Assembly: GCA_000156115.1 (NCBI GenBank)
Contig: DS995276.1
Coordinates: 2,006,175-2,070,174, forward strand
DNA from: Rhodobacteraceae bacterium HTCC2083
GTDB lineage: Bacteria > Pseudomonadota > Alphaproteobacteria > Rhodobacterales > Rhodobacteraceae
DNA length: 64,000 bases
Direction: 5' to 3'
Below the pieces are notes generated by a model. The model worked only from the letters and a program-made list of their open reading frames with translations. It was not told where the DNA came from and did no database searches. The translations under genes and the position numbers were made by a program. Positions 1 through 64,000 of the stretch are shown piece by piece; position 1 is the stretch's first letter; each line of letters begins with the position of its first letter.

Positions 1-2
1 AT

Positions 3-710
3 GGTCAATGGCAACGCGCCTTTGGCACAGCGGCAGAAGCGATCTGCGTTCCGTCTGAACAGGCGGTCGCACTACCTGAAGGTGCCTCGCTAGAAGCGGG
101 CGCGACCTTGGGCATTCCAGGATTAACTGCGGCACATACAGTCTTTGGTGGTGGCGATATCGCCGGTCAAACCCTGTTCATCTCCGGTGGTGCTGGCGCG
201 GTCGGTCATAACGCGGTGCAGCTTGCCAAATGGGGCGGGGCGCGGGTGATCGCGACTGCGTCTCCAAATGCGTTTGAGAGGGTCACAGATGCTGGTGCCG
301 ACCATGTCCTCGAGTACCGCGCGCCGGATTTGGCGGCGCAAATTTTGTCTCTGACGGATGGCAAAGGCGTCGATCGCGCGGTTGAGGTAGAGTTTGGAGC
401 AAACGCTCCCCTCCTTGCAGAGGTCGTTTGCGCAAATGGCACGATCGCGGCCTATGGTTCCCAACTGGATATGGCCCCGACTTTGCCGTTTGGCCCTTTC
501 CTGTTCAAAGCTATCACGATTGATATCGTTCTGGTCTATATCCTCGATCCTGCCCCCCGCGTGGCTGCGATTGAAAAACTGCTCGCGGCGTTGTCACAAG
601 GCGCGCTGACTCCCGAGATCCACGAGATCATGCCGTTGGAAGATGCGGCCCTTGCACATGAACGTGTCATGACCTCAGGGCGAAGCGGCGCGGTATTGCT
701 GAAAATCTAG
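3..710 (+). CDS. NADPH:quinone oxidoreductase, MDR family (5' end outside window)
   Basis: The reading frame is open from the first bases and ends at TAG 710, so the N-terminal GroES-like part lies off the left edge. The visible 235 codons hold the nucleotide-binding half of a medium-chain dehydrogenase/reductase: a GGAGAVG dinucleotide loop, then LAKWGGARVIATAS, and the C-terminal GRSGAVLLKI that closes quinone oxidoreductase (zeta-crystallin-like) proteins. No zinc-binding cysteines are seen in this part. The family reduces quinones or enones with NADPH in the cytoplasm. The substrate cannot be told. An internal TTG at 108 could be mistaken for a start, but the homologous sequence continues upstream of it. 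Confidence 0.85.
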   Translation, partial: GQWQRAFGTAAEAICVPSEQAVALPEGASLEAGATLGIPGLTAAHTVFGGGDIAGQTLFISGGAGAVGHNAVQLAKWGGARVIATASPNAFERVTDAGADHVLEYRAPDLAAQILSLTDGKGVDRAVEVEFGANAPLLAEVVCANGTIAAYGSQLDMAPTLPFGPFLFKAITIDIVLVYILDPAPRVAAIEKLLAALSQGALTPEIHEIMPLEDAALAHERVMTSGRSGAVLLKI

Positions 711-773
711 GTTGCCACCCCTTGCCCCGCTGAGACGTGCGCGCCATGGTGTCGCGACAGGGGGGAGCAAGAC

Positions 774-1460
774 ATGACCATCAAGATCTGTGTATTCGAT
801 GCCTATGGCACGCTGTTCGATGTGGGCGCGGCTGCACGCATTGCAGCGGGCGAAGAAGGCCGCGAGGCATTGGCTGCAAAAGCGGGTGAGCTTGCGGAGT
901 TCTGGCGTCAAAAACAGTTGCAATATACTTGGCTGCGCGCGGTCTCGGGCAATCACACAGATTTCTGGAGCGTCACGCAAGACGGGCTGGATTGGGCCTT
1001 GGAAAAGACTGGTCTGGACGGTGATCTGGAACTGCGCGAACGCTTGCTCGCGCTTTATTGGGAATTGCGGGCCTATAAGGAAGTGCCGATGATGTTGGCG
1101 CAACTCAAGGCGGCGGGTCTGCAAACGGCGATTTTGTCCAACGGCGCACCTGATATGCTCGACGGGGCCGTTGGTTCTGCGGGGATCGAAACCTATCTCG
1201 ACGCGGTTCTGTCGGTCGAAGATGTGGGCGTTTTCAAGCCAGACGCACAGGTCTATCAAATGGTGCTGGATCGATTTGAGTGCACTAAAGACGAGGTGCT
1301 CTTCGTGTCCTCAAACGGGTGGGACGTTGCGGCGGCAAGCGGGTTCGGCTTTCAAACCGTCTGGGTCAACCGCGTGGGCGAACCTATGGATCGCCTCTTC
1401 GCAGAGCCGCAGCATGTCTTGAGCGATCTCACCAATATTCCACAACTCGCAGGTTCCTGA
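774..1460 (+). CDS. Haloacid dehalogenase type II (HAD superfamily)
   Basis: A 228-residue protein of the usual length for (S)-2-haloacid dehalogenases. It starts with the type II motif FDAYGTLFD, with Asp9 as the expected nucleophile. A cap region rich in Trp follows, then ILSNGAPDML (motif II) and VGVFKPDAQVYQ (motif III Lys), and VSSNGWDVAAASGFG near the C-terminus. Family members hydrolyse 2-haloacids to 2-hydroxyacids. The real substrate may be another small acid. A GGGGGAG-like ribosome site lies just upstream of ATG 774. It overlaps the next hydrolase gene by one base (TGATG), which suggests coupled translation. Confidence 0.85.
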   Translation: MTIKICVFDAYGTLFDVGAAARIAAGEEGREALAAKAGELAEFWRQKQLQYTWLRAVSGNHTDFWSVTQDGLDWALEKTGLDGDLELRERLLALYWELRAYKEVPMMLAQLKAAGLQTAILSNGAPDMLDGAVGSAGIETYLDAVLSVEDVGVFKPDAQVYQMVLDRFECTKDEVLFVSSNGWDVAAASGFGFQTVWVNRVGEPMDRLFAEPQHVLSDLTNIPQLAGS

Positions 1461-2287
1461 TGTCTCGTTTTAACACGTCTGATGGCCTGTCCTTGTTCTA
1501 TGAGATCGAAGGGTCCGGCTTGCCTTTGTTGTGCCTGTCGGGCCTCACGCGTGACAGCCGCGACTTTGATTATGTGCTGCCACATCTTAAGGGGTGCCAA
1601 GTTATCCGGCTGGATTATCGCGGGCGCGGCAAGTCGGATTGGGCGAAAAATTTCACCACCTACAACATTATGCGCGAGGCGCAGGATGCGATGGAGCTGC
1701 TGGATCATCTGGGGCTGGACAAGGCGGCGATTCTTGGAACGTCACGCGGTGGTCTCATTGCGATGGGACTTGCGGCGACGCTCAAGGCGCGGCTTATTGG
1801 GGTGGCGTTGAATGATATTGGGCCGGAGCTTGATCCCAACGGACTTGACGTGATCATGGGATATCTTGGCATCAGGCCAAAGGTCAAAACGCTGGAAGAC
1901 GCGGCAAACGCACGTGCGCATGTAATGCGCGACATGTTTCCAAATGTATCTATGACGCGTTGGATGGAAGAGGTTAATAAGTTCTTCATGCAAACGCCTG
2001 ATGGCTTAGAGCTTAGCTATGATCCCAAACTGCGCGACGCGGTGGAGGCGACGAGCCATGCGGCCGTGCCAGATCTTTGGCCCTGGTATGAGGCGTTGAG
2101 TGATCTGCCACTTGCGATCTTGCGTGGGGCCAACTCGGACCTGCTGACGCAAGCCTGCTATGAGGACATGCTCAAACGAATACCAACGGCGATGGGGGCG
2201 GTGATCGCGGATCGCGCGCATGTGCCGTTTCTTGATGAGCCAGAGGCCGTGGCCCTGTTGCAAGCGTGGATCGCAAAAATGCAATGA
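1460..2287 (+). CDS. Alpha/beta hydrolase
   Basis: 275 residues from ATG 1460, chosen because it overlaps the stop of the preceding gene; an upstream in-frame start would read through that gene. The fold is shown by LPLLCLSGLTRDSRDFDYVL (oxyanion region), RLDYRGRGKSDWA, the nucleophile elbow GTSRGG with Ser, and a C-terminal catalytic His in DRAHVPFLDEPEAV. This resembles lactonases, esterases and C-C bond hydrolases of small acids. The substrate is unknown. The stop overlaps the start of the dehydratase-like gene by ATGA, so the three genes 774-3255 look like one transcription unit. Confidence 0.8.
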   Translation: MSRFNTSDGLSLFYEIEGSGLPLLCLSGLTRDSRDFDYVLPHLKGCQVIRLDYRGRGKSDWAKNFTTYNIMREAQDAMELLDHLGLDKAAILGTSRGGLIAMGLAATLKARLIGVALNDIGPELDPNGLDVIMGYLGIRPKVKTLEDAANARAHVMRDMFPNVSMTRWMEEVNKFFMQTPDGLELSYDPKLRDAVEATSHAAVPDLWPWYEALSDLPLAILRGANSDLLTQACYEDMLKRIPTAMGAVIADRAHVPFLDEPEAVALLQAWIAKMQ

Positions 2288-3255
2288 ATATCGATATGAT
2301 CAGGGCTGCTTTTGTGCGCGGACAAGGGGTTGTGCGCCGCACACCGCTGTTGTCCTCGTCATTTTTGGATGAGATCGCTGGTCGGCGCGTGTTCCTTAAA
2401 GCCGAATGTTTGCAGCATACAGGCAGTTTCAAATTTCGCGGCGGTTGGTCTGCTTTGTCGGCGATGGTGCCAGAGCAACGCGCGAGGGGCGTCATCGCGT
2501 TTTCCAGTGGTAATCACGCGCAGGGTGTGGCTCTGGCTGCAAAAATACATGGGACCAGTTCCGTGATTATCATGCCCGCTGATGCGCCGCGCGTGAAGAT
2601 TGATAACACGCGCGCGCTAGGCGCGGAGGTGGTGCTTTATGATCGCGCTACAGAGGATCGCGATGTCATTGGTGCGACCCTTTCGTCGGAACGCGGATTG
2701 ACCTTGGTGAAGCCCTTTGATGATCCGCTCGTCATTGCGGGGCAGGGCACTTGCGGGTTGGAAATTGCTGAACAAGTGGCGCAAGAAGGCATCACAGAGG
2801 GCGAAGTGATTACCTGTTGCGGTGGTGGCGGTCTGACCTCTGGCATCGCCTTGGCGCTTGAAGCTGATGCGCCAGATTTCAGAGTGCGCCCTGCGGAGCC
2901 GGAAGGCTTTGACGATGTGGCGCGATCGTTGAGCGCGGGTGCAATCCAGCGCAACAACGCGATGACAGGCTCGATCTGCGATGCGATTATCACGCCGCAA
3001 CCGGGCGATTTGACCTTTCCAATTATGCACCGTCTCTGCGGGGCGGGGATTGTTGTCAGCGAAGAGGATTGCCTGCGCGCGATGGCACTTGCCTTTGAGC
3101 GTTTGCGGGTGGTGATTGAACCGGGCGGCGCAGTGGCTTTGGCCAGTGCGCTGTTTCACGGCGATCATTTAAACTCAGATACCGTAATCGTAACCGCATC
3201 AGGTGGGAATGTGGACAAGGCCGTGTTCGAACGCGCTTTGGCAACTCTGGAGTAA
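2284..3255 (+). CDS. Threonine/serine dehydratase-like PLP enzyme
   Basis: 323 residues of fold-type II PLP enzyme. Lys50 in HTGSFKFRGG is the PLP-binding lysine, SSGNHAQGVA is the substrate-binding loop, and CCGGGGLTSGIAL is the phosphate-binding glycine loop. There is no C-terminal ACT domain, so it is the short, catabolic type: threonine dehydratase, serine racemase or 3-hydroxyaspartate ammonia-lyase. These cannot be separated by eye. ATG 2284 overlaps the upstream stop (ATGA). An earlier in-frame ATG at 2266 lies inside the upstream gene and is less likely. Confidence 0.82.
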   Translation: MNIDMIRAAFVRGQGVVRRTPLLSSSFLDEIAGRRVFLKAECLQHTGSFKFRGGWSALSAMVPEQRARGVIAFSSGNHAQGVALAAKIHGTSSVIIMPADAPRVKIDNTRALGAEVVLYDRATEDRDVIGATLSSERGLTLVKPFDDPLVIAGQGTCGLEIAEQVAQEGITEGEVITCCGGGGLTSGIALALEADAPDFRVRPAEPEGFDDVARSLSAGAIQRNNAMTGSICDAIITPQPGDLTFPIMHRLCGAGIVVSEEDCLRAMALAFERLRVVIEPGGAVALASALFHGDHLNSDTVIVTASGGNVDKAVFERALATLE

Positions 3256-3261
3256 GTGCAA

Positions 3262-4470
3262 ATGACACGCGCAACCGTCGCCAGTTTCAACGTCAAAAAC
3301 CTGATTGGTGCTGAACAGGAATACTACACCTTCCAAAGCTACACGACAGAAGAACACGCTTGGAAAGCCGCATGGCTCGCTGATCAGATTGTGACTTTGG
3401 ATGCGGATGTGGTTGGTTTTCAAGAGATATTCGAAGAAGCGGCGTTGCGCGCAGTGATCCGCGAGGCGGATGAGATTGGAGAGGAAAGCAATGAGGATGT
3501 GATCCCTGATCGCTCCAAGCGCTATCGCAAAAAGGCGATTTTTCGCAAGCTAAAGTATGCAGGCTACCGCGATGCGGCGCTGGCCTTTGCGCCAAATGCG
3601 AATGATGGCGCACCGGGGCAGCGACGTCCGGGCGTTGCGATCCTGTCGCGGTTTGGCTTTGAGGGCACGCCAGACATCATACAGGATTTGCCAGAGCCAC
3701 TTGATATCCCGTTTCAAGACATGGGCGGCGGCGATGGCGGTCACTACCGCATTTCACGTCTTTCGCGTCCGATCCTGAAAGCGCGTGTGCCGATGGGGCG
3801 CGAGGTGGTGACAGTTTTCAATACTCACCTCAAATCGAAGCTTGGCGAGTTTGTCCGTCCAGAGGGTGCGGAGTTTGCGCCAGAGTCTGATCTCGCAAAC
3901 TATGATTCTGTTGGCCGCGCGCTGGGCGCTGCGCGCGCTGCGCTCCGACGTATGGCAGAAGCGTGGGTGCTGCGCCGTGAAATTGTTGCTGAGCTTAAGG
4001 CAGGGCATCCAGTGATCGTCATGGGCGATTTCAACGATGGTGAACACGCGGTGAGCAGCGAGATTATTGCGGGTGAGAAGCCGTTCAAGAACTACTCTTG
4101 GATGCTGCGTCACAATGCCAAGGCCTCAAATGATCGTTATTCCAAAGATGAAAATGAGACGATTCAAGAGGCGATAAGCGCCGTGCGCCTGCACTCTGCT
4201 GAAAAGCTTTTTGTGAAAAAGTCGCTGCGTGATATGGTTTACACATCGGCCTTTGGTGGCGTTTACGAGAGCATTGATCAAATCTATCTCTCGCGCCATT
4301 TCGTGCCGGACGCGGGTGGAACCTTGGCCGAGATGGAGTATTTTAGCGTGCTCAACGATCATTTGACTGATGGCAGTCACGAGGATGCGCCGTACAATAA
4401 ACTGGCGTCTGATCATGGCCAGATCATGGTGCATCTTGCGTTTGCTGATCGGCTGGGAGGGCAACGATGA
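3262..4470 (+). CDS. Endonuclease/exonuclease/phosphatase-fold protein
   Basis: About 402 residues. It starts with TRATVASFNVKNL, has the catalytic Glu region DADVVGFQEIFEE, VTVFNTHLKSKLGE, the metal site VIVMGDFNDGEH, and a final SDHGQIMVHL, the set of motifs of the DNase I-like EEP superfamily. Members cleave phosphodiesters in nucleic acids, lipids or small molecules. No signal peptide is seen, so a cytoplasmic role is likely, but the substrate is not known. A GTG at 3256 is a possible alternative start; ATG 3262 gives the better N-terminus. The gene follows the dehydratase by 6 bases and overlaps the next gene by ATGA. Confidence 0.78.
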   Translation: MTRATVASFNVKNLIGAEQEYYTFQSYTTEEHAWKAAWLADQIVTLDADVVGFQEIFEEAALRAVIREADEIGEESNEDVIPDRSKRYRKKAIFRKLKYAGYRDAALAFAPNANDGAPGQRRPGVAILSRFGFEGTPDIIQDLPEPLDIPFQDMGGGDGGHYRISRLSRPILKARVPMGREVVTVFNTHLKSKLGEFVRPEGAEFAPESDLANYDSVGRALGAARAALRRMAEAWVLRREIVAELKAGHPVIVMGDFNDGEHAVSSEIIAGEKPFKNYSWMLRHNAKASNDRYSKDENETIQEAISAVRLHSAEKLFVKKSLRDMVYTSAFGGVYESIDQIYLSRHFVPDAGGTLAEMEYFSVLNDHLTDGSHEDAPYNKLASDHGQIMVHLAFADRLGGQR

Positions 4471-5267
4471 GTATTTTCGACACGGGTGATACGCTTTTGC
4501 ATTGGCGGGAGGATGGTGATCCTAATGGCGCGCCTGTGGTTTTTTCAAACTCACTTGGAACGGATTTGCGGCTCTGGGATCCGGTGTTGGAGCGACTGCC
4601 AAAAGACGGGTTGCGCTACATTCGGTATGACACGCGCGGTCATGGCTTGTCCGCCTGTCCTGATGGGCCATATGGCATGGGGGCGCTGATCACGGATACG
4701 GAACGGTTGATGGATTATGTTGGCGCGAAAGACGCGGTCTTTATCGGGCTGTCTATGGGCGGCATGATTGCGCAGGGTCTTGCGGTTAAACGGCTGGATC
4801 TGGTCCGAGGTATCGTTTTGTCCAATACGGGTGCAAAAATCGGTAACGCTGACATGTGGAACGGGCGTATCGACACGGTGAATGGGGGCGGCATTGACGC
4901 GGTGGCGGATGCGACGATGGATCGTTGGTTTTCCAAAGCTTTCCACGCCACGCCAGAGCTACAGTTGTGGCGCAACATGTTAACGCGCCAGCCTGCGACT
5001 GGGTTCAACGCCTGCATGGCCGCGATTTCGGGGACGGATATGATGACGTCAACCTCTGGTTTGCGCTTGCCTGCTATGGGGATTGCTGGGTCTGAAGATG
5101 GCTCAACCCCGCCGGACATGGTGCGCGAGTTGATGGGGCTGATTCCCGGTGCGGGGTTTGAATTGATCCGCAAAGCTGGTCATTTGCCCTGTGTCGAGCA
5201 ACCCGATCTCTATGCGCAGCACCTTATTCGGTTTATGGATAGCATCGGTCACGGCACGAATGGCTGA
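4467..5267 (+). CDS. 3-oxoadipate enol-lactonase-like alpha/beta hydrolase (PcaD family)
   Basis: 266 residues. Key parts are VVFSNSLGTDLRLWDPVL, RYDTRGHGLS, the nucleophile elbow GLSMGGMIAQG with Ser96, an Asp in GIAGSEDGSTPP, and the His in RKAGHLPCVEQP. This matches 3-oxoadipate enol-lactone hydrolase (PcaD) in length and pattern. In the family it opens the enol-lactone of the protocatechuate/catechol ortho-cleavage pathway. No pcaB, pcaC or pcaG lies nearby, so the assignment to that reaction is by family resemblance only. It overlaps its neighbours on both sides by 4 and 8 bases. Confidence 0.72.
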   Translation: MSIFDTGDTLLHWREDGDPNGAPVVFSNSLGTDLRLWDPVLERLPKDGLRYIRYDTRGHGLSACPDGPYGMGALITDTERLMDYVGAKDAVFIGLSMGGMIAQGLAVKRLDLVRGIVLSNTGAKIGNADMWNGRIDTVNGGGIDAVADATMDRWFSKAFHATPELQLWRNMLTRQPATGFNACMAAISGTDMMTSTSGLRLPAMGIAGSEDGSTPPDMVRELMGLIPGAGFELIRKAGHLPCVEQPDLYAQHLIRFMDSIGHGTNG

Positions 5268-5973
5268 ATTTCTGTTGATACATGGATCGTGCCATGGGGC
5301 GTGGTGCTGGCGCGATATTTTGCCTGAATTGATTGAGCTGGGCAATACCGCCCGCGCGCTTGATCTGCCGTCGCATGGCGACGACAGAACCCCAATTGCC
5401 GAGGTGACGTTAGCTTTGTATCGCGATGCCATCCTCGACGCGATTGACACGCCCGTAGTGCTTGTCGGGCATTCTATGGCGGGGTTTCCAATCGCGGCAG
5501 CAGCGGAAAAAGCCCCGCGAAAAATCGCGCGTTTGATCCATCTGTGTTCCTATGCGCCTGTGTCGGGAATGTCCCTGATCGACATGCGCAAAGAGGCACC
5601 GCGCCAGCCTTTGCTCGATGCTATCGAGAAAAGCGCAGATGGGCTAAGCTGGGTACCGATCCCTGAGAAGGCACGCGAGACGTTTTATCATGATTGCCCT
5701 GACGAAGCGGTTGCCTACGCCAAGGCGCGGATTGTGCCGCAAGCGATTTTGCCACAAGCCACCGCTTTAGAACTTGGCGAAAATTATGTGCGCACGGCGA
5801 AGTCCTACATACGGTGCGCCAACGATCAAACGATACCACCTGAATATCAAAGCGACATGGCTGCCAGATTTGCGCCCGAGGATCGCTATGAGATGCAAAC
5901 CTCTCATTCGCCCTTCTTTGCAGATCCAAAAGGTTTGGCGCATTTGCTCGACAAGATCGCTCACGCGGGCTAA
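5260..5973 (+). CDS. Small alpha/beta hydrolase (methylesterase/hydroxynitrile lyase-like)
   Basis: 237 residues from ATG 5260, which overlaps the upstream stop by 8 bases; longer in-frame starts run inside the pcaD-like gene. The N-terminus AEFLLIHGSCHGAWCWRD gives the oxyanion hole, VVLVGHSMAG holds the nucleophile Ser72, and QTSHSPFFADP holds the likely catalytic His. The pattern HG-SCHGAWCW is typical of the plant-methylesterase-like branch, which is common in bacteria with unknown substrates. No signal peptide is seen. It is probably the last gene of the 774-5973 run. Confidence 0.75.
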   Translation: MAEFLLIHGSCHGAWCWRDILPELIELGNTARALDLPSHGDDRTPIAEVTLALYRDAILDAIDTPVVLVGHSMAGFPIAAAAEKAPRKIARLIHLCSYAPVSGMSLIDMRKEAPRQPLLDAIEKSADGLSWVPIPEKARETFYHDCPDEAVAYAKARIVPQAILPQATALELGENYVRTAKSYIRCANDQTIPPEYQSDMAARFAPEDRYEMQTSHSPFFADPKGLAHLLDKIAHAG

Positions 5974-5983
5974 CAGGCGCGCC

Positions 5984-6700
5984 ATGACTGATACAAAACA
6001 TCCCTCCGGCGCGCCTTGGCGCAATTTTTACGGCCGCTTCAAAGGTCATAACTTGCGAGATAGCCAGCAGGCTTATCTTGAAGAGGATTTGGCGAAGCTG
6101 TCACCTGGGGCGGTTGGATGGGAAGAGAATCCCAATCGAGACAATCTTGACCTTGAGGGGTTGTTTGGGGACAAGCCTTTGTGGCTGGAAATCGGCTTTG
6201 GCGGTGGGGAACATTTGATCCATCAAGCCGTGCAAAATCCTGATGTTGGGCTGATCGGTGCGGAACCCTATATCAACGGTGTTGCGATGTTGCTGGGCAA
6301 AATTCGCGAGCTTGATGCGCCCAACCTGCGGGTTCATGCGGGTGATGTGCGTGATTTATTTGATGTTTTGCCTGATGGCTGCGTGTCCAAAGTGTTCCTG
6401 AATTACCCCGACCCTTGGCCAAAGAAACGTCATCATCGCAGACGTTTTGTGACGCACGAACATCTCCAAGCCCTCGCCAAAGTGATGGCGATTGGTGCTG
6501 AATTGCGAGTCGCGACGGATATTGAGGATTATGTGCGCCAAACTTTAGAAGAGGTGCCGCGCGCAGGATTTGATTGGATCGCTGAAAGTGCTGCGGATTG
6601 GAAAGAGCCGTGGAGCGATTGGGTATCCACGCGTTATGAGCAAAAGGCGCTTCGCGAAGGTCGCACGCCGCATTATCTGACTTTTGTTCGCGAGACTTGA
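5984..6700 (+). CDS. trmB: tRNA (guanine-46-N7)-methyltransferase
   Basis: 238 residues from ATG 5984, 11 bases after the previous stop; an upstream in-frame ATG at 5774 lies inside that gene. The SAM-binding motif LEIGFGGGEHL, the acidic GAEPYINGV, and the family signature NYPDPWPKKRHHRRRF are all present, followed by LRVATDIEDYV. The enzyme puts m7G at position 46 in the variable loop of tRNAs. The N-terminus HPSGAPWRNFYGRFKGHNLR is the normal alphaproteobacterial form. Length and motifs are complete. Confidence 0.95.
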   Translation: MTDTKHPSGAPWRNFYGRFKGHNLRDSQQAYLEEDLAKLSPGAVGWEENPNRDNLDLEGLFGDKPLWLEIGFGGGEHLIHQAVQNPDVGLIGAEPYINGVAMLLGKIRELDAPNLRVHAGDVRDLFDVLPDGCVSKVFLNYPDPWPKKRHHRRRFVTHEHLQALAKVMAIGAELRVATDIEDYVRQTLEEVPRAGFDWIAESAADWKEPWSDWVSTRYEQKALREGRTPHYLTFVRET

Positions 6701-6827
6701 TAGCAGCGCGTGGCGTATGCGTCGGATTATGAGTTTATTTGGCAAGATGAAGACGCGGCTCATGGACGGGGGAATGTGCTTGGGGTATCACGCGGGCTGA
6801 ATCTGACCTCTAACGAAAGTCTTGCGC

Positions 6828-8180
6828 ATGTCGTCTCATGGCACTCCTGTTCCGATGTCCTCCTCTAAGTGCGGACCGCTGATTGGGCGTGCGGATGTGC
6901 CTGGGGATAAATCGATCTCGCACCGCGCACTTATTTTGGGCGCGATGGCGGTGGGTGAGACGTGCATCACGGGTCTGCTTGAGGGTGAAGACGTGCTCGA
7001 CACAGGCCGCGCGATGCGTTCGTTCGGGGCAGAAGTCACCGATCATGGCGACGGCGAGTGGTCCGTGCACGGCGTCGGTGTTGGCGGTTTTGCTGAGCCG
7101 GAAAATGTGATCGATTGCGGCAACTCCGGCACAGGTGTGCGTTTGATTATGGGCGCGATGGCGACAACTGATATCACTGCGGCTTTCACGGGGGACGCGA
7201 GTTTGAATAGCCGTCCGATGGCGCGGGTCACCGATCCTTTGGCGCTGTTTGGCACCAAGGCTGTTGGCCGTGACGGGGGGCGTTTGCCCATGACGATTGT
7301 TGGCGCGAAGGAGCCTGTTCCCGTGCGCTACACGACGCACGTCCCATCAGCGCAGGTGAAGTCTGCGGTTCTGTTGGCAGGGCTTAACGCACCTGGCCAA
7401 ACCGTGGTCATCGAGAAAGAAGCGACCCGCGATCACACAGAACGCATGTTACAAGGGTTTGGCGCGGAATTGACAGTTGAAGACACGGACGAGGGTCACG
7501 TGATCACTTTGACTGGCCAGCCAGAGTTGGTGCCGCAAGTGATTACGGTGCCGCGCGATCCCAGCTCTGCCGCGTTTCCTGTGTGTGCGGCTTTGATCAC
7601 AGAAGGCTCTGACGTTTTGGTGCCCAATATTGGCCTGAACCCCACGCGTGCGGGACTATTTGAGACGCTGCGAGAAATGGGCGCTGATTTATCTTACGAG
7701 AACGAGCGGATTGAGGGTGGCGAGCCGATGGCGGATCTGCGCGCACGCTTTTCGCCTGACATGAAAGGCATCGAAGTGCCGCCCGCGCGGGCCGCGTCGA
7801 TGATTGATGAATATCCTGTGCTGTCTGTTGTTGCTGCCAATGCGAGCGGTCCGACCGTTATGCGCGGTGTCAAAGAGTTGCGTGTGAAAGAAAGCGATCG
7901 CATTGAAGCGATGGCAGTTGGCTTGCGTGCGAACGGTGTTGAGGTTGAGGACGGTTCTGATTGGTGGATCGTGCAGGGGTGCGGCATGGGCAATGTGCAA
8001 GGCGGCGCAGAATGTGCGAGTCATCTGGATCACCGCATTGCTATGTCCTTTTTGGTGCTCGGCATGAGCGCGATCAAACCTGTTCGCGTTGATGATGCTG
8101 GCCCTATCGCCACGTCTTTCCCAATTTTTGAGCCGCTAATGGCAGCGCTTGGGGCAAAGATTACACGGCGTAATGCATGA
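6828..8180 (+). CDS. aroA: 3-phosphoshikimate 1-carboxyvinyltransferase (EPSP synthase)
   Basis: 450 residues. The enzyme joins PEP and shikimate-3-phosphate in the shikimate pathway for aromatic amino acids. The [17 protein letters not shown] motif carries Lys28 and Arg33, and [14 protein letters not shown] is the second signature. Lower down are [30 protein letters not shown] and [12 protein letters not shown]. The 450-residue length and GAMA variant fit class II-type alphaproteobacterial enzymes. ATG 6828 is preferred over TTG 6822. The stop overlaps the next gene by ATGA, so aroA, the membrane protein and cmk form one unit. Confidence 0.96.
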
Positions 8181-8686
8181 AGAACCCGCTAGCAGTGCTG
8201 CGGGCATTAGGTGTTGGAGCGCTGTTGCTGTTCTTGTTGATGGTCGCGATCTTGCAATGGAAAATTGCGCCGTATGTGGCGTTTCTTCCGCAAGCCACGC
8301 TTGGGGCGTATACCGATAGTGCACTGGTTGAACTGGGCGATGAGTTGCGGACCAAGGGGCTGGATCGGCTCTATAAAGCGGTCTTGTTGTCGATAGATTT
8401 TCTATTCATCACGATCTTCGGTCTGTGGGTCATGCTCGTGCATATGATGCGCAGCGCCGTTAGCTGGCGGTTTTGGGGCGTTGCGATTGCCGCGCTCTTT
8501 ATGGCGCTTGATTTTGGCGAGGACATGATGCTTGCCATCCGCATGGGGCTTGCAACCAAGGGAAATCTGGACCCGGCGACGCTTACGGCTGAGGTGAGCG
8601 CGGTGCATTGGGTCACGCTTGCAAAATACGCGATTTTCGCGCTCTGTTTAATGTCAGCATTTATAGCATCAAGGAAACGCGGATGA
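8177..8686 (+). CDS. Conserved small integral membrane protein, function unknown
   Basis: 169 residues with about four hydrophobic segments: residues 9-26, 71-90, 97-115 and 147-163. I do not recognise the family. The first segment is followed by an extracytoplasmic-looking stretch with few charges, and the last ends in RKRG, typical of a cytoplasmic C-terminus. It overlaps aroA by four bases and cmk by four bases, so it is translated as part of that housekeeping operon. No catalytic motif is visible. Confidence 0.75.
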
Positions 8687-9294
8687 CGGGTTTTACAGTT
8701 GCCATTGACGGACCTGCGGCGGCAGGTAAGGGGACGTTGTCCAAGGCGGTAGCGGCTCATTTTGGTTTCGCGCATCTTGATACGGGGCTTTTGTATCGCG
8801 CGGTTGCCGCCAAGACGCTGCTTGGGGTGGAGCCGATTGAGGCCGTTCAAAGACTGACAGCGCAAGATCTGGATGACACTGATTTGCGCACCCCAGAAGT
8901 TGCGCAAGCGGCCAGCAAAGTTGCGGTGATCCCTGAGGTGCGTGCCGCTTTGGTTGATTTTCAACGTGCGTTCGCGGCGCGTGCGGGTGGTGCTGTTCTA
9001 GACGGGCGTGACATTGGTACGGTGATTTGCCCGGACGCTGCGGTGAAATTGTTTGTCACAGCTTCTGCCGAGGTGCGTGCGGAGCGTCGTTATCTAGAGC
9101 TTTCTGCGAAGGGCGATCCAAGCACGCGTGGGCAGGTTCTGGCAGATGTTCAGGCGCGCGACGAACGGGACATGAACCGTGCAGAGGCCCCTTTGAAGCC
9201 TGCCTCAGACGCGGTTTTGATTGATACATCCGAGCTGAGCATTGAGGCGGCCGTAGCAAGCGCAATTGCCGCCATAGAGGCGCGCAGAGCTTAG
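8683..9294 (+). CDS. cmk: Cytidylate kinase
   Basis: 203 residues. It phosphorylates CMP and dCMP with ATP. The P-loop is GPAAAGKGT at residues 10-18; the sequence then has [32 protein letters not shown] (NMP-binding and Asp-Arg-Asp motif) and [16 protein letters not shown] (lid). Length is slightly short but complete for the family. The start ATG 8683 overlaps the membrane gene by ATGA. In most relatives cmk is followed closely by rpsA; here about 4.2 kb of other genes lies between. Confidence 0.95.
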
Positions 9295-9371
9295 ATGAGC
9301 GACGCGCGGTCGCCCAAGATGTAACGGATCACATCTCAATAATGGAAGATCAGTGAAATAACGATAGTGGC

Positions 9372-9686
9372 TTAGACTATGCGCAAAATCCACACTGGGA
9401 TCTGCGGCAACTCCATCTTGCGAGAGAGCGTGAACAGATAAATCGTCAGCGGCGTCCACAAGATTACATGAGGTAGGCCAAGCAAGCGGACCATGCCGAG
9501 ACTGTCATACATGGTGAATATGCTGAACGAGGCGATGCCACTTGCGAGCAAGGTCAGAACTGCGGCGATGCGGGTTTGCTTCCATATGAAAAGGGCGAAA
9601 GGTAGGATAAATGCGCTGAACAGGAAGACATTGAGCCAGAGTTGCACCCATGTGGGCAACTGCAATGTTGCGTCTTGGAATGTCAT
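9372..9686 (-). CDS. Small membrane protein, function unknown
   Basis: 104 residues, three hydrophobic segments (about residues 16-35, 40-60 and 70-87), with a polar N-terminus and a C-terminal KMELPQIPVWILRIV. I do not recognise it. It is the first gene of the segment that separates cmk from rpsA and is on the opposite strand to cmk, ending 78 bases from it. Nothing in the sequence indicates a catalytic role. It may be a channel-like or accessory membrane protein, which is a guess. Confidence 0.6.
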   Translation of the reverse strand: MTFQDATLQLPTWVQLWLNVFLFSAFILPFALFIWKQTRIAAVLTLLASGIASFSIFTMYDSLGMVRLLGLPHVILWTPLTIYLFTLSRKMELPQIPVWILRIV

Positions 9687-9725
9687 CTGGCGGACCTCTC
9701 TTGTGTGTGGTCTTGCGGCGCGTGT

Positions 9726-10571
9726 TTACACCAAATCAGCCCATGACACACTAAATTCCTTAAGCGTTGCTTTGGCATCGTCCTCGCTTAGCGCAACTTC
9801 AACCAAGGTTTTGGTGCGGTCCGACAAGAGGCCGCGCCGTCCGTACATATTTTCGCCATGCCCCGTTAAATAGAGCGCGGCTTTAAAAGGAACCGCGGAC
9901 AAAGGGCGTTCATAGAGCGTGCAATAGGCGGCGATTTGCGTGTGTGAACGGTGTTGCGACAAGAACTTCGTGTAGGTCTTATGTGTGCGAAAATCGACAT
10001 AGACAGCCGCGCAAGATCCGCAAAACGCGTTGAAGTTATCAAGCGCCACGATCCTTTGTTCGGCGAGTGCGATGAAATAGCCAGTGTCGATCAAATACCC
10101 ACGACCGTTGTTGTCCGCGAGTACATGCTCGACAAACTTCGGATGCAATATATCGTCCGCATCGAACTGCATGTAATAGCCGTCGCGTTTGAGATCACCT
10201 GCAATGTGGCTGATCAATGCGCGCCGCTTATCGCCCTTGTCGTAGAACTTATCGCTGATGTTGGTCTCTATGAAATGGACCCTGTCGTCATCGGGTAGCG
10301 CCGGGCGATCCCGGCCGCATATGTAGACGGTCCAGTTGGGATCACTTTGCGTCATGAACGAGGCCAGCGTGGTCGCGAGATTGGCTTGAACGCGGTCCCA
10401 ATCTTCACTGCGCCTGCGCGACACCAAAGGCATCGCAAAGATCACCAAGGGCGTCTCAGAGGGGACGGGTGTTCCGACGCGACGGTTAAACGCGCGGGCT
10501 TTCATCTGCATTTGAAAGTCGGTTTTGCCGAAACGGATATTGTCGAGGGATTTGAGGATCTTTGAGAGCAC
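9726..10571 (-). CDS. Glycosyltransferase family 2-like protein
   Basis: 281 residues with a GT-A-like layout. After LVIFAMPLVSRRR and DPNWTVYICGRD, the sequence YYMQFDADDILHPKFV holds a DxDD motif of the type that binds the divalent metal and sugar nucleotide. GHGENMYGRRG lies near the C-terminus. There is no membrane segment. The donor and acceptor are unknown; such proteins often modify surface polysaccharides. It lies alone on the minus strand, back to back with the CIA30-like gene, inside the cmk-rpsA insertion. Confidence 0.7.
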   Translation of the reverse strand: MLSKILKSLDNIRFGKTDFQMQMKARAFNRRVGTPVPSETPLVIFAMPLVSRRRSEDWDRVQANLATTLASFMTQSDPNWTVYICGRDRPALPDDDRVHFIETNISDKFYDKGDKRRALISHIAGDLKRDGYYMQFDADDILHPKFVEHVLADNNGRGYLIDTGYFIALAEQRIVALDNFNAFCGSCAAVYVDFRTHKTYTKFLSQHRSHTQIAAYCTLYERPLSAVPFKAALYLTGHGENMYGRRGLLSDRTKTLVEVALSEDDAKATLKEFSVSWADLV

Positions 10572-10643
10572 GCGCCGTTTCCGTCAGTCAGATAAGTTGA
10601 CGCTATGGTTACTCTGGCATGTGCGTGCTGTGCAAATGGTATT

Positions 10644-10678
10644 GTGCGCCCCGCACTTGCCTTGGGGGTCGGGCGCAC
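10644..10678. repeat. Inverted repeat between divergent genes
   Basis: GTGCGCCC at 10644-10651 is a perfect inverted match of GGGCGCAC at 10671-10678, with a 19-base spacer. It lies in the 136-base gap between the divergent glycosyltransferase and CIA30-like genes. It could be a protein site or an RNA hairpin in the leader of the rightward gene. There is no T-run, so it is not a terminator. Confidence 0.4.
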
Positions 10679-10707
10679 CACCTAAGAAGAAACAAAGGGG
10701 CTTATAT

Positions 10708-11238
10708 ATGCGAGTTTGGATATGCACGATGATGCTTTGCGCGAGCGCTGCAATGGCGGAGCCTGCGACGATGATTGAGCGCTTTGACGCGGGCGCGGGG
10801 GAGCGGTGGCGCTATATTGGCGACAATGTGATGGGCGGCGTATCGTCCGGGCAAGCGCAGATCGGGGCGCAGGGCCTGCATCTTACGGGGCAGGTGAGCA
10901 CGGAGAATAACGGTGGTTTCATCCAAGTGCGCCGTGAGTTTGAAGATGGCTTGGACGCGGATGTTTCGGCCTTGGTGCTGCGCGTGCGCGGGAATGGCGA
11001 GCGCTACACGGTTTTCCTACGCACCCGCCAAGCGCGCCTGCCTTGGCATAACTACAAAGCGTCTTTTGTCGCTGGGTCTGCGTGGTCCGAGGTGCGTTTG
11101 GAGTTGTCCGCGTTTGAGCGCTCGACTTCCGTCTTGCCCGCAACGGTGTCGCCTGAGGATGTGAAGAGCATCGGATTGGCCGCTTACGGCGCGGATTATG
11201 AGGCGGATTTGTGGGTTGGGCGTGTTGAGGCTGAGTAA
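10708..11238 (+). CDS. CIA30-like exported protein
   Basis: 176 residues. The first 18 (MRVWICTMMLCASAAMA, then EP) look like a Sec signal peptide. The mature part, FDAGAGERWRYIGDNVMGGVSSGQAQI, matches the CIA30 / NADH:ubiquinone oxidoreductase intermediate-associated family, a galactose-binding-like beta fold, with RVRGNGERYTVFLRTRQ in the middle. Bacterial members are usually periplasmic with no proven function; a role in complex I assembly is known only for the eukaryotic relatives. Start chosen for the signal peptide; a longer in-frame start at 10525 is less likely. Confidence 0.7.
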   Translation: MRVWICTMMLCASAAMAEPATMIERFDAGAGERWRYIGDNVMGGVSSGQAQIGAQGLHLTGQVSTENNGGFIQVRREFEDGLDADVSALVLRVRGNGERYTVFLRTRQARLPWHNYKASFVAGSAWSEVRLELSAFERSTSVLPATVSPEDVKSIGLAAYGADYEADLWVGRVEAE

Positions 11239-11659
11239 GGTTTGAGCACGCGAAACGGCGGCTGGGGCGATTGCCCTGCCGCGTTGGTCTTTAATGTATT
11301 TCTAAAAATGGCGGCCGCCATGAAGCGGATCGTTGGAAGGTCTCGGGGATTTTTACGTCCCTTGCTCGCTCTGGCGGCTGTTGACCGCGTAGTCTTGCGC
11401 AAGATCGAAGGCGCTCGCATTGCTGCAAGTCTGTGATCCTGATTTCAGTGGTTAACCGAGGAGGAGTTTGCTTTGAGTGGGTTAAGGAATTGTGAGGGGT
11501 GAGTTCGGTGGGGTGGGAGTGAATGTCGTGCTTGTTTACTGGAGCTTATGTCTTTTTCAAGTTTGCGGTTTCGGTTGTATACAAATGAACCGCCTGTTAA
11601 CCAGTTCTTGCTAAAACGTGCTCTATGATGGGTAGTTCTTTGCAGAACATTGAGGGAAC
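11239..11659. other. Gap without a recognisable gene
   Basis: The 421 bases hold two short opposed open frames (11242-11436 rightward from a TTG, 11196-11420 leftward overlapping the CIA30-like gene). Neither resembles a known protein and neither has a good ribosome site. The right half (about 11520-11659) is AT-rich and includes TTGTATAC and TTTTCAAG stretches that could hold a promoter for the HAD-membrane gene. Composition changes here from the GC-rich left to the AT-rich gene on the right. Confidence 0.5.
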
Positions 11660-13153
11660 ATGCAGTCAATTAAACTCCTGATTACAGACTTAGATGACAC
11701 ACTTTTCAATTAGTTTGACCAATGGCATGCTTCATTCGAGTACCTATTTTCGGAAATTCGCTCACGTATCCCTTTGAGCGAACTTTCTGATGACGACCTG
11801 AAGTTGGAAATCAGGACAATTCACACAGTAGCTGAAACTAGCGAATACTCTTTTCTTGTAGACGAATTGCCATGTCTGTCGTCTAAATTTCCGAATATGG
11901 CTATTCGCGATGAGTTTGCTGGTGTGCTTGTCGAATATAAACGCAAGCGAAGAAAAGCATTGCGTTTGTTTCCCGGTGTGATGAAAACCTTAGAAAAGCT
12001 CAAAAGTTCTGGGGTGAAGTTAGTAGCTTACACCGAGTCCATGGAGTATCACACGGTCGAAAGACTTAAGGTGCTTGGTTTAGATGGAGTGATTGATCAT
12101 CTGTATAGTCGTGATGACCATGCTTCACCCGCACACATTGAAAAAGTAAGGCTTAGAACTGAGCCTGATGAAAACTATGCACTTGCCAATACGCGTCACA
12201 CCAAGCTCGAGATCAGTCACAGGAAGCCAGCGACTGAAATTCTAGAGAGGATTATTGCCGAATGCGGTGTTGATAAGTCTCAGTGCCTCTATGTTGGCGA
12301 CAGTCCTATGAAAGATATCGCTATGGCTAACGCTTGCGGGATTACTAGTGTTCTAATTACTCACCCAAATTCGAAGCTTAATGATGAGCGTTACGAGCTA
12401 TTGCGAAGCGTAACGCATTGGACTGATGCTGAAGTTTCTGACGAAAAAATTGTCACGCCAACACCGACCCATACGATTTCGACATTCGCAGAGCTATTAG
12501 CTTTGTTTGATTTTGGCTTAGCGAGATCGGTGTCACCGGAAGTGCTGACAGTTTGGGAAAAAACGATCGAAGTTCAAATGCATTTCAACGATATTCAGTT
12601 GAGAATTCGATCACTTTATGCATCTGTTATGGTTGGTATCGTTGGAGCAACTGGAGCAGTGATTGCAACTGTGGAGGATCCTAGCTTTGAGATTGGGAAT
12701 CTTTCATTCCATTTCGTGTTTATTGCAATTTTCGCTATTTTACTTTCCAACGCTCTTTTTTACATGATGGACCGTCACTGGTATCATCGGTTTTTACAAG
12801 GTGCTGTGATGAACGCAGTAAAAATTGAGAAAGAATTTGGATCAGTTTTGGCGGGAATCCGGCTCAGCCACGAAATTAGTTATAAGAGTAAATTTTCTTT
12901 TGCAAAATTTAGTTTTATCTATTTTGCGACATTTGCACTTAGGAAAGTGAGAGGCCAATATTTACGGGACAGCTTAGAAATTTCTTCCGATGACAGGTTG
13001 GAAATTTTCTATAGAGGTATTTATAAACCTGCCGTTATTTTACTCGGTGTCACGTTTTTTTGCGGAGGGTTGAAATATGATGGGGCCGCTATCTATGAAT
13101 TGGTATTAAACCTTCTTCCTTTTGAGGGTACACATGGCTACTTCGGTGGCTAG
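11660..13153 (+). pseudogene. HAD-domain/membrane protein broken by an in-frame amber codon
   Basis: From ATG 11660 the frame reads QSIKLLITDLDDTLFN and then meets TAG at 11711-11713, followed in the same frame by FDQWHASFEYLF and 470 further codons. HAD proteins usually have Trp at this point, and TGG to TAG is a single change, so this is probably a nonsense mutation. The catalytic DxDDT lies before the stop; motif VGDSPMKDIAMANA lies after it. The C-terminal 200 residues add two hydrophobic segments, NALFYMMDRHWYHR and a third segment near the end. A restart at TTG 11774 would lack the nucleophile. Codon use is clearly more AT-rich than in the neighbours, which suggests transfer. I do not recognise the HAD plus two-TM combination. 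Confidence 0.75.
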
Positions 13154-13209
13154 TGGTGTAATGGATCTGGTTTGTGTTTCGTAAAGCCCGAATAGCACAT
13201 TCATGTGCC

Positions 13210-13347
13210 GGGCTATCGCCAGACCGCTCGACAGGGCTGGCGATTTTGTGAGGGCAGACATCCTCATAAATGTTCGACGGATTTGGCAGGGATAAAGTGC
13301 TGCCTCAGAACTGATAGTTCGCCTGCCCAGCGGTCTGGCGATAGCCC
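13210..13347 (+). promoter_or_regulatory. Possible rpsA leader with alternative hairpins
   Basis: The 413 bases from 13154 to the rpsA start contain no convincing gene. A 19-base perfect inverted repeat pairs 13210-13228 with 13329-13347. The left arm also holds ATCGCCAG (13215-13222), which can pair instead with CTGGCGAT (13237-13244), followed by TTTG. The two pairings exclude each other, as in attenuators and r-protein leader RNAs. The right arm has its own small CCAG/CTGG hairpin. The direct role in rpsA control is inference; it could also be an intergenic repeat. Confidence 0.45.
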
Positions 13348-13566
13348 TGCGCCGCGACAGGAAGTCCTTGCTCCACACGCGATTCCCCTCTATACGCGCG
13401 AGCGTCGAGACGGTGGTTAACACCGCGCGCACTTGAGATGAGTAGGGTTGGAGCTTCCAGCCCTCTTTTTATTTTGCGTGAAACCGGATCGACCAAAGCA
13501 ACCCAAAGACCGGCGGAGACAACCGCACGGCCAGTAAAACAACGTTAAAAGGATATGAAACGCCAC

Positions 13567-15240
13567 ATGGCTAATCTAATGGACGAGTTTGAAGCACTCT
13601 TAAGCGAAAGCTTCGAAATGGACACACCCGATGAAGGGACAGTTGTCAAAGGTAAGGTCATCGCAATCGAAGCGGGCCAAGCCATTATCGACGTAGGCTA
13701 CAAGATGGAAGGCCGCGTCGACATCAAAGAATTCGCAAACCCTGGTGAAGCTCCTGAAATCGCTGTTGGCGACGAAGTTGAAGTGTTCCTGCGCTCCGCA
13801 GAGAACTCACGCGGCGAAGCGGTTATCTCTCGTGAGATGGCGCGCCGTGAGGAAGCTTGGGATCGCCTTGAGAAGGCATACGCAGACGAAGAGCGCGTTG
13901 AAGGCGCAATCTTTGGTCGCGTTAAAGGCGGCTTTACGGTTGATCTTGGCGGCGCGGTTGCGTTCTTGCCAGGTTCTCAGGTTGACGTGCGCCCTGTGCG
14001 TGACGCGGGCCCACTTATGGGTCTTAAGCAGCCGTTCCAAATCCTCAAGATGGACCGTCGTCGTGGCAACATCGTTGTTTCGCGTCGTGCAATCCTTGAA
14101 GAGTCCCGCGCAGAACAGCGTGCAGAAGTCATCGGCAACCTCACTGAAGGTCAAGCGGTTGACGGCGTTGTCAAAAACATCACCGAGTACGGCGCATTCG
14201 TCGATCTTGGCGGCGTAGACGGTCTTCTTCACGTGACAGACATGGCATGGCGCCGTGTGAACCACCCGTCCGAGATTTTGACAATCGGCGAGACGGTCAA
14301 GGTTCAGGTCATCAAGATCAACAAAGAGACGCACCGCATCTCCTTGGGCATGAAGCAGTTGCAAGAAGATCCATGGGATCTGGTTGCTGGCAAGTACCCA
14401 CTCGAGTCCACGCACACAGGTCGTGTCACCAACATCACTGATTACGGCGCATTCGTTGAGCTGGAGCCAGGTGTTGAGGGTCTCGTACACGTTTCCGAAA
14501 TGTCCTGGACAAAGAAGAACGTACACCCGGGCAAGATCGTGTCTACGTCTCAGGAAGTCGAAGTCATGGTTCTGGAAATCGACGGCACAAAGCGTCGCGT
14601 TTCTCTTGGTCTCAAGCAGACACAGCGCAACCCATGGGAAGTCTTTGCAGAGCAGTTCCCTGAGGGCACTGAGGTTGAAGGCGAAGTCAAGAACATCACC
14701 GAGTTCGGTTTGTTCATTGGCCTCGAGGGCGACATCGACGGCATGGTTCACCTCTCCGACCTATCTTGGGACGAGCGCGGCGAAGAAGCCATTCAGAGCT
14801 ACCACAAGAACGACATCGTTCAGGCGGTTGTTTCCGAAGTCGACGTTGAGAAAGAGCGTATCTCCCTCTCCGTTAAAGCGCTTGGCGGCGACAAGTTCGC
14901 TGAAGCGGTTGGCGGCGTGAAGCGCGGTTCCATCGTGACTGTCACAGTGACAGCCATCGAAGAGGGCGGCGTTGAGGTTGAGTATGAAGGCATGAAGTCC
15001 TTCATCCGTCGTTCTGATCTGTCCCGTGACCGTGCCGAGCAGCGCCCAGAGCGTTTCTCCGTTGGCGATAAAGTCGACGTGCGCATCACAAACGTGGACG
15101 CGAAGACACGCCGTTTGGGTGTCTCCGTGAAAGCGCGCGAGATCGCAGAAGAGAAGGAAGCGGTTGAGCAGTATGGTTCTTCTGATAGCGGCGCGTCCTT
15201 GGGTGATATCCTTGGCGCAGCTTTGAAGTCTGACGACTAA
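13567..15240 (+). CDS. rpsA: 30S ribosomal protein S1
   Basis: About 557 residues with repeated S1 RNA-binding domains. Repeats are visible from residue about 20 onward, with the signature G-x-V-x-x-I-T-x-[YF]-G-[AL]-F-[VI] recurring at about residues 190, 285 and 375. S1 helps the ribosome bind and unfold mRNA leaders. ATG 13567 (MANLMDEFEALL) fits the family N-terminus; the AAAAGGA at 13547-13553 is 13 bases away, and the alternative ATG 13555 is too close to it. Codon use is highly biased, as expected for a strongly expressed gene. It is followed by a clear terminator. Confidence 0.95.
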   Translation: MANLMDEFEALLSESFEMDTPDEGTVVKGKVIAIEAGQAIIDVGYKMEGRVDIKEFANPGEAPEIAVGDEVEVFLRSAENSRGEAVISREMARREEAWDRLEKAYADEERVEGAIFGRVKGGFTVDLGGAVAFLPGSQVDVRPVRDAGPLMGLKQPFQILKMDRRRGNIVVSRRAILEESRAEQRAEVIGNLTEGQAVDGVVKNITEYGAFVDLGGVDGLLHVTDMAWRRVNHPSEILTIGETVKVQVIKINKETHRISLGMKQLQEDPWDLVAGKYPLESTHTGRVTNITDYGAFVELEPGVEGLVHVSEMSWTKKNVHPGKIVSTSQEVEVMVLEIDGTKRRVSLGLKQTQRNPWEVFAEQFPEGTEVEGEVKNITEFGLFIGLEGDIDGMVHLSDLSWDERGEEAIQSYHKNDIVQAVVSEVDVEKERISLSVKALGGDKFAEAVGGVKRGSIVTVTVTAIEEGGVEVEYEGMKSFIRRSDLSRDRAEQRPERFSVGDKVDVRITNVDAKTRRLGVSVKAREIAEEKEAVEQYGSSDSGASLGDILGAALKSDD

Positions 15241-15264
15241 GCTTTGATGTGTAAGATTTGAGAG

Positions 15265-15299
15265 AGGCCCCGTGGGAGTGATCCTGCGGGGCCTTTTTT
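15265..15299 (+). terminator. Rho-independent terminator after rpsA
   Basis: GGCCCCG at 15266-15272 pairs with CGGGGCC at 15287-15293, followed by a run of six T (15294-15299). It starts 25 bases after the rpsA stop. Confidence 0.9.
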
Positions 15300-15368
15300 G
15301 TTTAGGGCGGTGAATGGCGGCTTGGAGCCCGAATTACGTGATGCCGCACCTTGCAGCCATGTCAGCTT

Positions 15369-15962
15369 TCAGGTGCCCAGATCGGGGATGATGTCGAAGA
15401 TATTCATTCCCTGCATGGTGTCTTTCTTGAAGCGGTCGGCCGTCAAGAGTTGCGCATAGCCATGCACAAGGCTCCACACGAACATCTGCTGCTTCGCTTC
15501 AACTTTGGCGGCATCCCCATGATACCGGCCAAAGTCTTTCGATAGGTCCGCCAAGATCACAAAGCATGCGCCGACATGGCGCAAAAGGTCGGGGTCGCTT
15601 GAAGACACTCTATCGCGGGCGAACATCAATTCGTATAAAGCTGGGAGTTCCTGTGCGAATGCCACATAGCCGAGTAATGCCGCCTGCCGACGGGCGCCGC
15701 GATCCGCAGTCTCTTTGACGCCCCTCTTCATGTAAGTTTCCAATTCCGCATAGCCTTGTGCTGCGAGGGCGGTCAACAGTGCCTCTTTGTTCGCGAAATG
15801 GTTTTGCGGAGCGGTCGCGCTTACACCGGCCGCTTGAGCGCACTTTCTCAAAGACAAATTACTGTGGCCCTCGGTCTCGAGCAGTCGGCGCGCGGCGGCG
15901 AGCAGAGACTCTCTGAGATTGCCGTGATGATAAGGCTTTGTGTCTTTGGCTTCTGTCTTCAT
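15369..15962 (-). CDS. TetR-family transcriptional regulator
   Basis: 197 residues from ATG 15962. The N-terminal helix-turn-helix is ESLLAAARRLLETEGHSNLSLRKCAQAAGVSATAPQNHFANKEALLTALA, a clear TetR domain at residues 13-60, and the rest is a helical ligand domain with a C-terminus of the WHG type (FVWSLVHGYAQLL). It is divergent from the hydrolase gene at 16054, and probable operators lie between them. It most likely represses itself and that hydrolase until a small hydrophobic ligand is bound. The ligand is not known. A longer frame upstream (to 16034) covers the operator region and is not likely to be translated. Confidence 0.88.
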   Translation of the reverse strand: MKTEAKDTKPYHHGNLRESLLAAARRLLETEGHSNLSLRKCAQAAGVSATAPQNHFANKEALLTALAAQGYAELETYMKRGVKETADRGARRQAALLGYVAFAQELPALYELMFARDRVSSSDPDLLRHVGACFVILADLSKDFGRYHGDAAKVEAKQQMFVWSLVHGYAQLLTADRFKKDTMQGMNIFDIIPDLGT

Positions 15963-16043
15963 ATGTGCAGTGTAAACTTTTTCTTGACAGTCATGCAATA
16001 CGCGAATACGGATATGTACAATGCAAATATGCACTGCACATAT
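15961..16043. promoter_or_regulatory. Divergent promoter with probable TetR operators
   Basis: ATATGTGCAGTG (15961-15972) recurs as its exact reverse complement CACTGCACATAT (16032-16043), and a related copy ATATGTACAATGCA lies at 16012-16025. A TTGACA at 15984-15989 is a good -35 for the rightward hydrolase, with a weaker -10 around 16005-16018. The first copy touches the TetR start codon and the last ends ten bases before the hydrolase start, a layout that would let one repressor block both genes. Confidence 0.65.
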
Positions 16044-16053
16044 AGGAGCTAAG

Positions 16054-17076
16054 ATGAAAAAGATGTTGGTTTACGCACTCGGAGCTGTTGTTGGTTTGGT
16101 GGTTCTGGCAACTGCCTTTTGGTTCACGAACCCGATGGGACTGCGGGACACGGTCCTTGCAAATCAGTTCGCCAAGATGAGGGTCGCCCCTAGTCGTCTA
16201 GGCAATCCCAAGACTCCTAGTGATTTTGGAATGACGTATAGCGACGTTGATATTGTGACCGATGACAACGTGAGGCTCAGTGCGTGGGAAATCCCGGCGG
16301 CGTCCGCTTCGGATCGGACTGTCATCCTCAACCATCCTTTGACGACAACCCGCTATGGTTCGGAAAAAGGACTTGATGGCGTTCCTGCAGAGTTCCTCCC
16401 GATGGTCAAGCATCTCCACGATGCAGGCTATAATGTGGTGATGTATGATCATCGTGGCCAGGGCGACAGCGACGGTGGCTTGGGGCGCACCGCCAAAGGC
16501 ACCGAAGCGCTAGTCGGAACGGGCGTCACCGAATGGCAGGACGTGGTCGCATCACTAAAATACGTTCTGAGCCACGATGATTTCGCGGACGACGAGATCA
16601 TCTTCATGTCGCAATGCATGGGAGCGAATGCCACATTCCTTGCGTGGCAGAACGCGCCCGAACTGTTTGCCAACCCGCAGATCAAGGGACTTGTCGCGCA
16701 TCAGCCGACCCTGTCCTACAAGATGTCTGACCGCTTCATCCGGGCCAAGACAGGCCTCGATCTGGTGGATCGGGTTCTTGAAACCCAACTTGAAAAATAC
16801 GGGATTGGCTTTGCCAATGCCTTGGAAACGGTTCCAAGTATCACGGTACCAATCCTCTTCGCGCAGGTTGAGAAGGATCAATACACCTTCAACACGGAAA
16901 CCGGGCAGAACGACATCCAGGAGATCATTGACGCGGCCACGACCGAAAACGAGGTGATCTGGATCGGCCCCGAGCATCCGAATGCATTCGGTTCTAACAT
17001 GCGGTTTGACGGGTACCAGTACTTCAATCATCACCCCGAACAACTGCTGGAATTCATGTCGCGACAGTTCAGCTGA
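16054..17076 (+). CDS. Membrane-anchored alpha/beta hydrolase
   Basis: 340 residues from ATG 16054, with TAGGAG eleven bases upstream. Residues 4-24 (MLVYALGAVVGLVVLATAFWF) form a membrane anchor or uncleaved signal. The hydrolase part has TVILNHPLTTTRYG, VVMYDHRGQGDSDGG and, at the place of the nucleophile, IIFMSQCMGANAT, where Cys takes the position of the usual Ser. The end carries GPEHPNAFG with a possible catalytic His. Such Cys-containing forms resemble dienelactone hydrolase-like enzymes. Its substrate is probably related to the ligand of the divergent TetR regulator. Confidence 0.75.
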   Translation: MKKMLVYALGAVVGLVVLATAFWFTNPMGLRDTVLANQFAKMRVAPSRLGNPKTPSDFGMTYSDVDIVTDDNVRLSAWEIPAASASDRTVILNHPLTTTRYGSEKGLDGVPAEFLPMVKHLHDAGYNVVMYDHRGQGDSDGGLGRTAKGTEALVGTGVTEWQDVVASLKYVLSHDDFADDEIIFMSQCMGANATFLAWQNAPELFANPQIKGLVAHQPTLSYKMSDRFIRAKTGLDLVDRVLETQLEKYGIGFANALETVPSITVPILFAQVEKDQYTFNTETGQNDIQEIIDAATTENEVIWIGPEHPNAFGSNMRFDGYQYFNHHPEQLLEFMSRQFS

Positions 17077-17300
17077 GGCAGCTATCGTCCACTTCCGCAC
17101 TTGCTGAAATTCAAGCAGCGGACCCTCTGGCAATCCAGCCGTAGGTCCGCTTCGTCTGCCGAGCCGACATTCGGAGAAGCAACATCAAGGAGCCTTAGCA
17201 GCGAATGTCTCCTTCTCTAATTGGGTGTTTGGGTCAAGCTCATTGAGCCTCCCCCTTTGAAGTGGTCCGCCCCTATAGTTAGGAAAGCGGAGGACCTGAG

Positions 17301-17579
17301 ATGGCCATTAAGAGACCAAAGCCCGAAGAGATTGTCGTGAAGTTACGGCAGGTTGAAGTTCTGATGGGGCAAGGCATGCCTCGGATTGACGCAATCAGAC
17401 AGATCAGTGTGACTGAACAAACCTATTATCGCTGGAAGAAGAAGTATGGCGGAATGGGCACGGAACAACTCAAGGAATTAAAGCGCCTTCAGAAAGAGAA
17501 CGAACGTCTTCGGCGTGCAGTTTCCGACCTGACGCTGGATAAGTTGATCTTAAGGGAGGCCGCATCGGGAAACTTCTAA
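17301..17579 (+). CDS. IS3-family transposase OrfA
   Basis: 92 residues. It has an N-terminal helix-turn-helix ([19 protein letters not shown] to [11 protein letters not shown]) that binds the element ends, and then a leucine-zipper-like helix [25 protein letters not shown] that lets OrfA and OrfAB pair. The end TCG GGA AAC TTC TAA contains the slippery heptamer at 17567-17573 in the right phase for a -1 shift into OrfB. Start ATG 17301 has a GGAGG-like site before it. Confidence 0.9.
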
Positions 17580-18427
17580 GCCCCTCGCGCAGGCGTGCCT
17601 GCATCAATCACGTTCGTAGTCAGTTCAAAGTTTCTGAGCGTCGTGTCTGCCGTGTATTAGGCCAACACCGATCCACGCAGCGGCGGTTGCCACAAGGGCG
17701 TGCTGACGAAGAACGCTTGGTTGCGGACATGATCGAGTTCACACGCCAGTACGGCCGATATGGCTATCGTCGGGTTGCAGCCCTGCTGAGAGACGCGGGT
17801 TGGCAGGTTAATGACAAGCGTGTCGAACGCCTATGGCGACGTGAGGGGCTTAAAGTGCCAATGAAGCAACCAAAGAAAGGACGGCTCTGGCTGAATGACG
17901 GATCATGTGTCCGTTTACGTCCCGAGTATCGTAATCACGTCTGGTCGTATGACTTCGTGCATCACCGGACAGATGATGGTAGGGCGTTTCGGACGCTTAA
18001 CATCTTGGACGAGCATAGCCGAGAATGTCTGGCGATCCGAGTGAAACGAAAGCTGAACTCGACGGAGGTCATCGACGCTCTTACGGACCTGTTCATCTTG
18101 CGAGGTTTCCCTGCCTACATCCGTTCAGACAACGGCCCTGAGTTCATTGCTGAGGCCGTCAGAGATTGGATCAAAGCCGTGGGAGCCAAGACGGCTTATA
18201 TAGAACCTGGATCACCCTGGGAGAACGGATACTGCGAAAGCTTCAACGGGAGAATGCGAGACGAGTTGCTGAACGGTGAAATCTTCTACTCGCTCCGAGA
18301 AGCCCAAATCATCATTGAAAGATGGAGGAACCATTACAACACCAAGCGACCACACAGTGCATTGGGCTACCGCCCGCCCGCGCCAGAGGCCATCATCCCG
18401 ATGGACCAAAGGCCAATCATGCACTAA
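17543..18427 (+). CDS. IS3-family transposase OrfB (made by -1 frameshift)
   Basis: The open frame runs from just after TAA 17540-17542, overlapping OrfA by 37 bases in the -1 frame; the first ATG-type start is only at 17687, so the functional product is probably the OrfAB fusion. The integrase core is complete: [13 protein letters not shown] (first Asp), [11 protein letters not shown] (second Asp), [16 protein letters not shown] (Glu), the DDE triad. It then has [19 protein letters not shown], the usual IS3 ending. The frame is intact, so the copy may still be active. Confidence 0.88.
17567..17573 (+). other. Programmed -1 frameshift site
   Basis: GGGAAAC lies in the OrfA frame as G GGA AAC, the X-XXY-YYZ pattern used for -1 slippage. 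It is four bases before the OrfA stop and inside the OrfA/OrfB overlap, so slipping here gives the OrfAB transposase. Confidence 0.65.
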
Positions 18428-18461
18428 CTTTCAAATTGGACCACTCAAGTGGGGCTGCTCA

Positions 18462-19225
18462 CTCCCAAAGCCGAGCTTACACTGAGCGGTATTGCGGTTC
18501 TCGCTCCCGGCACCAAAAAGCCGACGTTGGCGGGCTTAAGTTTTGCACTGTTGCCGGGACAGGTTCTTGGGGTGATCGGCAATAGCGGGATGGGCAAGTC
18601 GACCTTGGCGAAAGCGATGCTCGGTGTTCTGCCTGCGGCGCACGGTGAAATCTGTCTTGGGGGTGCGACGCTTGATCAATATGACCCAGATCAGCTAGGC
18701 GGCCTAATTGGATACTTGCCGCAAGATGTGACACTTTTCACGGACACGGTGGCCGAAAATATTGCGCGCATGTCCACATCGCCTGATGAAAAAACGGTGT
18801 TTGACGCTGCGAAACGCGCCAATGCCCATGAAATGATTTTGGCGTTACCAGAGGGCTACCAAACCATTCTTCATGGCAGCGACAGCCAATTATCAGGCGG
18901 ACAGCAGCAACGCCTGGCCCTCGCGCGCGCGCTTTATGGGGATCCGGTGCTACTTGTTATGGACGAGCCTAACTCTGCGCTCGACAGCGTGGGGACGGCA
19001 GCATTAAATCGTACGATCCGTGAATTTCGCAGCTCTGACAGGGCCGTTGTTATCATGACGCATCGCCCTGCAGCGATTTCAGAATGTGACCGGATCATTG
19101 TGATCGAACATGGGCGCATAAAGGCGAGTGGTCCGCGCGACGATGTGCTTCAAGCGATGCTTCAGAATGCAGGAGATATACAACGTACGGTTTCGACAGG
19201 AGGGGCCGATGCGCAGTGGGTGTGA
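18462..19225 (+). pseudogene. C-terminal ATPase fragment of a type I secretion ABC transporter (PrtD-like), cut by the IS
   Basis: About 254 codons remain. They encode a full nucleotide-binding domain: Walker A GNSGMGKST, LSGGQQQR signature, Walker B LLVMDEPNSALD, and the H-loop MTHRP. The wording YLPQDVTLFTDTVAENIARM is typical of the PrtD/AprD type I secretion permease-ATPases. The whole membrane domain (normally about 300 residues) is missing and the IS right end sits exactly at the join. An in-frame GTG at 18449 within the IS could start a soluble ATPase, but no ribosome site supports it. The intact gene would have exported RTX-like or protease substrates. Confidence 0.85.
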
Positions 19226-20483
19226 ACCGGTGAAAAAACGAGTTGGGGCGGCAAGGGGGCCATTGTTCATCGGATATTTCGCGCTCTGCGTTCTGATCTG
19301 CGTGATTGGGGTTTGGAGCGTTCAAGCACGCATCGCCGGTGCGGTCATTGCCTCTGGCATGATCGAGGTAGAGAACAATCGCCAGATTCTACAACACCCG
19401 CAAGGCGGTGTCGTCGGTGAATTGCTTGCACGCGATGGGGATCGCGTTGAAGTAGGCGATGTTGTGTTGCGCTTTGATGATCAGCTTTTGCAATCCGAGC
19501 TCGCAATTGTGACAAATCAATTGAACGTTTTGTGTGCGCGCAAGGCTCGTTTAGTGGCTGAGGCTGACGAGACCGATACGATTGCTTTCGATACCTTGCT
19601 CTTAGCTGCGGCAGCGGAAAATCCTGAGATTAACTTGCTTATAGACGGGCAAACCCGCTTGTTTCGCGCACGAAATAAGTCGCTTGAGCAAGAAGAAGAG
19701 CAAATCGAAAATCAAGTTGTGCAAACCAAAGACCAGATTACGGGATTTTCGCGACAATTGGCGGCGACACAAAACCAATCGGCGCTTTTGATTGACGAGT
19801 TGGCAGATTTGCAAACCCTGTTTGATAAAGGTCTGGCACAGGCCTCTCGTGTGTCTGCACTTAAACGCGAACGTGCGCGGCTCCTTGGGGAGGTGGGTCA
19901 GTTTGAAGCAAGGATCGCGCAGCTTGAAGGGGATATTGCACGGCTTGAGATAGAAAAGCTGCGACTAAGGTCAGTGCGTCGCGAACAAGCTATCGCTAGC
20001 TTGCGAGACCTGTCCGTTCAAGAGATCGAGCTTGCGGAGCGAGAGCTGTCCACACGGGACACGCTCTCCAAGATGGCGATGCGCACACCGGTTTCTGGTG
20101 TAATTTACGGCAGTCGCGTTTTTGCGGTGCAATCAGTGATCTCGCCTGCTGATCCCGTGATGTATGTCATCCCGCAAGATCAACCGCTTATTGTTGCCGC
20201 GCGTATTGCAGCGATCCACATTGATCAGGTTCACGTTGGTCAAGACGCCGCTTTGCGATTTAGTGCTTTTGATCAACGTCCCACGCCAGAGATTTTTGGA
20301 ACCGTGTCCAAGATTTCGGCAGACGTCTATGCAGATGAGGTGTCGGGCCAAACCTACTACCTCGCTAATCTTGTTCCCAAGTCAGGCGAGCTGGCTAAAC
20401 TGGACATTCAGGTGCTCTTGCCCGGTATGCCTGTGGAAACCTTTATCAGAACCGTAGAACGATCTCCATTAGTTACCTCGTGA
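19209..20483 (+). CDS. HlyD-family type I secretion membrane fusion protein
   Basis: 424 residues from ATG 19209, overlapping the truncated ATPase gene by 17 bases, the normal coupling of such pairs. One membrane segment is at about residues 17-38 (LFIGYFALCVLICVIGVWSV). Biotinyl-lipoyl half-motifs flank a long coiled coil (about residues 120-270, rich in QLE repeats), and the beta-barrel with TPVSGVIYGSRVFAV and LPGMPVETFI follows. The adaptor links the inner-membrane transporter to a TolC-like channel. With its ATPase truncated it is probably orphaned unless another permease supplies the role. Confidence 0.88.
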   Translation: MRSGCEPVKKRVGAARGPLFIGYFALCVLICVIGVWSVQARIAGAVIASGMIEVENNRQILQHPQGGVVGELLARDGDRVEVGDVVLRFDDQLLQSELAIVTNQLNVLCARKARLVAEADETDTIAFDTLLLAAAAENPEINLLIDGQTRLFRARNKSLEQEEEQIENQVVQTKDQITGFSRQLAATQNQSALLIDELADLQTLFDKGLAQASRVSALKRERARLLGEVGQFEARIAQLEGDIARLEIEKLRLRSVRREQAIASLRDLSVQEIELAERELSTRDTLSKMAMRTPVSGVIYGSRVFAVQSVISPADPVMYVIPQDQPLIVAARIAAIHIDQVHVGQDAALRFSAFDQRPTPEIFGTVSKISADVYADEVSGQTYYLANLVPKSGELAKLDIQVLLPGMPVETFIRTVERSPLVTS

Positions 20484-20621
20484 CGCCTTTGATGGACTAT
20501 TTTAACAAAGCGTTTAGAGAGGACTGACCCCTCCGCCCCTTTATTTCAGAGTGATTGTAGGCTTCTAGACGTATTGCTGCGATATGACTACGCTAGGCGT
20601 TAACGCGTCTAGGGAAAGCTA

Positions 20622-21884
20622 ATGCAAACACTGCGAAATACTTCGCAAGGGTCGAGCTCCGCTCTTGTGATTGGTGGGGGTATCGTTGGTTTGGCAACCG
20701 CTTATGCACTGTGTCAGCAGGGTATTCGCGTGACGGTTTTGGATGGCGCTGCGGTCGATCATCGCGCCTCGTCCGCAACGGCGGGGATCATTGGGGGTTC
20801 AAGCGTTATTCCTTGGGCCAACTCTAAACTTTGGCCACGACTTCCGCTGCATTTTCTTGATCAAGATGGACCACTTAGGATGGCGTTGCCTTTTCCCAAA
20901 GGCCTACCCAGTTTCTTCAAACAAAGCGTCGTGTCCGGGCGCGGAACTGCGCGTGCGCAAAGTGCGGCGGGCTTGGCCAATCTTGGTTTGCGGGGCTGGG
21001 ATGCTTGGCAGGAGCTTCTTACTGATTTGCCGGGTGCCAAGGATCTCTTCGTGCAGCAAGGCTGCTTGTTTTATTACGAAATTGATGCAGATCAGTCAGC
21101 GGATGCGAACGCAAATGCGCTGCGTCGCAGTTTTGGAATGGACCTGACTGACTTGAACAATACGGAAATGGAAGCGATCCTACCGCCCTTGTCACGGCCT
21201 GTCGCGGGTGGCGTGCGTGTTAATTCCGCGGGACATGTTCTTGATCCTGTGGGTTTGCAAAGACGTTTGGTCAAAGCAATCGAGGTGGGTGGTGGCGCGA
21301 TTATTCAACAGCGAGTGAGCAAGTTGGTCAGTCAAGACGGCAGAATTACTTCCGTTGTAACGAATGGCACGCACTTTGACGCTGACAGCGTCATTTTGTG
21401 TGCCGGCAGCGGCAGCGCTGAACTGGCCAAACCGCTTGGCCTGAACATTCCGATGATCCCCGCGTGGGGCGCGTCGGTCACGTTTACCAATGCAGCCGTT
21501 GATTTGCGAACGCCGATCTTGCTTCTCAAAGACGGGATTGCCGTGACACCGTCAACTGAAGGTTTGCGGGTGTCTGGATTGTTACAAGTGGGAGGCGCGG
21601 GCAGGGCGCAAGCGATGATCAAGACGTTGAAACTTCAAGCGAAACGGCTTTTTGGTGCGTTCGCATACGACGAGATTACAACTTGCATAGGGCCGCGCCC
21701 GTTGAGCGCGGATTCACTTGCATTTCTTGGGCCAGATCCGAGCCACGACAATCTGTTTCATAACTTCGGGCATGGGCATTGGGGGCTGACGCAAGCGTCT
21801 ATTTCGGCGCAGATCACGGCCGATCTTGTCCTTGGGAATGCGCCGAAGTTCGACATAAGCGCCTATAGGACAGATCGATATTAG
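20622..21884 (+). CDS. FAD-dependent D-amino-acid dehydrogenase/oxidase-like protein
   Basis: 420 residues. The N-terminal SSALVIGGGIVGLATAYALCQQG is the FAD-binding Rossmann motif, followed by ASSATAGIIGG. The C-terminal TTCIGPRPLSADSLAFLGPDP and NLFHNFGHGHWGLTQA are the DAO-family closing motifs (substrate Arg region and second flavin contact). DadA-type proteins deaminate D-amino acids to 2-oxoacids. The gene ends 4 bases inside the convergent N-acyl-D-amino-acid deacylase gene, which suggests that acyl-D-amino acids are deacylated and then oxidised. ATG 20622 is taken as start. Confidence 0.8.
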   Translation: MQTLRNTSQGSSSALVIGGGIVGLATAYALCQQGIRVTVLDGAAVDHRASSATAGIIGGSSVIPWANSKLWPRLPLHFLDQDGPLRMALPFPKGLPSFFKQSVVSGRGTARAQSAAGLANLGLRGWDAWQELLTDLPGAKDLFVQQGCLFYYEIDADQSADANANALRRSFGMDLTDLNNTEMEAILPPLSRPVAGGVRVNSAGHVLDPVGLQRRLVKAIEVGGGAIIQQRVSKLVSQDGRITSVVTNGTHFDADSVILCAGSGSAELAKPLGLNIPMIPAWGASVTFTNAAVDLRTPILLLKDGIAVTPSTEGLRVSGLLQVGGAGRAQAMIKTLKLQAKRLFGAFAYDEITTCIGPRPLSADSLAFLGPDPSHDNLFHNFGHGHWGLTQASISAQITADLVLGNAPKFDISAYRTDRY

Positions 21885-23488
21885 GCCACGAATTCGCGAA
21901 TGACCTGACCCGCGTTGACCGAAATACGTTCGCCATCTTGCATGGCGAGCTTGCCGTTGACCAAGACGTGACAAATTCCAGATGCGTAACGGCGCGGGTT
22001 TTTTGCGGTGGCGTTGCTGGCGATGTTGACCTGATCGAAGACGCAGACATCCGCGTGATAGCCAACTTTCAAATGTCCGCGCCCTTTCAAACCAAGTCGG
22101 GCGGCTGGAACTGCGGTAAGTTTGGAGAGGCCTTCCGCCAACGACAAAACACCGCGATCACGCACGTAGTATTGCAAGAAACGCGCCGCCCAGCCGTAGC
22201 CTGTGAGCGAGCCGATATGATCTTTTAAGATCCCCTCATTCGCGGTCGCGACCGTATCTGAAATCACCGCGCATTCGGATTGATTGAGACATAGATCAAC
22301 GTCCTCATCGCGAAAGGAGCGCGAGGCCCACATGCACGACATCAAATCCTGACCCTCTTCGAGCAGGATGTCGAGTACCGCATCATAGGGGTGACAATTG
22401 CGCATCCGCCCGATCTCTGCGAAATCCATACCAACGATATCTTTGTTATGCGTCGCGTTCAGTAGCACGATGTCGGACCATTTCTCGGCCTTCACGATCA
22501 GCCACATCGGCTGGGGGTTGGCTTTGATTTTGTCGCGCATTTCGGCGTTATCGAGCCGCTCTAACACATCATCAATGCTGCCCGCTTGCGCCCATTTGGG
22601 CAGGATCGCAGCCATCAAGGTGTTGTTCCAATCGTGTGGAATCACATCAAAGGCGATGTCTGTATCATGGCGACGCGCGAGTTCGATCATCTCTAACGTA
22701 TGCTCCATCGCATACTCAGGCGCGCCGAATTTTGGTTGGATATGACTGATTTGCAGCTTCGCACCGGATTGACGGGCGGTCGCGATGGCCTCGGCAAAAC
22801 CGAGATCATAATGCGTGTCACGATTGCGCACATGGGTTGCGTACAGGCGTTTGTATTTCGCAGCCACTTCGCACAGGGGGACAAGATGTTCGGGCGCTGC
22901 AAGAATGCCGGGGAAATACTCAAGTCCAGAAGAAAATCCGCCTGCGCCTTCATCCATGCATTTATCAACGAGCTTGGCCATTTCCGCGACGTCTTCGGGT
23001 TCGCCGGGGTGCAAGTCTCCGCCAAGAATGGCGCGGTGAATGGTGCCGTGACCGACAAAGGCCATCACGTTGACGCCTAACTCTGTAGCGTCCAGCACAT
23101 CCAGATAATCGCCAAAGCCGAGCCATGTGTCATGGGTGGCGGCAGCCGTGTACCAAGGTGCGACGCGGCGGATGTCATCCTTAGAGTTCACAGGTGCACA
23201 GCTGGCACCGCATTGGCCGATCACTTCGGTTGTGACGCCTTGATGCACTTGGCTTTCGGCACGCCCATCCGCGATCAGTGTGAAATCCGAATGCGTATGC
23301 ATGTCGATAAAACCGGGCGAAACCACGAGGCCTTGCACATCTATGACCCGTTCGGCGGCTCCAAGGTTTAACTCGCCGACGGGTTCGACAGCAACGATCA
23401 TCCCATCCTTGATAGCGACATCTCCGACAAAGCTGTCTTTGCCTGAGCCATCAAAAACATCGCCGCCATTTAGGATCAGATCATACAT
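21881..23488 (-). CDS. N-acyl-D-amino-acid deacylase (amidohydrolase superfamily)
   Basis: 535 residues. The metal-binding IDMHTHSDF has His64 and His66, VTTEVIGQCGAS holds the conserved Cys, and ATHVRNRD and KLQISHIQPKFGA give later metal ligands. The end GLKGRGHLKVGYHADVCVFD is the composite beta domain of D-aminoacylases and dihydroorotase-like enzymes. It hydrolyses N-acyl-D-amino acids (or a related D-hydantoinase-type substrate) to the D-amino acid. It lies last in the leftward TRAP operon, so the transporter probably brings in its substrate. The stop overlaps the end of the DAO gene. Confidence 0.82.
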   Translation of the reverse strand: MYDLILNGGDVFDGSGKDSFVGDVAIKDGMIVAVEPVGELNLGAAERVIDVQGLVVSPGFIDMHTHSDFTLIADGRAESQVHQGVTTEVIGQCGASCAPVNSKDDIRRVAPWYTAAATHDTWLGFGDYLDVLDATELGVNVMAFVGHGTIHRAILGGDLHPGEPEDVAEMAKLVDKCMDEGAGGFSSGLEYFPGILAAPEHLVPLCEVAAKYKRLYATHVRNRDTHYDLGFAEAIATARQSGAKLQISHIQPKFGAPEYAMEHTLEMIELARRHDTDIAFDVIPHDWNNTLMAAILPKWAQAGSIDDVLERLDNAEMRDKIKANPQPMWLIVKAEKWSDIVLLNATHNKDIVGMDFAEIGRMRNCHPYDAVLDILLEEGQDLMSCMWASRSFRDEDVDLCLNQSECAVISDTVATANEGILKDHIGSLTGYGWAARFLQYYVRDRGVLSLAEGLSKLTAVPAARLGLKGRGHLKVGYHADVCVFDQVNIASNATAKNPRRYASGICHVLVNGKLAMQDGERISVNAGQVIREFVA

Positions 23489-23499
23489 GCAGTATTCTC

Positions 23500-24789
23500 C
23501 TATAAGGCAGGACCATAGGCCCAGTTTGGTAGCAAGACAGACAATTCGGGGAAGGCGATCAGGATCAATAGGCCGATGATATAGGCCAGAATGAACGGCA
23601 AAACAGCCACCGAGATGCGTTCAATTGAAATGCCCGAAATGCGCGCCGCCACCGACAAGTTTCCACCCAGTGGAGGTGTCAGAAAGCCGATCTCGCAGGT
23701 GATCACTGTGAAGATGCCGAACATCACGGGATCCACGCCAAGTGAGAGCATCAGAGGCAGGAATACAGAGGTGAACAGCACGATCTGCGCGAGGCTTTCC
23801 ATGAATGTGCCGATGAAGATGTAGAAGACGCCGACCATAATCAGGATCAGATATTTGTTGTCCGTGATTGAGGTGATGCCCTCTTGGACGGCCGTCGGTA
23901 CGTCATAGAATGCGGTGAGCTGACCGAAGGCCAAGGTCGGTGCGATGATGATCAAGATACCTGTGAGCAAAGCGGTAAAACGCAGCGCTTCGATGATCTT
24001 TTTTAACGTAAGTTCGCGGTAGATGAACAACCCGACGAAAAGCGAATAAAACACTGCGACGCCCGCGGCCTCAGAGGGTGTGAACGCGCCGCCGTAGATG
24101 CCGCCTAGGATCAGAACTGGTGCACCGATGGACCATTTGCCATCCCATGCCGCCTTGAGGAACGGGGCCCATGTGAACGGATCGCCACCACCACCGTAGC
24201 CGCGTTTGCGAGCGATGATGTAAGTGGTGATCATCAAAAGTCCGGTGATGAGGATGCCCGGCAAGATGCCCGCGAGGAAAAGGCGCGGGATCGACGTGTC
24301 CGAGACGAGACCATAGATGATGAGCAGATTGGACGGAGGAATGAGACTGCCAAGCGCACCGCCAGCAGCAGTAATACCTGCCGCGAAGGGTACATCGTAA
24401 CCGTCGCGTTTCATGGCTGGAACAGTGACCGAGCCAATCGCCGCCGTTGTAGCAGGGCCAGAGCCTGAGAGCGCTGCGAAGAGCGCGCAGGCGAAGACCG
24501 TGACCAAACCCATCGAGCCGCGGTACGCCCCGACCAGCGTTGTTGCGATGCCGATCATGCGTTTGGCCATGCCGCCGACTTCCATCAATCGACCTGCCAA
24601 AACGAACAGTGGAATTGTTAGCAAAGGGAAGGGGGTGAGGCTGCCGTAACTGGTTTGCGCGATCAGCGTATAGGGGATGTCGATCATGTAAATACCGACG
24701 GCTGTGGTGATGCCGACGGCGACGAACAAAGGAATACCGATGATCGTGGCGATGATGAAGACGATTGCAAGGATTGCGAGGGGGCTCAT
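23500..24789 (-). CDS. dctM: TRAP transporter large permease, DctM family
   Basis: 429 residues, the usual size, with about twelve hydrophobic segments. TIPLFVLAGRLMEVGGMAKRMI, FAALSGSGPATTAAIGSV and GSLIPPSNLLIIYG are the standard DctM motifs. The large permease couples Na+ entry to uptake of the ligand delivered by the periplasmic protein. It overlaps the small permease by 4 bases and is followed by the D-aminoacylase gene. From the context the ligand is probably an acylated amino acid or related acid. Confidence 0.92.
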   Translation of the reverse strand: MSPLAILAIVFIIATIIGIPLFVAVGITTAVGIYMIDIPYTLIAQTSYGSLTPFPLLTIPLFVLAGRLMEVGGMAKRMIGIATTLVGAYRGSMGLVTVFACALFAALSGSGPATTAAIGSVTVPAMKRDGYDVPFAAGITAAGGALGSLIPPSNLLIIYGLVSDTSIPRLFLAGILPGILITGLLMITTYIIARKRGYGGGGDPFTWAPFLKAAWDGKWSIGAPVLILGGIYGGAFTPSEAAGVAVFYSLFVGLFIYRELTLKKIIEALRFTALLTGILIIIAPTLAFGQLTAFYDVPTAVQEGITSITDNKYLILIMVGVFYIFIGTFMESLAQIVLFTSVFLPLMLSLGVDPVMFGIFTVITCEIGFLTPPLGGNLSVAARISGISIERISVAVLPFILAYIIGLLILIAFPELSVLLPNWAYGPAL

Positions 24790-25319
24790 ACGTGCAGCTC
24801 CGTGTCATCAAGATCGCCTGTTTCGTCAAGTTCTCCTGGCAGTCCCTCGCGACCATCGCGAACCCACAAAACATAGGTCTGGATCAAACGCAGCAGCATC
24901 ATCGTGTAGCCGATGATCAACACGGTTTGGGGGTAGAATTGATTGATCCCAAGGCTTGGGCTGGTTTCGGTGAAGCGCCAGAATATGTAGAGATAATCCC
25001 AGCTCACGCGGATCATAAAGAGGCAGAAGGCTGCCCAAAAGAAGTCCGCGATGAAAACGACCCAGGTGCCGTATTTCGTCGGCAGTGATTGCACAGCTAT
25101 CATGATGCGGATGTGGAACCGTTCGCGCACGCACAGTGACGCGCCCATGTAGACGGCCCAAACCATAGCAATCGCCGCGGTTTCTTCGGTCCAATGCAGC
25201 GCAACATCAAAGATGTAGCGCGCCGCAACTTGCGAGATAACAGCGGCAGAAATTATCACCAGACAGGTACATGTAATCAATTCCTCGAAATGACGTTCGA
25301 GCCAACGCAGCACGCTCAT
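24786..25319 (-). CDS. dctQ: TRAP transporter small permease, DctQ family
   Basis: 177 residues with four membrane segments (about residues 14-34, 47-66, 84-105 and 125-150). RWLERHFEELITCTCLVIISAAVISQVAARYIF and WTEETAAIAMVWAVYMGAS are the typical DctQ pattern. The C-terminus is acidic (ELDETGDLDDTELHV). ATG 25319 was chosen because it follows the hairpin and has TTGAGGAG-like bases upstream; a longer frame to 25484 would cover that hairpin. It partners the DctM and DctP genes on both sides. Confidence 0.88.
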   Translation of the reverse strand: MSVLRWLERHFEELITCTCLVIISAAVISQVAARYIFDVALHWTEETAAIAMVWAVYMGASLCVRERFHIRIMIAVQSLPTKYGTWVVFIADFFWAAFCLFMIRVSWDYLYIFWRFTETSPSLGINQFYPQTVLIIGYTMMLLRLIQTYVLWVRDGREGLPGELDETGDLDDTELHV

Positions 25320-25356
25320 GCTTGTCTCCTGAATGATATGGGGGAGTTGGAAAAGA

Positions 25357-25379
25357 GAGGGGGCGCTGATGGCCCCCTC
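25357..25379 (-). promoter_or_regulatory. Stem-loop between dctP and dctQ
   Basis: GAGGGGGC (25357-25364) pairs with GCCCCCTC (25372-25379) around a 7-base loop. On the minus strand it is followed by TCTTTT. It may protect or partly terminate the dctP transcript so that the binding protein is made in excess over the permeases. Confidence 0.6.
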
Positions 25380-25389
25380 GCTCAAGTGC

Positions 25390-26388
25390 TTAGTTTGCAG
25401 CTGCTTGGATCTTTGCAACCAGCTCTTGGAACTGCGCGCCGCGCTTCTCGGCGAATTCGTTCTGAACCTTTTTACCTGCTTCAACGAAGTCCGCTTTGTC
25501 AGGCGTTGTCATCGCCATGCCGCCTTCTTCGACAAGCCACTTGCGCACTTCTGCGGTCTCGTTTGAAACTTGCTGACGCATCTCGATGCCCGCGTCTGTT
25601 GCTGCGCGCAAAACCTGCTCGCGTTGCTCGTCGCTGAGCTTTTTCATGAAGTTGTCGGACGCGAACAAAGGTGCCATCGCAACGAAGTGCTCTAGCACAA
25701 CAAGGTGTTTTTCGAATTCGTAGAACTTCATGTCACGGATAAAGGACGTGCCATTGTCGCCGCCATCAACCGTGCCGGTTTGCAGAGCTGTGGGTGTTTC
25801 GGACCACGCCAGTGGCACAGGGTTTGCGCCGAACGCTTCAAAAGTTGCGAGCATCACTTCGTTCTTGGGGACGCGGATTTTCAGGCCGTCCATGTCCGCC
25901 ATCGTGTTCACAGGGCGCACAGAGTTGAAGAAATCGCGATAAAGCGCAGGGCCAAAGCTCAGCAAGTGTACAGATGTATCTGTCTGCAGCTGCGCTTTCA
26001 TGAAATCGCCAACTTCGCCGTCGACCACATCTTCAAGGTGCTTGCCGCTTTGGAAGATGTAAGGAAGAACCGTGACGTCCATCAAAGGCCAATGGGGTGA
26101 CACGTTGTTGGATGTGATAAAAAAGCCGTCAACCGTTCCAAGCTGCATCGCTTTGAACGCTTCGTCCTCGGAGCTGATCTGGTTACAACAGCGCAGCTTC
26201 ACGTCGATGGAGCCGCCGGTGTATTCTTCGGCCTTTGCCTCGAAAATCTTGCCGAAACGACCGTAAAGTGATTCTTCGGGTGCGCCGAAACCAAGGTTCA
26301 TTGTGATGTCTGCCGCGAGCGCGGAAGTCGCTGTTACACTGACCAATGCGGCCGATGCGACAAGCGCTTTTACGTTAAGTGTCTTCAT
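25390..26388 (-). CDS. dctP: TRAP transporter solute-binding protein, DctP family
   Basis: 332 residues. The signal peptide MKTLNVKALVASAALVSV through SALAA is cut near residue 24. The mature protein has LKIRVPKNEVM (the ligand-binding Arg region) and GTVDGGDNGTSF, both standard in this family. A less common feature is the paired cysteines RCCNQ in the first domain. The ligand is not told by the sequence; with the deacylase downstream it may be an N-acyl amino acid. A GGGAGAAAA ribosome site precedes ATG 26388, and the longer frame to 26463 is unlikely. Confidence 0.9.
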   Translation of the reverse strand: MKTLNVKALVASAALVSVTATSALAADITMNLGFGAPEESLYGRFGKIFEAKAEEYTGGSIDVKLRCCNQISSEDEAFKAMQLGTVDGFFITSNNVSPHWPLMDVTVLPYIFQSGKHLEDVVDGEVGDFMKAQLQTDTSVHLLSFGPALYRDFFNSVRPVNTMADMDGLKIRVPKNEVMLATFEAFGANPVPLAWSETPTALQTGTVDGGDNGTSFIRDMKFYEFEKHLVVLEHFVAMAPLFASDNFMKKLSDEQREQVLRAATDAGIEMRQQVSNETAEVRKWLVEEGGMAMTTPDKADFVEAGKKVQNEFAEKRGAQFQELVAKIQAAAN

Positions 26389-26450
26389 TTTTTTCTCCCA
26401 GTTGATAGTTGTTAGTAGAAAGCTTGGCACAGGAATTATGTCGAGTATAA

Positions 26451-26473
26451 TATCAAAATGCACAATATTGATA
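26451..26473. promoter_or_regulatory. Probable LysR-type operator
   Basis: TATCAA (26451-26456) and TTGATA (26468-26473) form a perfect inverted repeat with 11 bases between them, the T-N11-A layout of LysR-type binding sites. It lies 14 bases before the LysR start and 63 bases upstream of the divergent dctP gene. Confidence 0.55.
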
Positions 26474-26486
26474 GAATTTGGGTATC

Positions 26487-27392
26487 ATGGGAATAGACCT
26501 TCGCCACTTCCGATGTTTCGTCGCTGTCGCGGAAGAGCTGCATTTTCACCGCGCGGCCAAACGGCTTGGCGTGGCGCAACCAGCGCTGAGCCGAACGATT
26601 AAAACGATGGAAAATGAGCTGGGCGTGACGTTGCTCGAGCGCAGCAATCGTCGTGTAGAGTTGACCCATGTGGGGGAGATTTTCCTGACGGGTTGCCGCA
26701 AGTGTCTTGAGCACAGCGAGCGGATCATTGAGGATATGCAGCGTGTTCAGCAGGGCAGTATCGGCACGCTTCGCATCGGTTACACGGAAAATGCAATGAA
26801 CGGTCAGCTGCCCAGCTTGCTGAAAGCGTTCAAGGGTCAAACGCCCGATATTTCGTTGGTGCTAACCCATTCTGTGACGTCTGAACAGGTGAGCCAGCTT
26901 GAGGACGGCTCAATTGATCTAGGTTTCGCAACGGGAAATCTGGCAAAAACTGGTTTTGAGTCTATCCGCATTCAGAGCGAGCGGTTTGTGTGTGTTGTCT
27001 ATGATAGCCATCCGTTTGCCACGCGTTCCAGCATTTGCCTTTCGGAGTTGGCCGAGGAGCCGATGGTGCAAGGCGCGCGAGCACATTGGCAGCACTATTA
27101 TTCTCGACTGGAACCCCTGTTTCGCACCGCAGGGTTTGAACCGAAGATTGCGCAAGAGGGTCTAACAACCACTGATATTCAACGATTGGTCGCTTGTGGC
27201 ATTGGCATTGCGATCTTGACCGAAACGGTGGTCGATTGCTTGCCGTCGGGTTTGGCGGTTTTGCCGATTGAGGATGTAACCGATTGCCTTGACACGATTG
27301 CAGTGTGGCCTGCGAAACAAAATACAGTTGCCAAAGATCGCTTTGTTTCGTTCTTGAGGCAATCTCTAAATCCAGGAACGAATTTTTCTTGA
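26487..27392 (+). CDS. LysR-family transcriptional regulator
   Basis: 301 residues from ATG 26487. The N-terminal winged helix is LRHFRCFVAVAEELHFHRAAKRLGVAQPALSRTIKTMENELGVTLLERSNRRVELTHVG; the rest is a substrate-binding domain. It is divergent from the first TRAP operon and also lies just upstream of the second, 110 bases before its dctP. It therefore may control either or both. The inducer is likely to be a substrate or product of the N-acyl-D-amino-acid pathway, by context only. Confidence 0.88.
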   Translation: MGIDLRHFRCFVAVAEELHFHRAAKRLGVAQPALSRTIKTMENELGVTLLERSNRRVELTHVGEIFLTGCRKCLEHSERIIEDMQRVQQGSIGTLRIGYTENAMNGQLPSLLKAFKGQTPDISLVLTHSVTSEQVSQLEDGSIDLGFATGNLAKTGFESIRIQSERFVCVVYDSHPFATRSSICLSELAEEPMVQGARAHWQHYYSRLEPLFRTAGFEPKIAQEGLTTTDIQRLVACGIGIAILTETVVDCLPSGLAVLPIEDVTDCLDTIAVWPAKQNTVAKDRFVSFLRQSLNPGTNFS

Positions 27393-27502
27393 GTTATGTC
27401 ATGCGACTCATTTCCAAATGTGTTTACGTGTCCTCGAGTGAGCCTTCGGGCTTGAGAGTTAGGGCTCAATGCTGCTCAATGCGGTTCTAAGGAGGAACTT
27501 AC

Positions 27503-28546
27503 ATGACGACGAGATTTATCAAAGGATTGCTCAGTGGTGTCGCGGGTGTTGCGATCATGGCATCTGGCGCGATGGCGCAGGAGGTGACGTTGAAGTTGCA
27601 CCAGTTCTTGCCCGCACAAGCTAACGTTCCGAAACTCATTCTGGACGTTTGGGCGGACAAAATCGAAGCCGCATCCGAGGGTCGCATCAAAGTGGATCGC
27701 TTCCCCTCTATGCAGCTTGGCGGCACGCCACCTGAATTGCTGGACCAAGCGATTGACGGCGTCGCCGACGTCGTCTGGACCGTGGTTGGCTACACGCCGG
27801 GCCGTTTCCCAACGACTGAAGTGTTCGAGCTGCCCTTTATGGTAGAAGACGCGCGCGCGGCGTCTTGTGCGTATTGGACGATGTTCGAAGAGCACATGGA
27901 AGACACCGAATTCAAAGGCGTCAAAATCCTAGGAACATGGGTGCACGGCCCAGGCATGTTCCACACGGCAGATCCTGTGGAGACGCCTGTGGACCTTGAA
28001 GGTATGAAAATTCGTGGCGGATCAAGGCTGGTGAACCAGTTGCTGACACTTGCGGGCGCGACACCAGTTGGCATGCCAGTTCCAGCGGTGCCTGAAGGTC
28101 TGTCCAAAGGCGTGATCGATGGCACTACTATTCCGTGGGAAGTAACCGCGGCTTTGAAAATCCCGGAGTTGGTCGAAAACCATACAGAGTTTGAAGGCCC
28201 CGCGCTTTACAACCTCACGTTCGTTCTTGCGATGAATGAGGGTGTGTTCAACGGAATGTCTGCGGATCTACAGACGATTGTTGAAGACAACAGCGGCATG
28301 AACTTCTCTGTGTTTGCGGGGGGCACGCAATCTGATGCGGATGGTCCTGCGCGCGAAATTGCGGTGGAAATGGGCAACAACATTGTCACTGTCTCCGACA
28401 CCAGTGAGTGGCAAGCGCTGATAAACCCGCTCTATGACACATGGGTTGCGGACATGAAGGGCAAGGGCCTCGACGGTCAGGCGCTGATTGATCAGGCCAA
28501 GGGTCTGATGAGCGGCGAATGTGCCGGCGCAATGGGCAAGATGTAA
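27503..28546 (+). CDS. dctP: TRAP transporter solute-binding protein, DctP family (second system)
   Basis: 347 residues. A signal peptide of 25 residues ends GAMAQE. VTLKLHQFLPAQANVPKLILDVWADKIEAAS and LEGMKIRGGSRLVNQLL are the family motifs, and WEVTAALKIPELVENH follows. It belongs to the TtdA/TakP-like branch that binds 2-oxoacids or lactate-type acids; the exact ligand is not clear. A near-perfect ribosome site, AAGGAGGAA, lies 9 bases before ATG 27503. It is the first gene of the rightward TRAP operon. Confidence 0.9.
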   Translation: MTTRFIKGLLSGVAGVAIMASGAMAQEVTLKLHQFLPAQANVPKLILDVWADKIEAASEGRIKVDRFPSMQLGGTPPELLDQAIDGVADVVWTVVGYTPGRFPTTEVFELPFMVEDARAASCAYWTMFEEHMEDTEFKGVKILGTWVHGPGMFHTADPVETPVDLEGMKIRGGSRLVNQLLTLAGATPVGMPVPAVPEGLSKGVIDGTTIPWEVTAALKIPELVENHTEFEGPALYNLTFVLAMNEGVFNGMSADLQTIVEDNSGMNFSVFAGGTQSDADGPAREIAVEMGNNIVTVSDTSEWQALINPLYDTWVADMKGKGLDGQALIDQAKGLMSGECAGAMGKM

Positions 28547-28564
28547 GTCTTCACGCTAACAAAT

Positions 28565-28593
28565 GCACCGCTGCGTGTTAACGGCTGCGGTGC
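28565..28593 (+). promoter_or_regulatory. Stem-loop between the second dctP and dctQ
   Basis: GCACCGC (28565-28571) pairs with GCGGTGC (28587-28593). It lies between the stop of the solute-binding gene and the small permease gene, the same position as the hairpin in the first TRAP operon. No T-run follows. Confidence 0.5.
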
Positions 28594-28619
28594 GAATGTG
28601 CCTGTCTAGGAGCGCGGCA

Positions 28620-29204
28620 ATGTATCAGTTCATCGATCGCTTTGCCCGCGCGTTCGCGATCTTGGGCGGCATCGTTTTGTCGCTGTTGATTGTGCAAACC
28701 TGTCTGTCCATCGTGGGGCGTTCGATCAACACGATCTTGCACAGCGATGCCGTGCAGGCGAGCGCGCCAGATCTCGCAGAACGTCTTTTGTCGACCGGTG
28801 TCGGCTCAATCAATGGTGCGTTCGAGTTGGTCGAGGCGGGCATGGCCTTCGTCATCTTCGCGTTTTTGCCTCTGTGCCAACTCAAGGGCGCGCATGCTTC
28901 AGTTGATATCTTTACCGCCAAATTACCAGAGCGCGTAAACACACTATTAGGCACAGTGATAGACGTCGTCTTTGCGCTGGTGATCGTTTTGATGAGTTAT
29001 GAATTGGCCCAGGGGATGCTCAGCAAATTACGGACGGGCCAAACCACCTTCATCCTAGAGTTTCCAGTTTGGTGGCCCTATGCGCTGAGCCTCGTCGCGG
29101 CGATTGCGTCGGCTCTTGTTGCGATATACGTGGCCTGGGCACGGGTATTTGAATGGGCCACAGGGCAGATCGTGCTGCCCGTCGAGACGGAGGAGGCGCA
29201 GTGA
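28620..29204 (+). CDS. dctQ: TRAP transporter small permease, DctQ family (second system)
   Basis: 194 residues with four hydrophobic segments. It is longer than the first DctQ: a hydrophilic insert (INTILHSDAVQASAPDLAERL) lies between the first and second segments. FVIFAFLPLCQLKGAHASVDIF is the conserved core. ATG 28620 follows TAGGAG; the frame to 28563 includes the hairpin and is not likely. The stop overlaps the GTG of dctM by four bases. Confidence 0.82.
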   Translation: MYQFIDRFARAFAILGGIVLSLLIVQTCLSIVGRSINTILHSDAVQASAPDLAERLLSTGVGSINGAFELVEAGMAFVIFAFLPLCQLKGAHASVDIFTAKLPERVNTLLGTVIDVVFALVIVLMSYELAQGMLSKLRTGQTTFILEFPVWWPYALSLVAAIASALVAIYVAWARVFEWATGQIVLPVETEEAQ

Positions 29205-30697
29205 GTGACATCACCATCGGCTTGCTGTCGTTTCCTGCGCTGCTGTTCCTAATTTTCTTGCGGGTTCCTATCGGATTGGCAATGTTTTTGGCGGGTCTCG
29301 TGGGCCTCACAATCGTGTCTGGTGACACGACATTGGCGTTTGCGCGGCTCAAGTCTGAAACCTTCACGACCTTCTCGAGCTATTCGCTCTCAATTATTCC
29401 GATGTTCCTGTTGATGGGCCATTTCGCGACCCTCGGCGGGATGAGCCAAGCGTTGTTCAAAGCCGCTGAAAGTTTCCTTGGGCATCGAAAGGGCGGTGTT
29501 GCGATGGCAGCAGTCGGGGCTTGCGCCGGCTTTGGGGCGATCTGTGGGTCTTCGCTGGCCACAGCCGCCACGATGAGTAGGGTCGCTTTGCCAGAGCTGC
29601 GCAGATATGGCTATTCGGGCGGCTTCTCGACAGCTACTCTCGCGGCGGGGGGGACGCTTGGCATTCTGATACCGCCCTCAATCGTGTTGGTGATCTATGC
29701 GATCCTGACAGAACAAAACATCGCCAAACTCTTCCTCGCGGCATTCATTCCCGGTATTCTTGCAGCACTCGGCTACATGTTAACAATTTCCATTTATGTG
29801 CGGTTGCACCCCGCCTCTGCAGGGACGCGACCACGCGTTACCTACGCCGAACGCCTGAAAGCGCTTATCGCGGTTTGGCCTGTCTTGCTGGTCTTCGTGG
29901 CCGTCGTGGGCGGTATATATCAAGGCTGGTTTACGCCCACGGAGGGTGCCGCGGTTGGGGCATTCGGCACGGGGCTTATCGCGTTTCTGGGTGGCGGGCT
30001 CACACGCCATACGCTGTCGGAGAGTTTCTATGTGACGGCGCGCTCCACGGCGATGATCTTTTTCATCGTGCTTGGCGCGGCCTTTTACAACGGCTTCCTC
30101 GCGCTCACGCAATTACCACAAGAAGCGGCGGCCTGGGTGAGTGCAAGCGGTTTCAGCCCGTGGACCATTTTGCTTATTATCTTGGTGTTCTATCTGCTGC
30201 TTGGCTGTTTGATGGACAGCTTGTCGATGATCCTGCTTACTATCCCAATTTTTTGGCCCATCGTGCAGGAACTTGATTTCAACCTTGTCAGCATGGTTGA
30301 TCTGCAAGCCGCGCGTTTGGATGGGATGATCGCTGGGGGAAAGGAAATCCCTGCGGTGTTGCTAAGTGAGGCGCAAGCGATGCTCGCCAACGGCCAAGAG
30401 TTGAGCCGGGAAATGACCCGTGAGATCAAGCTGCGGGGTGTTTCTGAGGGTGCCCTCAATCGCGTCAACATTGAACGGACTGCGATCTGGTTCGGCATTC
30501 TAGTGTTGATCGTTGTTGAAGTCGGTCTTATTACGCCACCCGTCGGCATGAACCTGTTCGTGATCAACGCGATGGATCGCAAGACGTCGATGGTCGACAC
30601 TTACATAGCGGTTTTGTATTTTGTGTGCTCCGATTTGGTGCGTGTGATCTTGCTTGTCGTTTTTCCGATCATCACACTGATATTGCTGCCCATATAG
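29201..30697 (+). CDS. dctM: TRAP transporter large permease, DctM family, with a 66-residue insertion
   Basis: 498 residues from GTG 29201 (GTGA overlap with dctQ). The usual DctM motifs are present: SIIPMFLLMGHFATLGGMSQALFKAA, GAICGSSLATAATMSRVALPEL, LGILIPPSIVLVIYA. Normal DctM proteins have about 430 residues. The excess is one block at about residues 362-427, polar and helical, inserted between PIFWPIVQELDFN and AIWFGILVLIVVEVGL, which are contiguous in other members. The insert is expected at a loop between two late membrane segments. Ligand unknown. Confidence 0.88.
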   Translation: MSDITIGLLSFPALLFLIFLRVPIGLAMFLAGLVGLTIVSGDTTLAFARLKSETFTTFSSYSLSIIPMFLLMGHFATLGGMSQALFKAAESFLGHRKGGVAMAAVGACAGFGAICGSSLATAATMSRVALPELRRYGYSGGFSTATLAAGGTLGILIPPSIVLVIYAILTEQNIAKLFLAAFIPGILAALGYMLTISIYVRLHPASAGTRPRVTYAERLKALIAVWPVLLVFVAVVGGIYQGWFTPTEGAAVGAFGTGLIAFLGGGLTRHTLSESFYVTARSTAMIFFIVLGAAFYNGFLALTQLPQEAAAWVSASGFSPWTILLIILVFYLLLGCLMDSLSMILLTIPIFWPIVQELDFNLVSMVDLQAARLDGMIAGGKEIPAVLLSEAQAMLANGQELSREMTREIKLRGVSEGALNRVNIERTAIWFGILVLIVVEVGLITPPVGMNLFVINAMDRKTSMVDTYIAVLYFVCSDLVRVILLVVFPIITLILLPI

Positions 30698-30724
30698 ACG
30701 AAACATGAAAGAGGAACTTTAGCG

Positions 30725-31489
30725 ATGAATATTGAAGGACAGGTTGCCCTTGTCTCAGGTGGTGCCAGTGGGCTTGGTGAAGCAACGGCACGCCATCTGG
30801 CGTCACTTGGCGCAGATGTTACTATCTTGGATCGCGATGGCGAGCGCGCAGCGCAGGTTGCGGCGGAAATCAGCGGGTATTCGCAACAGTGTGACATTAC
30901 CGAAGAAGAGGCTGTTGCTGCAGGTGTAACATCTACGATGGCGCGTTTTGGGCAAGCGCCGCGTATCGTGGTGAACTGCGCTGGCATCGGTATCGCCGCG
31001 CGAATTGTTGGACGCGAAGGCAAGGTCTCGACACCGCTTTTTCGACAAGTAATCGAGGTTAATCTATTCGGCACTTACAATGTGATGACCTATGCGGCGC
31101 AAGCGATGATGGATCTGCCACCGCTTGAAACTGGCGAGCGCGGCGTGATTATCAACACAGCATCTGCCGCTTACGAGGACGGGCAGATCGGTCAATCCGC
31201 TTATGCGGCCTCAAAGGGGGCAATAGCCTCGATGGCTTTGCCTGCGGCGCGTGAGTTTGCGAAGATGGGTGTGCGTGTCATGACGATTGCGCCAGGGCTT
31301 TTTCACACGCCGATGATGGAAGGGCTGCCGCCTGAAACGGTCGAGGGCATTGTTGCGAATATTCCTTTTCCGCACCGTTTGGGCCAACCCGAGGAATATG
31401 CACATCTTGCGGCTGATATCGCGCGCAATGCTTACCTGAATGGTACGGTGATCCGCTTGGACGGTGCTGTGCGCTTGCCACCGAAATGA
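30725..31489 (+). CDS. Short-chain dehydrogenase, 3-hydroxyacyl-CoA dehydrogenase type II-like
   Basis: 254 residues. VSGGASGLGEATARHL is the NAD-binding glycine motif, DRDG after the second strand favours NAD, NCAGIG follows, INTASAAY holds the catalytic Ser and YAASKGA the Tyr-Lys pair. The overall wording (the AYEDGQIGQ segment and HTPMMEGLPPE) matches the HSD17B10 / 3-hydroxy-2-methylbutyryl-CoA dehydrogenase group. It follows the second TRAP operon by 27 bases and overlaps the thioesterase gene by 4, so import and beta-oxidation-like degradation of one acid are probably linked. Confidence 0.82.
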   Translation: MNIEGQVALVSGGASGLGEATARHLASLGADVTILDRDGERAAQVAAEISGYSQQCDITEEEAVAAGVTSTMARFGQAPRIVVNCAGIGIAARIVGREGKVSTPLFRQVIEVNLFGTYNVMTYAAQAMMDLPPLETGERGVIINTASAAYEDGQIGQSAYAASKGAIASMALPAAREFAKMGVRVMTIAPGLFHTPMMEGLPPETVEGIVANIPFPHRLGQPEEYAHLAADIARNAYLNGTVIRLDGAVRLPPK

Positions 31490-31938
31490 GTCAAGTGAGA
31501 CCGACGACTATGGAACACCGTCCTACTGATACTTTTGAACATTCTGTGCGCATTGGATGGGGTGACTGCGATCCAGCCAAGATTGCATATACAGGGCGTT
31601 TGCCTTGGTTCGCATTAGAGGCGATCAATGCGTGGTGGGAAGATAAATTTGACGGTGACGGTTGGTTCCAGATGGAGTTTGATCGCAATGTGAACACGCC
31701 TTTCGTGCGCCTTGAGATGGATTTTGTCTCGCCTGTCACGCCACGCCATCGGTTGATTTGTCATGTTTGGCCGGTGAAGTTAGGGGAGACGTCCATCGCG
31801 TTTCGCGTTGATGGGGATCAGGATGGCAAGCTGTGTTTCTCAACCCGCACGGTGAGCGTCTTTATCCAAGCTGATGAATTTCGAAAAATGCCACCACCTG
31901 ATGATATGCGCCACATTATTGAAGCGCAAATTCCTTAA
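31486..31938 (+). CDS. Acyl-CoA thioesterase, 4-hydroxybenzoyl-CoA thioesterase-like
   Basis: 150 residues of hot-dog fold. GWGDCDPAKIAYTGRLPWFALEAINAWW has the catalytic Asp and the tyrosine-containing helix of the 4-HBT family. The segment TPFVRLEMDFVSPVTPRHRL and the C-terminal strand follow. It would hydrolyse an aromatic or branched acyl-CoA; the exact substrate is unknown. It overlaps the SDR gene by 4 bases and is probably co-expressed. An ATG at 31510 is an alternative start that would remove the first eight residues. Confidence 0.8.
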   Translation: MSQVRPTTMEHRPTDTFEHSVRIGWGDCDPAKIAYTGRLPWFALEAINAWWEDKFDGDGWFQMEFDRNVNTPFVRLEMDFVSPVTPRHRLICHVWPVKLGETSIAFRVDGDQDGKLCFSTRTVSVFIQADEFRKMPPPDDMRHIIEAQIP

Positions 31939-32025
31939 GATGCGTGAAAGAGGAAGATTGTGCTACGTGTCGAGCGAACCAAGCGGGCACCATATTCAGA
32001 ACCCTGTCGAAAACGTATTGGACCT

Positions 32026-32533
32026 ATGACCATCCGCTTGCTTCGCACTTTGATCGCCGCCGCAGATGCGCGCATCTTTAGTGAGGCCGCGGATATAGTT
32101 CATGTCACCCATGCCGCAGTCAGCCAGAAAATGCAGGCGCTTGAAGCTGATCTTGGCGTGACTTTGTTTGATCGCACGACACGAACATCCAAGCTCACAC
32201 CCGTGCGTTTCAAGTCATCGAGAAAGCACGAGACGTTGTGAATGACTACGACACGCTTGTGAGCTCTGCTCTGGGGGATGGTGGGTTGAGCGGTGTGATC
32301 AAGCTTGGCGTTTTGCGGACCACTTTGACTGGGTTGACGCCTCGGGCGATGGCGATTCTGAAAGCCAAGTTTCCTGAGATGGGTTTGCACATTAAGCTGG
32401 GCCTCACCGCGACTTTGCTAGCTGATCTCGAGCGCGGAACTCTGGATGCGGCGATTGTAACGAAGCCGATCCTTATGCCCGTCGGGGCCGTATCTCGTGA
32501 TCTCACTCAAGAGCCCATGCGCTTGATCATCGC
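32026..32533 (+). pseudogene. LysR-family regulator remnant, frameshifted and cut
   Basis: From ATG 32026 the helix-turn-helix domain reads [55 protein letters not shown]. At about 32203-32206 the frame is lost: [26 protein letters not shown] continues in the next frame, which fits a one-base deletion. The substrate domain reads to about EPMRLIIA and is then replaced by a RidA-like sequence at 32534. About half of the substrate domain is missing. It is the first of three fused remnants. Confidence 0.85.
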
Positions 32534-32854
32534 GGTAAGACTGTCCGGCTTCGTGGCCAATGCCTGCAAAACTTTGACGATGCGGTAAATATTATGAGCC
32601 ATGACCCTGTGAAGCAACCTCATAAGGTTATGCAAAACATCCGCGAGTTGATTGAAGAAGCGGTTGGTTCCATGGGGCATTTTGTCAAAGTTGTGGTCTA
32701 CATCACGGACGTGCGTCACCGCGAAGATGTGTACCGCACAATGGGCGAATATATCAAAGGGGTGCACCCAGTCTCGACGGGGTTGGTGGTGCAAACGCCG
32801 GCGCGGCCCGAACGGTTGGTTGAAATTGATATTACGGCAGTGATCCCAGAATGA
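32534..32854 (+). pseudogene. RidA/YjgF-family remnant
   Basis: The frame through 32854 reads GKTVRLRGQC, QNFDDAVN, PHKVMQNIRELIEEA, MGHFVKVVVYITDVRHRED and HPVSTGLVVQ, a RidA-family body. Its first 15 or so residues are missing and replaced by the end of the LysR remnant. An ATG at 32594 opens an 86-codon frame, but that would lack the first strand and the substrate-site region. RidA proteins deaminate reactive enamines and imines. Confidence 0.75.
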
Positions 32855-33332
32855 CGTCTACAGTATCCCTTACTCGACGGTTCACATTGGTCAAATCGAG
32901 GGTGGGCACGCGTTGAATATCGTGCCCGCCGAGTGCGTGCTGGAGATGGAGTTCCGTCATCCGAGTGAAGCGCCAGCACGTCAGCTGCTGTCGGAGTTTG
33001 AGGGCATTGCGAAACGTGTCAGAACATCATTTCCGAACGCTAAGCCAATCACTGTGAACTAGATCAACGCATACCCACGCCTGAACACGGATCCCGCGAA
33101 TAGCGCGGTCACCCTGGCCTGTGAATTGGCGGATGGCGCGTCTGCTACCAAGGTGTCTTTTGGAACTGAAGCAGGCTTTTTTGCGGAGCTGGGATTAAGC
33201 ACAGTCGTCATCGGACCGGGTGATATGGCATCGGATGGGCATAAGCCAGATGAAGGCATATCCAAGTCGGAATTGATCGCGTGTTGTGTGATGATGGACA
33301 ACATTTTGAACACGCTGACCACAGACGGTTAA
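32853..33332 (+). pseudogene. M20-family deacetylase/peptidase C-terminal remnant
   Basis: The sequence from 32853 reads VHIGQIEGGHALNIVPAECV and EFRHPSEAPARQL, the middle of an ArgE/DapE-type M20 protein, then meets TAG at 33060-33062 in frame, and continues INAYPRL, VSFGTEAGFFAELGLSTVVIGPG, HKPDEG to a natural stop. The catalytic N-terminal half is missing. The break with the RidA remnant is at the RidA stop. Acetylornithine deacetylase-like function in the ancestor is inferred from the motifs. Confidence 0.85.
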
Positions 33333-34441
33333 TCGAGCAGCTCCGCGTCTTGCTGTGCCAACCAAAGCTGAAAATCGCGGATCGTGCCTTCGAAATCATC
33401 GCCTGCCAAAGGACCCGATTGCGCATGTTGAGAGCGTAGCGCGATTTGCATTTTCTCCAGTTTTTCGCGGTCTTCTGTGTTGACCTCTTCCCAGAGCTGA
33501 ATGCGCTCTTGAATTGTTGCTGCGTCCAGATCGTCGCCGTAAACCGACATCGTCCATTTGACGCGGATCTTTTCCGCAGAAATCGGGAAGATCGACAAGG
33601 ACACCAACAGACTTGCCGCCTGACTGGCCACTTGCGTGGGAAAGCGTGCGAATAAGGTGGATCGATGGCGCTCTGCATCGCTGAGACCTGCGGCACCCTT
33701 GCCTCGCCGTGCGGCGGTTTCCGGATAATTCGCCATATAGGATGTAAATCCTGGCCCTGATGCAGATTTCTTAGCTAAGCCCGTTGGTGTGTAGTCGTGC
33801 AGCGTTTGAGGGTGCACAACAGAGAGGTGATAGCCTTCCATAAAATTCTCAACGAGGCACTTCCAGTTGGTGTGCCAGACCTCTTCTGCCACATGGACCA
33901 GTCTGAATGTGTCAGATTTATAGGGCTCTAACAACGCATCCAAGGTTTCGGCTTCGTTGGAAAATGGTGCAGCTTCAGCATCAAGGCTACAATAAATAAA
34001 GCCGTTCCAAAGTTGGATGTTGTAGCTGTGCAACCGGCAAGAACTGGCATCAAAGCCCTTGTTTTCCATACGAGTGGCGCGCAGTAAAGCACCGTCGCGG
34101 CCATACATCCATGCATGATACGAACAAACAAATCGTTTAACGTTGCCACGCCCTTCGGCCAGCGGCATGCCGCGATGACGGCACACATTGGCGAGCACAC
34201 GAACGACGCCGTCATCGCCACGCACAATGATCAGTGGTTCTTCCAGCAGCTGAACGGTGAAGAAATCGCCTGCCTCGGGCACTTCGTCTTGGCGGCCCAA
34301 ACAGTGCCAACCTTTTTGGAGCACCGTTTTCTTTTCCCAATCAAAACGTTCGGCGGAGGTGTAAAAAATACCAGGTAGACCCATCGGACTGTCAGCAGGC
34401 AAGGCTGCAAGAGATTGCAAAATCGGCCTGAGATCAGTCAT
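33329..34441 (-). CDS. Rieske-type aromatic/N-demethylating oxygenase, alpha subunit
   Basis: 370 residues. The Rieske 2Fe-2S site is CRHRGMPL, a 17-residue spacing, and CSYHAWMY. The mononuclear iron site is ENFMEGYHLSVVH. This class of about 370-residue proteins includes demethylases of betaines and amino acids as well as ring hydroxylases, so the substrate is open. No reductase or beta subunit lies nearby. It sits 15 bases after the second Rieske gene and shares the strand with it, so the two form one operon. Its stop overlaps the M20 remnant end. Confidence 0.82.
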   Translation of the reverse strand: MTDLRPILQSLAALPADSPMGLPGIFYTSAERFDWEKKTVLQKGWHCLGRQDEVPEAGDFFTVQLLEEPLIIVRGDDGVVRVLANVCRHRGMPLAEGRGNVKRFVCSYHAWMYGRDGALLRATRMENKGFDASSCRLHSYNIQLWNGFIYCSLDAEAAPFSNEAETLDALLEPYKSDTFRLVHVAEEVWHTNWKCLVENFMEGYHLSVVHPQTLHDYTPTGLAKKSASGPGFTSYMANYPETAARRGKGAAGLSDAERHRSTLFARFPTQVASQAASLLVSLSIFPISAEKIRVKWTMSVYGDDLDAATIQERIQLWEEVNTEDREKLEKMQIALRSQHAQSGPLAGDDFEGTIRDFQLWLAQQDAELLD

Positions 34442-34456
34442 TGTACCCTCCTGCGG

Positions 34457-35596
34457 CTAGCGCGTGTGTTGATCCACTTTCGCCATCAAATACTGTGCGA
34501 AATCGTAGTTTGGGCGTTCGAGATGGGACAGGTGACCAGGTTTTGCCAAGCCTGAAGATAGACCGTTGAAGACCTTCTCTGTACAACCGCGATCCTCGAT
34601 ATTTACATCATCCAAGAGCGCCTTGAGGTCGGTGAAATTCTGAGAGGCATCCGCGTCCTCGCTATAGTCATCCGACATGCCGCCACCAAAGCGGATATGC
34701 ACTTGACCAGGACCTTTAGGATGCAGGCTAAGATACCAGAAATAGCCAGGGGTCAGTGTGATCAGCAGCGACGGGTAGATAGCCAGTAGAAAGGTCGTGC
34801 GCCGTTCGTCGCCCCTGAGGCGCGTGTTGGTGTCATGCGCCATCGCGATTCTCAGCGTCTCGTCTTTGAGGATTGTGTGATAATTGAACGCCGTGAGGCC
34901 GGGGGGGCAGACCATGTCTTCAAGCTTGGAAAGCCCGCCAATAGTGCCCGCGTGACAAACAGGCAAATGATAGCTTTCCATGAAATTCTCGGCGAGCACT
35001 TTCCAGTTGGTGTCCCACACATGCTCTTCATAAAAGACCTCTGTGTAGTTGGTCATGTCGTAGCCAGCGATCATCTCTTCGACCTCGCCTAATTGCTCCG
35101 CGACGGCGGGGACGTCTTCATTCAGCGTGATAAACACCCAACCGAGCCATTCTTCGCAGCGTACTTTAGGAAGCTTGTATTGATCTTTGCAAAACCCCTC
35201 GTTCAAGCTCATCGCAGGTGCGCCGCGTAAGGAGCCATCCAGATTATAGGTCCACGCATGATAAGGGCAGACGATAGAGCGCGCGTTGCCACGCCCGTGC
35301 AACAGCGTGGACATGCGGTGCAGGCATACATTCGATAGGCCACGCAAAGTGCCTTGGCCATCGCGCATCACCAGAACGGGCTGACCCGCAAGTTCGCAAG
35401 TGGTATAGTCCCCCGCATTCGCAAGGCCATCGGCGCGGCCAACACAGAACCAATCCTTGGCGAAGATGCTTTCTAGTTCGAGGTCCGCGAACTCTTGTGT
35501 TGTGTAAACCTCGGGCGGCATCGCGCGTGCGCTTTCAAACGGCTGCGCTGCGTTCGCGCGCAAGGCATCAACCGGATTTAAACTTTTGTTCGCCAT
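34457..35596 (-). CDS. Rieske-type oxygenase alpha subunit (paired)
   Basis: 379 residues from ATG 35596. The Rieske motifs are CLHRMSTLLHGRG and CPYHAWTY, and the mononuclear site is ENFMESYHLPVCH. Similar overall to the neighbouring Rieske protein (AKDWFCVGRADGLANAGDY and KDWFCVG-type opening), so the two probably arose by duplication or act as a pair. The upstream in-frame extension to 35749 runs across the promoter gap and is unlikely. A monooxygenase or demethylase role is suggested by the family; the substrate is not known. Confidence 0.82.
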   Translation of the reverse strand: MANKSLNPVDALRANAAQPFESARAMPPEVYTTQEFADLELESIFAKDWFCVGRADGLANAGDYTTCELAGQPVLVMRDGQGTLRGLSNVCLHRMSTLLHGRGNARSIVCPYHAWTYNLDGSLRGAPAMSLNEGFCKDQYKLPKVRCEEWLGWVFITLNEDVPAVAEQLGEVEEMIAGYDMTNYTEVFYEEHVWDTNWKVLAENFMESYHLPVCHAGTIGGLSKLEDMVCPPGLTAFNYHTILKDETLRIAMAHDTNTRLRGDERRTTFLLAIYPSLLITLTPGYFWYLSLHPKGPGQVHIRFGGGMSDDYSEDADASQNFTDLKALLDDVNIEDRGCTEKVFNGLSSGLAKPGHLSHLERPNYDFAQYLMAKVDQHTR

Positions 35597-35739
35597 GGCT
35601 TGTCTTTTCTCGGGGGGGGTGGTTTCGAAGTCATCGAAGCAAAGTTTTGTCCCTTGTGACCGCCAGAAAACGACAGTGGATCGCGAAGAGGTCGGGAATT
35701 GAACATTTTGCTGGGCGAACTTTGGGAGTGCTGAAAGCA

Positions 35740-36432
35740 ATGCGCACATTAATTATAGGCGGTGGGGTGTCCGGCTTTGCGCTAGCGGAAGCGTTAGAAG
35801 CGCAGGGGCGTGATTACTTGTTAGTCGAGGCGCGTGGCCGATTTGGTGGACGCATCCAGACGCATCCAGACGCAGCAATTTGAGGGTGCGGAGTTTGATA
35901 TGGGCCCTGCCTGTTTCTGGCGGGGACAGCCGCGTATCGCCGTACAGGTGAAACGGTTTGGGCTGGCTGTGCTTGAGCAATACAGCACAGGTTTGCAAAC
36001 GGTTGAGGATGGGCAAGGACGTGTGCAGCAGGTGCGTGGTTTCGCATCAATGCAAGGTTCATTGCGGCTTGAGGGTGGATTGAGCGTCTTGACGAGACGC
36101 TTGGCTGACACACTTCCTGACGCGCGCAAACGTTTGAATACGCAGGTCGAAGGGCTTTGCCGTGAAGATGGTCAACTCGTAGCGCATCTGGTTGGTGGTG
36201 AAACCCTTGAGGCTGATCAGGTTATCTCGGCACTGCCAATGCGTGTCCCCGCAAATCTGAAATTTGAGCCTGCACTGAAATACACTACAATCGCGGCGAT
36301 GCAGGGCGTTTCGACATGGATGGCATGTGGGCGGGCAGGTTGCATTTTGCGGGAACGGAAGTCGCGCCAGAATTTGGTGGCTTCATCGAGGGGACTTTGG
36401 AAGCCGCTGAGGCGGTTTTGCGCAAGCTTTAA
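35740..36432 (+). pseudogene. Flavin amine oxidase remnant
   Basis: From ATG 35740, RTLIIGGGVSGFALAEALEAQGRDYLLVEARGRFGGRIQT is the FAD-binding start of a monoamine oxidase-type protein. A 10-base tandem duplication at 35851-35870 then shifts the frame; QQFEGAEFDMGPACFW continues in the next frame to LKFEPALKYTTIAAMQGVSTWMA. Most of the substrate domain is absent, and the C-terminal part GRLHFAGTEVAPEFGGF through LRKL reads in a third frame to TAA 36430-36432. At about 230 codons it is half the normal length. Confidence 0.88.
35851..35870 (+). repeat. 10-base tandem duplication causing a frameshift
   Basis: CGCATCCAGA occurs twice in a row. Deleting one copy restores the reading frame of the amine oxidase (GGRIQTQQFEGAEF), so the duplication is the lesion. 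Confidence 0.9.
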
Positions 36433-36524
36433 GGTCCTGGCAAAAATTGAACCGGTAAAGTCGTTTTCCGCACAGACGCTTGAGTGAGAGGTTGCTTATG
36501 CTTCTTTGAAGAAGAGGATAGAGC

Positions 36525-37292
36525 ATGCACGACACCGGCCCCTCGTTTGAACGTTTTGAGTTCACGACCCATCCCAATGCGAGCGAACGCGCGCGGATCG
36601 GGCTTTTGGTCCTGCAATCAGATCAAACGATGGAACAGGAGATGCGCCAAATGACCGATGGTCTCGGAGTATCTTTGTATCATGCGCGCTTGCCCAACGA
36701 CACGGTGGTGACGCCGGACACGTTGGCCAAAATGGAAGCAGTGTTGCCCATCGCAGCCGCCTTGCTTCCCGATTATCTGGGCCTGCACGCGCTCGGGTAC
36801 GGTTGCACCTCTGGTGCGACAATCATCGGCGAAGATCGCGTTACAGAAATAATTAGGCAAAGCCACCCCTCGGTGCCCTCCAGCAATCCGCTCAGCGCCG
36901 CCAAAGCCGCATTGAAAGCGCTGGGGATCACCCGTCTCGGCCTTTTAACACCCTACACGCCAGAGGTCACAGAGGCTATGCAACGGCGTTTCGAAGAGGA
37001 GGGGATTGCGGTAACAGTGGTCGGCTCTTTCGATCAGAAAAGCGACATCATAGTTGCGCAGATTGATCCTGCATCTATTTTGAGCGCCGTTGTTAGTCTC
37101 GGCCAATCAGAAGCCTGTGATGGGGTCTTCATTTCCTGCACCAGCTTGCGCGCAGCGGGCATTGTCGAAGAGGCGGAACGTCAGCTTGGCAAGCCGGTAA
37201 CAAGCAGCAATCACGCGCTCGCGTGGCATCTGTTGCGGCTGGCTGGGATTGACGACGGGCTTGACGGGTTCGGCCAGCTCTTTCAAACATAG
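36525..37292 (+). CDS. Maleate isomerase/arylmalonate decarboxylase-like protein (Asp/Glu racemase superfamily)
   Basis: 255 residues. The two halves carry the active-site loops GYGCTSGATIIG and ISCTSLRAAGIVEE, with one Cys each, the pattern of maleate isomerase, AMDase and EutA-type proteins. GLLTPYTPEVTEAMQRRFEEEGI is the connecting segment of this family. It may isomerise or racemise a dicarboxylic acid or amino-acid derivative. It is the first intact gene in the rightward run 36525-43683. The catalytic role in this cluster is unknown. Confidence 0.78.
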   Translation: MHDTGPSFERFEFTTHPNASERARIGLLVLQSDQTMEQEMRQMTDGLGVSLYHARLPNDTVVTPDTLAKMEAVLPIAAALLPDYLGLHALGYGCTSGATIIGEDRVTEIIRQSHPSVPSSNPLSAAKAALKALGITRLGLLTPYTPEVTEAMQRRFEEEGIAVTVVGSFDQKSDIIVAQIDPASILSAVVSLGQSEACDGVFISCTSLRAAGIVEEAERQLGKPVTSSNHALAWHLLRLAGIDDGLDGFGQLFQT

Positions 37293-37332
37293 CACATCGA
37301 ACTCGACCTCAATTATAAGCGACTACACATCC

Positions 37333-38505
37333 ATGCAGATCAATGAAAATTCTCTCATCGAAGATCTCAGCGCGATGGTCCGTACGCCGAGCGTGAATCC
37401 CTTCGGCACCGCAGATCCGAAGCATCCCGCCGAAGAGGCGATGGCGCAGCTCTTGGAAAGCCGTATGCGCGAACTAGGCCTGGAGGTTGAGAGCGCAGAC
37501 GTCGCTGACGGGCGGCGCAATGTCTGGGGACGCTTAAAAGGGCGCGGGTCTGGTCCGACCATCATGCTTGCAGGTCATTTGGATACGGTTGGCGTCGGTG
37601 GCTACGATGAGCCGTTTGATCCCGTGATCAAAGATGGCTGCATCTACGGGCGCGGATCTTGCGATATGAAAGCGGGCTTGGCTGCTTATCTCGAAGTCAT
37701 GCGTTTGCTTATAGCGCGAGGCGAAAAGCTGGACGGGGATGTGATCCTAGCAGGCGTTGTTGATGAAGAGGATCTGATGATCGGCTCGCATCATTTCGGC
37801 ACGCAGGGTCCGCATGTTGACTATGCCATTGTGGCAGAACCTAGCAATTTGGCGATCAGCACAACGCATCGTGGGCAAATGTGCATGATCTTGCGGACCT
37901 TCGGTAAATCCACCCATTCCAGCGTGCCTGAAAACGGGATCAATGCGATCTATCACATGGGTGCTGTGATTGAGACTTTGCAAAGCTACGCTACAAGCTT
38001 GTCACAACGAGAGCCGGATCCCCTGTGCGGTGCGCCCAGCTTTAGCATCGGCGCGATCAAAGGCGGGGAAGGACCGTCCTTGGTGCCCGATTTTTGCCAG
38101 ATCGAAATTGATCGTCGCACGATCCCCGGCGAAACCTTTGAAATTGTCGCGGAAGAACTGCACGGCGTTCTCGCACCGCTTGCGCAGAGCATCCCTGATT
38201 TCAAATACGAGCTGCTCGCACCCAGCCTGAATTGCCCACCGCTGAAGACAGATATGACATCGCCTGTCGTCACCGTGCTGGCAAAAGCGCATGAAACCGT
38301 TACAGGCGAAGCCGCTGACTTCATGACCTTTCCCGGCTCAACAGATGCGCCAAATTTTGGCTGCCCGACAGTGATTTGCGGCGCGGGAGATCTGGCGCAG
38401 TGCCACTCGCTTGATGAATATGTCTCGATCGAGCAAGTCAAAACGGCGGTCAGCCTCTATTTGGAAACCATATTGCAGTTGCAAACACAGACCCTAGCGG
38501 AGTGA
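37333..38505 (+). CDS. M20-family deacylase/peptidase (ArgE/DapE-like)
   Basis: 390 residues from ATG 37333. The zinc motifs are MLAGHLDTVG, GRGSCDMKAGLAA and DEEDLMIGSHHFG (Asp, Asp and Glu-Glu). KSTHSSVPENGINAIY is the dimerisation loop, and VICGAGDLAQCHSLDEYVSIEQV closes it. It would hydrolyse an N-acyl amino acid, giving a free amino acid. It stands between the isomerase-like and the lyase-like genes, so it probably prepares a substrate for them. A truncated M20 remnant lies 4 kb upstream. Confidence 0.82.
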   Translation: MQINENSLIEDLSAMVRTPSVNPFGTADPKHPAEEAMAQLLESRMRELGLEVESADVADGRRNVWGRLKGRGSGPTIMLAGHLDTVGVGGYDEPFDPVIKDGCIYGRGSCDMKAGLAAYLEVMRLLIARGEKLDGDVILAGVVDEEDLMIGSHHFGTQGPHVDYAIVAEPSNLAISTTHRGQMCMILRTFGKSTHSSVPENGINAIYHMGAVIETLQSYATSLSQREPDPLCGAPSFSIGAIKGGEGPSLVPDFCQIEIDRRTIPGETFEIVAEELHGVLAPLAQSIPDFKYELLAPSLNCPPLKTDMTSPVVTVLAKAHETVTGEAADFMTFPGSTDAPNFGCPTVICGAGDLAQCHSLDEYVSIEQVKTAVSLYLETILQLQTQTLAE

Positions 38506-38512
38506 GAGACTG

Positions 38513-39667
38513 ATGGATTGGCGAACGAAACTTTTAAATCCCACACCTCGTGCGAGGCGCGATTATGCGTCATTGGCGACGCCTGTGTATCGTGGCTCAA
38601 CCGTCGTGTTCGAGGATCAATCGAGCGTGAAAGACAGCTGGGATCAGGCGGATAACGGCTATTCCTACGGGCTTTACGGAACACCGACTGCACTGGAACT
38701 CGCCGCGCGTCTTAGCGATATCGAGGGTGCGCATCGCACGTTGATTGTACCGGGTGGGCAAGCGGCGATTGCCTTGGTTTATTTCGCCTATTGCACCGCT
38801 GGCAGCCACGCGTTGGTGCCGCATTCTGCATACGGTCCCAACAAGGAAATGGCTGAAGGCATCTTGCGCGGTTTGGGCATCGAAGTGGAAGCCTACGACC
38901 CGTTGATTGGCGAGAGTATCAGAACACTTATTCGCGACAACACGGCGTTGATTTGGTGCGAAAGCCCCGGTTCCGTCACAATGGAAATTCAGGATGTTCC
39001 AGCAATTGCTGACGCGGCGCACGCGCGCGGCGTCGCCGTTGCGCTGGACAACACATATGCAGCGGGGGTGATGTTTGATGCCTTCGCACATGGCGTTGAT
39101 GTCAGTATGCAGGCGCTCACAAAATATGTTGGTGGCCATAGCGATTTACTGCTTGGCTCCGTCTCTGCACGCGATGGCGCTGCCTTCGAAAAACTAGGGC
39201 CCGTTTATCGCCAGTTGGGCCTCGCCGTGTCACCAGATGACTGCAGCCTTGCCTTGCGCGGCTTACAAACTTTGCCTGTGCGTCTTGCACACCTTGAGGC
39301 ATCAACTTTGCAAGTGGCGCACAGTCTTGCTGATCGTTCAGAGATCGAAGCGGTGTTCCATCCTGCCTTGCCCACTTGCCCCGGTCATGCGACTTGGCAA
39401 AGGGATTTTAGCGGCTCAACCAGTGTGTTCTCCATCCTCTTCAAAGAAAGTGTAACGCCTGCGCAAGTTGAAAACTTCATAGAAGCGCTGGAGCTATTTC
39501 ACATTGGCCTGAGTTGGGGCGGCGTCCATAGTTTGGCTGTTGTCTATCCGCGACTTGAGCGGCCTGGAAAAGACTACTCGGGCCGTTTGGTGCGACTAAA
39601 TATCGGCTTAGAGCAGCCGGATGATTTGATTGTTGATCTTGCGCGCGCCTTCGCGGCGATTGGCTAG
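38513..39667 (+). CDS. Cystathionine beta-lyase-like PLP enzyme
   Basis: 384 residues. The PLP lysine is Lys204 in LTKYVGGHSD. NGYSYGLYGTPTALELAARLSDIEGA, the PGGQAAIALVYFAYC loop and WGGVHSLAVVYP are the Cys/Met-metabolism family pattern, closest to cystathionine beta-lyase (MetC type). It cleaves C-S bonds with release of pyruvate and ammonia, or acts on a related amino acid. In this context it could degrade an S-containing or 3-substituted amino acid rather than take part in methionine synthesis. It starts 7 bases after the M20 gene. Confidence 0.8.
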   Translation: MDWRTKLLNPTPRARRDYASLATPVYRGSTVVFEDQSSVKDSWDQADNGYSYGLYGTPTALELAARLSDIEGAHRTLIVPGGQAAIALVYFAYCTAGSHALVPHSAYGPNKEMAEGILRGLGIEVEAYDPLIGESIRTLIRDNTALIWCESPGSVTMEIQDVPAIADAAHARGVAVALDNTYAAGVMFDAFAHGVDVSMQALTKYVGGHSDLLLGSVSARDGAAFEKLGPVYRQLGLAVSPDDCSLALRGLQTLPVRLAHLEASTLQVAHSLADRSEIEAVFHPALPTCPGHATWQRDFSGSTSVFSILFKESVTPAQVENFIEALELFHIGLSWGGVHSLAVVYPRLERPGKDYSGRLVRLNIGLEQPDDLIVDLARAFAAIG

Positions 39668-39688
39668 CCACGTGTGAGGACAGATGTG

Positions 39689-40549
39689 ATGCAGATTGGA
39701 CTGATCGGATGTGGAAATATGGGGGGTGGTATGGCTTCCCAAATCATTGGTGCGGGGTACGGGCTGACCTGCTTTGATCCAAGCGCTGAGAATAGCGCGA
39801 AGGTCGCGGCAATAGGCGCACAGCTTGCCGCTTCTGCGCGTGAATTGGCGGCGTTGTGCGGCGTGATCATCCTGTCCTTGCCCAAAGCCACGATTGTCGA
39901 AACGGTGATGGAGGACATGCTGTCGAGCTTGCAGGAAGGCACGATTATATTGGATACATCGACTTCCGAACCTGCCACGTCACAAGCCATGTCTGCGAAA
40001 GGCTTGGTAGGTGGTTTTGCCTTTATTGACGGACCTGTCAGCGGTGGTCCCGCTGCAGCAAATGCGGGCAGCATGACGATGCTTTTGGGCGGCGACGGTG
40101 ATGCTATCGAAACGCTGCGCCCTCTTCTGGATATCCTAACTGCGAAGACAGTGATCGTTGGTGGCTCCGGCGCGGGGCATGCAGCGAAGATCGCAAATAA
40201 CATGCTCTGCGCGGCCAATCTTGTGTTGGTGGGCGAGGTAGTTCGCTTGGGGCAAGCGGCGGGTGTGCGCCCGCAAGACTTGCTTGAGGGGATCAACGCT
40301 GGCTCAGGGCGTAGTGGCGTGAGCGAGGTTAATTTCGAGAAATGGATCCTGAATGATACATTCGATTCAGGTTTTACGATGGGTTTGATGCGCAAGGATG
40401 TTGGTCTTGCATTGGGTCTTGCCGAAAGATCTGGCGTTGATATCAGCGGCTTCGCGCAGATCGCTGATATTTGGCTGAACACGTCTGGCGATATCGACGA
40501 CGCTGACGATTTCAACGCGATTGTAAAACGTGATCCGAAAGGAGCTTGA
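39689..40549 (+). CDS. 3-hydroxyisobutyrate dehydrogenase-family oxidoreductase
   Basis: 286 residues from ATG 39689; GTG 39674 is an alternative. The N-terminal GLIGCGNMGGGMA binds the nucleotide, FIDGPVSGGPAAANAG is the substrate-binding motif, and GAGHAAKIANNML holds the catalytic Lys. The family oxidises beta-hydroxyacids to semialdehydes or reduces 2-hydroxy-3-oxopropionate. The aldehyde dehydrogenase that follows immediately would then take the semialdehyde on, so the two probably act in sequence. Confidence 0.82.
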   Translation: MQIGLIGCGNMGGGMASQIIGAGYGLTCFDPSAENSAKVAAIGAQLAASARELAALCGVIILSLPKATIVETVMEDMLSSLQEGTIILDTSTSEPATSQAMSAKGLVGGFAFIDGPVSGGPAAANAGSMTMLLGGDGDAIETLRPLLDILTAKTVIVGGSGAGHAAKIANNMLCAANLVLVGEVVRLGQAAGVRPQDLLEGINAGSGRSGVSEVNFEKWILNDTFDSGFTMGLMRKDVGLALGLAERSGVDISGFAQIADIWLNTSGDIDDADDFNAIVKRDPKGA

Positions 40550-40550
40550 G

Positions 40551-42059
40551 ATGTCAGAACGCAAACAAAAGTTACTGACTGCGATGGCAGAACTTGGGCT
40601 AGGCACGCACCCCCAAAGCCTGATCAACGGCGCGCTTTGTGATGGCGCTGGCGCAGATATTTGGCTGGTGGATCCGTTCACCGAAGAGGTTTTGCTAACC
40701 TATCCTGATGCGGATGCAGCCCTTGCAAATGCGGCATGCGACGCCGCGCAAGACGCGCAGCAAACATGGCTGAGAGCGTTCTCAGCCGCCGCGCGTGGGC
40801 AAGTCATGCAAGACATCTCGCGCGCTGTTTTGGTACATGCCGAGCCGCTCGCCACCATTGAGGCTATCGTTGCAGGCAAGCCCATCCGCGATTGTCGCAT
40901 CGAAGTGGCTAAAGTGGCGGAAATGTTCGCCTATTACGCGGGTTGGGCGGACAAATTGCATGGCGAAGTCATTCCCGTGCCGTCTGGCCATTTGAATTAC
41001 ACCCAACGCGAACCCCTTGGCGTGGTGTTCCAGATCACTCCATGGAACGCGCCGATCTTCACGGCCGGCTGGCAGATTGCACCCGCGATTGCGACGGGCA
41101 ATGGCGTTGTTATCAAACCAAGCGAGCTGACGCCGATCACCACCGCCGCACTGGTAAAGATTGCGGAGCGCGTGGGCCTACCAACGGGCCTCGTCAACGT
41201 TCTCTGTGGTTTGGGTCCAACCACCGGGCAGGCCGCCATCGCGCATGCCGCAGTGCGTAAGGTGGTGTTTGTCGGCTCGCCCGAAACAGGACGACAGGTT
41301 GCAATCGCAGCTGCGTCGGGATTGAAACCGGCGGTTCTGGAATTGGGCGGAAAGTCTGCAAATATCGTATTTGAGGATGCGAATCTTGAGCACGCGTGCC
41401 TTGGCGCGCAAGCGGCGATTTTTTCGGGTGCGGGACAAAGCTGTGTAGCGGGCTCGCGATTGCTTGTGCATCGCTCTATCCACGATAGGCTGATCGATAT
41501 GCTCTCAAGCGGCATGAACAAGATCCAATTGGGCGACCCTTTGGCTGATGCAACCGAGGTTGGTCCGATCAGCAACGCACGCCAGTTTGAGCACGTTCGC
41601 CAAATGCTGATCGACGCCAACGATGCGGGTGCCGATGTGCTCAGCAGGAACACTGAAGATGGACAAGGCTATTTCGTGCCGCCAACGATTTTGAAGGGCC
41701 TGTCCAACACAGCCAATGCCGCGCAGAAAGAGATTTTCGGGCCCGTCGTAACAGCGATCCCGTTTGATGATGAAGCAGAAGCAATCGCATTGGCGAATGC
41801 CACAGACTTCGGATTAGCGGGGGCCGTGTGGACTGCAGATGTGAGCCGCGCGCACCGCATGGCAGAGGCCGTACGCGCTGGCACATTCTGGATCAACAGC
41901 TACAAGGCAATTCACGTGTCCTCGCCCTTTGGTGGCTCTCTTAATTCTGGTTTTGGGCGTTCAAGCGGCACCGACGCTTTGATGGAATATACCTCCGCGA
42001 AAAGCGTATGGCTCGATAGCGCATCCACCCCGCGCATTGCGTTTGGGTATGTGTCTTAG
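40551..42059 (+). CDS. Aldehyde dehydrogenase (NAD(P)-dependent)
   Basis: 502 residues from ATG 40551, one base after the preceding stop, with AAAGGAG upstream. ITPWNAPIF and KPSELTP form the cofactor site, LELGGKSAN holds the general-base Glu, and SGAGQSCVAGSR holds Cys298. The wording is near the betaine aldehyde/aminobutyraldehyde type but this does not fix the substrate. It would oxidise the semialdehyde made by the previous gene product. Length and motifs are complete. Confidence 0.9.
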   Translation: MSERKQKLLTAMAELGLGTHPQSLINGALCDGAGADIWLVDPFTEEVLLTYPDADAALANAACDAAQDAQQTWLRAFSAAARGQVMQDISRAVLVHAEPLATIEAIVAGKPIRDCRIEVAKVAEMFAYYAGWADKLHGEVIPVPSGHLNYTQREPLGVVFQITPWNAPIFTAGWQIAPAIATGNGVVIKPSELTPITTAALVKIAERVGLPTGLVNVLCGLGPTTGQAAIAHAAVRKVVFVGSPETGRQVAIAAASGLKPAVLELGGKSANIVFEDANLEHACLGAQAAIFSGAGQSCVAGSRLLVHRSIHDRLIDMLSSGMNKIQLGDPLADATEVGPISNARQFEHVRQMLIDANDAGADVLSRNTEDGQGYFVPPTILKGLSNTANAAQKEIFGPVVTAIPFDDEAEAIALANATDFGLAGAVWTADVSRAHRMAEAVRAGTFWINSYKAIHVSSPFGGSLNSGFGRSSGTDALMEYTSAKSVWLDSASTPRIAFGYVS

Positions 42060-42070
42060 GGGGATCCTTG

Positions 42071-42802
42071 ATGGATTTGATTGAAGATGTGAAAGCTGCG
42101 CTAAGGGCGTCACGGCAGGGCGCAACGGTGCTGAATTTGGGTGTTTTTGACACGTTTCCCGAATTGGCGGGCAGGCTCTTCGCGCAGATCAGTGGCAATG
42201 TGGCAGTGGGGTCGACGGTCCAATCTGTGTACGCCGCTGATGCGACTTTGGTTGAAATAACCACCTACGACATTGCCGAAACTGCACGCCGCAATTTCGA
42301 ACCGGGCGGCGCTGCTGCAACGCTGCTTTTTGCGCGCGGCGCACATGCGGTTATGGCACATCGCGTCGCGCATAAGATATGGGCCGATGGCGACACCACG
42401 CTTGCCCTTGCGATCAAAACCAGTTGCGCGCGGGTGCTCTCAAATGACATCCATCCCGCAGCGAAGATTGGTGCGGGGTTTTGGTTGGATCATGGCTTGG
42501 GCTTTGTTGCGGGTGAAACGTCGGTGATCGAGGAGGATGTTTCGATCTGGCACAACGTCACGCTTGGCAGCACGCTGAACACAGGCGGTGCGCGTCGCCA
42601 TCCGCACATTGGCTCAGGCGTTGTGATCGGGGCAGGAGCCACAATCTTGGGCGAGGTCACGATTGGCGCAAACGCCAATATTTCAGCAGGTGCAATTGTA
42701 CTTGAAGATGTCCCCGTAGGTATGCGTGCGTTAGCAACCAAAGCCACGGTGCGCGGGACAGCACGTGTGAGTTTTTTGAACACTGAAAAATCAAACAAAT
42801 GA
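42071..42802 (+). CDS. Serine O-acetyltransferase-like protein (CysE family)
   Basis: 243 residues. The hexapeptide-repeat C-terminal half starts at DIHPAAKIGAGFWLDHGLGFVAGETSVIEEDVSIWHNVTLG, with the catalytic His of the DH motif and GET loop of CysE. The N-terminal helical part is AVMAHRVAHKIW. ATG 42071 follows GGGGGATC. In this operon it may acetylate serine or another amino alcohol. It overlaps the VOC gene by 4 bases. It could be the ordinary CysE of the cell, or a paralogue recruited to the catabolic cluster. Confidence 0.72.
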   Translation: MDLIEDVKAALRASRQGATVLNLGVFDTFPELAGRLFAQISGNVAVGSTVQSVYAADATLVEITTYDIAETARRNFEPGGAAATLLFARGAHAVMAHRVAHKIWADGDTTLALAIKTSCARVLSNDIHPAAKIGAGFWLDHGLGFVAGETSVIEEDVSIWHNVTLGSTLNTGGARRHPHIGSGVVIGAGATILGEVTIGANANISAGAIVLEDVPVGMRALATKATVRGTARVSFLNTEKSNK

Positions 42803-43683
42803 ACGCGTCCTTTGGAATTGATCATCCGCTTGTGGCGACCCACGACATCGACGCCCTGCGCGCGCGCTTGATCGCGATGGGGTTTAATATGACCTCGATT
42901 GGCAAACATCCTTGGGGTACGAGCACCAGCCTTGCGATGTTTGAAGGCTGTCTACTTGAGATTATGGGCGTTTATGATGACACGCTTTTGGACGAGGTAC
43001 CTGCGGGTGGTTTTCGCTTCGGGCGGCATGTTTATGAGCATTTACAGCAGCGTGAGGGCGTGGCTTTGTCTGCACTTCACAGCACAGATTCTGTCGCGGA
43101 TGCAAAACGCGCGCAAGATGTGGGCTTGCATGTCGCGGGGCATTTGGAATTTGGTCGCGATGTGACTTTGCCGGATGGAACAGAGGGACGCACAAAAACC
43201 ACGCTTGCGTTGATGCCCAACGCGCAATTCCCGCGCTTGTCGTTTTTCTTGTGCCAACAACATCGCCCTGATCTAATTTACGTACCTGAGTGGTTAGAGC
43301 ATCCGAATACTGTAAATGGCATTTGCGGTGTCACGATTGTTGCGGATGGAATGCATCACGCGGATCTTAAGTGCCAGTTTACAGGGCTTTATGGCGAAGG
43401 CACTGCACTGTGCGACTGTTTGGAGTTTCAAACTGCAAACGGTGTTCTTCGGGTTTTGAGAAAGGCGGATTTCGAACGTGATATCGGGCCGCTTACGAAA
43501 GATATTCAGACGGAACAACAACCAAGTATCGCCGCCATGGATTTTTCACTGGACGATCTGACGGTCTTGGAAACCTATCTGGATCAGGCGGGTGTCGAAT
43601 ATAAACCTATTGAAAATGGCTTGGTTTTGGACAACGTGACGCAAACGGCCAATACTCTGTTCCGATTTTTTCAAACGCTCTAG
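42799..43683 (+). CDS. VOC-family (glyoxalase-like) protein
   Basis: 294 residues. IDHPLVATHDIDALRARLIAMGFNMTSIGKHPWGTSTSLAMFEGCLLEIMGV is a glyoxalase/VOC half-domain, and the second half runs from about residue 160 (NGICGVTIVADG). The pattern matches the Glyoxalase-like (PF13468-type) group of unknown function. Two metal-ligand positions (His9 and Glu53) are visible. It is the last intact gene of the rightward run and overlaps the CysE-like gene by four bases. Confidence 0.72.
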   Translation: MNASFGIDHPLVATHDIDALRARLIAMGFNMTSIGKHPWGTSTSLAMFEGCLLEIMGVYDDTLLDEVPAGGFRFGRHVYEHLQQREGVALSALHSTDSVADAKRAQDVGLHVAGHLEFGRDVTLPDGTEGRTKTTLALMPNAQFPRLSFFLCQQHRPDLIYVPEWLEHPNTVNGICGVTIVADGMHHADLKCQFTGLYGEGTALCDCLEFQTANGVLRVLRKADFERDIGPLTKDIQTEQQPSIAAMDFSLDDLTVLETYLDQAGVEYKPIENGLVLDNVTQTANTLFRFFQTL

Positions 43684-43786
43684 ACTGTTCTAACGTCGCA
43701 ATTGCTGCAATCCTTCTGAGGAATACAAAGCAAAGGATCCCACCTTTAGCGCAACTGTTGTTCATTAGTGTAACGAAGACCTCTCG

Positions 43787-44617
43787 ATTGAGAGCGTTGA
43801 AGACCCAAGCTGTCCTGACAATGGCGTTGTCCTTGAAGTTGAGGCATGTGGCGATTGCCCAGCCTGTCATACGGGCGCGGCCTACATATGCGAAAGCGCA
43901 GTGGTGCCGAGCTTTGGTGTACTGAGCGCATATGCAAAATTTGTGGCGGTGCCGTTCGAACACAATCTCGTTCATTTGCCAGACACGATCACGCCTGCTT
44001 AAGCTGCAGGCTTGGGCTGTCGCGTGACGACTGCGTGGCATGCGATGACAGATCGCGCCAATGCGCGCGCGGGCGATTGGGTTGCGATCCATGGGACAGG
44101 CGGCATTGGCCCCTCCGCGTTGCTTTTGGCCAAAATGCTTGGTGCGCAGGTGGTGGTAGTAGACATCGTTGAGGAAAAGCTGACCTAGGCCAAATCACTA
44201 GGTGCGGATGCTTCTGTGAATGCGGCAAACGGAGATGTAGCCACCGCTATTCGTGAGATCACGGGCGGTGGCGCACAAGTCTCGATTGAAGCGCTGTGAA
44301 TTGCGCAGACAACGAATGCCTCTGTTGGATGCCTTGCCACGCTTGGGCGGCACGTTCACGCGGGCATGCCCGCGGGGGATGGCATCATGGAAATCAACGT
44401 CCGAGCGCTCTATTCCAAGCAGCTCGTGTTTTTTGGCATGCGCGGCATGCCGCCTTGGAAGTATCCCTCATTGCTTGCGATGATTGAGCGCGGCTATGTG
44501 GATTTGACGCCTATGTTGGACCGCGAAGTCAGCCTATCCGGCGCAAGTGCAGAGCCGCGCACAATGAAAGGCGCGACGCCGCCGGCTACGACGGTGATCA
44601 CGGGTTTCTCGCGTTAA
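43787..44617 (+). pseudogene. Zinc-dependent alcohol dehydrogenase remnant with three in-frame stops
   Basis: One frame reads SVEDPSCPDNGVVLEVEACG, then jumps to DCPACHTGAAYICES (part of the structural zinc lobe; the segment between is missing), FGVLSAYAKFVAVPFEH, WHAMTDRANARAGDWVAIHGTGGIGPSALLLAKMLGAQVVVVD, AKSLGADASVNAANG and so on to TAA 44617. In-frame stops are at 44000, 44186 and 44297. The Rossmann motif and the C-terminus are otherwise recognisable. This is a medium-chain zinc alcohol dehydrogenase that has decayed by point mutation and an internal deletion. Confidence 0.9.
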
Positions 44618-44628
44618 ATCATACCGGA

Positions 44629-45282
44629 TCAGTCGAAGTGGCGCACCAGCGGTGCGGCAGCGCGAAAAATGTCGATCAATGTGTAGATCGCGTCGTCATC
44701 CAAAAGGTCGTCATCACTGATGGTTGCCTGACAGCCCCAGTCGACCATTTTTAGGAAAGGCGCAGCTGGATCGTCATTGTTATATCCTTCGGGAACGACA
44801 TTGAGCGTCTTTCGCGTGATCAAACCTTTCGGGAACACTGACTTGAAATCTGGATCTTCAAGGACTTCCACCAAACCCTGTGGATCCTCAACAAGGTGGT
44901 CGCGTGTTCGCTTCATCGCGTCCTTTGAGGGCTGCAATAAAGCGGCCCCTGCAAAGCAATTTTCAGGTTCGATATGGAGGTAATAGCCGAAGTTTTCTTC
45001 GGGATGACCTATATTGGCGAAGATGTCGATTTGTGTGCGATAGAGCCCCGGTCCACTCCGTTGGCGCGCGTCTTGAAAGAACTTGGTGTAGCTTTGCTTT
45101 GGCTTGCTCTTGGTCTCTGCGACAAGTGTATCGAAACGCTCTGAATAGTCGTGCAAGGTCTGCGCAACGCCTGCAAAATTGCGCATCGCATCGTCGCGCT
45201 CTTCGCGGTGTTCATCCACCCATGCTTTGCGATTATTAAGCGCGAGGTCCTTGAGGAAGGTGAATGTTTCCGGCTCGATCAT
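44629..45282 (-). CDS. DUF2461-family protein
   Basis: 217 residues. The opening ETFTFLKDLALNNRKAWVDEHREERDDAMRNFAGVAQTL and YTKFFQDARQRSGPGLYRTQIDIFANIG, then YYLHIEPENCFAGAALLQPSKDAMKRTRDHL match the DUF2461 (TIGR02453) family. The function is unknown. It lies alone on the minus strand, 11 bases after the alcohol dehydrogenase remnant ends, facing it, and 64 bases downstream of ligC. Confidence 0.8.
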   Translation of the reverse strand: MIEPETFTFLKDLALNNRKAWVDEHREERDDAMRNFAGVAQTLHDYSERFDTLVAETKSKPKQSYTKFFQDARQRSGPGLYRTQIDIFANIGHPEENFGYYLHIEPENCFAGAALLQPSKDAMKRTRDHLVEDPQGLVEVLEDPDFKSVFPKGLITRKTLNVVPEGYNNDDPAAPFLKMVDWGCQATISDDDLLDDDAIYTLIDIFRAAAPLVRHFD

Positions 45283-45346
45283 GGCAGGCCTCCAGCGTGA
45301 TATGTGCGGAGCGGTGTCATCCGCTCACACACAGTAGATACGCTAC

Positions 45347-46288
45347 CTAGAAGGAATTCTCAATTCGATCCAACGTCTCCATCGCGCCCAACACATCAGC
45401 TACTGCGCCATTCGGTGTGCGCCCTTCTTTGATAGCAGAGATGAATTCACGGTCGATCAATTCGATCCCGTTATTCGACATGGCGACACCGCTCAGATCA
45501 ATCTTATTGTCGTTCCCATCATAAAGATCGTCATAGCGCGCAATGTAGGTGCCATTGTCGCAAATGTAGCGAAAGAACGTGCCGAACGGGCCATCGTTGT
45601 TGAAGCTGAGCGAGAGCGTGCAGATCGCGCCGTTCGCTGCCTTAAGGCCGATGGACATATCCATTGCAATGCCTAGGTCTGGATGCATTGGGCCTTGTAA
45701 ACCATTCGCTGTAACTGCAGGTCCACCCGTCTGGTATTGGAACAAATCTACCGTGTGGCAGGCGTGATGCCACAGCAAATGATCGGTCCAGCTACGCGCC
45801 TCGCCTTTGGCGTTGGTGTTGGTGCGGCGGAAGAAATAAGTTTGAGCATCAAGCTGTTGCAGGGTGAGCTCGCCTGCTTGGATCTTGCTGTGGATCCATT
45901 GATGCGACGGATTAAAGCGGCGCACTTGCCCAGCCATCGCGACCAGCCCGGTCTCTTCCTGAACGCGTACAATTTCGAGACTGTCAGCCAGCGAATCCGC
46001 CATAGGGATCTCGACCAGCACGTGTTTACCCGCTTTCATACAGGCGATGGATTGCGCTGCGTGCAGGTTTGTGGGCGTGGAAAGGATTACCGCATCCACA
46101 TCATCACGCGCAAGGCATTCGCCCAACGTCGTTGCTGCGTGGCCAATGCCGCGTTCTGCCGCCAATGCGTCGATCTTAGTTTGGGTCGGTCCCATGATCG
46201 AGGTGACTGTGACTTCGTCAATCTGGGCCAAGGCGTCGAGATGTTTCAGTCCAAACGCGCCATAAGCACCCGCTACACAAATCCGCAT
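45347..46288 (-). CDS. ligC: 4-carboxy-2-hydroxymuconate-6-semialdehyde dehydrogenase
   Basis: 313 residues of the Gfo/Idh/MocA family. GAYGAFGLKHLDAL is the NADP-binding Rossmann start and VLVEIPMADSLADSLE holds the dinucleotide contact. The length and the position directly behind ligA and ligB identify it as LigC/PmdC, which oxidises the ring-cleavage product of protocatechuate (as its hemiacetal) to 2-pyrone-4,6-dicarboxylate (PDC). It starts 9 bases after ligB on the same strand. Its product is the substrate of LigI in the divergent operon. Confidence 0.88.
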   Translation of the reverse strand: MRICVAGAYGAFGLKHLDALAQIDEVTVTSIMGPTQTKIDALAAERGIGHAATTLGECLARDDVDAVILSTPTNLHAAQSIACMKAGKHVLVEIPMADSLADSLEIVRVQEETGLVAMAGQVRRFNPSHQWIHSKIQAGELTLQQLDAQTYFFRRTNTNAKGEARSWTDHLLWHHACHTVDLFQYQTGGPAVTANGLQGPMHPDLGIAMDMSIGLKAANGAICTLSLSFNNDGPFGTFFRYICDNGTYIARYDDLYDGNDNKIDLSGVAMSNNGIELIDREFISAIKEGRTPNGAVADVLGAMETLDRIENSF

Positions 46289-46297
46289 GATCGCCTC

Positions 46298-47149
46298 CTA
46301 TTCGTGGTTTTCTAAAATAATATGACCAACCGCGGTGTTGGACGCGGGCACGTGATAGTGGCGATGTACCTCCGTAACTTTGTCGTTCAAAGCGCCACGC
46401 ATGACGTGCCACATGACCATTTCGATGCCCTCGGAACCGGTTTCGCGCAGATACTCTTCGTGCGTGATCTGGCTGGCAGCGATGGGATCCTCCGTCATCA
46501 TATCAAGGAAGCGTTTGTCCCAGTCTGCGTTGATCAGGCCTGCGCGTTCCGCTTGCAACTGATGGCTCATCCCACCGGTGCCAAAGATCATCACGTTCAG
46601 GTCTTCGTCATAACTGTCGATTGCGCGTCGGATGGCTTTGCCAAGCTGGAAACACCGATTGCCTGTGGGTGGCGGGTACTGCACAACATTGACGCAGAGC
46701 GGCACGACGAGGCAGGGCCAATCGTCGTCCTGCGCGATTTCTCCGAACATGATCGACATAGGAACGGTTAAGCCGTGATCGACCTCCATTTCGTTCATGA
46801 TGGTCAGATCGAACTCATCCAGAATGACCGACTGGGCGATATGGCTCGACAGTCGTTGATGGCCTTTCACGACGGGCACGGGACGCGGCCCCCATCCCTC
46901 ATCCGCCGGATGATATTCTGCGGCACACCCCAGCGCAAAGGTCGGGATGCACGACGCATCAAACGCGGTGCAATGATCGTTATATACCAGAAAGATGACG
47001 TCGGGCTTGTTGTCTTTCATCCACTTGCGGCTGAATTCAAAACCCTCGAATGCGGGGACCCAATAGGGTTGTTCTGTGATGCCTTGATCCATTGCGATGC
47101 CGATCGCGGGCACATGGGAACATCCGACGCCTGCTGTTAGTCGTGCCAT
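46298..47149 (-). CDS. ligB: Protocatechuate 4,5-dioxygenase beta subunit
   Basis: 283 residues from ATG 47149, which shares a base with the ligA stop (TAATG); the ORF start at 47164 is inside ligA. It is the catalytic subunit of the extradiol (type II) dioxygenase. Iron ligands are His12 in GVGCSHVPAIG and His59 in YNDHCTAFD, and the catalytic region includes FGTGGMSHQLQ. It cleaves protocatechuate (and probably gallate) between C4 and C5 and needs LigA. Confidence 0.92.
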   Translation of the reverse strand: MARLTAGVGCSHVPAIGIAMDQGITEQPYWVPAFEGFEFSRKWMKDNKPDVIFLVYNDHCTAFDASCIPTFALGCAAEYHPADEGWGPRPVPVVKGHQRLSSHIAQSVILDEFDLTIMNEMEVDHGLTVPMSIMFGEIAQDDDWPCLVVPLCVNVVQYPPPTGNRCFQLGKAIRRAIDSYDEDLNVMIFGTGGMSHQLQAERAGLINADWDKRFLDMMTEDPIAASQITHEEYLRETGSEGIEMVMWHVMRGALNDKVTEVHRHYHVPASNTAVGHIILENHE

Positions 47150-47538
47150 TAGCTTTTCTCCCATTCGGATTTATAACGATTGCCTTCAATCGAGCGACCG
47201 CCGTTGAGCATCATGTCTCTGTATTCTTCGCGGCTCACGCCGGTCATCATTGCGGCGAGGTCTTGGAAGGTGATCCCATCGAATGCGGCCAGTTTGGACG
47301 TATAATAAATGTTGCCGCCCAGTTCCAAAAGCCGGTTCCAATCGCGATCCCGTACCGCTTGGCGTTGCTCTGCGGTCATTGGATATTTTGCGAGATACGC
47401 TTCTGGATCTTCTTTCATCGCTTCGCGATTCTTGGCTTGCCGCATCGAAATGCAGAACATGTTCAAATGATACCCCTCACGCGAGCGATCTGCGTCAAAG
47501 ACGTAGGTTCCGGGGATGTCTTCGTAGTTTTTTTCCAT
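47149..47538 (-). CDS. ligA: Protocatechuate 4,5-dioxygenase alpha subunit
   Basis: 129 residues. DIPGTYVFDADRSREGYHLNMFCISM and the all-helical remainder NREAMKEDPEAYLAKYPMTAEQRQAVRDRDWNRLLELGGNIYY are the LigA family pattern. It forms the lid over the LigB active site. It is the first gene of the leftward operon, 118 bases from the LysR stop. In that gap AT-rich repeats of ATTGAAT (minus strand) suggest a promoter or regulator site. Confidence 0.92.
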   Translation of the reverse strand: MEKNYEDIPGTYVFDADRSREGYHLNMFCISMRQAKNREAMKEDPEAYLAKYPMTAEQRQAVRDRDWNRLLELGGNIYYTSKLAAFDGITFQDLAAMMTGVSREEYRDMMLNGGRSIEGNRYKSEWEKS

Positions 47539-47656
47539 GTCCAGTCCTTGGGTTTCAAGGTGAGAAAGGTCGCGTTGGCGCGATGCATAGCGTCAGCTTA
47601 GCCTTAGTTGAGCGGCCGCAAAATAGAAAATTCAATAGGACATTCAGGTATTCAAT

Positions 47657-48889
47657 TTAAGTATAGGTAGGAGTAGCTGCGTGTGTTGCGGCCTGTCTCA
47701 AGAGATCAAAGAAATTGGTCTGCGTGGGGGTTGGCTTCCAATCCGCGCGATAGGTTAAGCCAATGGATCGTGTACTTTTGGGCAAGGATATGTCGAGCGG
47801 TATGATCAAGCCTTGCGCGCGCTCTACCTTGGTCTGTTGCAAGGAAATCAGCGTCACATAATTGCCCTTAGACAGTAAACCGCGCACGAGCACCAAAGAA
47901 CTGGAGACAACACGCACTGGAGTGACGTCTGCATTCTCAATGTCGAGCATGTGGTAGAGGTAGGTCCCCGTTGGTGTCGCCTTTGGTGGGGCTATCCAAG
48001 GGTAGGTCATCGTGTCGGCTACGCTTAGGTTTGATTTGTGTGCAAGCGGATGATGGGGGCCGACGACGATGGCTAAGGAGTCGTCCAGTAGTGGTTCTTG
48101 AATGACATCATCGCTGGGCAAAGGGTCGCGCAAGGCACCGACCAAAACATCAAGGTCGCCATGCCGTAAGCCGCGCAGTAATTCTGCATAGGGGCCATCT
48201 ACCGTACGTACCTGTATGCTCGCGCCATGCACTAGCAGTTTATCTATCGCTTCTGGTAATATTGAAGTGCGCGATAGCGGCATGGATCCGACCACAATCG
48301 TTGTATTATCGTCTTCGCTTAATCGCGTGATCTCATCGTAGCCTTGGCGCAACTCTGCTGCGGCCAGCTTGACCGCGCGCGCGAAAGGTTCCGCTTGCGG
48401 CGTTAGTTCAATCCCTTTGCGGCTGCTTATAAAAAGTGTCATGCCCGAAAGTTTTTCTAGATCACGTCCCGCACGGTGAATTGAAGGTTGCGATATCCCG
48501 ATCGCGCGCGCCGCGAGGCTGAAACCACCCGTCTCCCAGATGGCCACCAGTGCGCGCAGCTGTGACGCGGTCACTTGATTTTGAAACCCCATATTTGGCT
48601 TGTCACTCCGCCGCGCGGCGGATCTGACCGCATCATCAGCGCCGTTGTCGAGAAGTTGGAACAGGTTTTGAACGCGTACGTGCAGAGCCGCTCCTGATTG
48701 GGTGACGAACATGCCATTGCGACGACGCTCAAAAAGTGGGGTGCCAAAGTGCTCCTCTAGTCGCGTGATCGCTTGTGTGACAGCGGGTTGAGATAGATGA
48801 ACGCGTACGGCAGCCGCACTTATTCCACCTTGGGATGCAACTTCTTTGAATGCCTTAAGATGACGTAGATTTATGAATTTTACGGACAT
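47657..48889 (-). CDS. LysR-family regulator with two tandem DNA-binding domains
   Basis: 410 residues, about 100 more than usual. Residues 7-65 are a LysR winged helix (NLRHLKAFKEVASQGGISAAAV to PLFERRRNGMFVTQSG). A short linker follows. Residues 107-166 are a second complete one (TASQLRALVAIWETGGFSLAARAIGISQPS to TLFISSRKGIELTPQA). The substrate-binding domain spans about 190-400. It lies between the two divergent PDC-pathway operons, 172 bases from galB, and is the natural regulator of both. The inducer is probably PDC, protocatechuate or a downstream acid. Confidence 0.88.
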   Translation of the reverse strand: MSVKFINLRHLKAFKEVASQGGISAAAVRVHLSQPAVTQAITRLEEHFGTPLFERRRNGMFVTQSGAALHVRVQNLFQLLDNGADDAVRSAARRSDKPNMGFQNQVTASQLRALVAIWETGGFSLAARAIGISQPSIHRAGRDLEKLSGMTLFISSRKGIELTPQAEPFARAVKLAAAELRQGYDEITRLSEDDNTTIVVGSMPLSRTSILPEAIDKLLVHGASIQVRTVDGPYAELLRGLRHGDLDVLVGALRDPLPSDDVIQEPLLDDSLAIVVGPHHPLAHKSNLSVADTMTYPWIAPPKATPTGTYLYHMLDIENADVTPVRVVSSSLVLVRGLLSKGNYVTLISLQQTKVERAQGLIIPLDISLPKSTRSIGLTYRADWKPTPTQTNFFDLLRQAATHAATPTYT

Positions 48890-48941
48890 TACAGAGGGTT
48901 TTCAGTTTTAACGCAATTGGATGACGACAAGTCTTATAGCC

Positions 48942-48959
48942 AGAAATTATACTGTTTCT
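48942..48959. promoter_or_regulatory. Palindrome in the LysR-galB divergent gap
   Basis: AGAAA (48942-48946) and TTTCT (48955-48959) form an inverted repeat with an 8-base spacer in the 172-base gap between the LysR and galB genes. It is a candidate site for the LysR protein; arms are short so the support is weak. Confidence 0.35.
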
Positions 48960-49061
48960 CGGGAATTGAAATAGCTGTTGTGCCCTGCCTTGGGATAGTT
49001 TTTGAGCAACGCGTGGCTGCCTAGGCCTGCACGCATTTATAACCCGTTTGGAGGCTCTTCC

Positions 49062-49799
49062 ATGTCTGACAAAAAAACCGCCCTTGTTATCTCTGCGCAT
49101 GCCGCTGATTTTGTGTGGCGCGCCGGAGGCGCGATCGCGCTGCATCAGAGCCTAGGGTATGAGGTCACAGTTGCCTGTCTGTCCTATGGTGAACGCGGCG
49201 AAAGCGCGAAGCTGTGGAAGCAAGAGGATATGACGCTGGAGCGCGTAAAAAAGGCCCGAAAAGAAGAGGCGCAGAATGCTGCGAACGCGCTTGGGGTTAC
49301 AGACATACGCTTTCTTGATCTGGGGGATTATCCGCTGCGTTTGGATCGCGATGCGCAGGATCAAATGGTCGATATTATCCGTGAGGTGCAGCCAATATGG
49401 ATGATGAGCCATTCAAAATGGGACCCCTATAATACGGACCACATGAACACGACACGGTTTGCATTAGAATGTCGGATGATCGCGCAAGCCTGGGGGCATA
49501 ATCCGGGTGAAAAGGTGCTCGGGGCACCGCAAATGTATTTGTTTGAACCGCATCAGACCGAGCAGATGGAATGGAAACCGAATGTGTTTCTCGACATCAC
49601 ATCAGTTTGGGACAAAAAGCGCGCTGCGATTGAATGTATGCAGGGGCAGGAGCATCTGTGGAATTTCTACACCAATGTCGCTGAAAATCGCGGTAACCAT
49701 TTCCGCCGCAACTCTGGTGGCATGGCAGGGGGGCGCAAAGCAGAATACGCGGAAGGCTTCGAGATGATCTTTCCGCAGACCGTGGATGAACTGACATGA
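49062..49799 (+). CDS. galB: 4-oxalomesaconate hydratase (PIG-L-type GalB)
   Basis: 245 residues from ATG 49062, with GGAGG eleven bases upstream. The N-terminal [43 protein letters not shown] is the PIG-L deacetylase-like fold with metal-binding His and Asp, and [19 protein letters not shown] holds the second metal His. In Pseudomonas GalB hydrates 4-oxalomesaconate to 4-carboxy-4-hydroxy-2-oxoadipate. This is a different protein family from LigJ. First gene of a tightly overlapping operon. Confidence 0.87.
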
Positions 49800-50485
49800 T
49801 TGCGGCAGGCACAACGGGCGTTGTTGTTCAACAAATCGAGCGCTCGGATCAATCCATCATTGACGGATTAGCAAAATGTGGCGTTGCTACGGTGCATGAG
49901 GCGCAAGGCCGCAAGGGTTTACTTGCCGATTATATGCGCCCGATTTATGCGGGATCACGCATCGCGGCTAGCGCGGTGACTATCCTTGCACCAACCTGCG
50001 ACAATTGGATGATCCACGTTGCGATTGAGCAACTTCAGTTGGGAGATATCCTTGTGCTGGGCACAATCACCCCCAGCAATGCAGGCTACTTCGGCGATCT
50101 TCTAGCAAGTTCCGCAAAGGCGCGGGGCTGCAAGGGTTTGATAATCGACGCGGGCGTGCGTGATGTGGCCGATCTTACCGAAATGGGCTTTCCGGTCTGG
50201 TCAAAGGCGGTGTTTGCGCAGGGCACGATCAAAGAGACATTGGGTAGCGTGAACATCCCCGTCGTGTGTGCTGATCAGTTGATCAATCCCGGTGATATTA
50301 TTGTAGCTGATGATGATGGCGTGTGTGTGGTGTGCCGCGAAGAGGCGGCAGATGTCCTTGAGAAAGCGCAAGCGCGCGAGGCCAATGAAACAGCAAAGCG
50401 CGTGCGCTTTGAGGCCGGCGAATTAGGCCTTGATATCTATGAAATGCGCGGGCGTTTGGCTGAGAAGGGTCTAACTTATGTCTGA
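49796..50485 (+). CDS. ligK: 4-carboxy-4-hydroxy-2-oxoadipate aldolase
   Basis: 229 residues, RraA-like. [67 protein letters not shown] contains the metal and substrate residues (Arg and Asp of the DAGVRD motif). The enzyme splits 4-carboxy-4-hydroxy-2-oxoadipate to pyruvate and oxaloacetate, the last step of the pathway. ATGA overlap with galB; 8-base overlap with the next gene. The same protein is called GalC or ProA/PmdF in other organisms. Confidence 0.88.
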
Positions 50486-51539
50486 TGGCATCCGTGCAAT
50501 GTGGATGCGGGGCGGGACGTCGAAAGGTGGCTATTTCCTTGCCTCTGATTTGCCGGATGATCCAAGGATGCGCGACGCTGCATTGCTCTCGATTATGGGC
50601 AGTCCCGATAATCGCCAGATTGACGGCATGGGCGGTGCGGATCCTTTGACGTCTAAGGTTGCAGTTGTGCGCACATCTGAGCGCGAGGGCGTAGATGTGG
50701 ACTATCTGTTCCTGCAAGTTTTTGTGGATCAGGCGATTGTCACTGATGCGCAAAACTGCGGTAATATCCTTGCGGGTGTTGGCCCTTTTGCGATTGAACG
50801 CGGCTTGTTGGCAGCGCAGGATGGCGAAACTCCTGTGACTATTTTTATGGAGAATACAGGCCAGATTGCGCAAGCTATCGTGCAAACGCCTGATGCGCGC
50901 GTGATGTATAAAGGCAGTGCGCAGATTGATGGTGCACCCGGCACCTCGGCCCCAATCCCGATTGAGTTTAAGGACACTGCAGGCAGTTCTTGCGGTGCGC
51001 TCTTGCCAACGGGAAACGTCGTTGATCAGGTCAACGGCATTGCGGTAACGATGATCGATAACGGCATGCCCTGCGTGGTGATGCGCGCGCAAGACTTGGG
51101 GATTTCGGGCACGGAAGATCCTGTGGATATTGAAGCAAACGCACCGTTGAGAGAACGGCTAGAGGCTTTGCGTTTAACCTGTGGTCCCTTGATGAACTTG
51201 GGTGATGTTACGGATAAAACAGTCCCCAAAATGACCATGGTATCGCCTGCGATTGATGGCGGGGCGATCATGACTCGAACGTTTATTCCCCATCGCTGTC
51301 ATAAAACCATCGGTGTGCTTGGTGCTGTTAGTGTGGCCACCGCGTGTTTGCTTGATGGTGCGCCTGCGCATGATCTGGCCGATACCGGATCAGGTGACAC
51401 GCGTAGCCTCAAAATCGAGCATCCGACTGGGGAAATGACGGTTGTTGCCACCCTTAAAGGCGATACAGTCGCTTCAGCAGCCATCTTGCGCACAGCGCGC
51501 AAATTGATGGATGGCATCGTATTTATAGGAGATGCATGA
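50478..51539 (+). CDS. galD: 4-oxalomesaconate tautomerase
   Basis: 353 residues of the PrpF family. [19 protein letters not shown] and [17 protein letters not shown] [23 protein letters not shown] are its opening, and [19 protein letters not shown] and [16 protein letters not shown] follow, which matches GalD. It interconverts the keto and enol forms of 4-oxalomesaconate. It sits between the aldolase and ligI with overlaps on both sides, in line with one polycistron. Confidence 0.87.
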
Positions 51540-52432
51540 TGGACGCTGACTGGATTCCGTTTCATCCCAATCCGAAGACGCCTGATTTCGTGGTACAAGA
51601 AGGGGCTGTGGATGCGCATTGTCATGTGTTCGGCCCTGTCGCGGAGTTTCCTTATGCGCCTGAGCGCAAATATACGCCATGTGATGCGGGCAAGGACCAA
51701 CTGTTCGCGCTGCGCGATCACTTAGGATTTTCACGCAATGTGATTGTGCAAGCGACCTGTCACGGCAAAGACAATCGCGCGATGGTTGATGCGTGTCGTG
51801 CAGGGGGTGATCTTGCGCGCGGAATCGCGAGCGTTGGAGCGGATGTCACGGATGAAGAGCTAGCGGATATGCATGATGCAGGCGTTCGTGGTGTGCGCTT
51901 TAACTTTGTGAAACGTTTGGTGGATGCGACTCCGAAAGAGGTATTTATTGGGATCGCAGAGCGGATTGCAAAACTCGGCTGGCATATCGTTGTCTACTTT
52001 GAGGCCGCAGACCTCGAAGAACTTATTCCGTTCTTGGAAAGCCTTCCGACAATCATCGTCGTGGATCACATGGGGCGCCCTGATGTGAGCAAAGGCGTTG
52101 ATCATCCCGATTTTCAACGCTTTGCCGACATGATGGCGCGCAATGAAAACATCTGGACCAAGGTAACATGCCCCGAGCGCCTGACCATCGCGGGACCACC
52201 GTACGACGATGTGATTGCGTATGGCGCGCATATTGTGGCGCGTTTTCCAGACCGTGTGATCTGGGGCACCGATTGGCCACATCCGAATATGAAATCCCAT
52301 ATGCCCGATGATGGCGCGTTGGTGGACTACGTTCCCAAGATTGCGCCGACGGCTGAATTGCAGCAAAAGTTGCTCGTTGATAATCCGATGCGATTGTACT
52401 GGAGCACCCATGACGAAACTGGCCCCGATTGA
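51536..52432 (+). CDS. ligI: 2-pyrone-4,6-dicarboxylate lactonase
   Basis: 298 residues of the amidohydrolase superfamily. The metal-site-like motif VDAHCHVFGPVAEFPYAPERKYTPCDA is characteristic of LigI, and WGTDWPHPNMKSHMPDDG carries the catalytic Asp and the PDC-binding residues. It opens the pyrone ring of PDC to 4-oxalomesaconate, giving the substrate for GalD and GalB. It overlaps galD by 4 bases and the P450 gene by 23. ATG 51539 is a second possible start. Confidence 0.9.
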   Translation: MMDADWIPFHPNPKTPDFVVQEGAVDAHCHVFGPVAEFPYAPERKYTPCDAGKDQLFALRDHLGFSRNVIVQATCHGKDNRAMVDACRAGGDLARGIASVGADVTDEELADMHDAGVRGVRFNFVKRLVDATPKEVFIGIAERIAKLGWHIVVYFEAADLEELIPFLESLPTIIVVDHMGRPDVSKGVDHPDFQRFADMMARNENIWTKVTCPERLTIAGPPYDDVIAYGAHIVARFPDRVIWGTDWPHPNMKSHMPDDGALVDYVPKIAPTAELQQKLLVDNPMRLYWSTHDETGPD

Positions 52433-53588
52433 TGACACGATCACGCTTGCTGATCTGACAAACGATCCGTTCCCGATTTATCGCAGGCTCCGCCGCGACG
52501 CGCCTGTAGTGCATGTTGCGTCCATGGGGCGCACGCTTGTGACCAAAGCGGCGGATACGAAATATGTCAAAGACAATCCGAAGCTGTTTAGCTCGGATGA
52601 TCCAAAGACGCCGATGACGCGTGCCTTCCAAGCCCATACCTTGATGCGCAAAGACGGGGCGGATCACATGCGCGAGCGTATGGCTATGGCCCCTGCTTTC
52701 GCGCCGAAGGTTATCAAAGAAGATTGGGTGCCCGCCTACGAGCGGATCGCGGAAGAATATGTCGCGCGTTTGCCGCTTGGAGAAGTTGTGGATCTGTTTC
52801 CAATGCTCGCAGGCCCCTACGCAGCGCGTGGTTTGGCTGTGCTACTTGGGATGGAAGAGGCCACGGATACACAAATGCAATGCTGGAGCCAAACGTTGAT
52901 CGATGGCGCGGGCAACTTTGGTCTGCGCGATGATCTGTTTGCAGCCTCTGATGCAGCGAATACAGAGATGAATGCGCTGTTAGACGCCGCGCGTGAGCGT
53001 CATCTGGTTACGCCCAATAGCTCCGCTTATTCGGTTATGCTCAACGCGCAGGACCCTATCGAGATGAGCCAGATCTACGCCAACATCAAAATCGCGATTG
53101 GTGGTGGCATCAATGAACCGCGCGATGCTTTATTGACTATTCTTTGCGGACTTCTGAGCAATCCAGATCAGCTCGCCGAAGTGAAACGGAAAGGCGACTG
53201 GGACAAAGCGTTTGAAGAAGGTATTCGCTGGGTTGCGCCGATCTCTGCCTCCGGTCGCGTGACGACGCAGGACACAGAAATTCGTGGCCACCTGATCCCC
53301 AAGGGCGAGACGGTGATGACCATTCAAGCCAGCGCCAATCGCGATGAAGAGATCCATGAGAATGGCGAAGCGTTCATGGTTTATCGAAGCCCCAGCACGC
53401 ATCAATCGTTCGGCAATGGCCCACACTTTTGTCAAGGCACCCATGTGGCGCGCCGTGCGGTGGGGCAGGTGATGTTGCCGATGTTGTTTGATCGTTTCCC
53501 GAACATGCGCATCCCGAACCACGATGATGTGATTTGGCGCGGTTTCGGGTTTCGGGGACCTGTTCAAATGCCTGTGCTACTGCAATAG
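52410..53588 (+). CDS. Cytochrome P450
   Basis: 392 residues from ATG 52410; the longer frame from 52308 lies in ligI. The heme ligand is Cys341 in SFGNGPHFCQGTHVARR. ExxR is in the K helix (EEGIRWVAP). The I helix at about residue 231 reads IGGGINEPRDAL, where the usual acid-alcohol pair AGxxT is replaced by a Glu-Pro, as in GcoA (CYP255). The C-terminal GFGFRGPVQMPVLL is also GcoA-like. It is the last gene of the PDC operon, so O-demethylation of a methoxylated aromatic acid or phenol is a reasonable guess. A redox partner is not in this operon. Confidence 0.87.
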   Translation: MTKLAPIDDTITLADLTNDPFPIYRRLRRDAPVVHVASMGRTLVTKAADTKYVKDNPKLFSSDDPKTPMTRAFQAHTLMRKDGADHMRERMAMAPAFAPKVIKEDWVPAYERIAEEYVARLPLGEVVDLFPMLAGPYAARGLAVLLGMEEATDTQMQCWSQTLIDGAGNFGLRDDLFAASDAANTEMNALLDAARERHLVTPNSSAYSVMLNAQDPIEMSQIYANIKIAIGGGINEPRDALLTILCGLLSNPDQLAEVKRKGDWDKAFEEGIRWVAPISASGRVTTQDTEIRGHLIPKGETVMTIQASANRDEEIHENGEAFMVYRSPSTHQSFGNGPHFCQGTHVARRAVGQVMLPMLFDRFPNMRIPNHDDVIWRGFGFRGPVQMPVLLQ

Positions 53589-53594
53589 GCGCGC

Positions 53595-54386
53595 TTATAA
53601 AAGCATCGGGAACCAATCTGTGCGCAGCTTTTGCCCGGCTTTCATCTCGTGTCCTGGAAACGGGGGAGATGTCGGACCGGGCCGTTCTATGTAGCGCGCA
53701 TCATCACCTAGCAGACGTAGGGAAAAGGCGCGGCGGCGCTGCGTGCTGTCGTTGCCGCGTGCACCATGTAGGGTCTTGTAGTTGAAGGCGACCGCGTCAC
53801 CTGGCTCCATCGCCCATTCGAGCACCCTCATGCCCTCAGCGTCTGGATCGGGCACGGGCAGATAGTCATCCTCGTCGGGATAAAAACTGGTTTCTGCCAA
53901 CCAACGCGTTGGAAGGACTGGCTTTTCCCAGCGGTGAGATCCAGAAATACAACGTAAGGATGCTTCACTAACAGGGTCCAAAGGCGACCAAAAGCTCACG
54001 GTTTGTTCGCCCTCAACAAAGTAATAGGGGCTGTCTTGATGCCACGGTGTTGGTTTGGACGTGCCCGGCTCTTTCACCAGCACATGATCATGAAACATCT
54101 GGACGGTTTTGGATTTCATCAGCTCTGCGGCAACTGCTGCGGCAGGCGAAGCATGGATTGCCGCTTTAAATTCGGGGATGCGCGTCCAATTGCAATAGTC
54201 ATCGAAAAAGCGTCCGCCTTCGCCCTCTTTGAGGTTTTCTGCCGCGTAGGGTCCGGGGTCTGCCATATTGTGTTCGATGCCAGCGCGTAATTGCTCGATT
54301 TGGTCTTTGAATAGGCCTTTTACAAGGACCGCGCCATCGCGTTCATAGGCATCGATTTGATCTGGGCTTAGCAATGGGTGGGTCAT
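53595..54386 (-). CDS. Phytanoyl-CoA dioxygenase (PhyH) family protein
   Basis: 263 residues. This Fe(II)/2-oxoglutarate-dependent oxygenase has WHQDSPYY (His and Asp iron ligands) and TLHGARGN (second His), and RAFSLRLLGDDAR holds the 2-oxoglutarate Arg. SLRCISGSHRWEKPV is typical of PhyH. Substrate unknown. It faces the P450 gene, 6 bases from its stop, and precedes the MarR gene on the same strand; it may belong to either the upstream aromatic pathway or the MarR regulon. Confidence 0.82.
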   Translation of the reverse strand: MTHPLLSPDQIDAYERDGAVLVKGLFKDQIEQLRAGIEHNMADPGPYAAENLKEGEGGRFFDDYCNWTRIPEFKAAIHASPAAAVAAELMKSKTVQMFHDHVLVKEPGTSKPTPWHQDSPYYFVEGEQTVSFWSPLDPVSEASLRCISGSHRWEKPVLPTRWLAETSFYPDEDDYLPVPDPDAEGMRVLEWAMEPGDAVAFNYKTLHGARGNDSTQRRRAFSLRLLGDDARYIERPGPTSPPFPGHEMKAGQKLRTDWFPMLL

Positions 54387-54406
54387 TGGAAGGGTCCTTT
54401 TCGGGT

Positions 54407-54889
54407 TCAGTCAGTGTCGATGATTGAGTGCGGTGGGGCGTCAAGCGTGTTCAGGAGCGCCTGTAACATAGGTTTGAGATACCTAGCATCCGCGGTTGAA
54501 AGCTGCGCCAACAATCGCTCTTCATGCGCGCGCGCCATTGGAACCAAATGATCCACAAGGTTTTGTCCCTCAGAGGTCATAAACACACGCACGCGCCTGC
54601 CATCGTCGGGATCGTTTTGACGGCGCAGCAATCCACGGGCTTCCATCTGAGCGATAATCTTTGTGAGGCGCGATTGCTCGACCAAAGCGAGACGGGCCAG
54701 ACGTGTGATCATCGCACCGTTGCGGTCGTACAGGCAGGCCAACACACGCCATTCAGGCACGCGCAAACCATGGCTGCGCACCGTCTCATGAAACTGCGCG
54801 CTCGCCCCGTCACTTGCGGCGGCAAGCAGGTAGAGCAGGTAGTCCGTGACGAACGCTGGTTCGTCCGTTTCGAGGGGCGTGGATGTCAT
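54407..54889 (-). CDS. MarR-family transcriptional regulator
   Basis: 160 residues from ATG 54889; GTG 54898 is an alternative. EWRVLACLYDRNGAMITRLARLALVEQSRLTKIIAQMEARGLLRRQNDPDDGRRVRVFMTSEGQNLVD is the winged-helix domain with the conserved D-x-R of the wing. It is divergent from the aromatic operon at 54960 and a palindrome overlaps that promoter. MarR repressors of this type control auxin (iad) operons in Variovorax, which fits the operon here. The ligand is expected to be indole-3-acetate or a related acid. Confidence 0.88.
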   Translation of the reverse strand: MTSTPLETDEPAFVTDYLLYLLAAASDGASAQFHETVRSHGLRVPEWRVLACLYDRNGAMITRLARLALVEQSRLTKIIAQMEARGLLRRQNDPDDGRRVRVFMTSEGQNLVDHLVPMARAHEERLLAQLSTADARYLKPMLQALLNTLDAPPHSIIDTD

Positions 54890-54909
54890 AGCAAGCACTC
54901 AGAAATTTC

Positions 54910-54938
54910 TTGACCAAAAGTATATGAAAATTCATATT
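54910..54938 (+). promoter_or_regulatory. Promoter with embedded MarR operator
   Basis: TTGACC (54910-54915) and CATATT (54933-54938) are spaced by 17 bases. Between them, ATATGAA (54922-54928) and TTCATAT (54931-54937) form a perfect palindrome with two bases in the middle, which overlaps the -10. A repressor bound here would block RNA polymerase. The start of the reductase gene is 22 bases downstream. Confidence 0.7.
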
Positions 54939-54959
54939 GTTTCATAGGGAGACTGTCCA

Positions 54960-55901
54960 ATGGCCAAAATTGAAGGTGTCGTTCTTGATGTAGTGACGTT
55001 ATCCGACCGTATCAGCGGCTTGCGTGTTGCTGCAACCGATTGCAGTGCCTTACCCATTTGGGAAGCAGGCGCGCATGTGGAATTTGATGTGGCCGATGGT
55101 GCGCGTGCTTATTCGCTGATCGCCTTTGATCCTGTGACCGTCGCGCCAAGCTTCTACCAGATTGCAGTGCAACGCGAGGACGACGGTCAAGGCGGATCGC
55201 GCGCAATGCATGATTTGCAAATTGGTGATCCGATTACTTTTAGCGCCCCCAAGAATAACTTTCGAGTGAAGACCGACGCCCCTGCGGTTCTGTTGGCCGG
55301 CGGTATTGGTGTGACGCCGATGATCTCAATGGCGGCAGCTTTGCATGCTGCGGGTCAGCAGTTTGCGTTTCACTATGCGGGGCGTAGCGCGTCGGTGATG
55401 GCTTATCACGCAGAGCTTGCAGCGACTTGGAGTGATGCGTTTCACTTACATTGCGACGATAACGACAGCACGCTTGATCTGGATGCCGTCATGGTCTCAC
55501 TCAACGACGCGCATTTGTATGTCTGTGGTCCGCGCGGTCTTCTGAATGCTACACGTGCCAAAGCCGAGGCGCTGGGCATCCTGCAAAGCCGCGTACATTA
55601 CGAGCTGTTTGAAGCAGCGGCGACGCAATCCAATGACCGTGCCTTTGAGGTCCAGATCAACGATGGCACAGTCTATACAATTCCTGTGGGTCAAAGCATA
55701 ATTGACGTGCTTGAGGAAAACGACGTTGATGTCATGTATGATTGCCAGCGTGGTGATTGCGGGATTTGTCAGTGTGATGTTCTTGAGGGCACGCCGGACC
55801 ATCGTGACGTGGTGCTGAGCGATGCGGAACGCGAGGCGGGTGATGTCATGCAAATCTGTGTCAGTCGCGCGAAAACACCGCGGCTGGTGCTGGATATTTA
55901 A
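54960..55901 (+). CDS. Ring-hydroxylating oxygenase reductase (FMN/FAD, NAD, 2Fe-2S; phthalate dioxygenase reductase/VanB type)
   Basis: 313 residues. The flavin-binding ARAYSLIAFD, NAD-binding GGIGVTPMISM and C-terminal plant-type ferredoxin CQRGDCGIC (Cys262, Cys267, Cys270) with Cys300 are in the order of class IA reductases. It passes electrons from NADH to the Rieske oxygenase encoded next. It is the first gene of the MarR-divergent operon, like iadC in auxin loci. GGGAG is upstream of ATG 54960. It could also serve the P450 nearby. Confidence 0.88.
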   Translation: MAKIEGVVLDVVTLSDRISGLRVAATDCSALPIWEAGAHVEFDVADGARAYSLIAFDPVTVAPSFYQIAVQREDDGQGGSRAMHDLQIGDPITFSAPKNNFRVKTDAPAVLLAGGIGVTPMISMAAALHAAGQQFAFHYAGRSASVMAYHAELAATWSDAFHLHCDDNDSTLDLDAVMVSLNDAHLYVCGPRGLLNATRAKAEALGILQSRVHYELFEAAATQSNDRAFEVQINDGTVYTIPVGQSIIDVLEENDVDVMYDCQRGDCGICQCDVLEGTPDHRDVVLSDAEREAGDVMQICVSRAKTPRLVLDI

Positions 55902-55912
55902 AGGGTTTGAGT

Positions 55913-57253
55913 ATGGTGCGATATGCAGGAAATCCGAGTGCGGCCGCTGACTTAGTCGAGCCAAATCAGGTTCACCGCGATGTCTACATCAATCAAGATG
56001 TCTACAAGCTTGAAATGCAGCACGTCTTCGCCAACACGTGGGTGTTCGTTGGCCATGAAAGTCAGACATCTGCGAAGGGTGACTACTTTGCCACGCAAAT
56101 TGGCGATCAGCCGGTGATCCAAGTGCGCCATAAGGCGGACGATATTCATGTGCTCTACAATCGGTGTCCGCATAAAGGGACCAAGATTGTGATTGACCGA
56201 CAAGGCAACACAGGCAAGTTCTTTCGTTGTCCCTACCATGCATGGTCGTTCAAAACAGACGGCTGTTTGCTCGCGATCCCGTTGAAAAAAGGATACGAGG
56301 GCACGGATCTGGAAAAGACCGCCAGCGGCAAGGGGATGAAGGCTGTTGGCGCAGTAAAAAACTACCGCGGCTTCATCTTCGCGCGTTTGGCGGAGGAGGG
56401 GATTTCGTTCGAGGCGTTCTTTGGTGATAGCCTCAGCTCTCTCGATAATATGGTTGATCGCTCTCCCGAGGGTCGCCTTGAGGTCGTCGGCCCGCCCTTG
56501 CGCTACATGCATCACTGCAATTGGAAAATGCTGGTCGAGAACCAGACAGACACTTGCCACCCGATGGTTGCGCATGAAAGCAGCGCAGGTACGGCGGTGA
56601 AGCTCTATGAAGAGCTTGATCTGCCAGAGGGTGCGCCAAAGCCCCCCGCGATGGAGATTATTGCCCCTTTCATGAGCCCTTACGAGTTCTTTGAAGGCAT
56701 GGGTATTCGCACATGGCCCAACGGCCATGGGCATACGGGTGTGAACCATTCGATCCATTCGAATTACACCGCCATTGACGGGTATTTCGAGGCGATGACA
56801 GCGGCCTATGGGGAAGAAAAGGCCAAGGCGATTTTGGATGAAAACCGCCATAATACCGTCTATTTCCCCAATATCATGGTGAAAGGTCCGATCCAGCAAT
56901 TGCGGGTCTTTATTCCTTTGGCGGCGGATAAAACGGTGGTGGAAAGCTACATCTACCGCCTTGTTGGCGCGCCGGATGAACTGACTGCGCGCACGGCGAT
57001 GTATAATCGGATGATCAATGCTCCGACCTCGATTGTGGGGCACGATGATCTGGAAATGTACGAACGTGCGCAGGAAGGTCTCCAGAGCGATAGCATGGAA
57101 TGGGTGAACATCCAGCGGCTTTTGGAAGACGGTGAGGACTTCACTGAAGAGGCCGTCAACAACGGTACGACAGAGCGCCAGATGCGCAATCAATTCAACG
57201 CATGGGCCAAGTTTATGACTTATGATGTCGCAGCTCAGGAGGCGGTGGAATGA
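55913..57253 (+). CDS. Rieske oxygenase alpha subunit (iadD-like)
   Basis: 446 residues from ATG 55913. The Rieske 2Fe-2S ligands are Cys85, His87, Cys106 and His109 (CPHKG and CPYHAW). The mononuclear iron site lies in ENQTDTCHPMVAHESS. It is of the size and class of alpha subunits of alpha-beta aromatic ring-hydroxylating dioxygenases, and precedes its beta subunit by a 4-base overlap. In auxin-degrading loci the first step, oxidation of indole-3-acetate, is done by such an enzyme. Terephthalate-, anthranilate- and salicylate-type oxygenases share the architecture, so the substrate is inference from context. Confidence 0.88.
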   Translation: MVRYAGNPSAAADLVEPNQVHRDVYINQDVYKLEMQHVFANTWVFVGHESQTSAKGDYFATQIGDQPVIQVRHKADDIHVLYNRCPHKGTKIVIDRQGNTGKFFRCPYHAWSFKTDGCLLAIPLKKGYEGTDLEKTASGKGMKAVGAVKNYRGFIFARLAEEGISFEAFFGDSLSSLDNMVDRSPEGRLEVVGPPLRYMHHCNWKMLVENQTDTCHPMVAHESSAGTAVKLYEELDLPEGAPKPPAMEIIAPFMSPYEFFEGMGIRTWPNGHGHTGVNHSIHSNYTAIDGYFEAMTAAYGEEKAKAILDENRHNTVYFPNIMVKGPIQQLRVFIPLAADKTVVESYIYRLVGAPDELTARTAMYNRMINAPTSIVGHDDLEMYERAQEGLQSDSMEWVNIQRLLEDGEDFTEEAVNNGTTERQMRNQFNAWAKFMTYDVAAQEAVE

Positions 57254-57723
57254 GCGTTTCTAAAGATCAATTGATCGACTTCATCTATGAAGAGACGCGC
57301 ATGTTGGATGAGGGGCGCTATACCGAATGGCTCGCGCTTTGGCTGGCTGATGGTCATTACTGGATGCCGCTGGATTACAAGCAAAGCGATCCGATCAACG
57401 AGACGTCGCTGCTCTATGAAGATATGTTCATGCTAAAGCTGCGGGTGGAGCGTTTGAATGGTGTGCGCACCTTTAGCCAGAAACCTAAAAGTCGCTGTCA
57501 TCATGTCATTCAGCGTCCCTTTGTGGATGAGAGGGATGGGGGCCGTTTTGTGACCAATACCTCTATGCATTACGTGGAAACGCGGCTTGATGAACAGCAA
57601 TTACTGGCGCTGACCGCACGGCACGAATTGGCACTGGTCGACGGCAAGCTTCGGATTGCGAACAAGCGAGTGGATATCCTCAATTGCGATGCCGCGTTCC
57701 GCAATATCCAGTTGCTTCCATGA
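57250..57723 (+). CDS. Ring-hydroxylating oxygenase beta subunit (iadE-like)
   Basis: 157 residues with the NTF2-like fold. DFIYEETRMLDEGRYTEWLALWLADGHYWMPLDYKQSDPINETSLLYEDMFMLKLRVERL is the typical beta-subunit wording. The subunit stabilises the alpha3-beta3 hexamer. Start ATG 57250 overlaps the alpha stop, and its stop overlaps the ligase start by ATGA. Confidence 0.9.
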   Translation: MSVSKDQLIDFIYEETRMLDEGRYTEWLALWLADGHYWMPLDYKQSDPINETSLLYEDMFMLKLRVERLNGVRTFSQKPKSRCHHVIQRPFVDERDGGRFVTNTSMHYVETRLDEQQLLALTARHELALVDGKLRIANKRVDILNCDAAFRNIQLLP

Positions 57724-59321
57724 GCGCACTTTCGGTCTTTGAAACGTTTACGCAAACTGCGGCCCGGTGGCCGGACCGGCCCTTTTTGAATGTCTTGCAA
57801 GAGACCGCCAAGATCTATGGCATAGACGCGGGCGAGATCTCCTATGTGGAGGCGTTGGCGTTGATTCAGCGCTATGTCGCGCAGATCGAGGCGGCGCAGT
57901 ATTCCAAAGGTCAGCGCGTGATGTTGCTGCTTGAGAACCGCCCCAGCTATTTCTTATGGTGGCTTGCATTCAATGCGTTGGGTATTTCCGTGGTTCCCAT
58001 TAACCCCGATCTGCGCAAGGCAGAAATCGCCTATATGATAGGCCACGCGGAACCTATTCTGGCGATAAGCCTGTCGAACCGCGCTGAGGACTTGTGCGAG
58101 GCTGCGGCAGAGGCGGGAGTCAATATGCCCGTCGTGGTGCTTGGTGATGCGTTACCCACTGCGGTGTCTCAGGATGTAATTGCTGAGCGGATCGGCGATC
58201 CAGAGGCGGCGCTGCTCTACACTTCAGGCACCACGGGTCAGCCAAAAGGCTGCATTTTGACCAACGAGTATTTCACCCAAGCGGGGCACTGGTATAGCAC
58301 CGCAAGTGGTGTGTGTGCGCTGACCACTAAAGGCGAGCGTATGATCACTCCGTTGCCTATTTTTCACATGAATGCGATGGCGTTTTCCTTCATGGCGATG
58401 GTCTGTGTGGGGGGCTGCCTGACGGTGCTGGATCGGTTTCATCCGCGCACGTGGTGGGCAAACGTGCGCGATAGCCGCGCGACCTGTTTGCACTATTTAG
58501 GCGTGATGCCCTCGATGCTGATGGCAGCATCGTCCAGTGATCTGGATCGCGACCATTCTGTGCGCTTCGGCTTTGGCGCAGGCATTGATCCCAAACTCCA
58601 CGCCGCGTTTGAAGCGCGGTTTAACATCCCCCTTAGCGAGGGTTGGGCGATGACCGAAACCGGTGCGGGGGGCACGATCTGCGCCAACTGCGAACCGCGC
58701 GTGATTGGGAAAAGCTCTATCGGCACGCCCGATGAAACGGTCGAAGCTCGTTTGGTTGATGCGGCGGGGCAAGATTGCGATCACGGTGAACTCCTCGTGC
58801 GTGCGGCGGGGGATAATCCGCGCAAAGGCTTCTTCGCCGGATACTTTAAGAACGAGGCTGCCACATCAGAGGCATGGAAGGGCGGTTGGTTTCATACGGG
58901 TGATATTGTGCGCCGCGAAGCAGACGGCACCATGTATTTCGTAGATCGCAAGAAGAACGTGATCCGACGCTCTGGTGAAAATATCGCAGCGGTTGAAGTT
59001 GAGTCCGTGCTGGCGCACCACCCCGATATCAAAAGCGTCGCGGTTGCGGCTGTGCCGGATGCGATGAGGGGGGATGAGATCTTCGCGTGCATCGTCGCGC
59101 ATGATCATGGAACTACAGAAATAGCCAATGAGATTACCAACTGGTGCCTAACCCAACTCGCCTATTACAAAGCACCGGGGTACGTAGCCTTCGTCGATGC
59201 ACTGCCCGTCACAGCGACACAAAAACTGCAACGTGCAACCTTGAAAGCTCTCGCAGCACACTTGGTCAATGACCCATCTACAATCGACACGCGTCACTTG
59301 AAAAAGCGGAGCGTCGCATGA
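57720..59321 (+). CDS. Acyl-CoA ligase (ANL superfamily)
   Basis: 533 residues from ATG 57720. LLYTSGTTGQPKGCIL is the AMP-binding loop, GWAMTETGAGG the second, FHTGDIVRREADG the hinge and DRKKNVIRRSGENIAAVEVE the C-terminal lysine region. It makes a CoA thioester from a carboxylic acid, via an acyl-adenylate. The oxygenase product acid of this operon is the probable substrate: dioxindole-3-acetate under the auxin hypothesis. It overlaps both neighbours by 4 bases. Confidence 0.87.
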   Translation: MSALSVFETFTQTAARWPDRPFLNVLQETAKIYGIDAGEISYVEALALIQRYVAQIEAAQYSKGQRVMLLLENRPSYFLWWLAFNALGISVVPINPDLRKAEIAYMIGHAEPILAISLSNRAEDLCEAAAEAGVNMPVVVLGDALPTAVSQDVIAERIGDPEAALLYTSGTTGQPKGCILTNEYFTQAGHWYSTASGVCALTTKGERMITPLPIFHMNAMAFSFMAMVCVGGCLTVLDRFHPRTWWANVRDSRATCLHYLGVMPSMLMAASSSDLDRDHSVRFGFGAGIDPKLHAAFEARFNIPLSEGWAMTETGAGGTICANCEPRVIGKSSIGTPDETVEARLVDAAGQDCDHGELLVRAAGDNPRKGFFAGYFKNEAATSEAWKGGWFHTGDIVRREADGTMYFVDRKKNVIRRSGENIAAVEVESVLAHHPDIKSVAVAAVPDAMRGDEIFACIVAHDHGTTEIANEITNWCLTQLAYYKAPGYVAFVDALPVTATQKLQRATLKALAAHLVNDPSTIDTRHLKKRSVA

Positions 59322-60487
59322 CGCGCTTGCCCTATGATGGCGTTGTGCTCACGGCCCCTGTGTCTGTGCCCTATGAGCGCTATACAAATGAGAGCGCGCA
59401 TTGGTGGATTGCCCGCGCGCTGCGGGAAGCGCTAAAAAAGGCAAGCGTCACACCTCAAGAATTAGATGGCCTGTCCGTTTCTAGTTTCACACTTGCGCCC
59501 GACACGCCCGTTGGTCTGACGCAGCATTTTGGGATCTCTCCTCGTTGGCTCGATACGGTTCCGATGGGCGGCGCGAGTGGTGTGGCCGCCATGCGTCGTG
59601 CTGCGCGTGCTGTACAATGCGGCGACGTGGATGTCGTGGCTTGCGTTGCGGGCGACACCAACCGGATCGACAGTTTTCGCAACCTTCTATCGGCTTTTTC
59701 GCGCTTTTCGATGGATGCGACCTTTCCTTACGGGTTTGGCGGCCCCAACGCGAGCTTCGCGCTTTTGCAGGACGCCTATTGCCACACCTACGGGGCCACT
59801 CGTGAGGATTTTGGCAAGATAGCCGTGTCACAGCGCGCCAATGCCTTGCACAATCCGCACGCGATTATGAAGAAGCCCTTGAGCCTTGCGCAATACATGG
59901 CCGGGCGAATGATTTCGGATCCGATCAGCCTATTTGATTGCGTGATGCCTTGTGCGGGATCAGAAGCGTTTGTCATGATGCGTGAAGAAATGGCGGTTGC
60001 GAAGGGTCTGCCATACGCGCGGATCAGCGCCACAATAGAGCGCACGAATGCGTTTCCTGACGATCCTATGCAACTGCGTGGCGGTTGGGTCGTGGATATT
60101 GAAGAGCTGTGGGATATGGCTGGGCACGGGCCTGACGCCATCGACGTTTTACAAACCTACGACGACTACCCGGTGATTTGCATGATGCAATTCGAAGATC
60201 TCGGATTTTGTGCGAAAGGCGAGGGGGCAGAGTTTGTGCGCAGGCATGATCTCACCATCGGCGGAGGCTTTCCCCATAACACGTCTGGAGGTCAGCTTTC
60301 TGTCGGACAGGCTGGTGCCGCGGGCGGATATCTAGGGCTGGTCGAGGCGATCCGCCAAGTGACTTGCACCGCTGGACCGACACAGGTTGAGGGTGCCAAA
60401 CGCGCAGCTGTGTCTGGGTTCGGGGTGATTAATTATGATCGTGGACTTTGCTCAGCGGCAGCTGTGATTGAGGGGGTAAATCGATGA
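59318..60487 (+). CDS. Thiolase-fold protein lacking the catalytic Cys and His; probable aldolase
   Basis: 389 residues of SCP2-type thiolase fold. Where thiolases have the nucleophile in CASG, this protein has GASG (Gly85 in VPMGGASG), and the C-terminal GHP-type motif reads VGQAGAAG with Gln331. The substrate-site FPHNTSGG (His320) is kept. The same loss of Cys is known in Ltp2-type retro-aldolases, which act with a DUF35 partner, and the next gene here encodes a DUF35 protein. A thiolytic reaction is therefore unlikely; cleavage of a beta-hydroxyacyl-CoA to a carbonyl compound and acetyl-CoA is the better guess. It overlaps both neighbours by 4 bases. Confidence 0.8.
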   Translation: MTRLPYDGVVLTAPVSVPYERYTNESAHWWIARALREALKKASVTPQELDGLSVSSFTLAPDTPVGLTQHFGISPRWLDTVPMGGASGVAAMRRAARAVQCGDVDVVACVAGDTNRIDSFRNLLSAFSRFSMDATFPYGFGGPNASFALLQDAYCHTYGATREDFGKIAVSQRANALHNPHAIMKKPLSLAQYMAGRMISDPISLFDCVMPCAGSEAFVMMREEMAVAKGLPYARISATIERTNAFPDDPMQLRGGWVVDIEELWDMAGHGPDAIDVLQTYDDYPVICMMQFEDLGFCAKGEGAEFVRRHDLTIGGGFPHNTSGGQLSVGQAGAAGGYLGLVEAIRQVTCTAGPTQVEGAKRAAVSGFGVINYDRGLCSAAAVIEGVNR

Positions 60488-61734
60488 CAACACCCCTGAC
60501 GCTACCGCCAAAGAAAGACCCGCAAAAGCGCACGAAGGTCCCTGTCTTACCTCCCGTTGCGCGCGGTCGCGCAGCGCTGGGCTTGGGGGTGATGGCGGCG
60601 CAAGGGCGCTTTGGATTACAGGTCTGTTCCGAGTGCGCGGCAATCCAGTATCCGCCGCGTGATGCATGTGTGAAATGCATGTCTGAAGACTTGGCTTGGC
60701 AGGATGTCGATCCTACGGGCAAAGTGATGGCAGAAACCACGATCCGCGTGTCGCCTGAACCCTATTTTCGCGAACGCATGCCGTGGCGCATGGGCGCGGT
60801 GCAGCTTGCGGTCGGTCCAACACTGAATTGTCATTTGCACGGCGAAATCGGTCGCGGAGATGCGGTTCGTATGGCACTGAAACTTGATAAAGCTGGGCAG
60901 GGCGTGTTGATTGCGCTACCGCTGAAAGGAAGTGATGTGATGCAAGATGATCCTGTTCTTCGTGCGATGTCGTGTGATCCCAAACACCGCCGCATCCTAA
61001 TCAGTGATGCCCGTGCGCCAATGGCCCTAGCGCTGACACAGGCCATGCTGTCCGCAGGTGCCGCGCATGTGTTTCTCGGAGAACCTGAAGCGTGGCTGTC
61101 TTGGCCGGAACGTGCGGAGCTTGAGGGGATGGAGAACGTGTCGATCATGCCCTTAGATGTGACGGATGTGTCTTCGGTCGCCAAGCTTGCGGCGGAAATT
61201 GGGGGTAAAGTTGATATCTTGATCAACACCGCAAGCTACGTGCGCGTGGGGGGGATCATGGACAATGATACGAGTTTTGCGAGCAATAGTTTTGAGGTGA
61301 ACGCACTAGGCCTAATGCGTCTTGCTCAAGGCTTTGGGCGGGCCATGTCAGGACGCGTGCAGGATGGTATAAATTCGGCGGCTGCTTTTGTGAATATCCT
61401 CTCGGTGCGCGCGCTGTCGCCGGATGCAAACTACGGCGCATTTGGGGCGTCGCAGGCCGCCGCGCGCTCGATCTCGCAAAGCTTGCGCGCGGAATTCCAA
61501 AGTAGCGGGATGCGCATGATGAATGTCTACATTGGCCCCATTGAAGGCGATGCATGGTTCCAACCTTTGCCACCTCCCAAAGTGACACCAAATGCGATTG
61601 CGCGCTCTGTGGTGAGCGGCTTGGTCGATGGCTTGGAAGAGGTCACATGCGGCGATATTGCGCGCGATGTTTACGCGCGCTGGCAGGCTGATGCGCTGCT
61701 ACTGGAGCGCGAGATGACAGGGGGTGGATCATGA
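60484..61734 (+). CDS. DUF35 (zinc ribbon/OB) fused to a degenerate short-chain dehydrogenase domain
   Basis: 416 residues in two parts. The first 165 hold the zinc ribbon C48-x2-C51 and C62-x2-C65, then an OB fold (GKVMAETTIRVSPEPYF to VRMALKLDKAGQGVLI). From about residue 168 a Rossmann/SDR domain follows (RRILISDARAPMALALTQAML to LINTASYVRVGG). Its dinucleotide loop lacks the GxxxGxG glycines, and the catalytic YxxxK is FGASQ (Phe320 and Gln324), so it is probably inactive as a dehydrogenase. The DUF35 part would bind the thiolase-like partner. Fusion with an SDR is unusual but resembles known BbsAB-type DUF35/thiolase pairs. Confidence 0.82.
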   Translation: MTTPLTLPPKKDPQKRTKVPVLPPVARGRAALGLGVMAAQGRFGLQVCSECAAIQYPPRDACVKCMSEDLAWQDVDPTGKVMAETTIRVSPEPYFRERMPWRMGAVQLAVGPTLNCHLHGEIGRGDAVRMALKLDKAGQGVLIALPLKGSDVMQDDPVLRAMSCDPKHRRILISDARAPMALALTQAMLSAGAAHVFLGEPEAWLSWPERAELEGMENVSIMPLDVTDVSSVAKLAAEIGGKVDILINTASYVRVGGIMDNDTSFASNSFEVNALGLMRLAQGFGRAMSGRVQDGINSAAAFVNILSVRALSPDANYGAFGASQAAARSISQSLRAEFQSSGMRMMNVYIGPIEGDAWFQPLPPPKVTPNAIARSVVSGLVDGLEEVTCGDIARDVYARWQADALLLEREMTGGGS

Positions 61735-62504
61735 GCGATGTGATTGCAAATGTGGCCGAAGCCCTTGCAGAGGGAAGTGCGCGTATCGTCGATTTGACCC
61801 ACACGTTAGACCCTGATTTTCCGGTCATCATTCTGCCGCCAGAATTTGGCCAATGCGCGCGGTTTCGGATGGAAGAGGTCAGCGCATATGATCATCGTGG
61901 CCCTGCCTGGAAGTGGCACAAGCTAACGTTGAACGAACACACGGGCACGCATTTTGATGCACCCTCGCATTGGGTGTCGGGCAAGGATGTGCCGAATGGT
62001 GATGTGGACGAGATTGATCCAAGCGTCTTTGTTGGCCCTGTGGTTGTGATCGATTGCTCAGCTGGTGCGGCAGAGGATGTTGATTTTGAACTTACGCCTG
62101 ATGTGATCCTTGCGTGGGAGGCAGAGCATGGTGAGATCCCAGCAGATGCTTGGGTGCTGATGCGCACGGATTGGTCGAAACGCAGCGGGGCGCAGTATCT
62201 CAATATGGCCGAAGATGGCCCCCATTCACCGGGGCCAACTCCAGATGCAATTCGGCTATTGTTAGAGAGAGATATTCGCGGCTTCGGGACAGAAACAGTG
62301 GGCACGGACGCGGGGCAAGGATCGCATTACGTGCCGCCATACCCTGCGCATTATTTACTGCACGGGGCCGGTAAGTTCGGTCTGCAATGCTTGTGCAATC
62401 TAGATCAATTACCTGCCATAGGTGCGTTGCTAATCGCGCCGCCGTTAAAGATAAAAGGCGGCACAGGCAGCCCTACGCGCGTGCTGGCGATGGTGAACAC
62501 ATGA
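61731..62504 (+). CDS. Cyclase-family metal hydrolase (isatin hydrolase/kynurenine formamidase-like)
   Basis: 257 residues. The metal motif HTGTHFDAPSHW has His70, His74, Asp76 and His80, the signature of the PF04199 family. Isatin hydrolase from marine Rhodobacteraceae has this size and motif. It opens the lactam of isatin to isatinate with Mn2+. In this operon it would act on the isatin released by the aldolase pair. Kynurenine formamidase is the main alternative, but no other tryptophan genes are here. Confidence 0.78.
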   Translation: MSDVIANVAEALAEGSARIVDLTHTLDPDFPVIILPPEFGQCARFRMEEVSAYDHRGPAWKWHKLTLNEHTGTHFDAPSHWVSGKDVPNGDVDEIDPSVFVGPVVVIDCSAGAAEDVDFELTPDVILAWEAEHGEIPADAWVLMRTDWSKRSGAQYLNMAEDGPHSPGPTPDAIRLLLERDIRGFGTETVGTDAGQGSHYVPPYPAHYLLHGAGKFGLQCLCNLDQLPAIGALLIAPPLKIKGGTGSPTRVLAMVNT

Positions 62505-63226
62505 ACAAATATACCGCTGTCATAACAGGGGGCAGCAAGGGGATTGGCGCTGATCTGGGTCAGCGTTTGATCGCGAAGGGCTATGATGTTGTATCCTTAT
62601 CGCGCGGTGTCCCAGAATGGTCCGATGCGCGTTTGCATCATGTTGAAGTCGATCTGCTTGATGCTACGGCTACCGAGCAAGCCGCGTGCGAGATTGCCGC
62701 CGCTCACAACGTCACGCACTTTGTGCACAACGCAGGTATCATCTGGCCCAATCTGGTGGAAGAGGTGAGCGCGTCTGATTTAACGGGCCTCACGCAAATT
62801 CATCTTGGCGCGCCTTTGATCCTGCTCCAAGCCTTTTTGCCTGCGATGAAAGCCAACCACTTTGGTCGTGTTATGTTCAACGGTTCTCGCGCGGCTTTAG
62901 GCGTGCCTACTCGCACCGCTTATTCCGCAACGAAGGCGGGCATTATCGGCATGGCGCGCACATGGGCGCTAGAGCTTGCACCGCATGGGATCACGGTCAA
63001 TGTCGTCTCGCCCGGACCTGTGCAAACTGATAATTTCTGGGACATCATCCCGAAAGGCAGTGGGCGTGAAGCTGATCTTGCCAAGCGAATTCCCGTTGGA
63101 CGTCTGGGAATAACGCGCGATATTTCGAATGCGTTTATGTTCTTCTGCGATCCCGAGAATAGCTTTGTGACCGGCCAAAACCTATTCGTGTGTGGGGGTG
63201 GTAGCGTCGGGGCGATGTCGCTCTGA
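62501..63226 (+). CDS. Short-chain dehydrogenase/reductase
   Basis: 241 residues from ATG 62501 (ATGA overlap). VITGGSKGIGADLGQRL is the NAD(P) motif, VHNAGI follows, and FNGSRAALG with YSATKAG give the catalytic Ser, Tyr and Lys. FVTGQNLFVCGGGSVG is the usual SDR ending. It is an active classical SDR, unlike the fused one upstream. It may oxidise an oxygenase product (for example a dihydrodiol or a hydroxy-oxindole) or reduce a ketone; the exact role is not clear. Confidence 0.82.
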   Translation: MNKYTAVITGGSKGIGADLGQRLIAKGYDVVSLSRGVPEWSDARLHHVEVDLLDATATEQAACEIAAAHNVTHFVHNAGIIWPNLVEEVSASDLTGLTQIHLGAPLILLQAFLPAMKANHFGRVMFNGSRAALGVPTRTAYSATKAGIIGMARTWALELAPHGITVNVVSPGPVQTDNFWDIIPKGSGREADLAKRIPVGRLGITRDISNAFMFFCDPENSFVTGQNLFVCGGGSVGAMSL

Positions 63227-63292
63227 ACTATGAGTTTGACGCGACCCTAGGTTCGCCGCATTCTGAGCTGGTCGCGCATAAGGGATGTCATC

Positions 63293-64000
63293 ATGACGTC
63301 TGCTCTCCTCATTCGTAATCGCAATTACCGGCTTTTGTTCAGCGCAGGCGGGATGACCAATCTTGGAGACGGCTTGATCGTGCTCGCGCTGCCGTGGCTT
63401 GCGGCACTGATGACGCGCGATGCTGTAGCGATTGCGGCTGTGGCTGCGGCTGGCCGCTTGCCTTGGCTCTTGTTTGCGCTGCCTGCGGGGGTGATTATTG
63501 ATCGGAGCGATCAACGCAAACTTATCGCGCGGGCGGATTTGCTCCGCGCGGCTATCGTGTTCGCGATCTTCTTGCTTGCCGTGAGCGATCCGATTGCAGA
63601 TGCAATCTGGTTGGTTGCAGGCCTGGCCTTCCTGCTTGGTTCTGTCGAAGTGCTTCGTGACAATGCGGCGCAAACCATCTTGCCCGCTATTGTTGCCGAA
63701 GAAGATCTTGAGGCGGCCAATGGCCAGTTATGGAGCACGGAACAACTGACAGGCCAGTTCATCGGCCCGCCTTTGGCAGGTGTTTTGATTGCGAGCGGCA
63801 TAGGCCTGCCTTTTGGCATAGACGTGGCGATGTTGGTCCTCGCGGCTTGCTTGGTCTGGCTGATCAACTTGCCTGCGCAGGTGCGGGTCCAGAAAAGCTT
63901 TGGCAAAGCGCTGTTGGAGGGTATCGCATTCATGCGCGCTGATCGCGTACTTTTGCGGTTGGCGATTGTATTGGGGGTTGCAAATTTCCTCGCAACGGCA
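63293..64000 (+). CDS. MFS transporter (3' end outside window)
   Basis: The frame from ATG 63293 runs off the right edge. MTSALLIRNRNYRLLFSAGGMTNLGDGLIVLALPWLAALMT is the MFS first segment, and RLPWLLFALPAGVIIDRSDQRKLI is the loop 2-3 motif. Six or more membrane segments are visible. It resembles the MFS subgroup near enterobactin exporters. It may import or export a compound of the upstream operon, from which it is 66 bases away. Confidence 0.8.
   Translation, partial: MTSALLIRNRNYRLLFSAGGMTNLGDGLIVLALPWLAALMTRDAVAIAAVAAAGRLPWLLFALPAGVIIDRSDQRKLIARADLLRAAIVFAIFLLAVSDPIADAIWLVAGLAFLLGSVEVLRDNAAQTILPAIVAEEDLEAANGQLWSTEQLTGQFIGPPLAGVLIASGIGLPFGIDVAMLVLAACLVWLINLPAQVRVQKSFGKALLEGIAFMRADRVLLRLAIVLGVANFLATA

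What the first reader, a model, noticed from the sequence alone, without database searches (positions are those of the whole stretch)
54407..63226. Possible auxin (indole-3-acetate) catabolic operon with an isatin route in a Rhodobacteraceae genome
A MarR gene faces an overlapping operon: class IA reductase, Rieske alpha and beta, CoA ligase, Cys-less thiolase-fold protein, DUF35-SDR fusion, isatin hydrolase-like protein, SDR and MFS. Known iad loci (Variovorax, Bradyrhizobium) have MarR regulators and a Rieske oxygenase that attacks indole-3-acetate; an older Bradyrhizobium route passes through dioxindole-3-acetate, isatin and isatinate; isatin hydrolase is known from marine Rhodobacteraceae. 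All parts fit one path: oxidation, CoA ligation, retro-aldol cleavage of dioxindole-3-acetyl-CoA to isatin and acetyl-CoA, then hydrolysis. I cannot see the later anthranilate steps in the window.
Basis: partly seen in the sequence, partly recalled or inferred. Interest (0 to 1): 0.85.

Follow-up and report, generated by a model that had tools for sequence, protein, structure and literature searches.

The report
Marine-type auxin-degrading operon with retro-aldolase
This bacterium carries a full set of genes matching a known pathway that would break down the plant hormone auxin, and their active sites indicate that the side chain is likely split off by a reverse-aldol enzyme rather than by the thiolase so far assumed.

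Summary
In detail: a MarR gene faces eight close-packed genes, the iad operon (iadR; iadCDEFGHIJ) for indole-3-acetate (IAA). The Rieske alpha subunit is 55% identical to Variovorax paradoxus IadD, keeping 7 of 7 metal ligands and 8 of 9 IAA-pocket residues. The hydrolase is 81% identical to Labrenzia isatin hydrolase A, with 7 of 7 listed catalytic residues. The order C to J equals that of a Variovorax-like genome, and Ruegeria pomeroyi, already reported to degrade IAA, has the same operon. So the pathway is known. Added here: (1) IadG has the signature of retro-aldolases, not thiolases (Gly, Tyr, Gln for Cys, His, His), with a YDDY motif; its partner IadH carries DUF35 and an SDR domain without an intact active site (Tyr with Lys in 0 of 196 rows), against the published thiolase/alcohol-dehydrogenase assignment; (2) iadAB lie just outside the window; across 295 genomes isatin hydrolase occurs in 59 of 63 with IadA (60% identity or more) and 0 of the other 232, pointing to isatinate as the likely IadAB substrate; (3) a palindromic operator candidate occurs at one place in the genome, between iadR and iadC. 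Nothing was tested at the bench.

The parts
54407..54898 (-). iadR: MarR-family regulator, predicted IAA-responsive repressor
   Evidence: Best solved match 3CDH (R. pomeroyi MarR, 169 bits), then 7KFO/7KKI of the V. paradoxus study (90 bits); Tyr15, Ser28, His32, Trp45 and Arg46 of MarR_73 conserved, Ala18->Tyr and Val65->Leu
54922..54937 (.). Predicted IadR operator ATATGAAAATTCATAT (inverted repeat) in the iadR-iadC gap
   Evidence: Core ATGA-W4-TCAT in 22 of 22 relatives' iadR-iadC gaps examined and once in the rest of those 22 loci; RYATGAWWWWTCATRY occurs at one place in the 4.0-Mb genome, this one
54960..55901 (+). iadC: flavin/2Fe-2S reductase of the oxygenase
   Evidence: Fer2 and NAD_binding_1; 47% to the Variovorax-like iadC in the same place
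55907..57253 (+). iadD: Rieske oxygenase alpha subunit (likely start ATG 55913)
   Evidence: 240/434 identical to V. paradoxus IadD 9o71; 7 of 7 metal ligands, 8 of 9 pocket residues
57250..57723 (+). iadE: oxygenase beta subunit
   Evidence: Ring_hydroxyl_B; 49% to the Variovorax-like iadE
57720..59321 (+). iadF: AMP-forming CoA ligase, predicted dioxindole-3-acetate--CoA ligase
   Evidence: AMP-binding; 55% to the Variovorax-like iadF
59318..60487 (+). iadG: thiolase-fold protein, predicted retro-aldolase (Gly85, Tyr281, Asp283, Gln331)
   Evidence: Best solved matches include the aldolases CtSal 9MYR (163 bits) and TcLtp2 6OK1 (124 bits); Y281-D282-D283-Y284, G84-G85 and Q331 in 69 of 69 sequences
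60484..61734 (+). iadH: DUF35 (zinc ribbon + OB fold) fused to an SDR-fold domain without an intact active site; predicted partner of IadG
   Evidence: zf-ChsH2, OB_ChsH2_C, adh_short; DUF35 part matches 6OK1_B and 9MYR_B; zinc Cys4 in 196 of 196 rows, Tyr with Lys in 0 of 196
61731..62504 (+). iadI: isatin hydrolase
   Evidence: 490 bits to isatin hydrolase A 5NNB, 202/249 identical, 7 of 7 listed metal/catalytic residues kept
62501..63226 (+). iadJ: SDR dehydrogenase with intact active site
   Evidence: T-G-x-x-x-G-I-G, S129, Y141, K145 in 37 of 37; 55% to the Variovorax-like iadJ
63293..64000 (+). MFS transporter (cut by window end); not a conserved part of the operon
   Evidence: PF05977/PF07690; not seen in the other 80 loci at the identity cut-off used

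Best explanation
Window 54,407-63,226 holds iadR and iadCDEFGHIJ, an operon that is predicted to be induced by indole-3-acetate, to oxidise it to dioxindole-3-acetate, to link that to CoA and likely to cleave it by a retro-aldol reaction into isatin and acetyl-CoA, after which isatin would be hydrolysed to isatinate. Steps (all inferred for this organism): IAA frees IadR from its operator. IadC passes electrons to the Rieske oxygenase IadDE, which adds one oxygen; IadJ oxidises the hydrated product to dioxindole-3-acetate (both reported for Variovorax by others). IadF makes the CoA thioester, a beta-hydroxyacyl-CoA. IadG, in complex with the DUF35 domain of IadH, would cleave it: Tyr281 as base on the C3 hydroxyl, Asp283 as the acid that protonates the acetyl-CoA enolate. 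The SDR-fold part of IadH is taken to be a non-catalytic scaffold. IadI opens isatin. IadAB, just downstream of the window, likely consumes isatinate, and an acyl-CoA pathway elsewhere in the chromosome would finish the ring.
For: Identity of parts. Same genes with the same C-to-J order in a Variovorax-like genome whose IadD is 94% identical to the structure 9o71; same operon in R. pomeroyi beside a MarR 98.6% identical to 3CDH, whose KD for IAA is 0.237 uM in print (passage). Retro-aldolase: where the thiolase 7YVY has Cys, His, His (BbsB: His, His; its Cys lies outside the aligned part), IadG has Gly85, Tyr281, Gln331, as CtSal does (alignments read against PMC12329534); invariant in 69 of 69 and in the three further sequences. 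IadH: first Gly of the cofactor motif replaced in 196 of 196 rows, Tyr with Lys in 0 of 196, zinc Cys4 in 196 of 196, while IadJ keeps these motif residues in 37 of 37. Coupling: 26 of 26 IadD genomes have IadG, of 295 examined. Operator. In Variovorax, deleting iadG or iadH reduces anthranilate and lets C10H9NO4 build up, as expected of one two-part enzyme, though deleting iadF or iadI does the same.
Against: No growth, enzyme or expression data for this organism. In Variovorax, C8H7NO2 (formula of dioxindole, not isatin) builds up without IadI, which read literally asks for a reduction; I explain it by isatin being reduced elsewhere in the cell, untested. Asp283 as the acid has no precedent among the aldolases read (CtSal uses Cys, TcLtp2 a second Tyr), and in CtSal changing that Cys to Ala, Ser or His left no detectable activity. 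The Variovorax-like IadH still has the Lys (Phe/Lys), so the decay is not uniform; 44 of 196 rows keep the Tyr without Lys, and 190 of 196 keep the Ser. Gln213 replaces Leu211 in the IAA pocket. True thiolases are among the next matches of IadG (7YVY 116 bits, BbsB 101 bits). The first product is disputed in print: oxIAA in vitro (PMC10374108) against a different C10H9NO3 (PMC12633357). No structure model could be made.
Confidence: 0.82

Rival explanations
1. Published assignment: IadG is a ketothiolase and IadH an alcohol dehydrogenase, and together with IadF they remove the side chain reductively to dioxindole.
For: PMC12633357 (section 5) infers this from annotations; C8H7NO2 accumulates when iadI is missing. 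The Variovorax-like IadH keeps the SDR Ser and Lys.
Against: IadG lacks the thiolase Cys and both active-site His. IadH lacks the first cofactor Gly in 196 of 196 rows and never has Tyr with Lys; the copy on the R. pomeroyi DSS-3 megaplasmid lacks Ser, Tyr and Lys together. Dioxindole-3-acetyl-CoA is a beta-hydroxy, not a beta-keto, thioester, so thiolysis has no ketone to attack (chemical inference).
Confidence: 0.12
2. IadAB is an indolepyruvate oxidoreductase that feeds indole-3-acetyl-CoA into the pathway, not an isatinate enzyme.
For: Family names: IadB scores 636 bits to PRK08312 'indolepyruvate oxidoreductase subunit beta family', over its cut-off of 348; iadA/iadB are called indolepyruvate ferredoxin oxidoreductase in PMC9613470. 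The isatin hydrolase B-like gene of this genome is fused to a kynureninase-like domain, so part of the co-occurrence could reflect tryptophan/kynurenine use. In Variovorax iadC-K2 without iadAB restores anthranilate.
Against: IadA (60% identity or more) occurs with isatin hydrolase in 59 of 63 genomes, against 0 of the other 232; within 5 kb in 42 of 59, and in 31 of the 33 that lack IadD. The 8 genomes with only a divergent IadA have no isatin hydrolase match. IadA scores 282 bits to the IOR_alpha model, under its cut-off of 651.
Confidence: 0.35
3. The operon serves a different indole or aromatic acid and IAA is a side substrate.
For: One pocket residue differs (Leu211->Gln213); no test in this organism.
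Against: 8 of 9 pocket residues and the MarR carboxylate ligands conserved; same operon in R. pomeroyi, reported to degrade IAA.
Confidence: 0.06

Closest known systems
iad locus of Variovorax paradoxus CL14/CL014 (PMC9613470, PMC10374108, PMC12633357)
   Same: Homologues of iadR and iadA-J; same C-to-J order as the Variovorax-like genome G379; conserved oxygenase and regulator residues
   Different: iadAB lie convergent downstream, not upstream; no IadK2 ABC binding protein in the operon; an unconserved MFS gene follows iadJ; operator core not found in the Variovorax-like locus
iad operon of Ruegeria pomeroyi (MarR 3CDH)
   Same: Rhodobacterales like the window's relatives, same gene order, same operator core
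   Different: 56-78% identity per protein to the strain SZCCDBG043 copy; the DSS-3 megaplasmid carries an iadC-J set of its own without a MarR match beside it (the DSS-3 chromosome was not searched)
DUF35-dependent steroid retro-aldolases CtSal-CtShy (9MYR) and TcLtp2-ChsH2 (6OK1)
   Same: Thiolase fold without nucleophile, YDxY/F motif, Gln331 as in CtSal, DUF35 zinc-ribbon partner
   Different: YDDY instead of YDCY or YDHF; DUF35 fused to an SDR fold instead of a hydratase domain; predicted substrate is an oxindole
Isatin hydrolase A of Labrenzia aggregata (5NNA/5NNB)
   Same: 81% identical over 249 residues, 7 of 7 listed catalytic residues
   Different: Nothing found that would change function

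Membership tests
iad-like IAA degradation locus | iadD/iadE oxygenase of the IAA-specific clade | tested here: met
   551 bits to 9o71 against 136 for the next kind; ligands 7/7, pocket 8/9
iad-like IAA degradation locus | iorA/iadA and iorB/iadB as exclusive markers (PMC9613470) | tested here: met
   L088:12284-14371(-) and 10704-12287(-), immediately past the window; 65% and 43% to the Variovorax-like pair
iad-like IAA degradation locus | IadR-type MarR with Ser28/His32/Arg46 | tested here: met
iad-like IAA degradation locus | Degrades IAA through isatin and isatinate | not testable with these tools
   No culture or enzyme data
iac-like locus | iacA marker present | not tested
   iacA was not searched for in the genome; no flavoprotein monooxygenase family showed among the operon's proteins
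DUF35-dependent retro-aldolases (Sal/Ltp2) | No thiolase nucleophile Cys; catalytic Tyr in a YDxY/F motif | tested here: met
   Gly85 and Tyr281 in 69 of 69
DUF35-dependent retro-aldolases (Sal/Ltp2) | Known second catalytic residue (Cys304 in CtSal or Tyr344 in TcLtp2) | tested here: not met
   Asp283 stands at the Cys304 place in 69 of 69; the Tyr344 place is ambiguous in the alignment. IadG is therefore not filed as a Sal or Ltp2, only as working like them
Thiolases (SCP2 type) | Nucleophilic Cys plus the HDxF and GHP histidines | tested here: not met
   Gly85, Tyr281, Gln331
Classical SDR dehydrogenases (IadH C-terminal part) | TGxxxGxG and Ser-Tyr-Lys | tested here: not met
   0 of 196 with Tyr and Lys, 0 of 196 with the first Gly
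Isatin hydrolase | HxG[T/A]HxDxPxH, Asp193/His207, GLQC | tested here: met
   and alignment; motif from PMC6117287 (passages)

The most novel reading that the evidence does not exclude
IadG-IadH is a third catalytic type of DUF35-dependent retro-aldolase (Tyr/Asp, YDDY), scaffolded by a dead dehydrogenase, that splits dioxindole-3-acetyl-CoA to isatin and acetyl-CoA; and IadAB is an isatinate (2-aminophenylglyoxylate):acceptor oxidoreductase that makes 2-aminobenzoyl-CoA directly, so the pathway in Rhodobacteraceae bypasses free anthranilate.
Probability: 0.38. Interest if true: 0.68.

Novelty: new member of a known kind. Interest (0 to 1): 0.47.

Why it matters
Auxin passes between algae, plants and bacteria, and in the papers read the steps after dioxindole-3-acetate in the iad pathway are assigned from annotations. 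The residue evidence here gives a concrete, testable correction (retro-aldolase with a dead-SDR partner, not thiolase plus alcohol dehydrogenase) and a likely substrate for the unexplained marker genes iadAB, in a pathway that others are already installing in plant-associated bacteria.

Tried and rejected
Rejected: an oxygenase for another aromatic acid (solved terephthalate dioxygenase 78 bits and salicylate 5-hydroxylase 93 bits against 551 for IadD; benzoate model BenA 193 bits under its cut-off of 781). Rejected as part of the operon: the MFS gene. The PhyH and P450 genes upstream were not examined in relatives. I first noted that the SDR Lys is absent in all IadH (0 of 72); the Variovorax-like sequence keeps it, so the claim was narrowed to 'never Tyr and Lys together'. 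Of 81 loci 30 hold G-H-I alone, 25 of them titled Bradyrhizobium; this first looked like a different pathway, but in three genomes with an iadG of that type (G111, which is the contig of L086 by length and position; G200; G217) iadD lies 19-32 kb from iadG on the same contig. Two of the seven genomes with an IadD match that I checked, G324 (IadD 61%) and G237 (43%), have no IadG match at 1e-60. The operator core was not found in the Variovorax-like, Bradyrhizobium-like, L111 or DSS-3 megaplasmid loci.

Led nowhere: structure prediction (switched off), so no model or fold search backs the active-site reading. No tree-aware control was run for the co-occurrence tests; the sample was one genome per genus (295 genera), and the p-values overstate independence.

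Selections: IadG (69), IadH (72) and IadJ (37) sets are those of 81 loci that passed my identity and 85% coverage cut-offs. The 196 IadH rows are those 72, four extra (the window itself, Variovorax-like, L111, DSS-3) and the 120 listed of 1164 protein hits; they overlap one another. The 20 IadA loci read were picked by me, most for nearness to the monooxygenase gene (17 of 20 hold an isatin hydrolase match), so the argument rests on the 295-genome counts. The 22 relatives used for the operator are loci with iadR facing iadC whose coordinates I had at hand. Four of the 106 genomes counted for the monooxygenase have only a 47-49% match; without them the count in IadD genomes is 23 of 26 instead of 24.
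Full report
1. Observation. From iadD to iadJ each gene overlaps the next by four bases (coordinates). The window is G000:C5:2006175-2070174 of a 4.0-Mb genome; the nearest relatives fetched with its isatin hydrolase are a Rhodobacteraceae MAG and Planktotalea.

2. It is an iad operon. IadD: 551 bits to V. paradoxus IadD 9o71 and 547 to 7yls, then 136 bits for the next structure; 240 of 434 residues identical; the Rieske ligands Cys/His/Cys/His, the iron ligands His/His/Asp and 8 of 9 IAA-pocket residues listed in PMC10374108 (passages read) are conserved, Leu211 being Gln213. MarR: 169 bits to 3CDH of R. pomeroyi, whose KD for IAA is given as 0.237 uM, the highest affinity measured there (PMC9613470, passage); Ser28, His32 and Arg46, which hold the IAA carboxylate in MarR_73 (passage), are conserved. 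IadI: 202 of 249 residues identical to Labrenzia isatin hydrolase A; His69, His73, Asp75, His79, Asp193, His207 and Gln219 (PMC6117287, passages) are conserved.

3. Context. A genome whose IadD is 94% identical to 9o71 has iadA-B-C-D-E-F-G-H-I-J in that order. In R. pomeroyi strain SZCCDBG043 (L067) the same operon lies beside a MarR 98.6% identical to 3CDH. R. pomeroyi is among the strains reported to degrade IAA (PMC9613470, passages). PMC9613470 names iadA/iadB (indolepyruvate ferredoxin oxidoreductase type) exclusive markers of iad-like loci. Here they lie just past the window, convergent to iadJ: L088:10704-12287(-) and 12284-14371(-), followed by a second MarR at 14445-14927(-). Of 81 loci around an isatin hydrolase relative, 29 hold all of C to J and 30 hold G-H-I alone, 25 of these titled Bradyrhizobium; in three genomes with such an iadG (G111, G200, G217) iadD lies 19-32 kb away on the same contig. 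Of seven IadD-bearing genomes checked by handle, five have IadG and two do not. In the family, IadD occurs in 26 of 295 genomes and IadG in 27, all 26 included.

4. How the side chain is removed. PMC12633357 (preprint; outline, sections 5, 6, 7 and 11 and passages read) reports that deleting iadCDE, F, G, H, I or J reduces anthranilate in Variovorax, that IadDE acts as a monooxygenase and that IadJ likely makes C10H9NO4, taken as dioxindole-3-acetate. For F, G and H it 'resorted to annotated enzyme function': IadG a ketothiolase, IadH an alcohol dehydrogenase. The sequences say otherwise. In one search the closest solved relatives of IadG are CtSal (163 bits), 4U4E, named only thiolase (130), and TcLtp2 (124), before 7YVY (116) and BbsB (101). 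PMC12329534 (abstract and passages) gives the aldolase signature: Gly at the place of the nucleophilic Cys, a base Tyr in YDCY (CtSal Tyr302) or YDHF (TcLtp2 Tyr294), and Gln352 in CtSal. Read on the alignments, IadG has Gly85, Tyr281 and Gln331, where 7YVY has Cys, His and His and BbsB has His at the last two (its Cys lies outside the aligned part). These residues are invariant in 69 of 69 IadG and in Variovorax-like, L111 and DSS-3 IadG. IadG differs in Asp283 (YDDY, 69 of 69) at the place of the catalytic Cys304. Chemically (inference), the CoA ester of dioxindole-3-acetate is a tertiary beta-hydroxyacyl-CoA, the substrate type of these aldolases; cleavage gives isatin and acetyl-CoA without redox change, and isatin is what IadI hydrolyses.

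5. IadH. Its DUF35 part matches the partner domains of both aldolases (6OK1_B, 9MYR_B), with the zinc Cys4 in 196 of 196 rows. In its SDR part the first Gly of TGxxxGxG is Asp, Asn, Glu or Ser in 196 of 196, and no row has both Tyr and Lys (window Phe/Gln; Variovorax-like Phe/Lys; DSS-3 Thr/Ala with Pro for Ser); the Ser is kept in 190 of 196 and the Tyr in 44. The rows overlap and are not independent. IadJ, an SDR of the same operon, keeps these residues in 37 of 37. That deletion of iadG and of iadH have like effects in Variovorax fits one two-part enzyme but is not specific, since iadF and iadI deletions also let C10H9NO4 build up. Against my reading stands the build-up of C8H7NO2 without IadI, which the preprint takes as the product of F-G-H; I take it as isatin reduced elsewhere (untested). 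The first oxidation product is itself disputed: oxIAA in vitro (PMC10374108) against another C10H9NO3.

6. Control. The 61-bp gap holds ATATGAAAATTCATAT. The core ATGA-W4-TCAT is in 22 of 22 relatives' iadR-iadC gaps examined, with one other match in the rest of those loci; RYATGAWWWWTCATRY occurs at one place in the genome, here. Binding is predicted, not shown. The core was not found in the Variovorax-like, Bradyrhizobium-like, L111 or DSS-3 megaplasmid loci.

7. After isatinate. Isatin hydrolase (A or B type, matches at 1e-55 or better to L120:13150-13929, itself closest to the solved isatin hydrolase B 4J0N at 417 bits) occurs in 59 of 295 family genomes. All 59 have IadA at 60% identity or more; 63 genomes do; 0 of the other 232 have a hydrolase match (Fisher p 8e-58, not corrected for relatedness). 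The two lie within 5 kb in 42 of 59, and in 31 of the 33 without IadD. A large flavoprotein of the 2-aminobenzoyl-CoA monooxygenase/reductase kind occurs in 59 of those 63 and in 47 of the 232, in 24 of 26 IadD genomes, and in this genome at C5:291689-293980. NCBIfam names it bifunctional salicylyl-CoA 5-hydroxylase/oxidoreductase (1270 bits, over the cut-off of 1078); the 2-aminobenzoyl-CoA reading is mine, recalled, and rests on its neighbours (a benzoate-type CoA ligase just under that model's cut-off, acyl-CoA dehydrogenase, enoyl-CoA hydratase, SDR, Rid protein). Eight genomes with only a divergent IadA (51-53%) have no hydrolase match and 1 of 8 the flavoprotein. I infer that IadAB acts on isatinate, an alpha-keto acid, likely forming 2-aminobenzoyl-CoA. 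Against: Variovorax makes anthranilate from iadC-K2 without iadAB; IadB passes an indolepyruvate-oxidoreductase family cut-off; and in this genome the hydrolase B domain is fused to a kynureninase-like domain, with long open frames around it in some other genomes, so some of these hydrolases may serve tryptophan breakdown.

8. In print. Searches of the held library: isatinate with 2-aminobenzoyl-CoA (0 papers); IadG, IadH, retro-aldol, dioxindole-3-acet- (3 papers, none with retro-aldol); (listings; of these I opened PMC9613470, PMC12633357, PMC6221969 passages and PMC8383072 passages). I saw no earlier statement of the aldolase or IadAB proposals there; most subscription papers are not in that library. 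PMC8383072 uses the name iad for an iac-type cluster of a Pseudomonas. PMC11630574 (passages) reports iad-like operons in 2 of 304 marine MAGs.

9. Verdict. The operon is a new member of a known kind. The aldolase/dead-SDR reading and the IadAB substrate are the new, testable parts.

Noticed in passing
L141:1489-3543 (-) (G000:C5, around 3856359-3857141): The genome's second isatin hydrolase-like domain (51% to IadI) is fused to a kynureninase-like PLP domain; long open frames around such hydrolases occur in some other family genomes.
   Followed up: partly
L088:9467-10707: The MFS gene between iadJ and iadB contains a masked run just past the window end and has no relative at the cut-off used in the other 80 loci.
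   Followed up: partly
L095 (Ruegeria pomeroyi DSS-3 megaplasmid, 7585-15903): An iadC-J set 47-62% identical to the window's, without a MarR match beside it; its IadH lacks Ser, Tyr and Lys of the SDR site.
   Followed up: partly
L096 (Sulfitobacter sp. DSM 110093 plasmid, 6978-15915): iadR-iadCDEFGHIJ lies about 6 kb from repC on a plasmid, beside TRAP transporter genes; 13 Sulfitobacter plasmids are listed with an IadG of 77-79% identity.
   Followed up: partly
window:33329-35749 (-): Two adjacent Rieske oxygenase alpha subunits (370 and 430 aa) in the same window.
   Followed up: no
window:47657-53588: LysR regulator facing PIG-L, RraA-like aldolase, PrpF, amidohydrolase and P450 genes: looks like another aromatic-acid catabolic block (recalled resemblance).
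   Followed up: no
L041, L045, L046, L055, L064, L065: MAG loci (titled Proteobacteria, Alphaproteobacteria, Acetobacteraceae or Rhodospirillales) with iadA-iadB-isatin hydrolase and no iadCDEFGH in the stretch held: a possible isatin-only module.
   Followed up: partly
G379 (L103, L105, L106, L107): The Variovorax-like genome carries three IadD-like genes (55%, 49% and 42% to the window's).
   Followed up: no
L023:15736-17304 and, by eye, L122:6774-8351: A carotenoid-desaturase-like FAD protein sits between isatin hydrolase B and the second MarR/iadA; role unknown.
   Followed up: no
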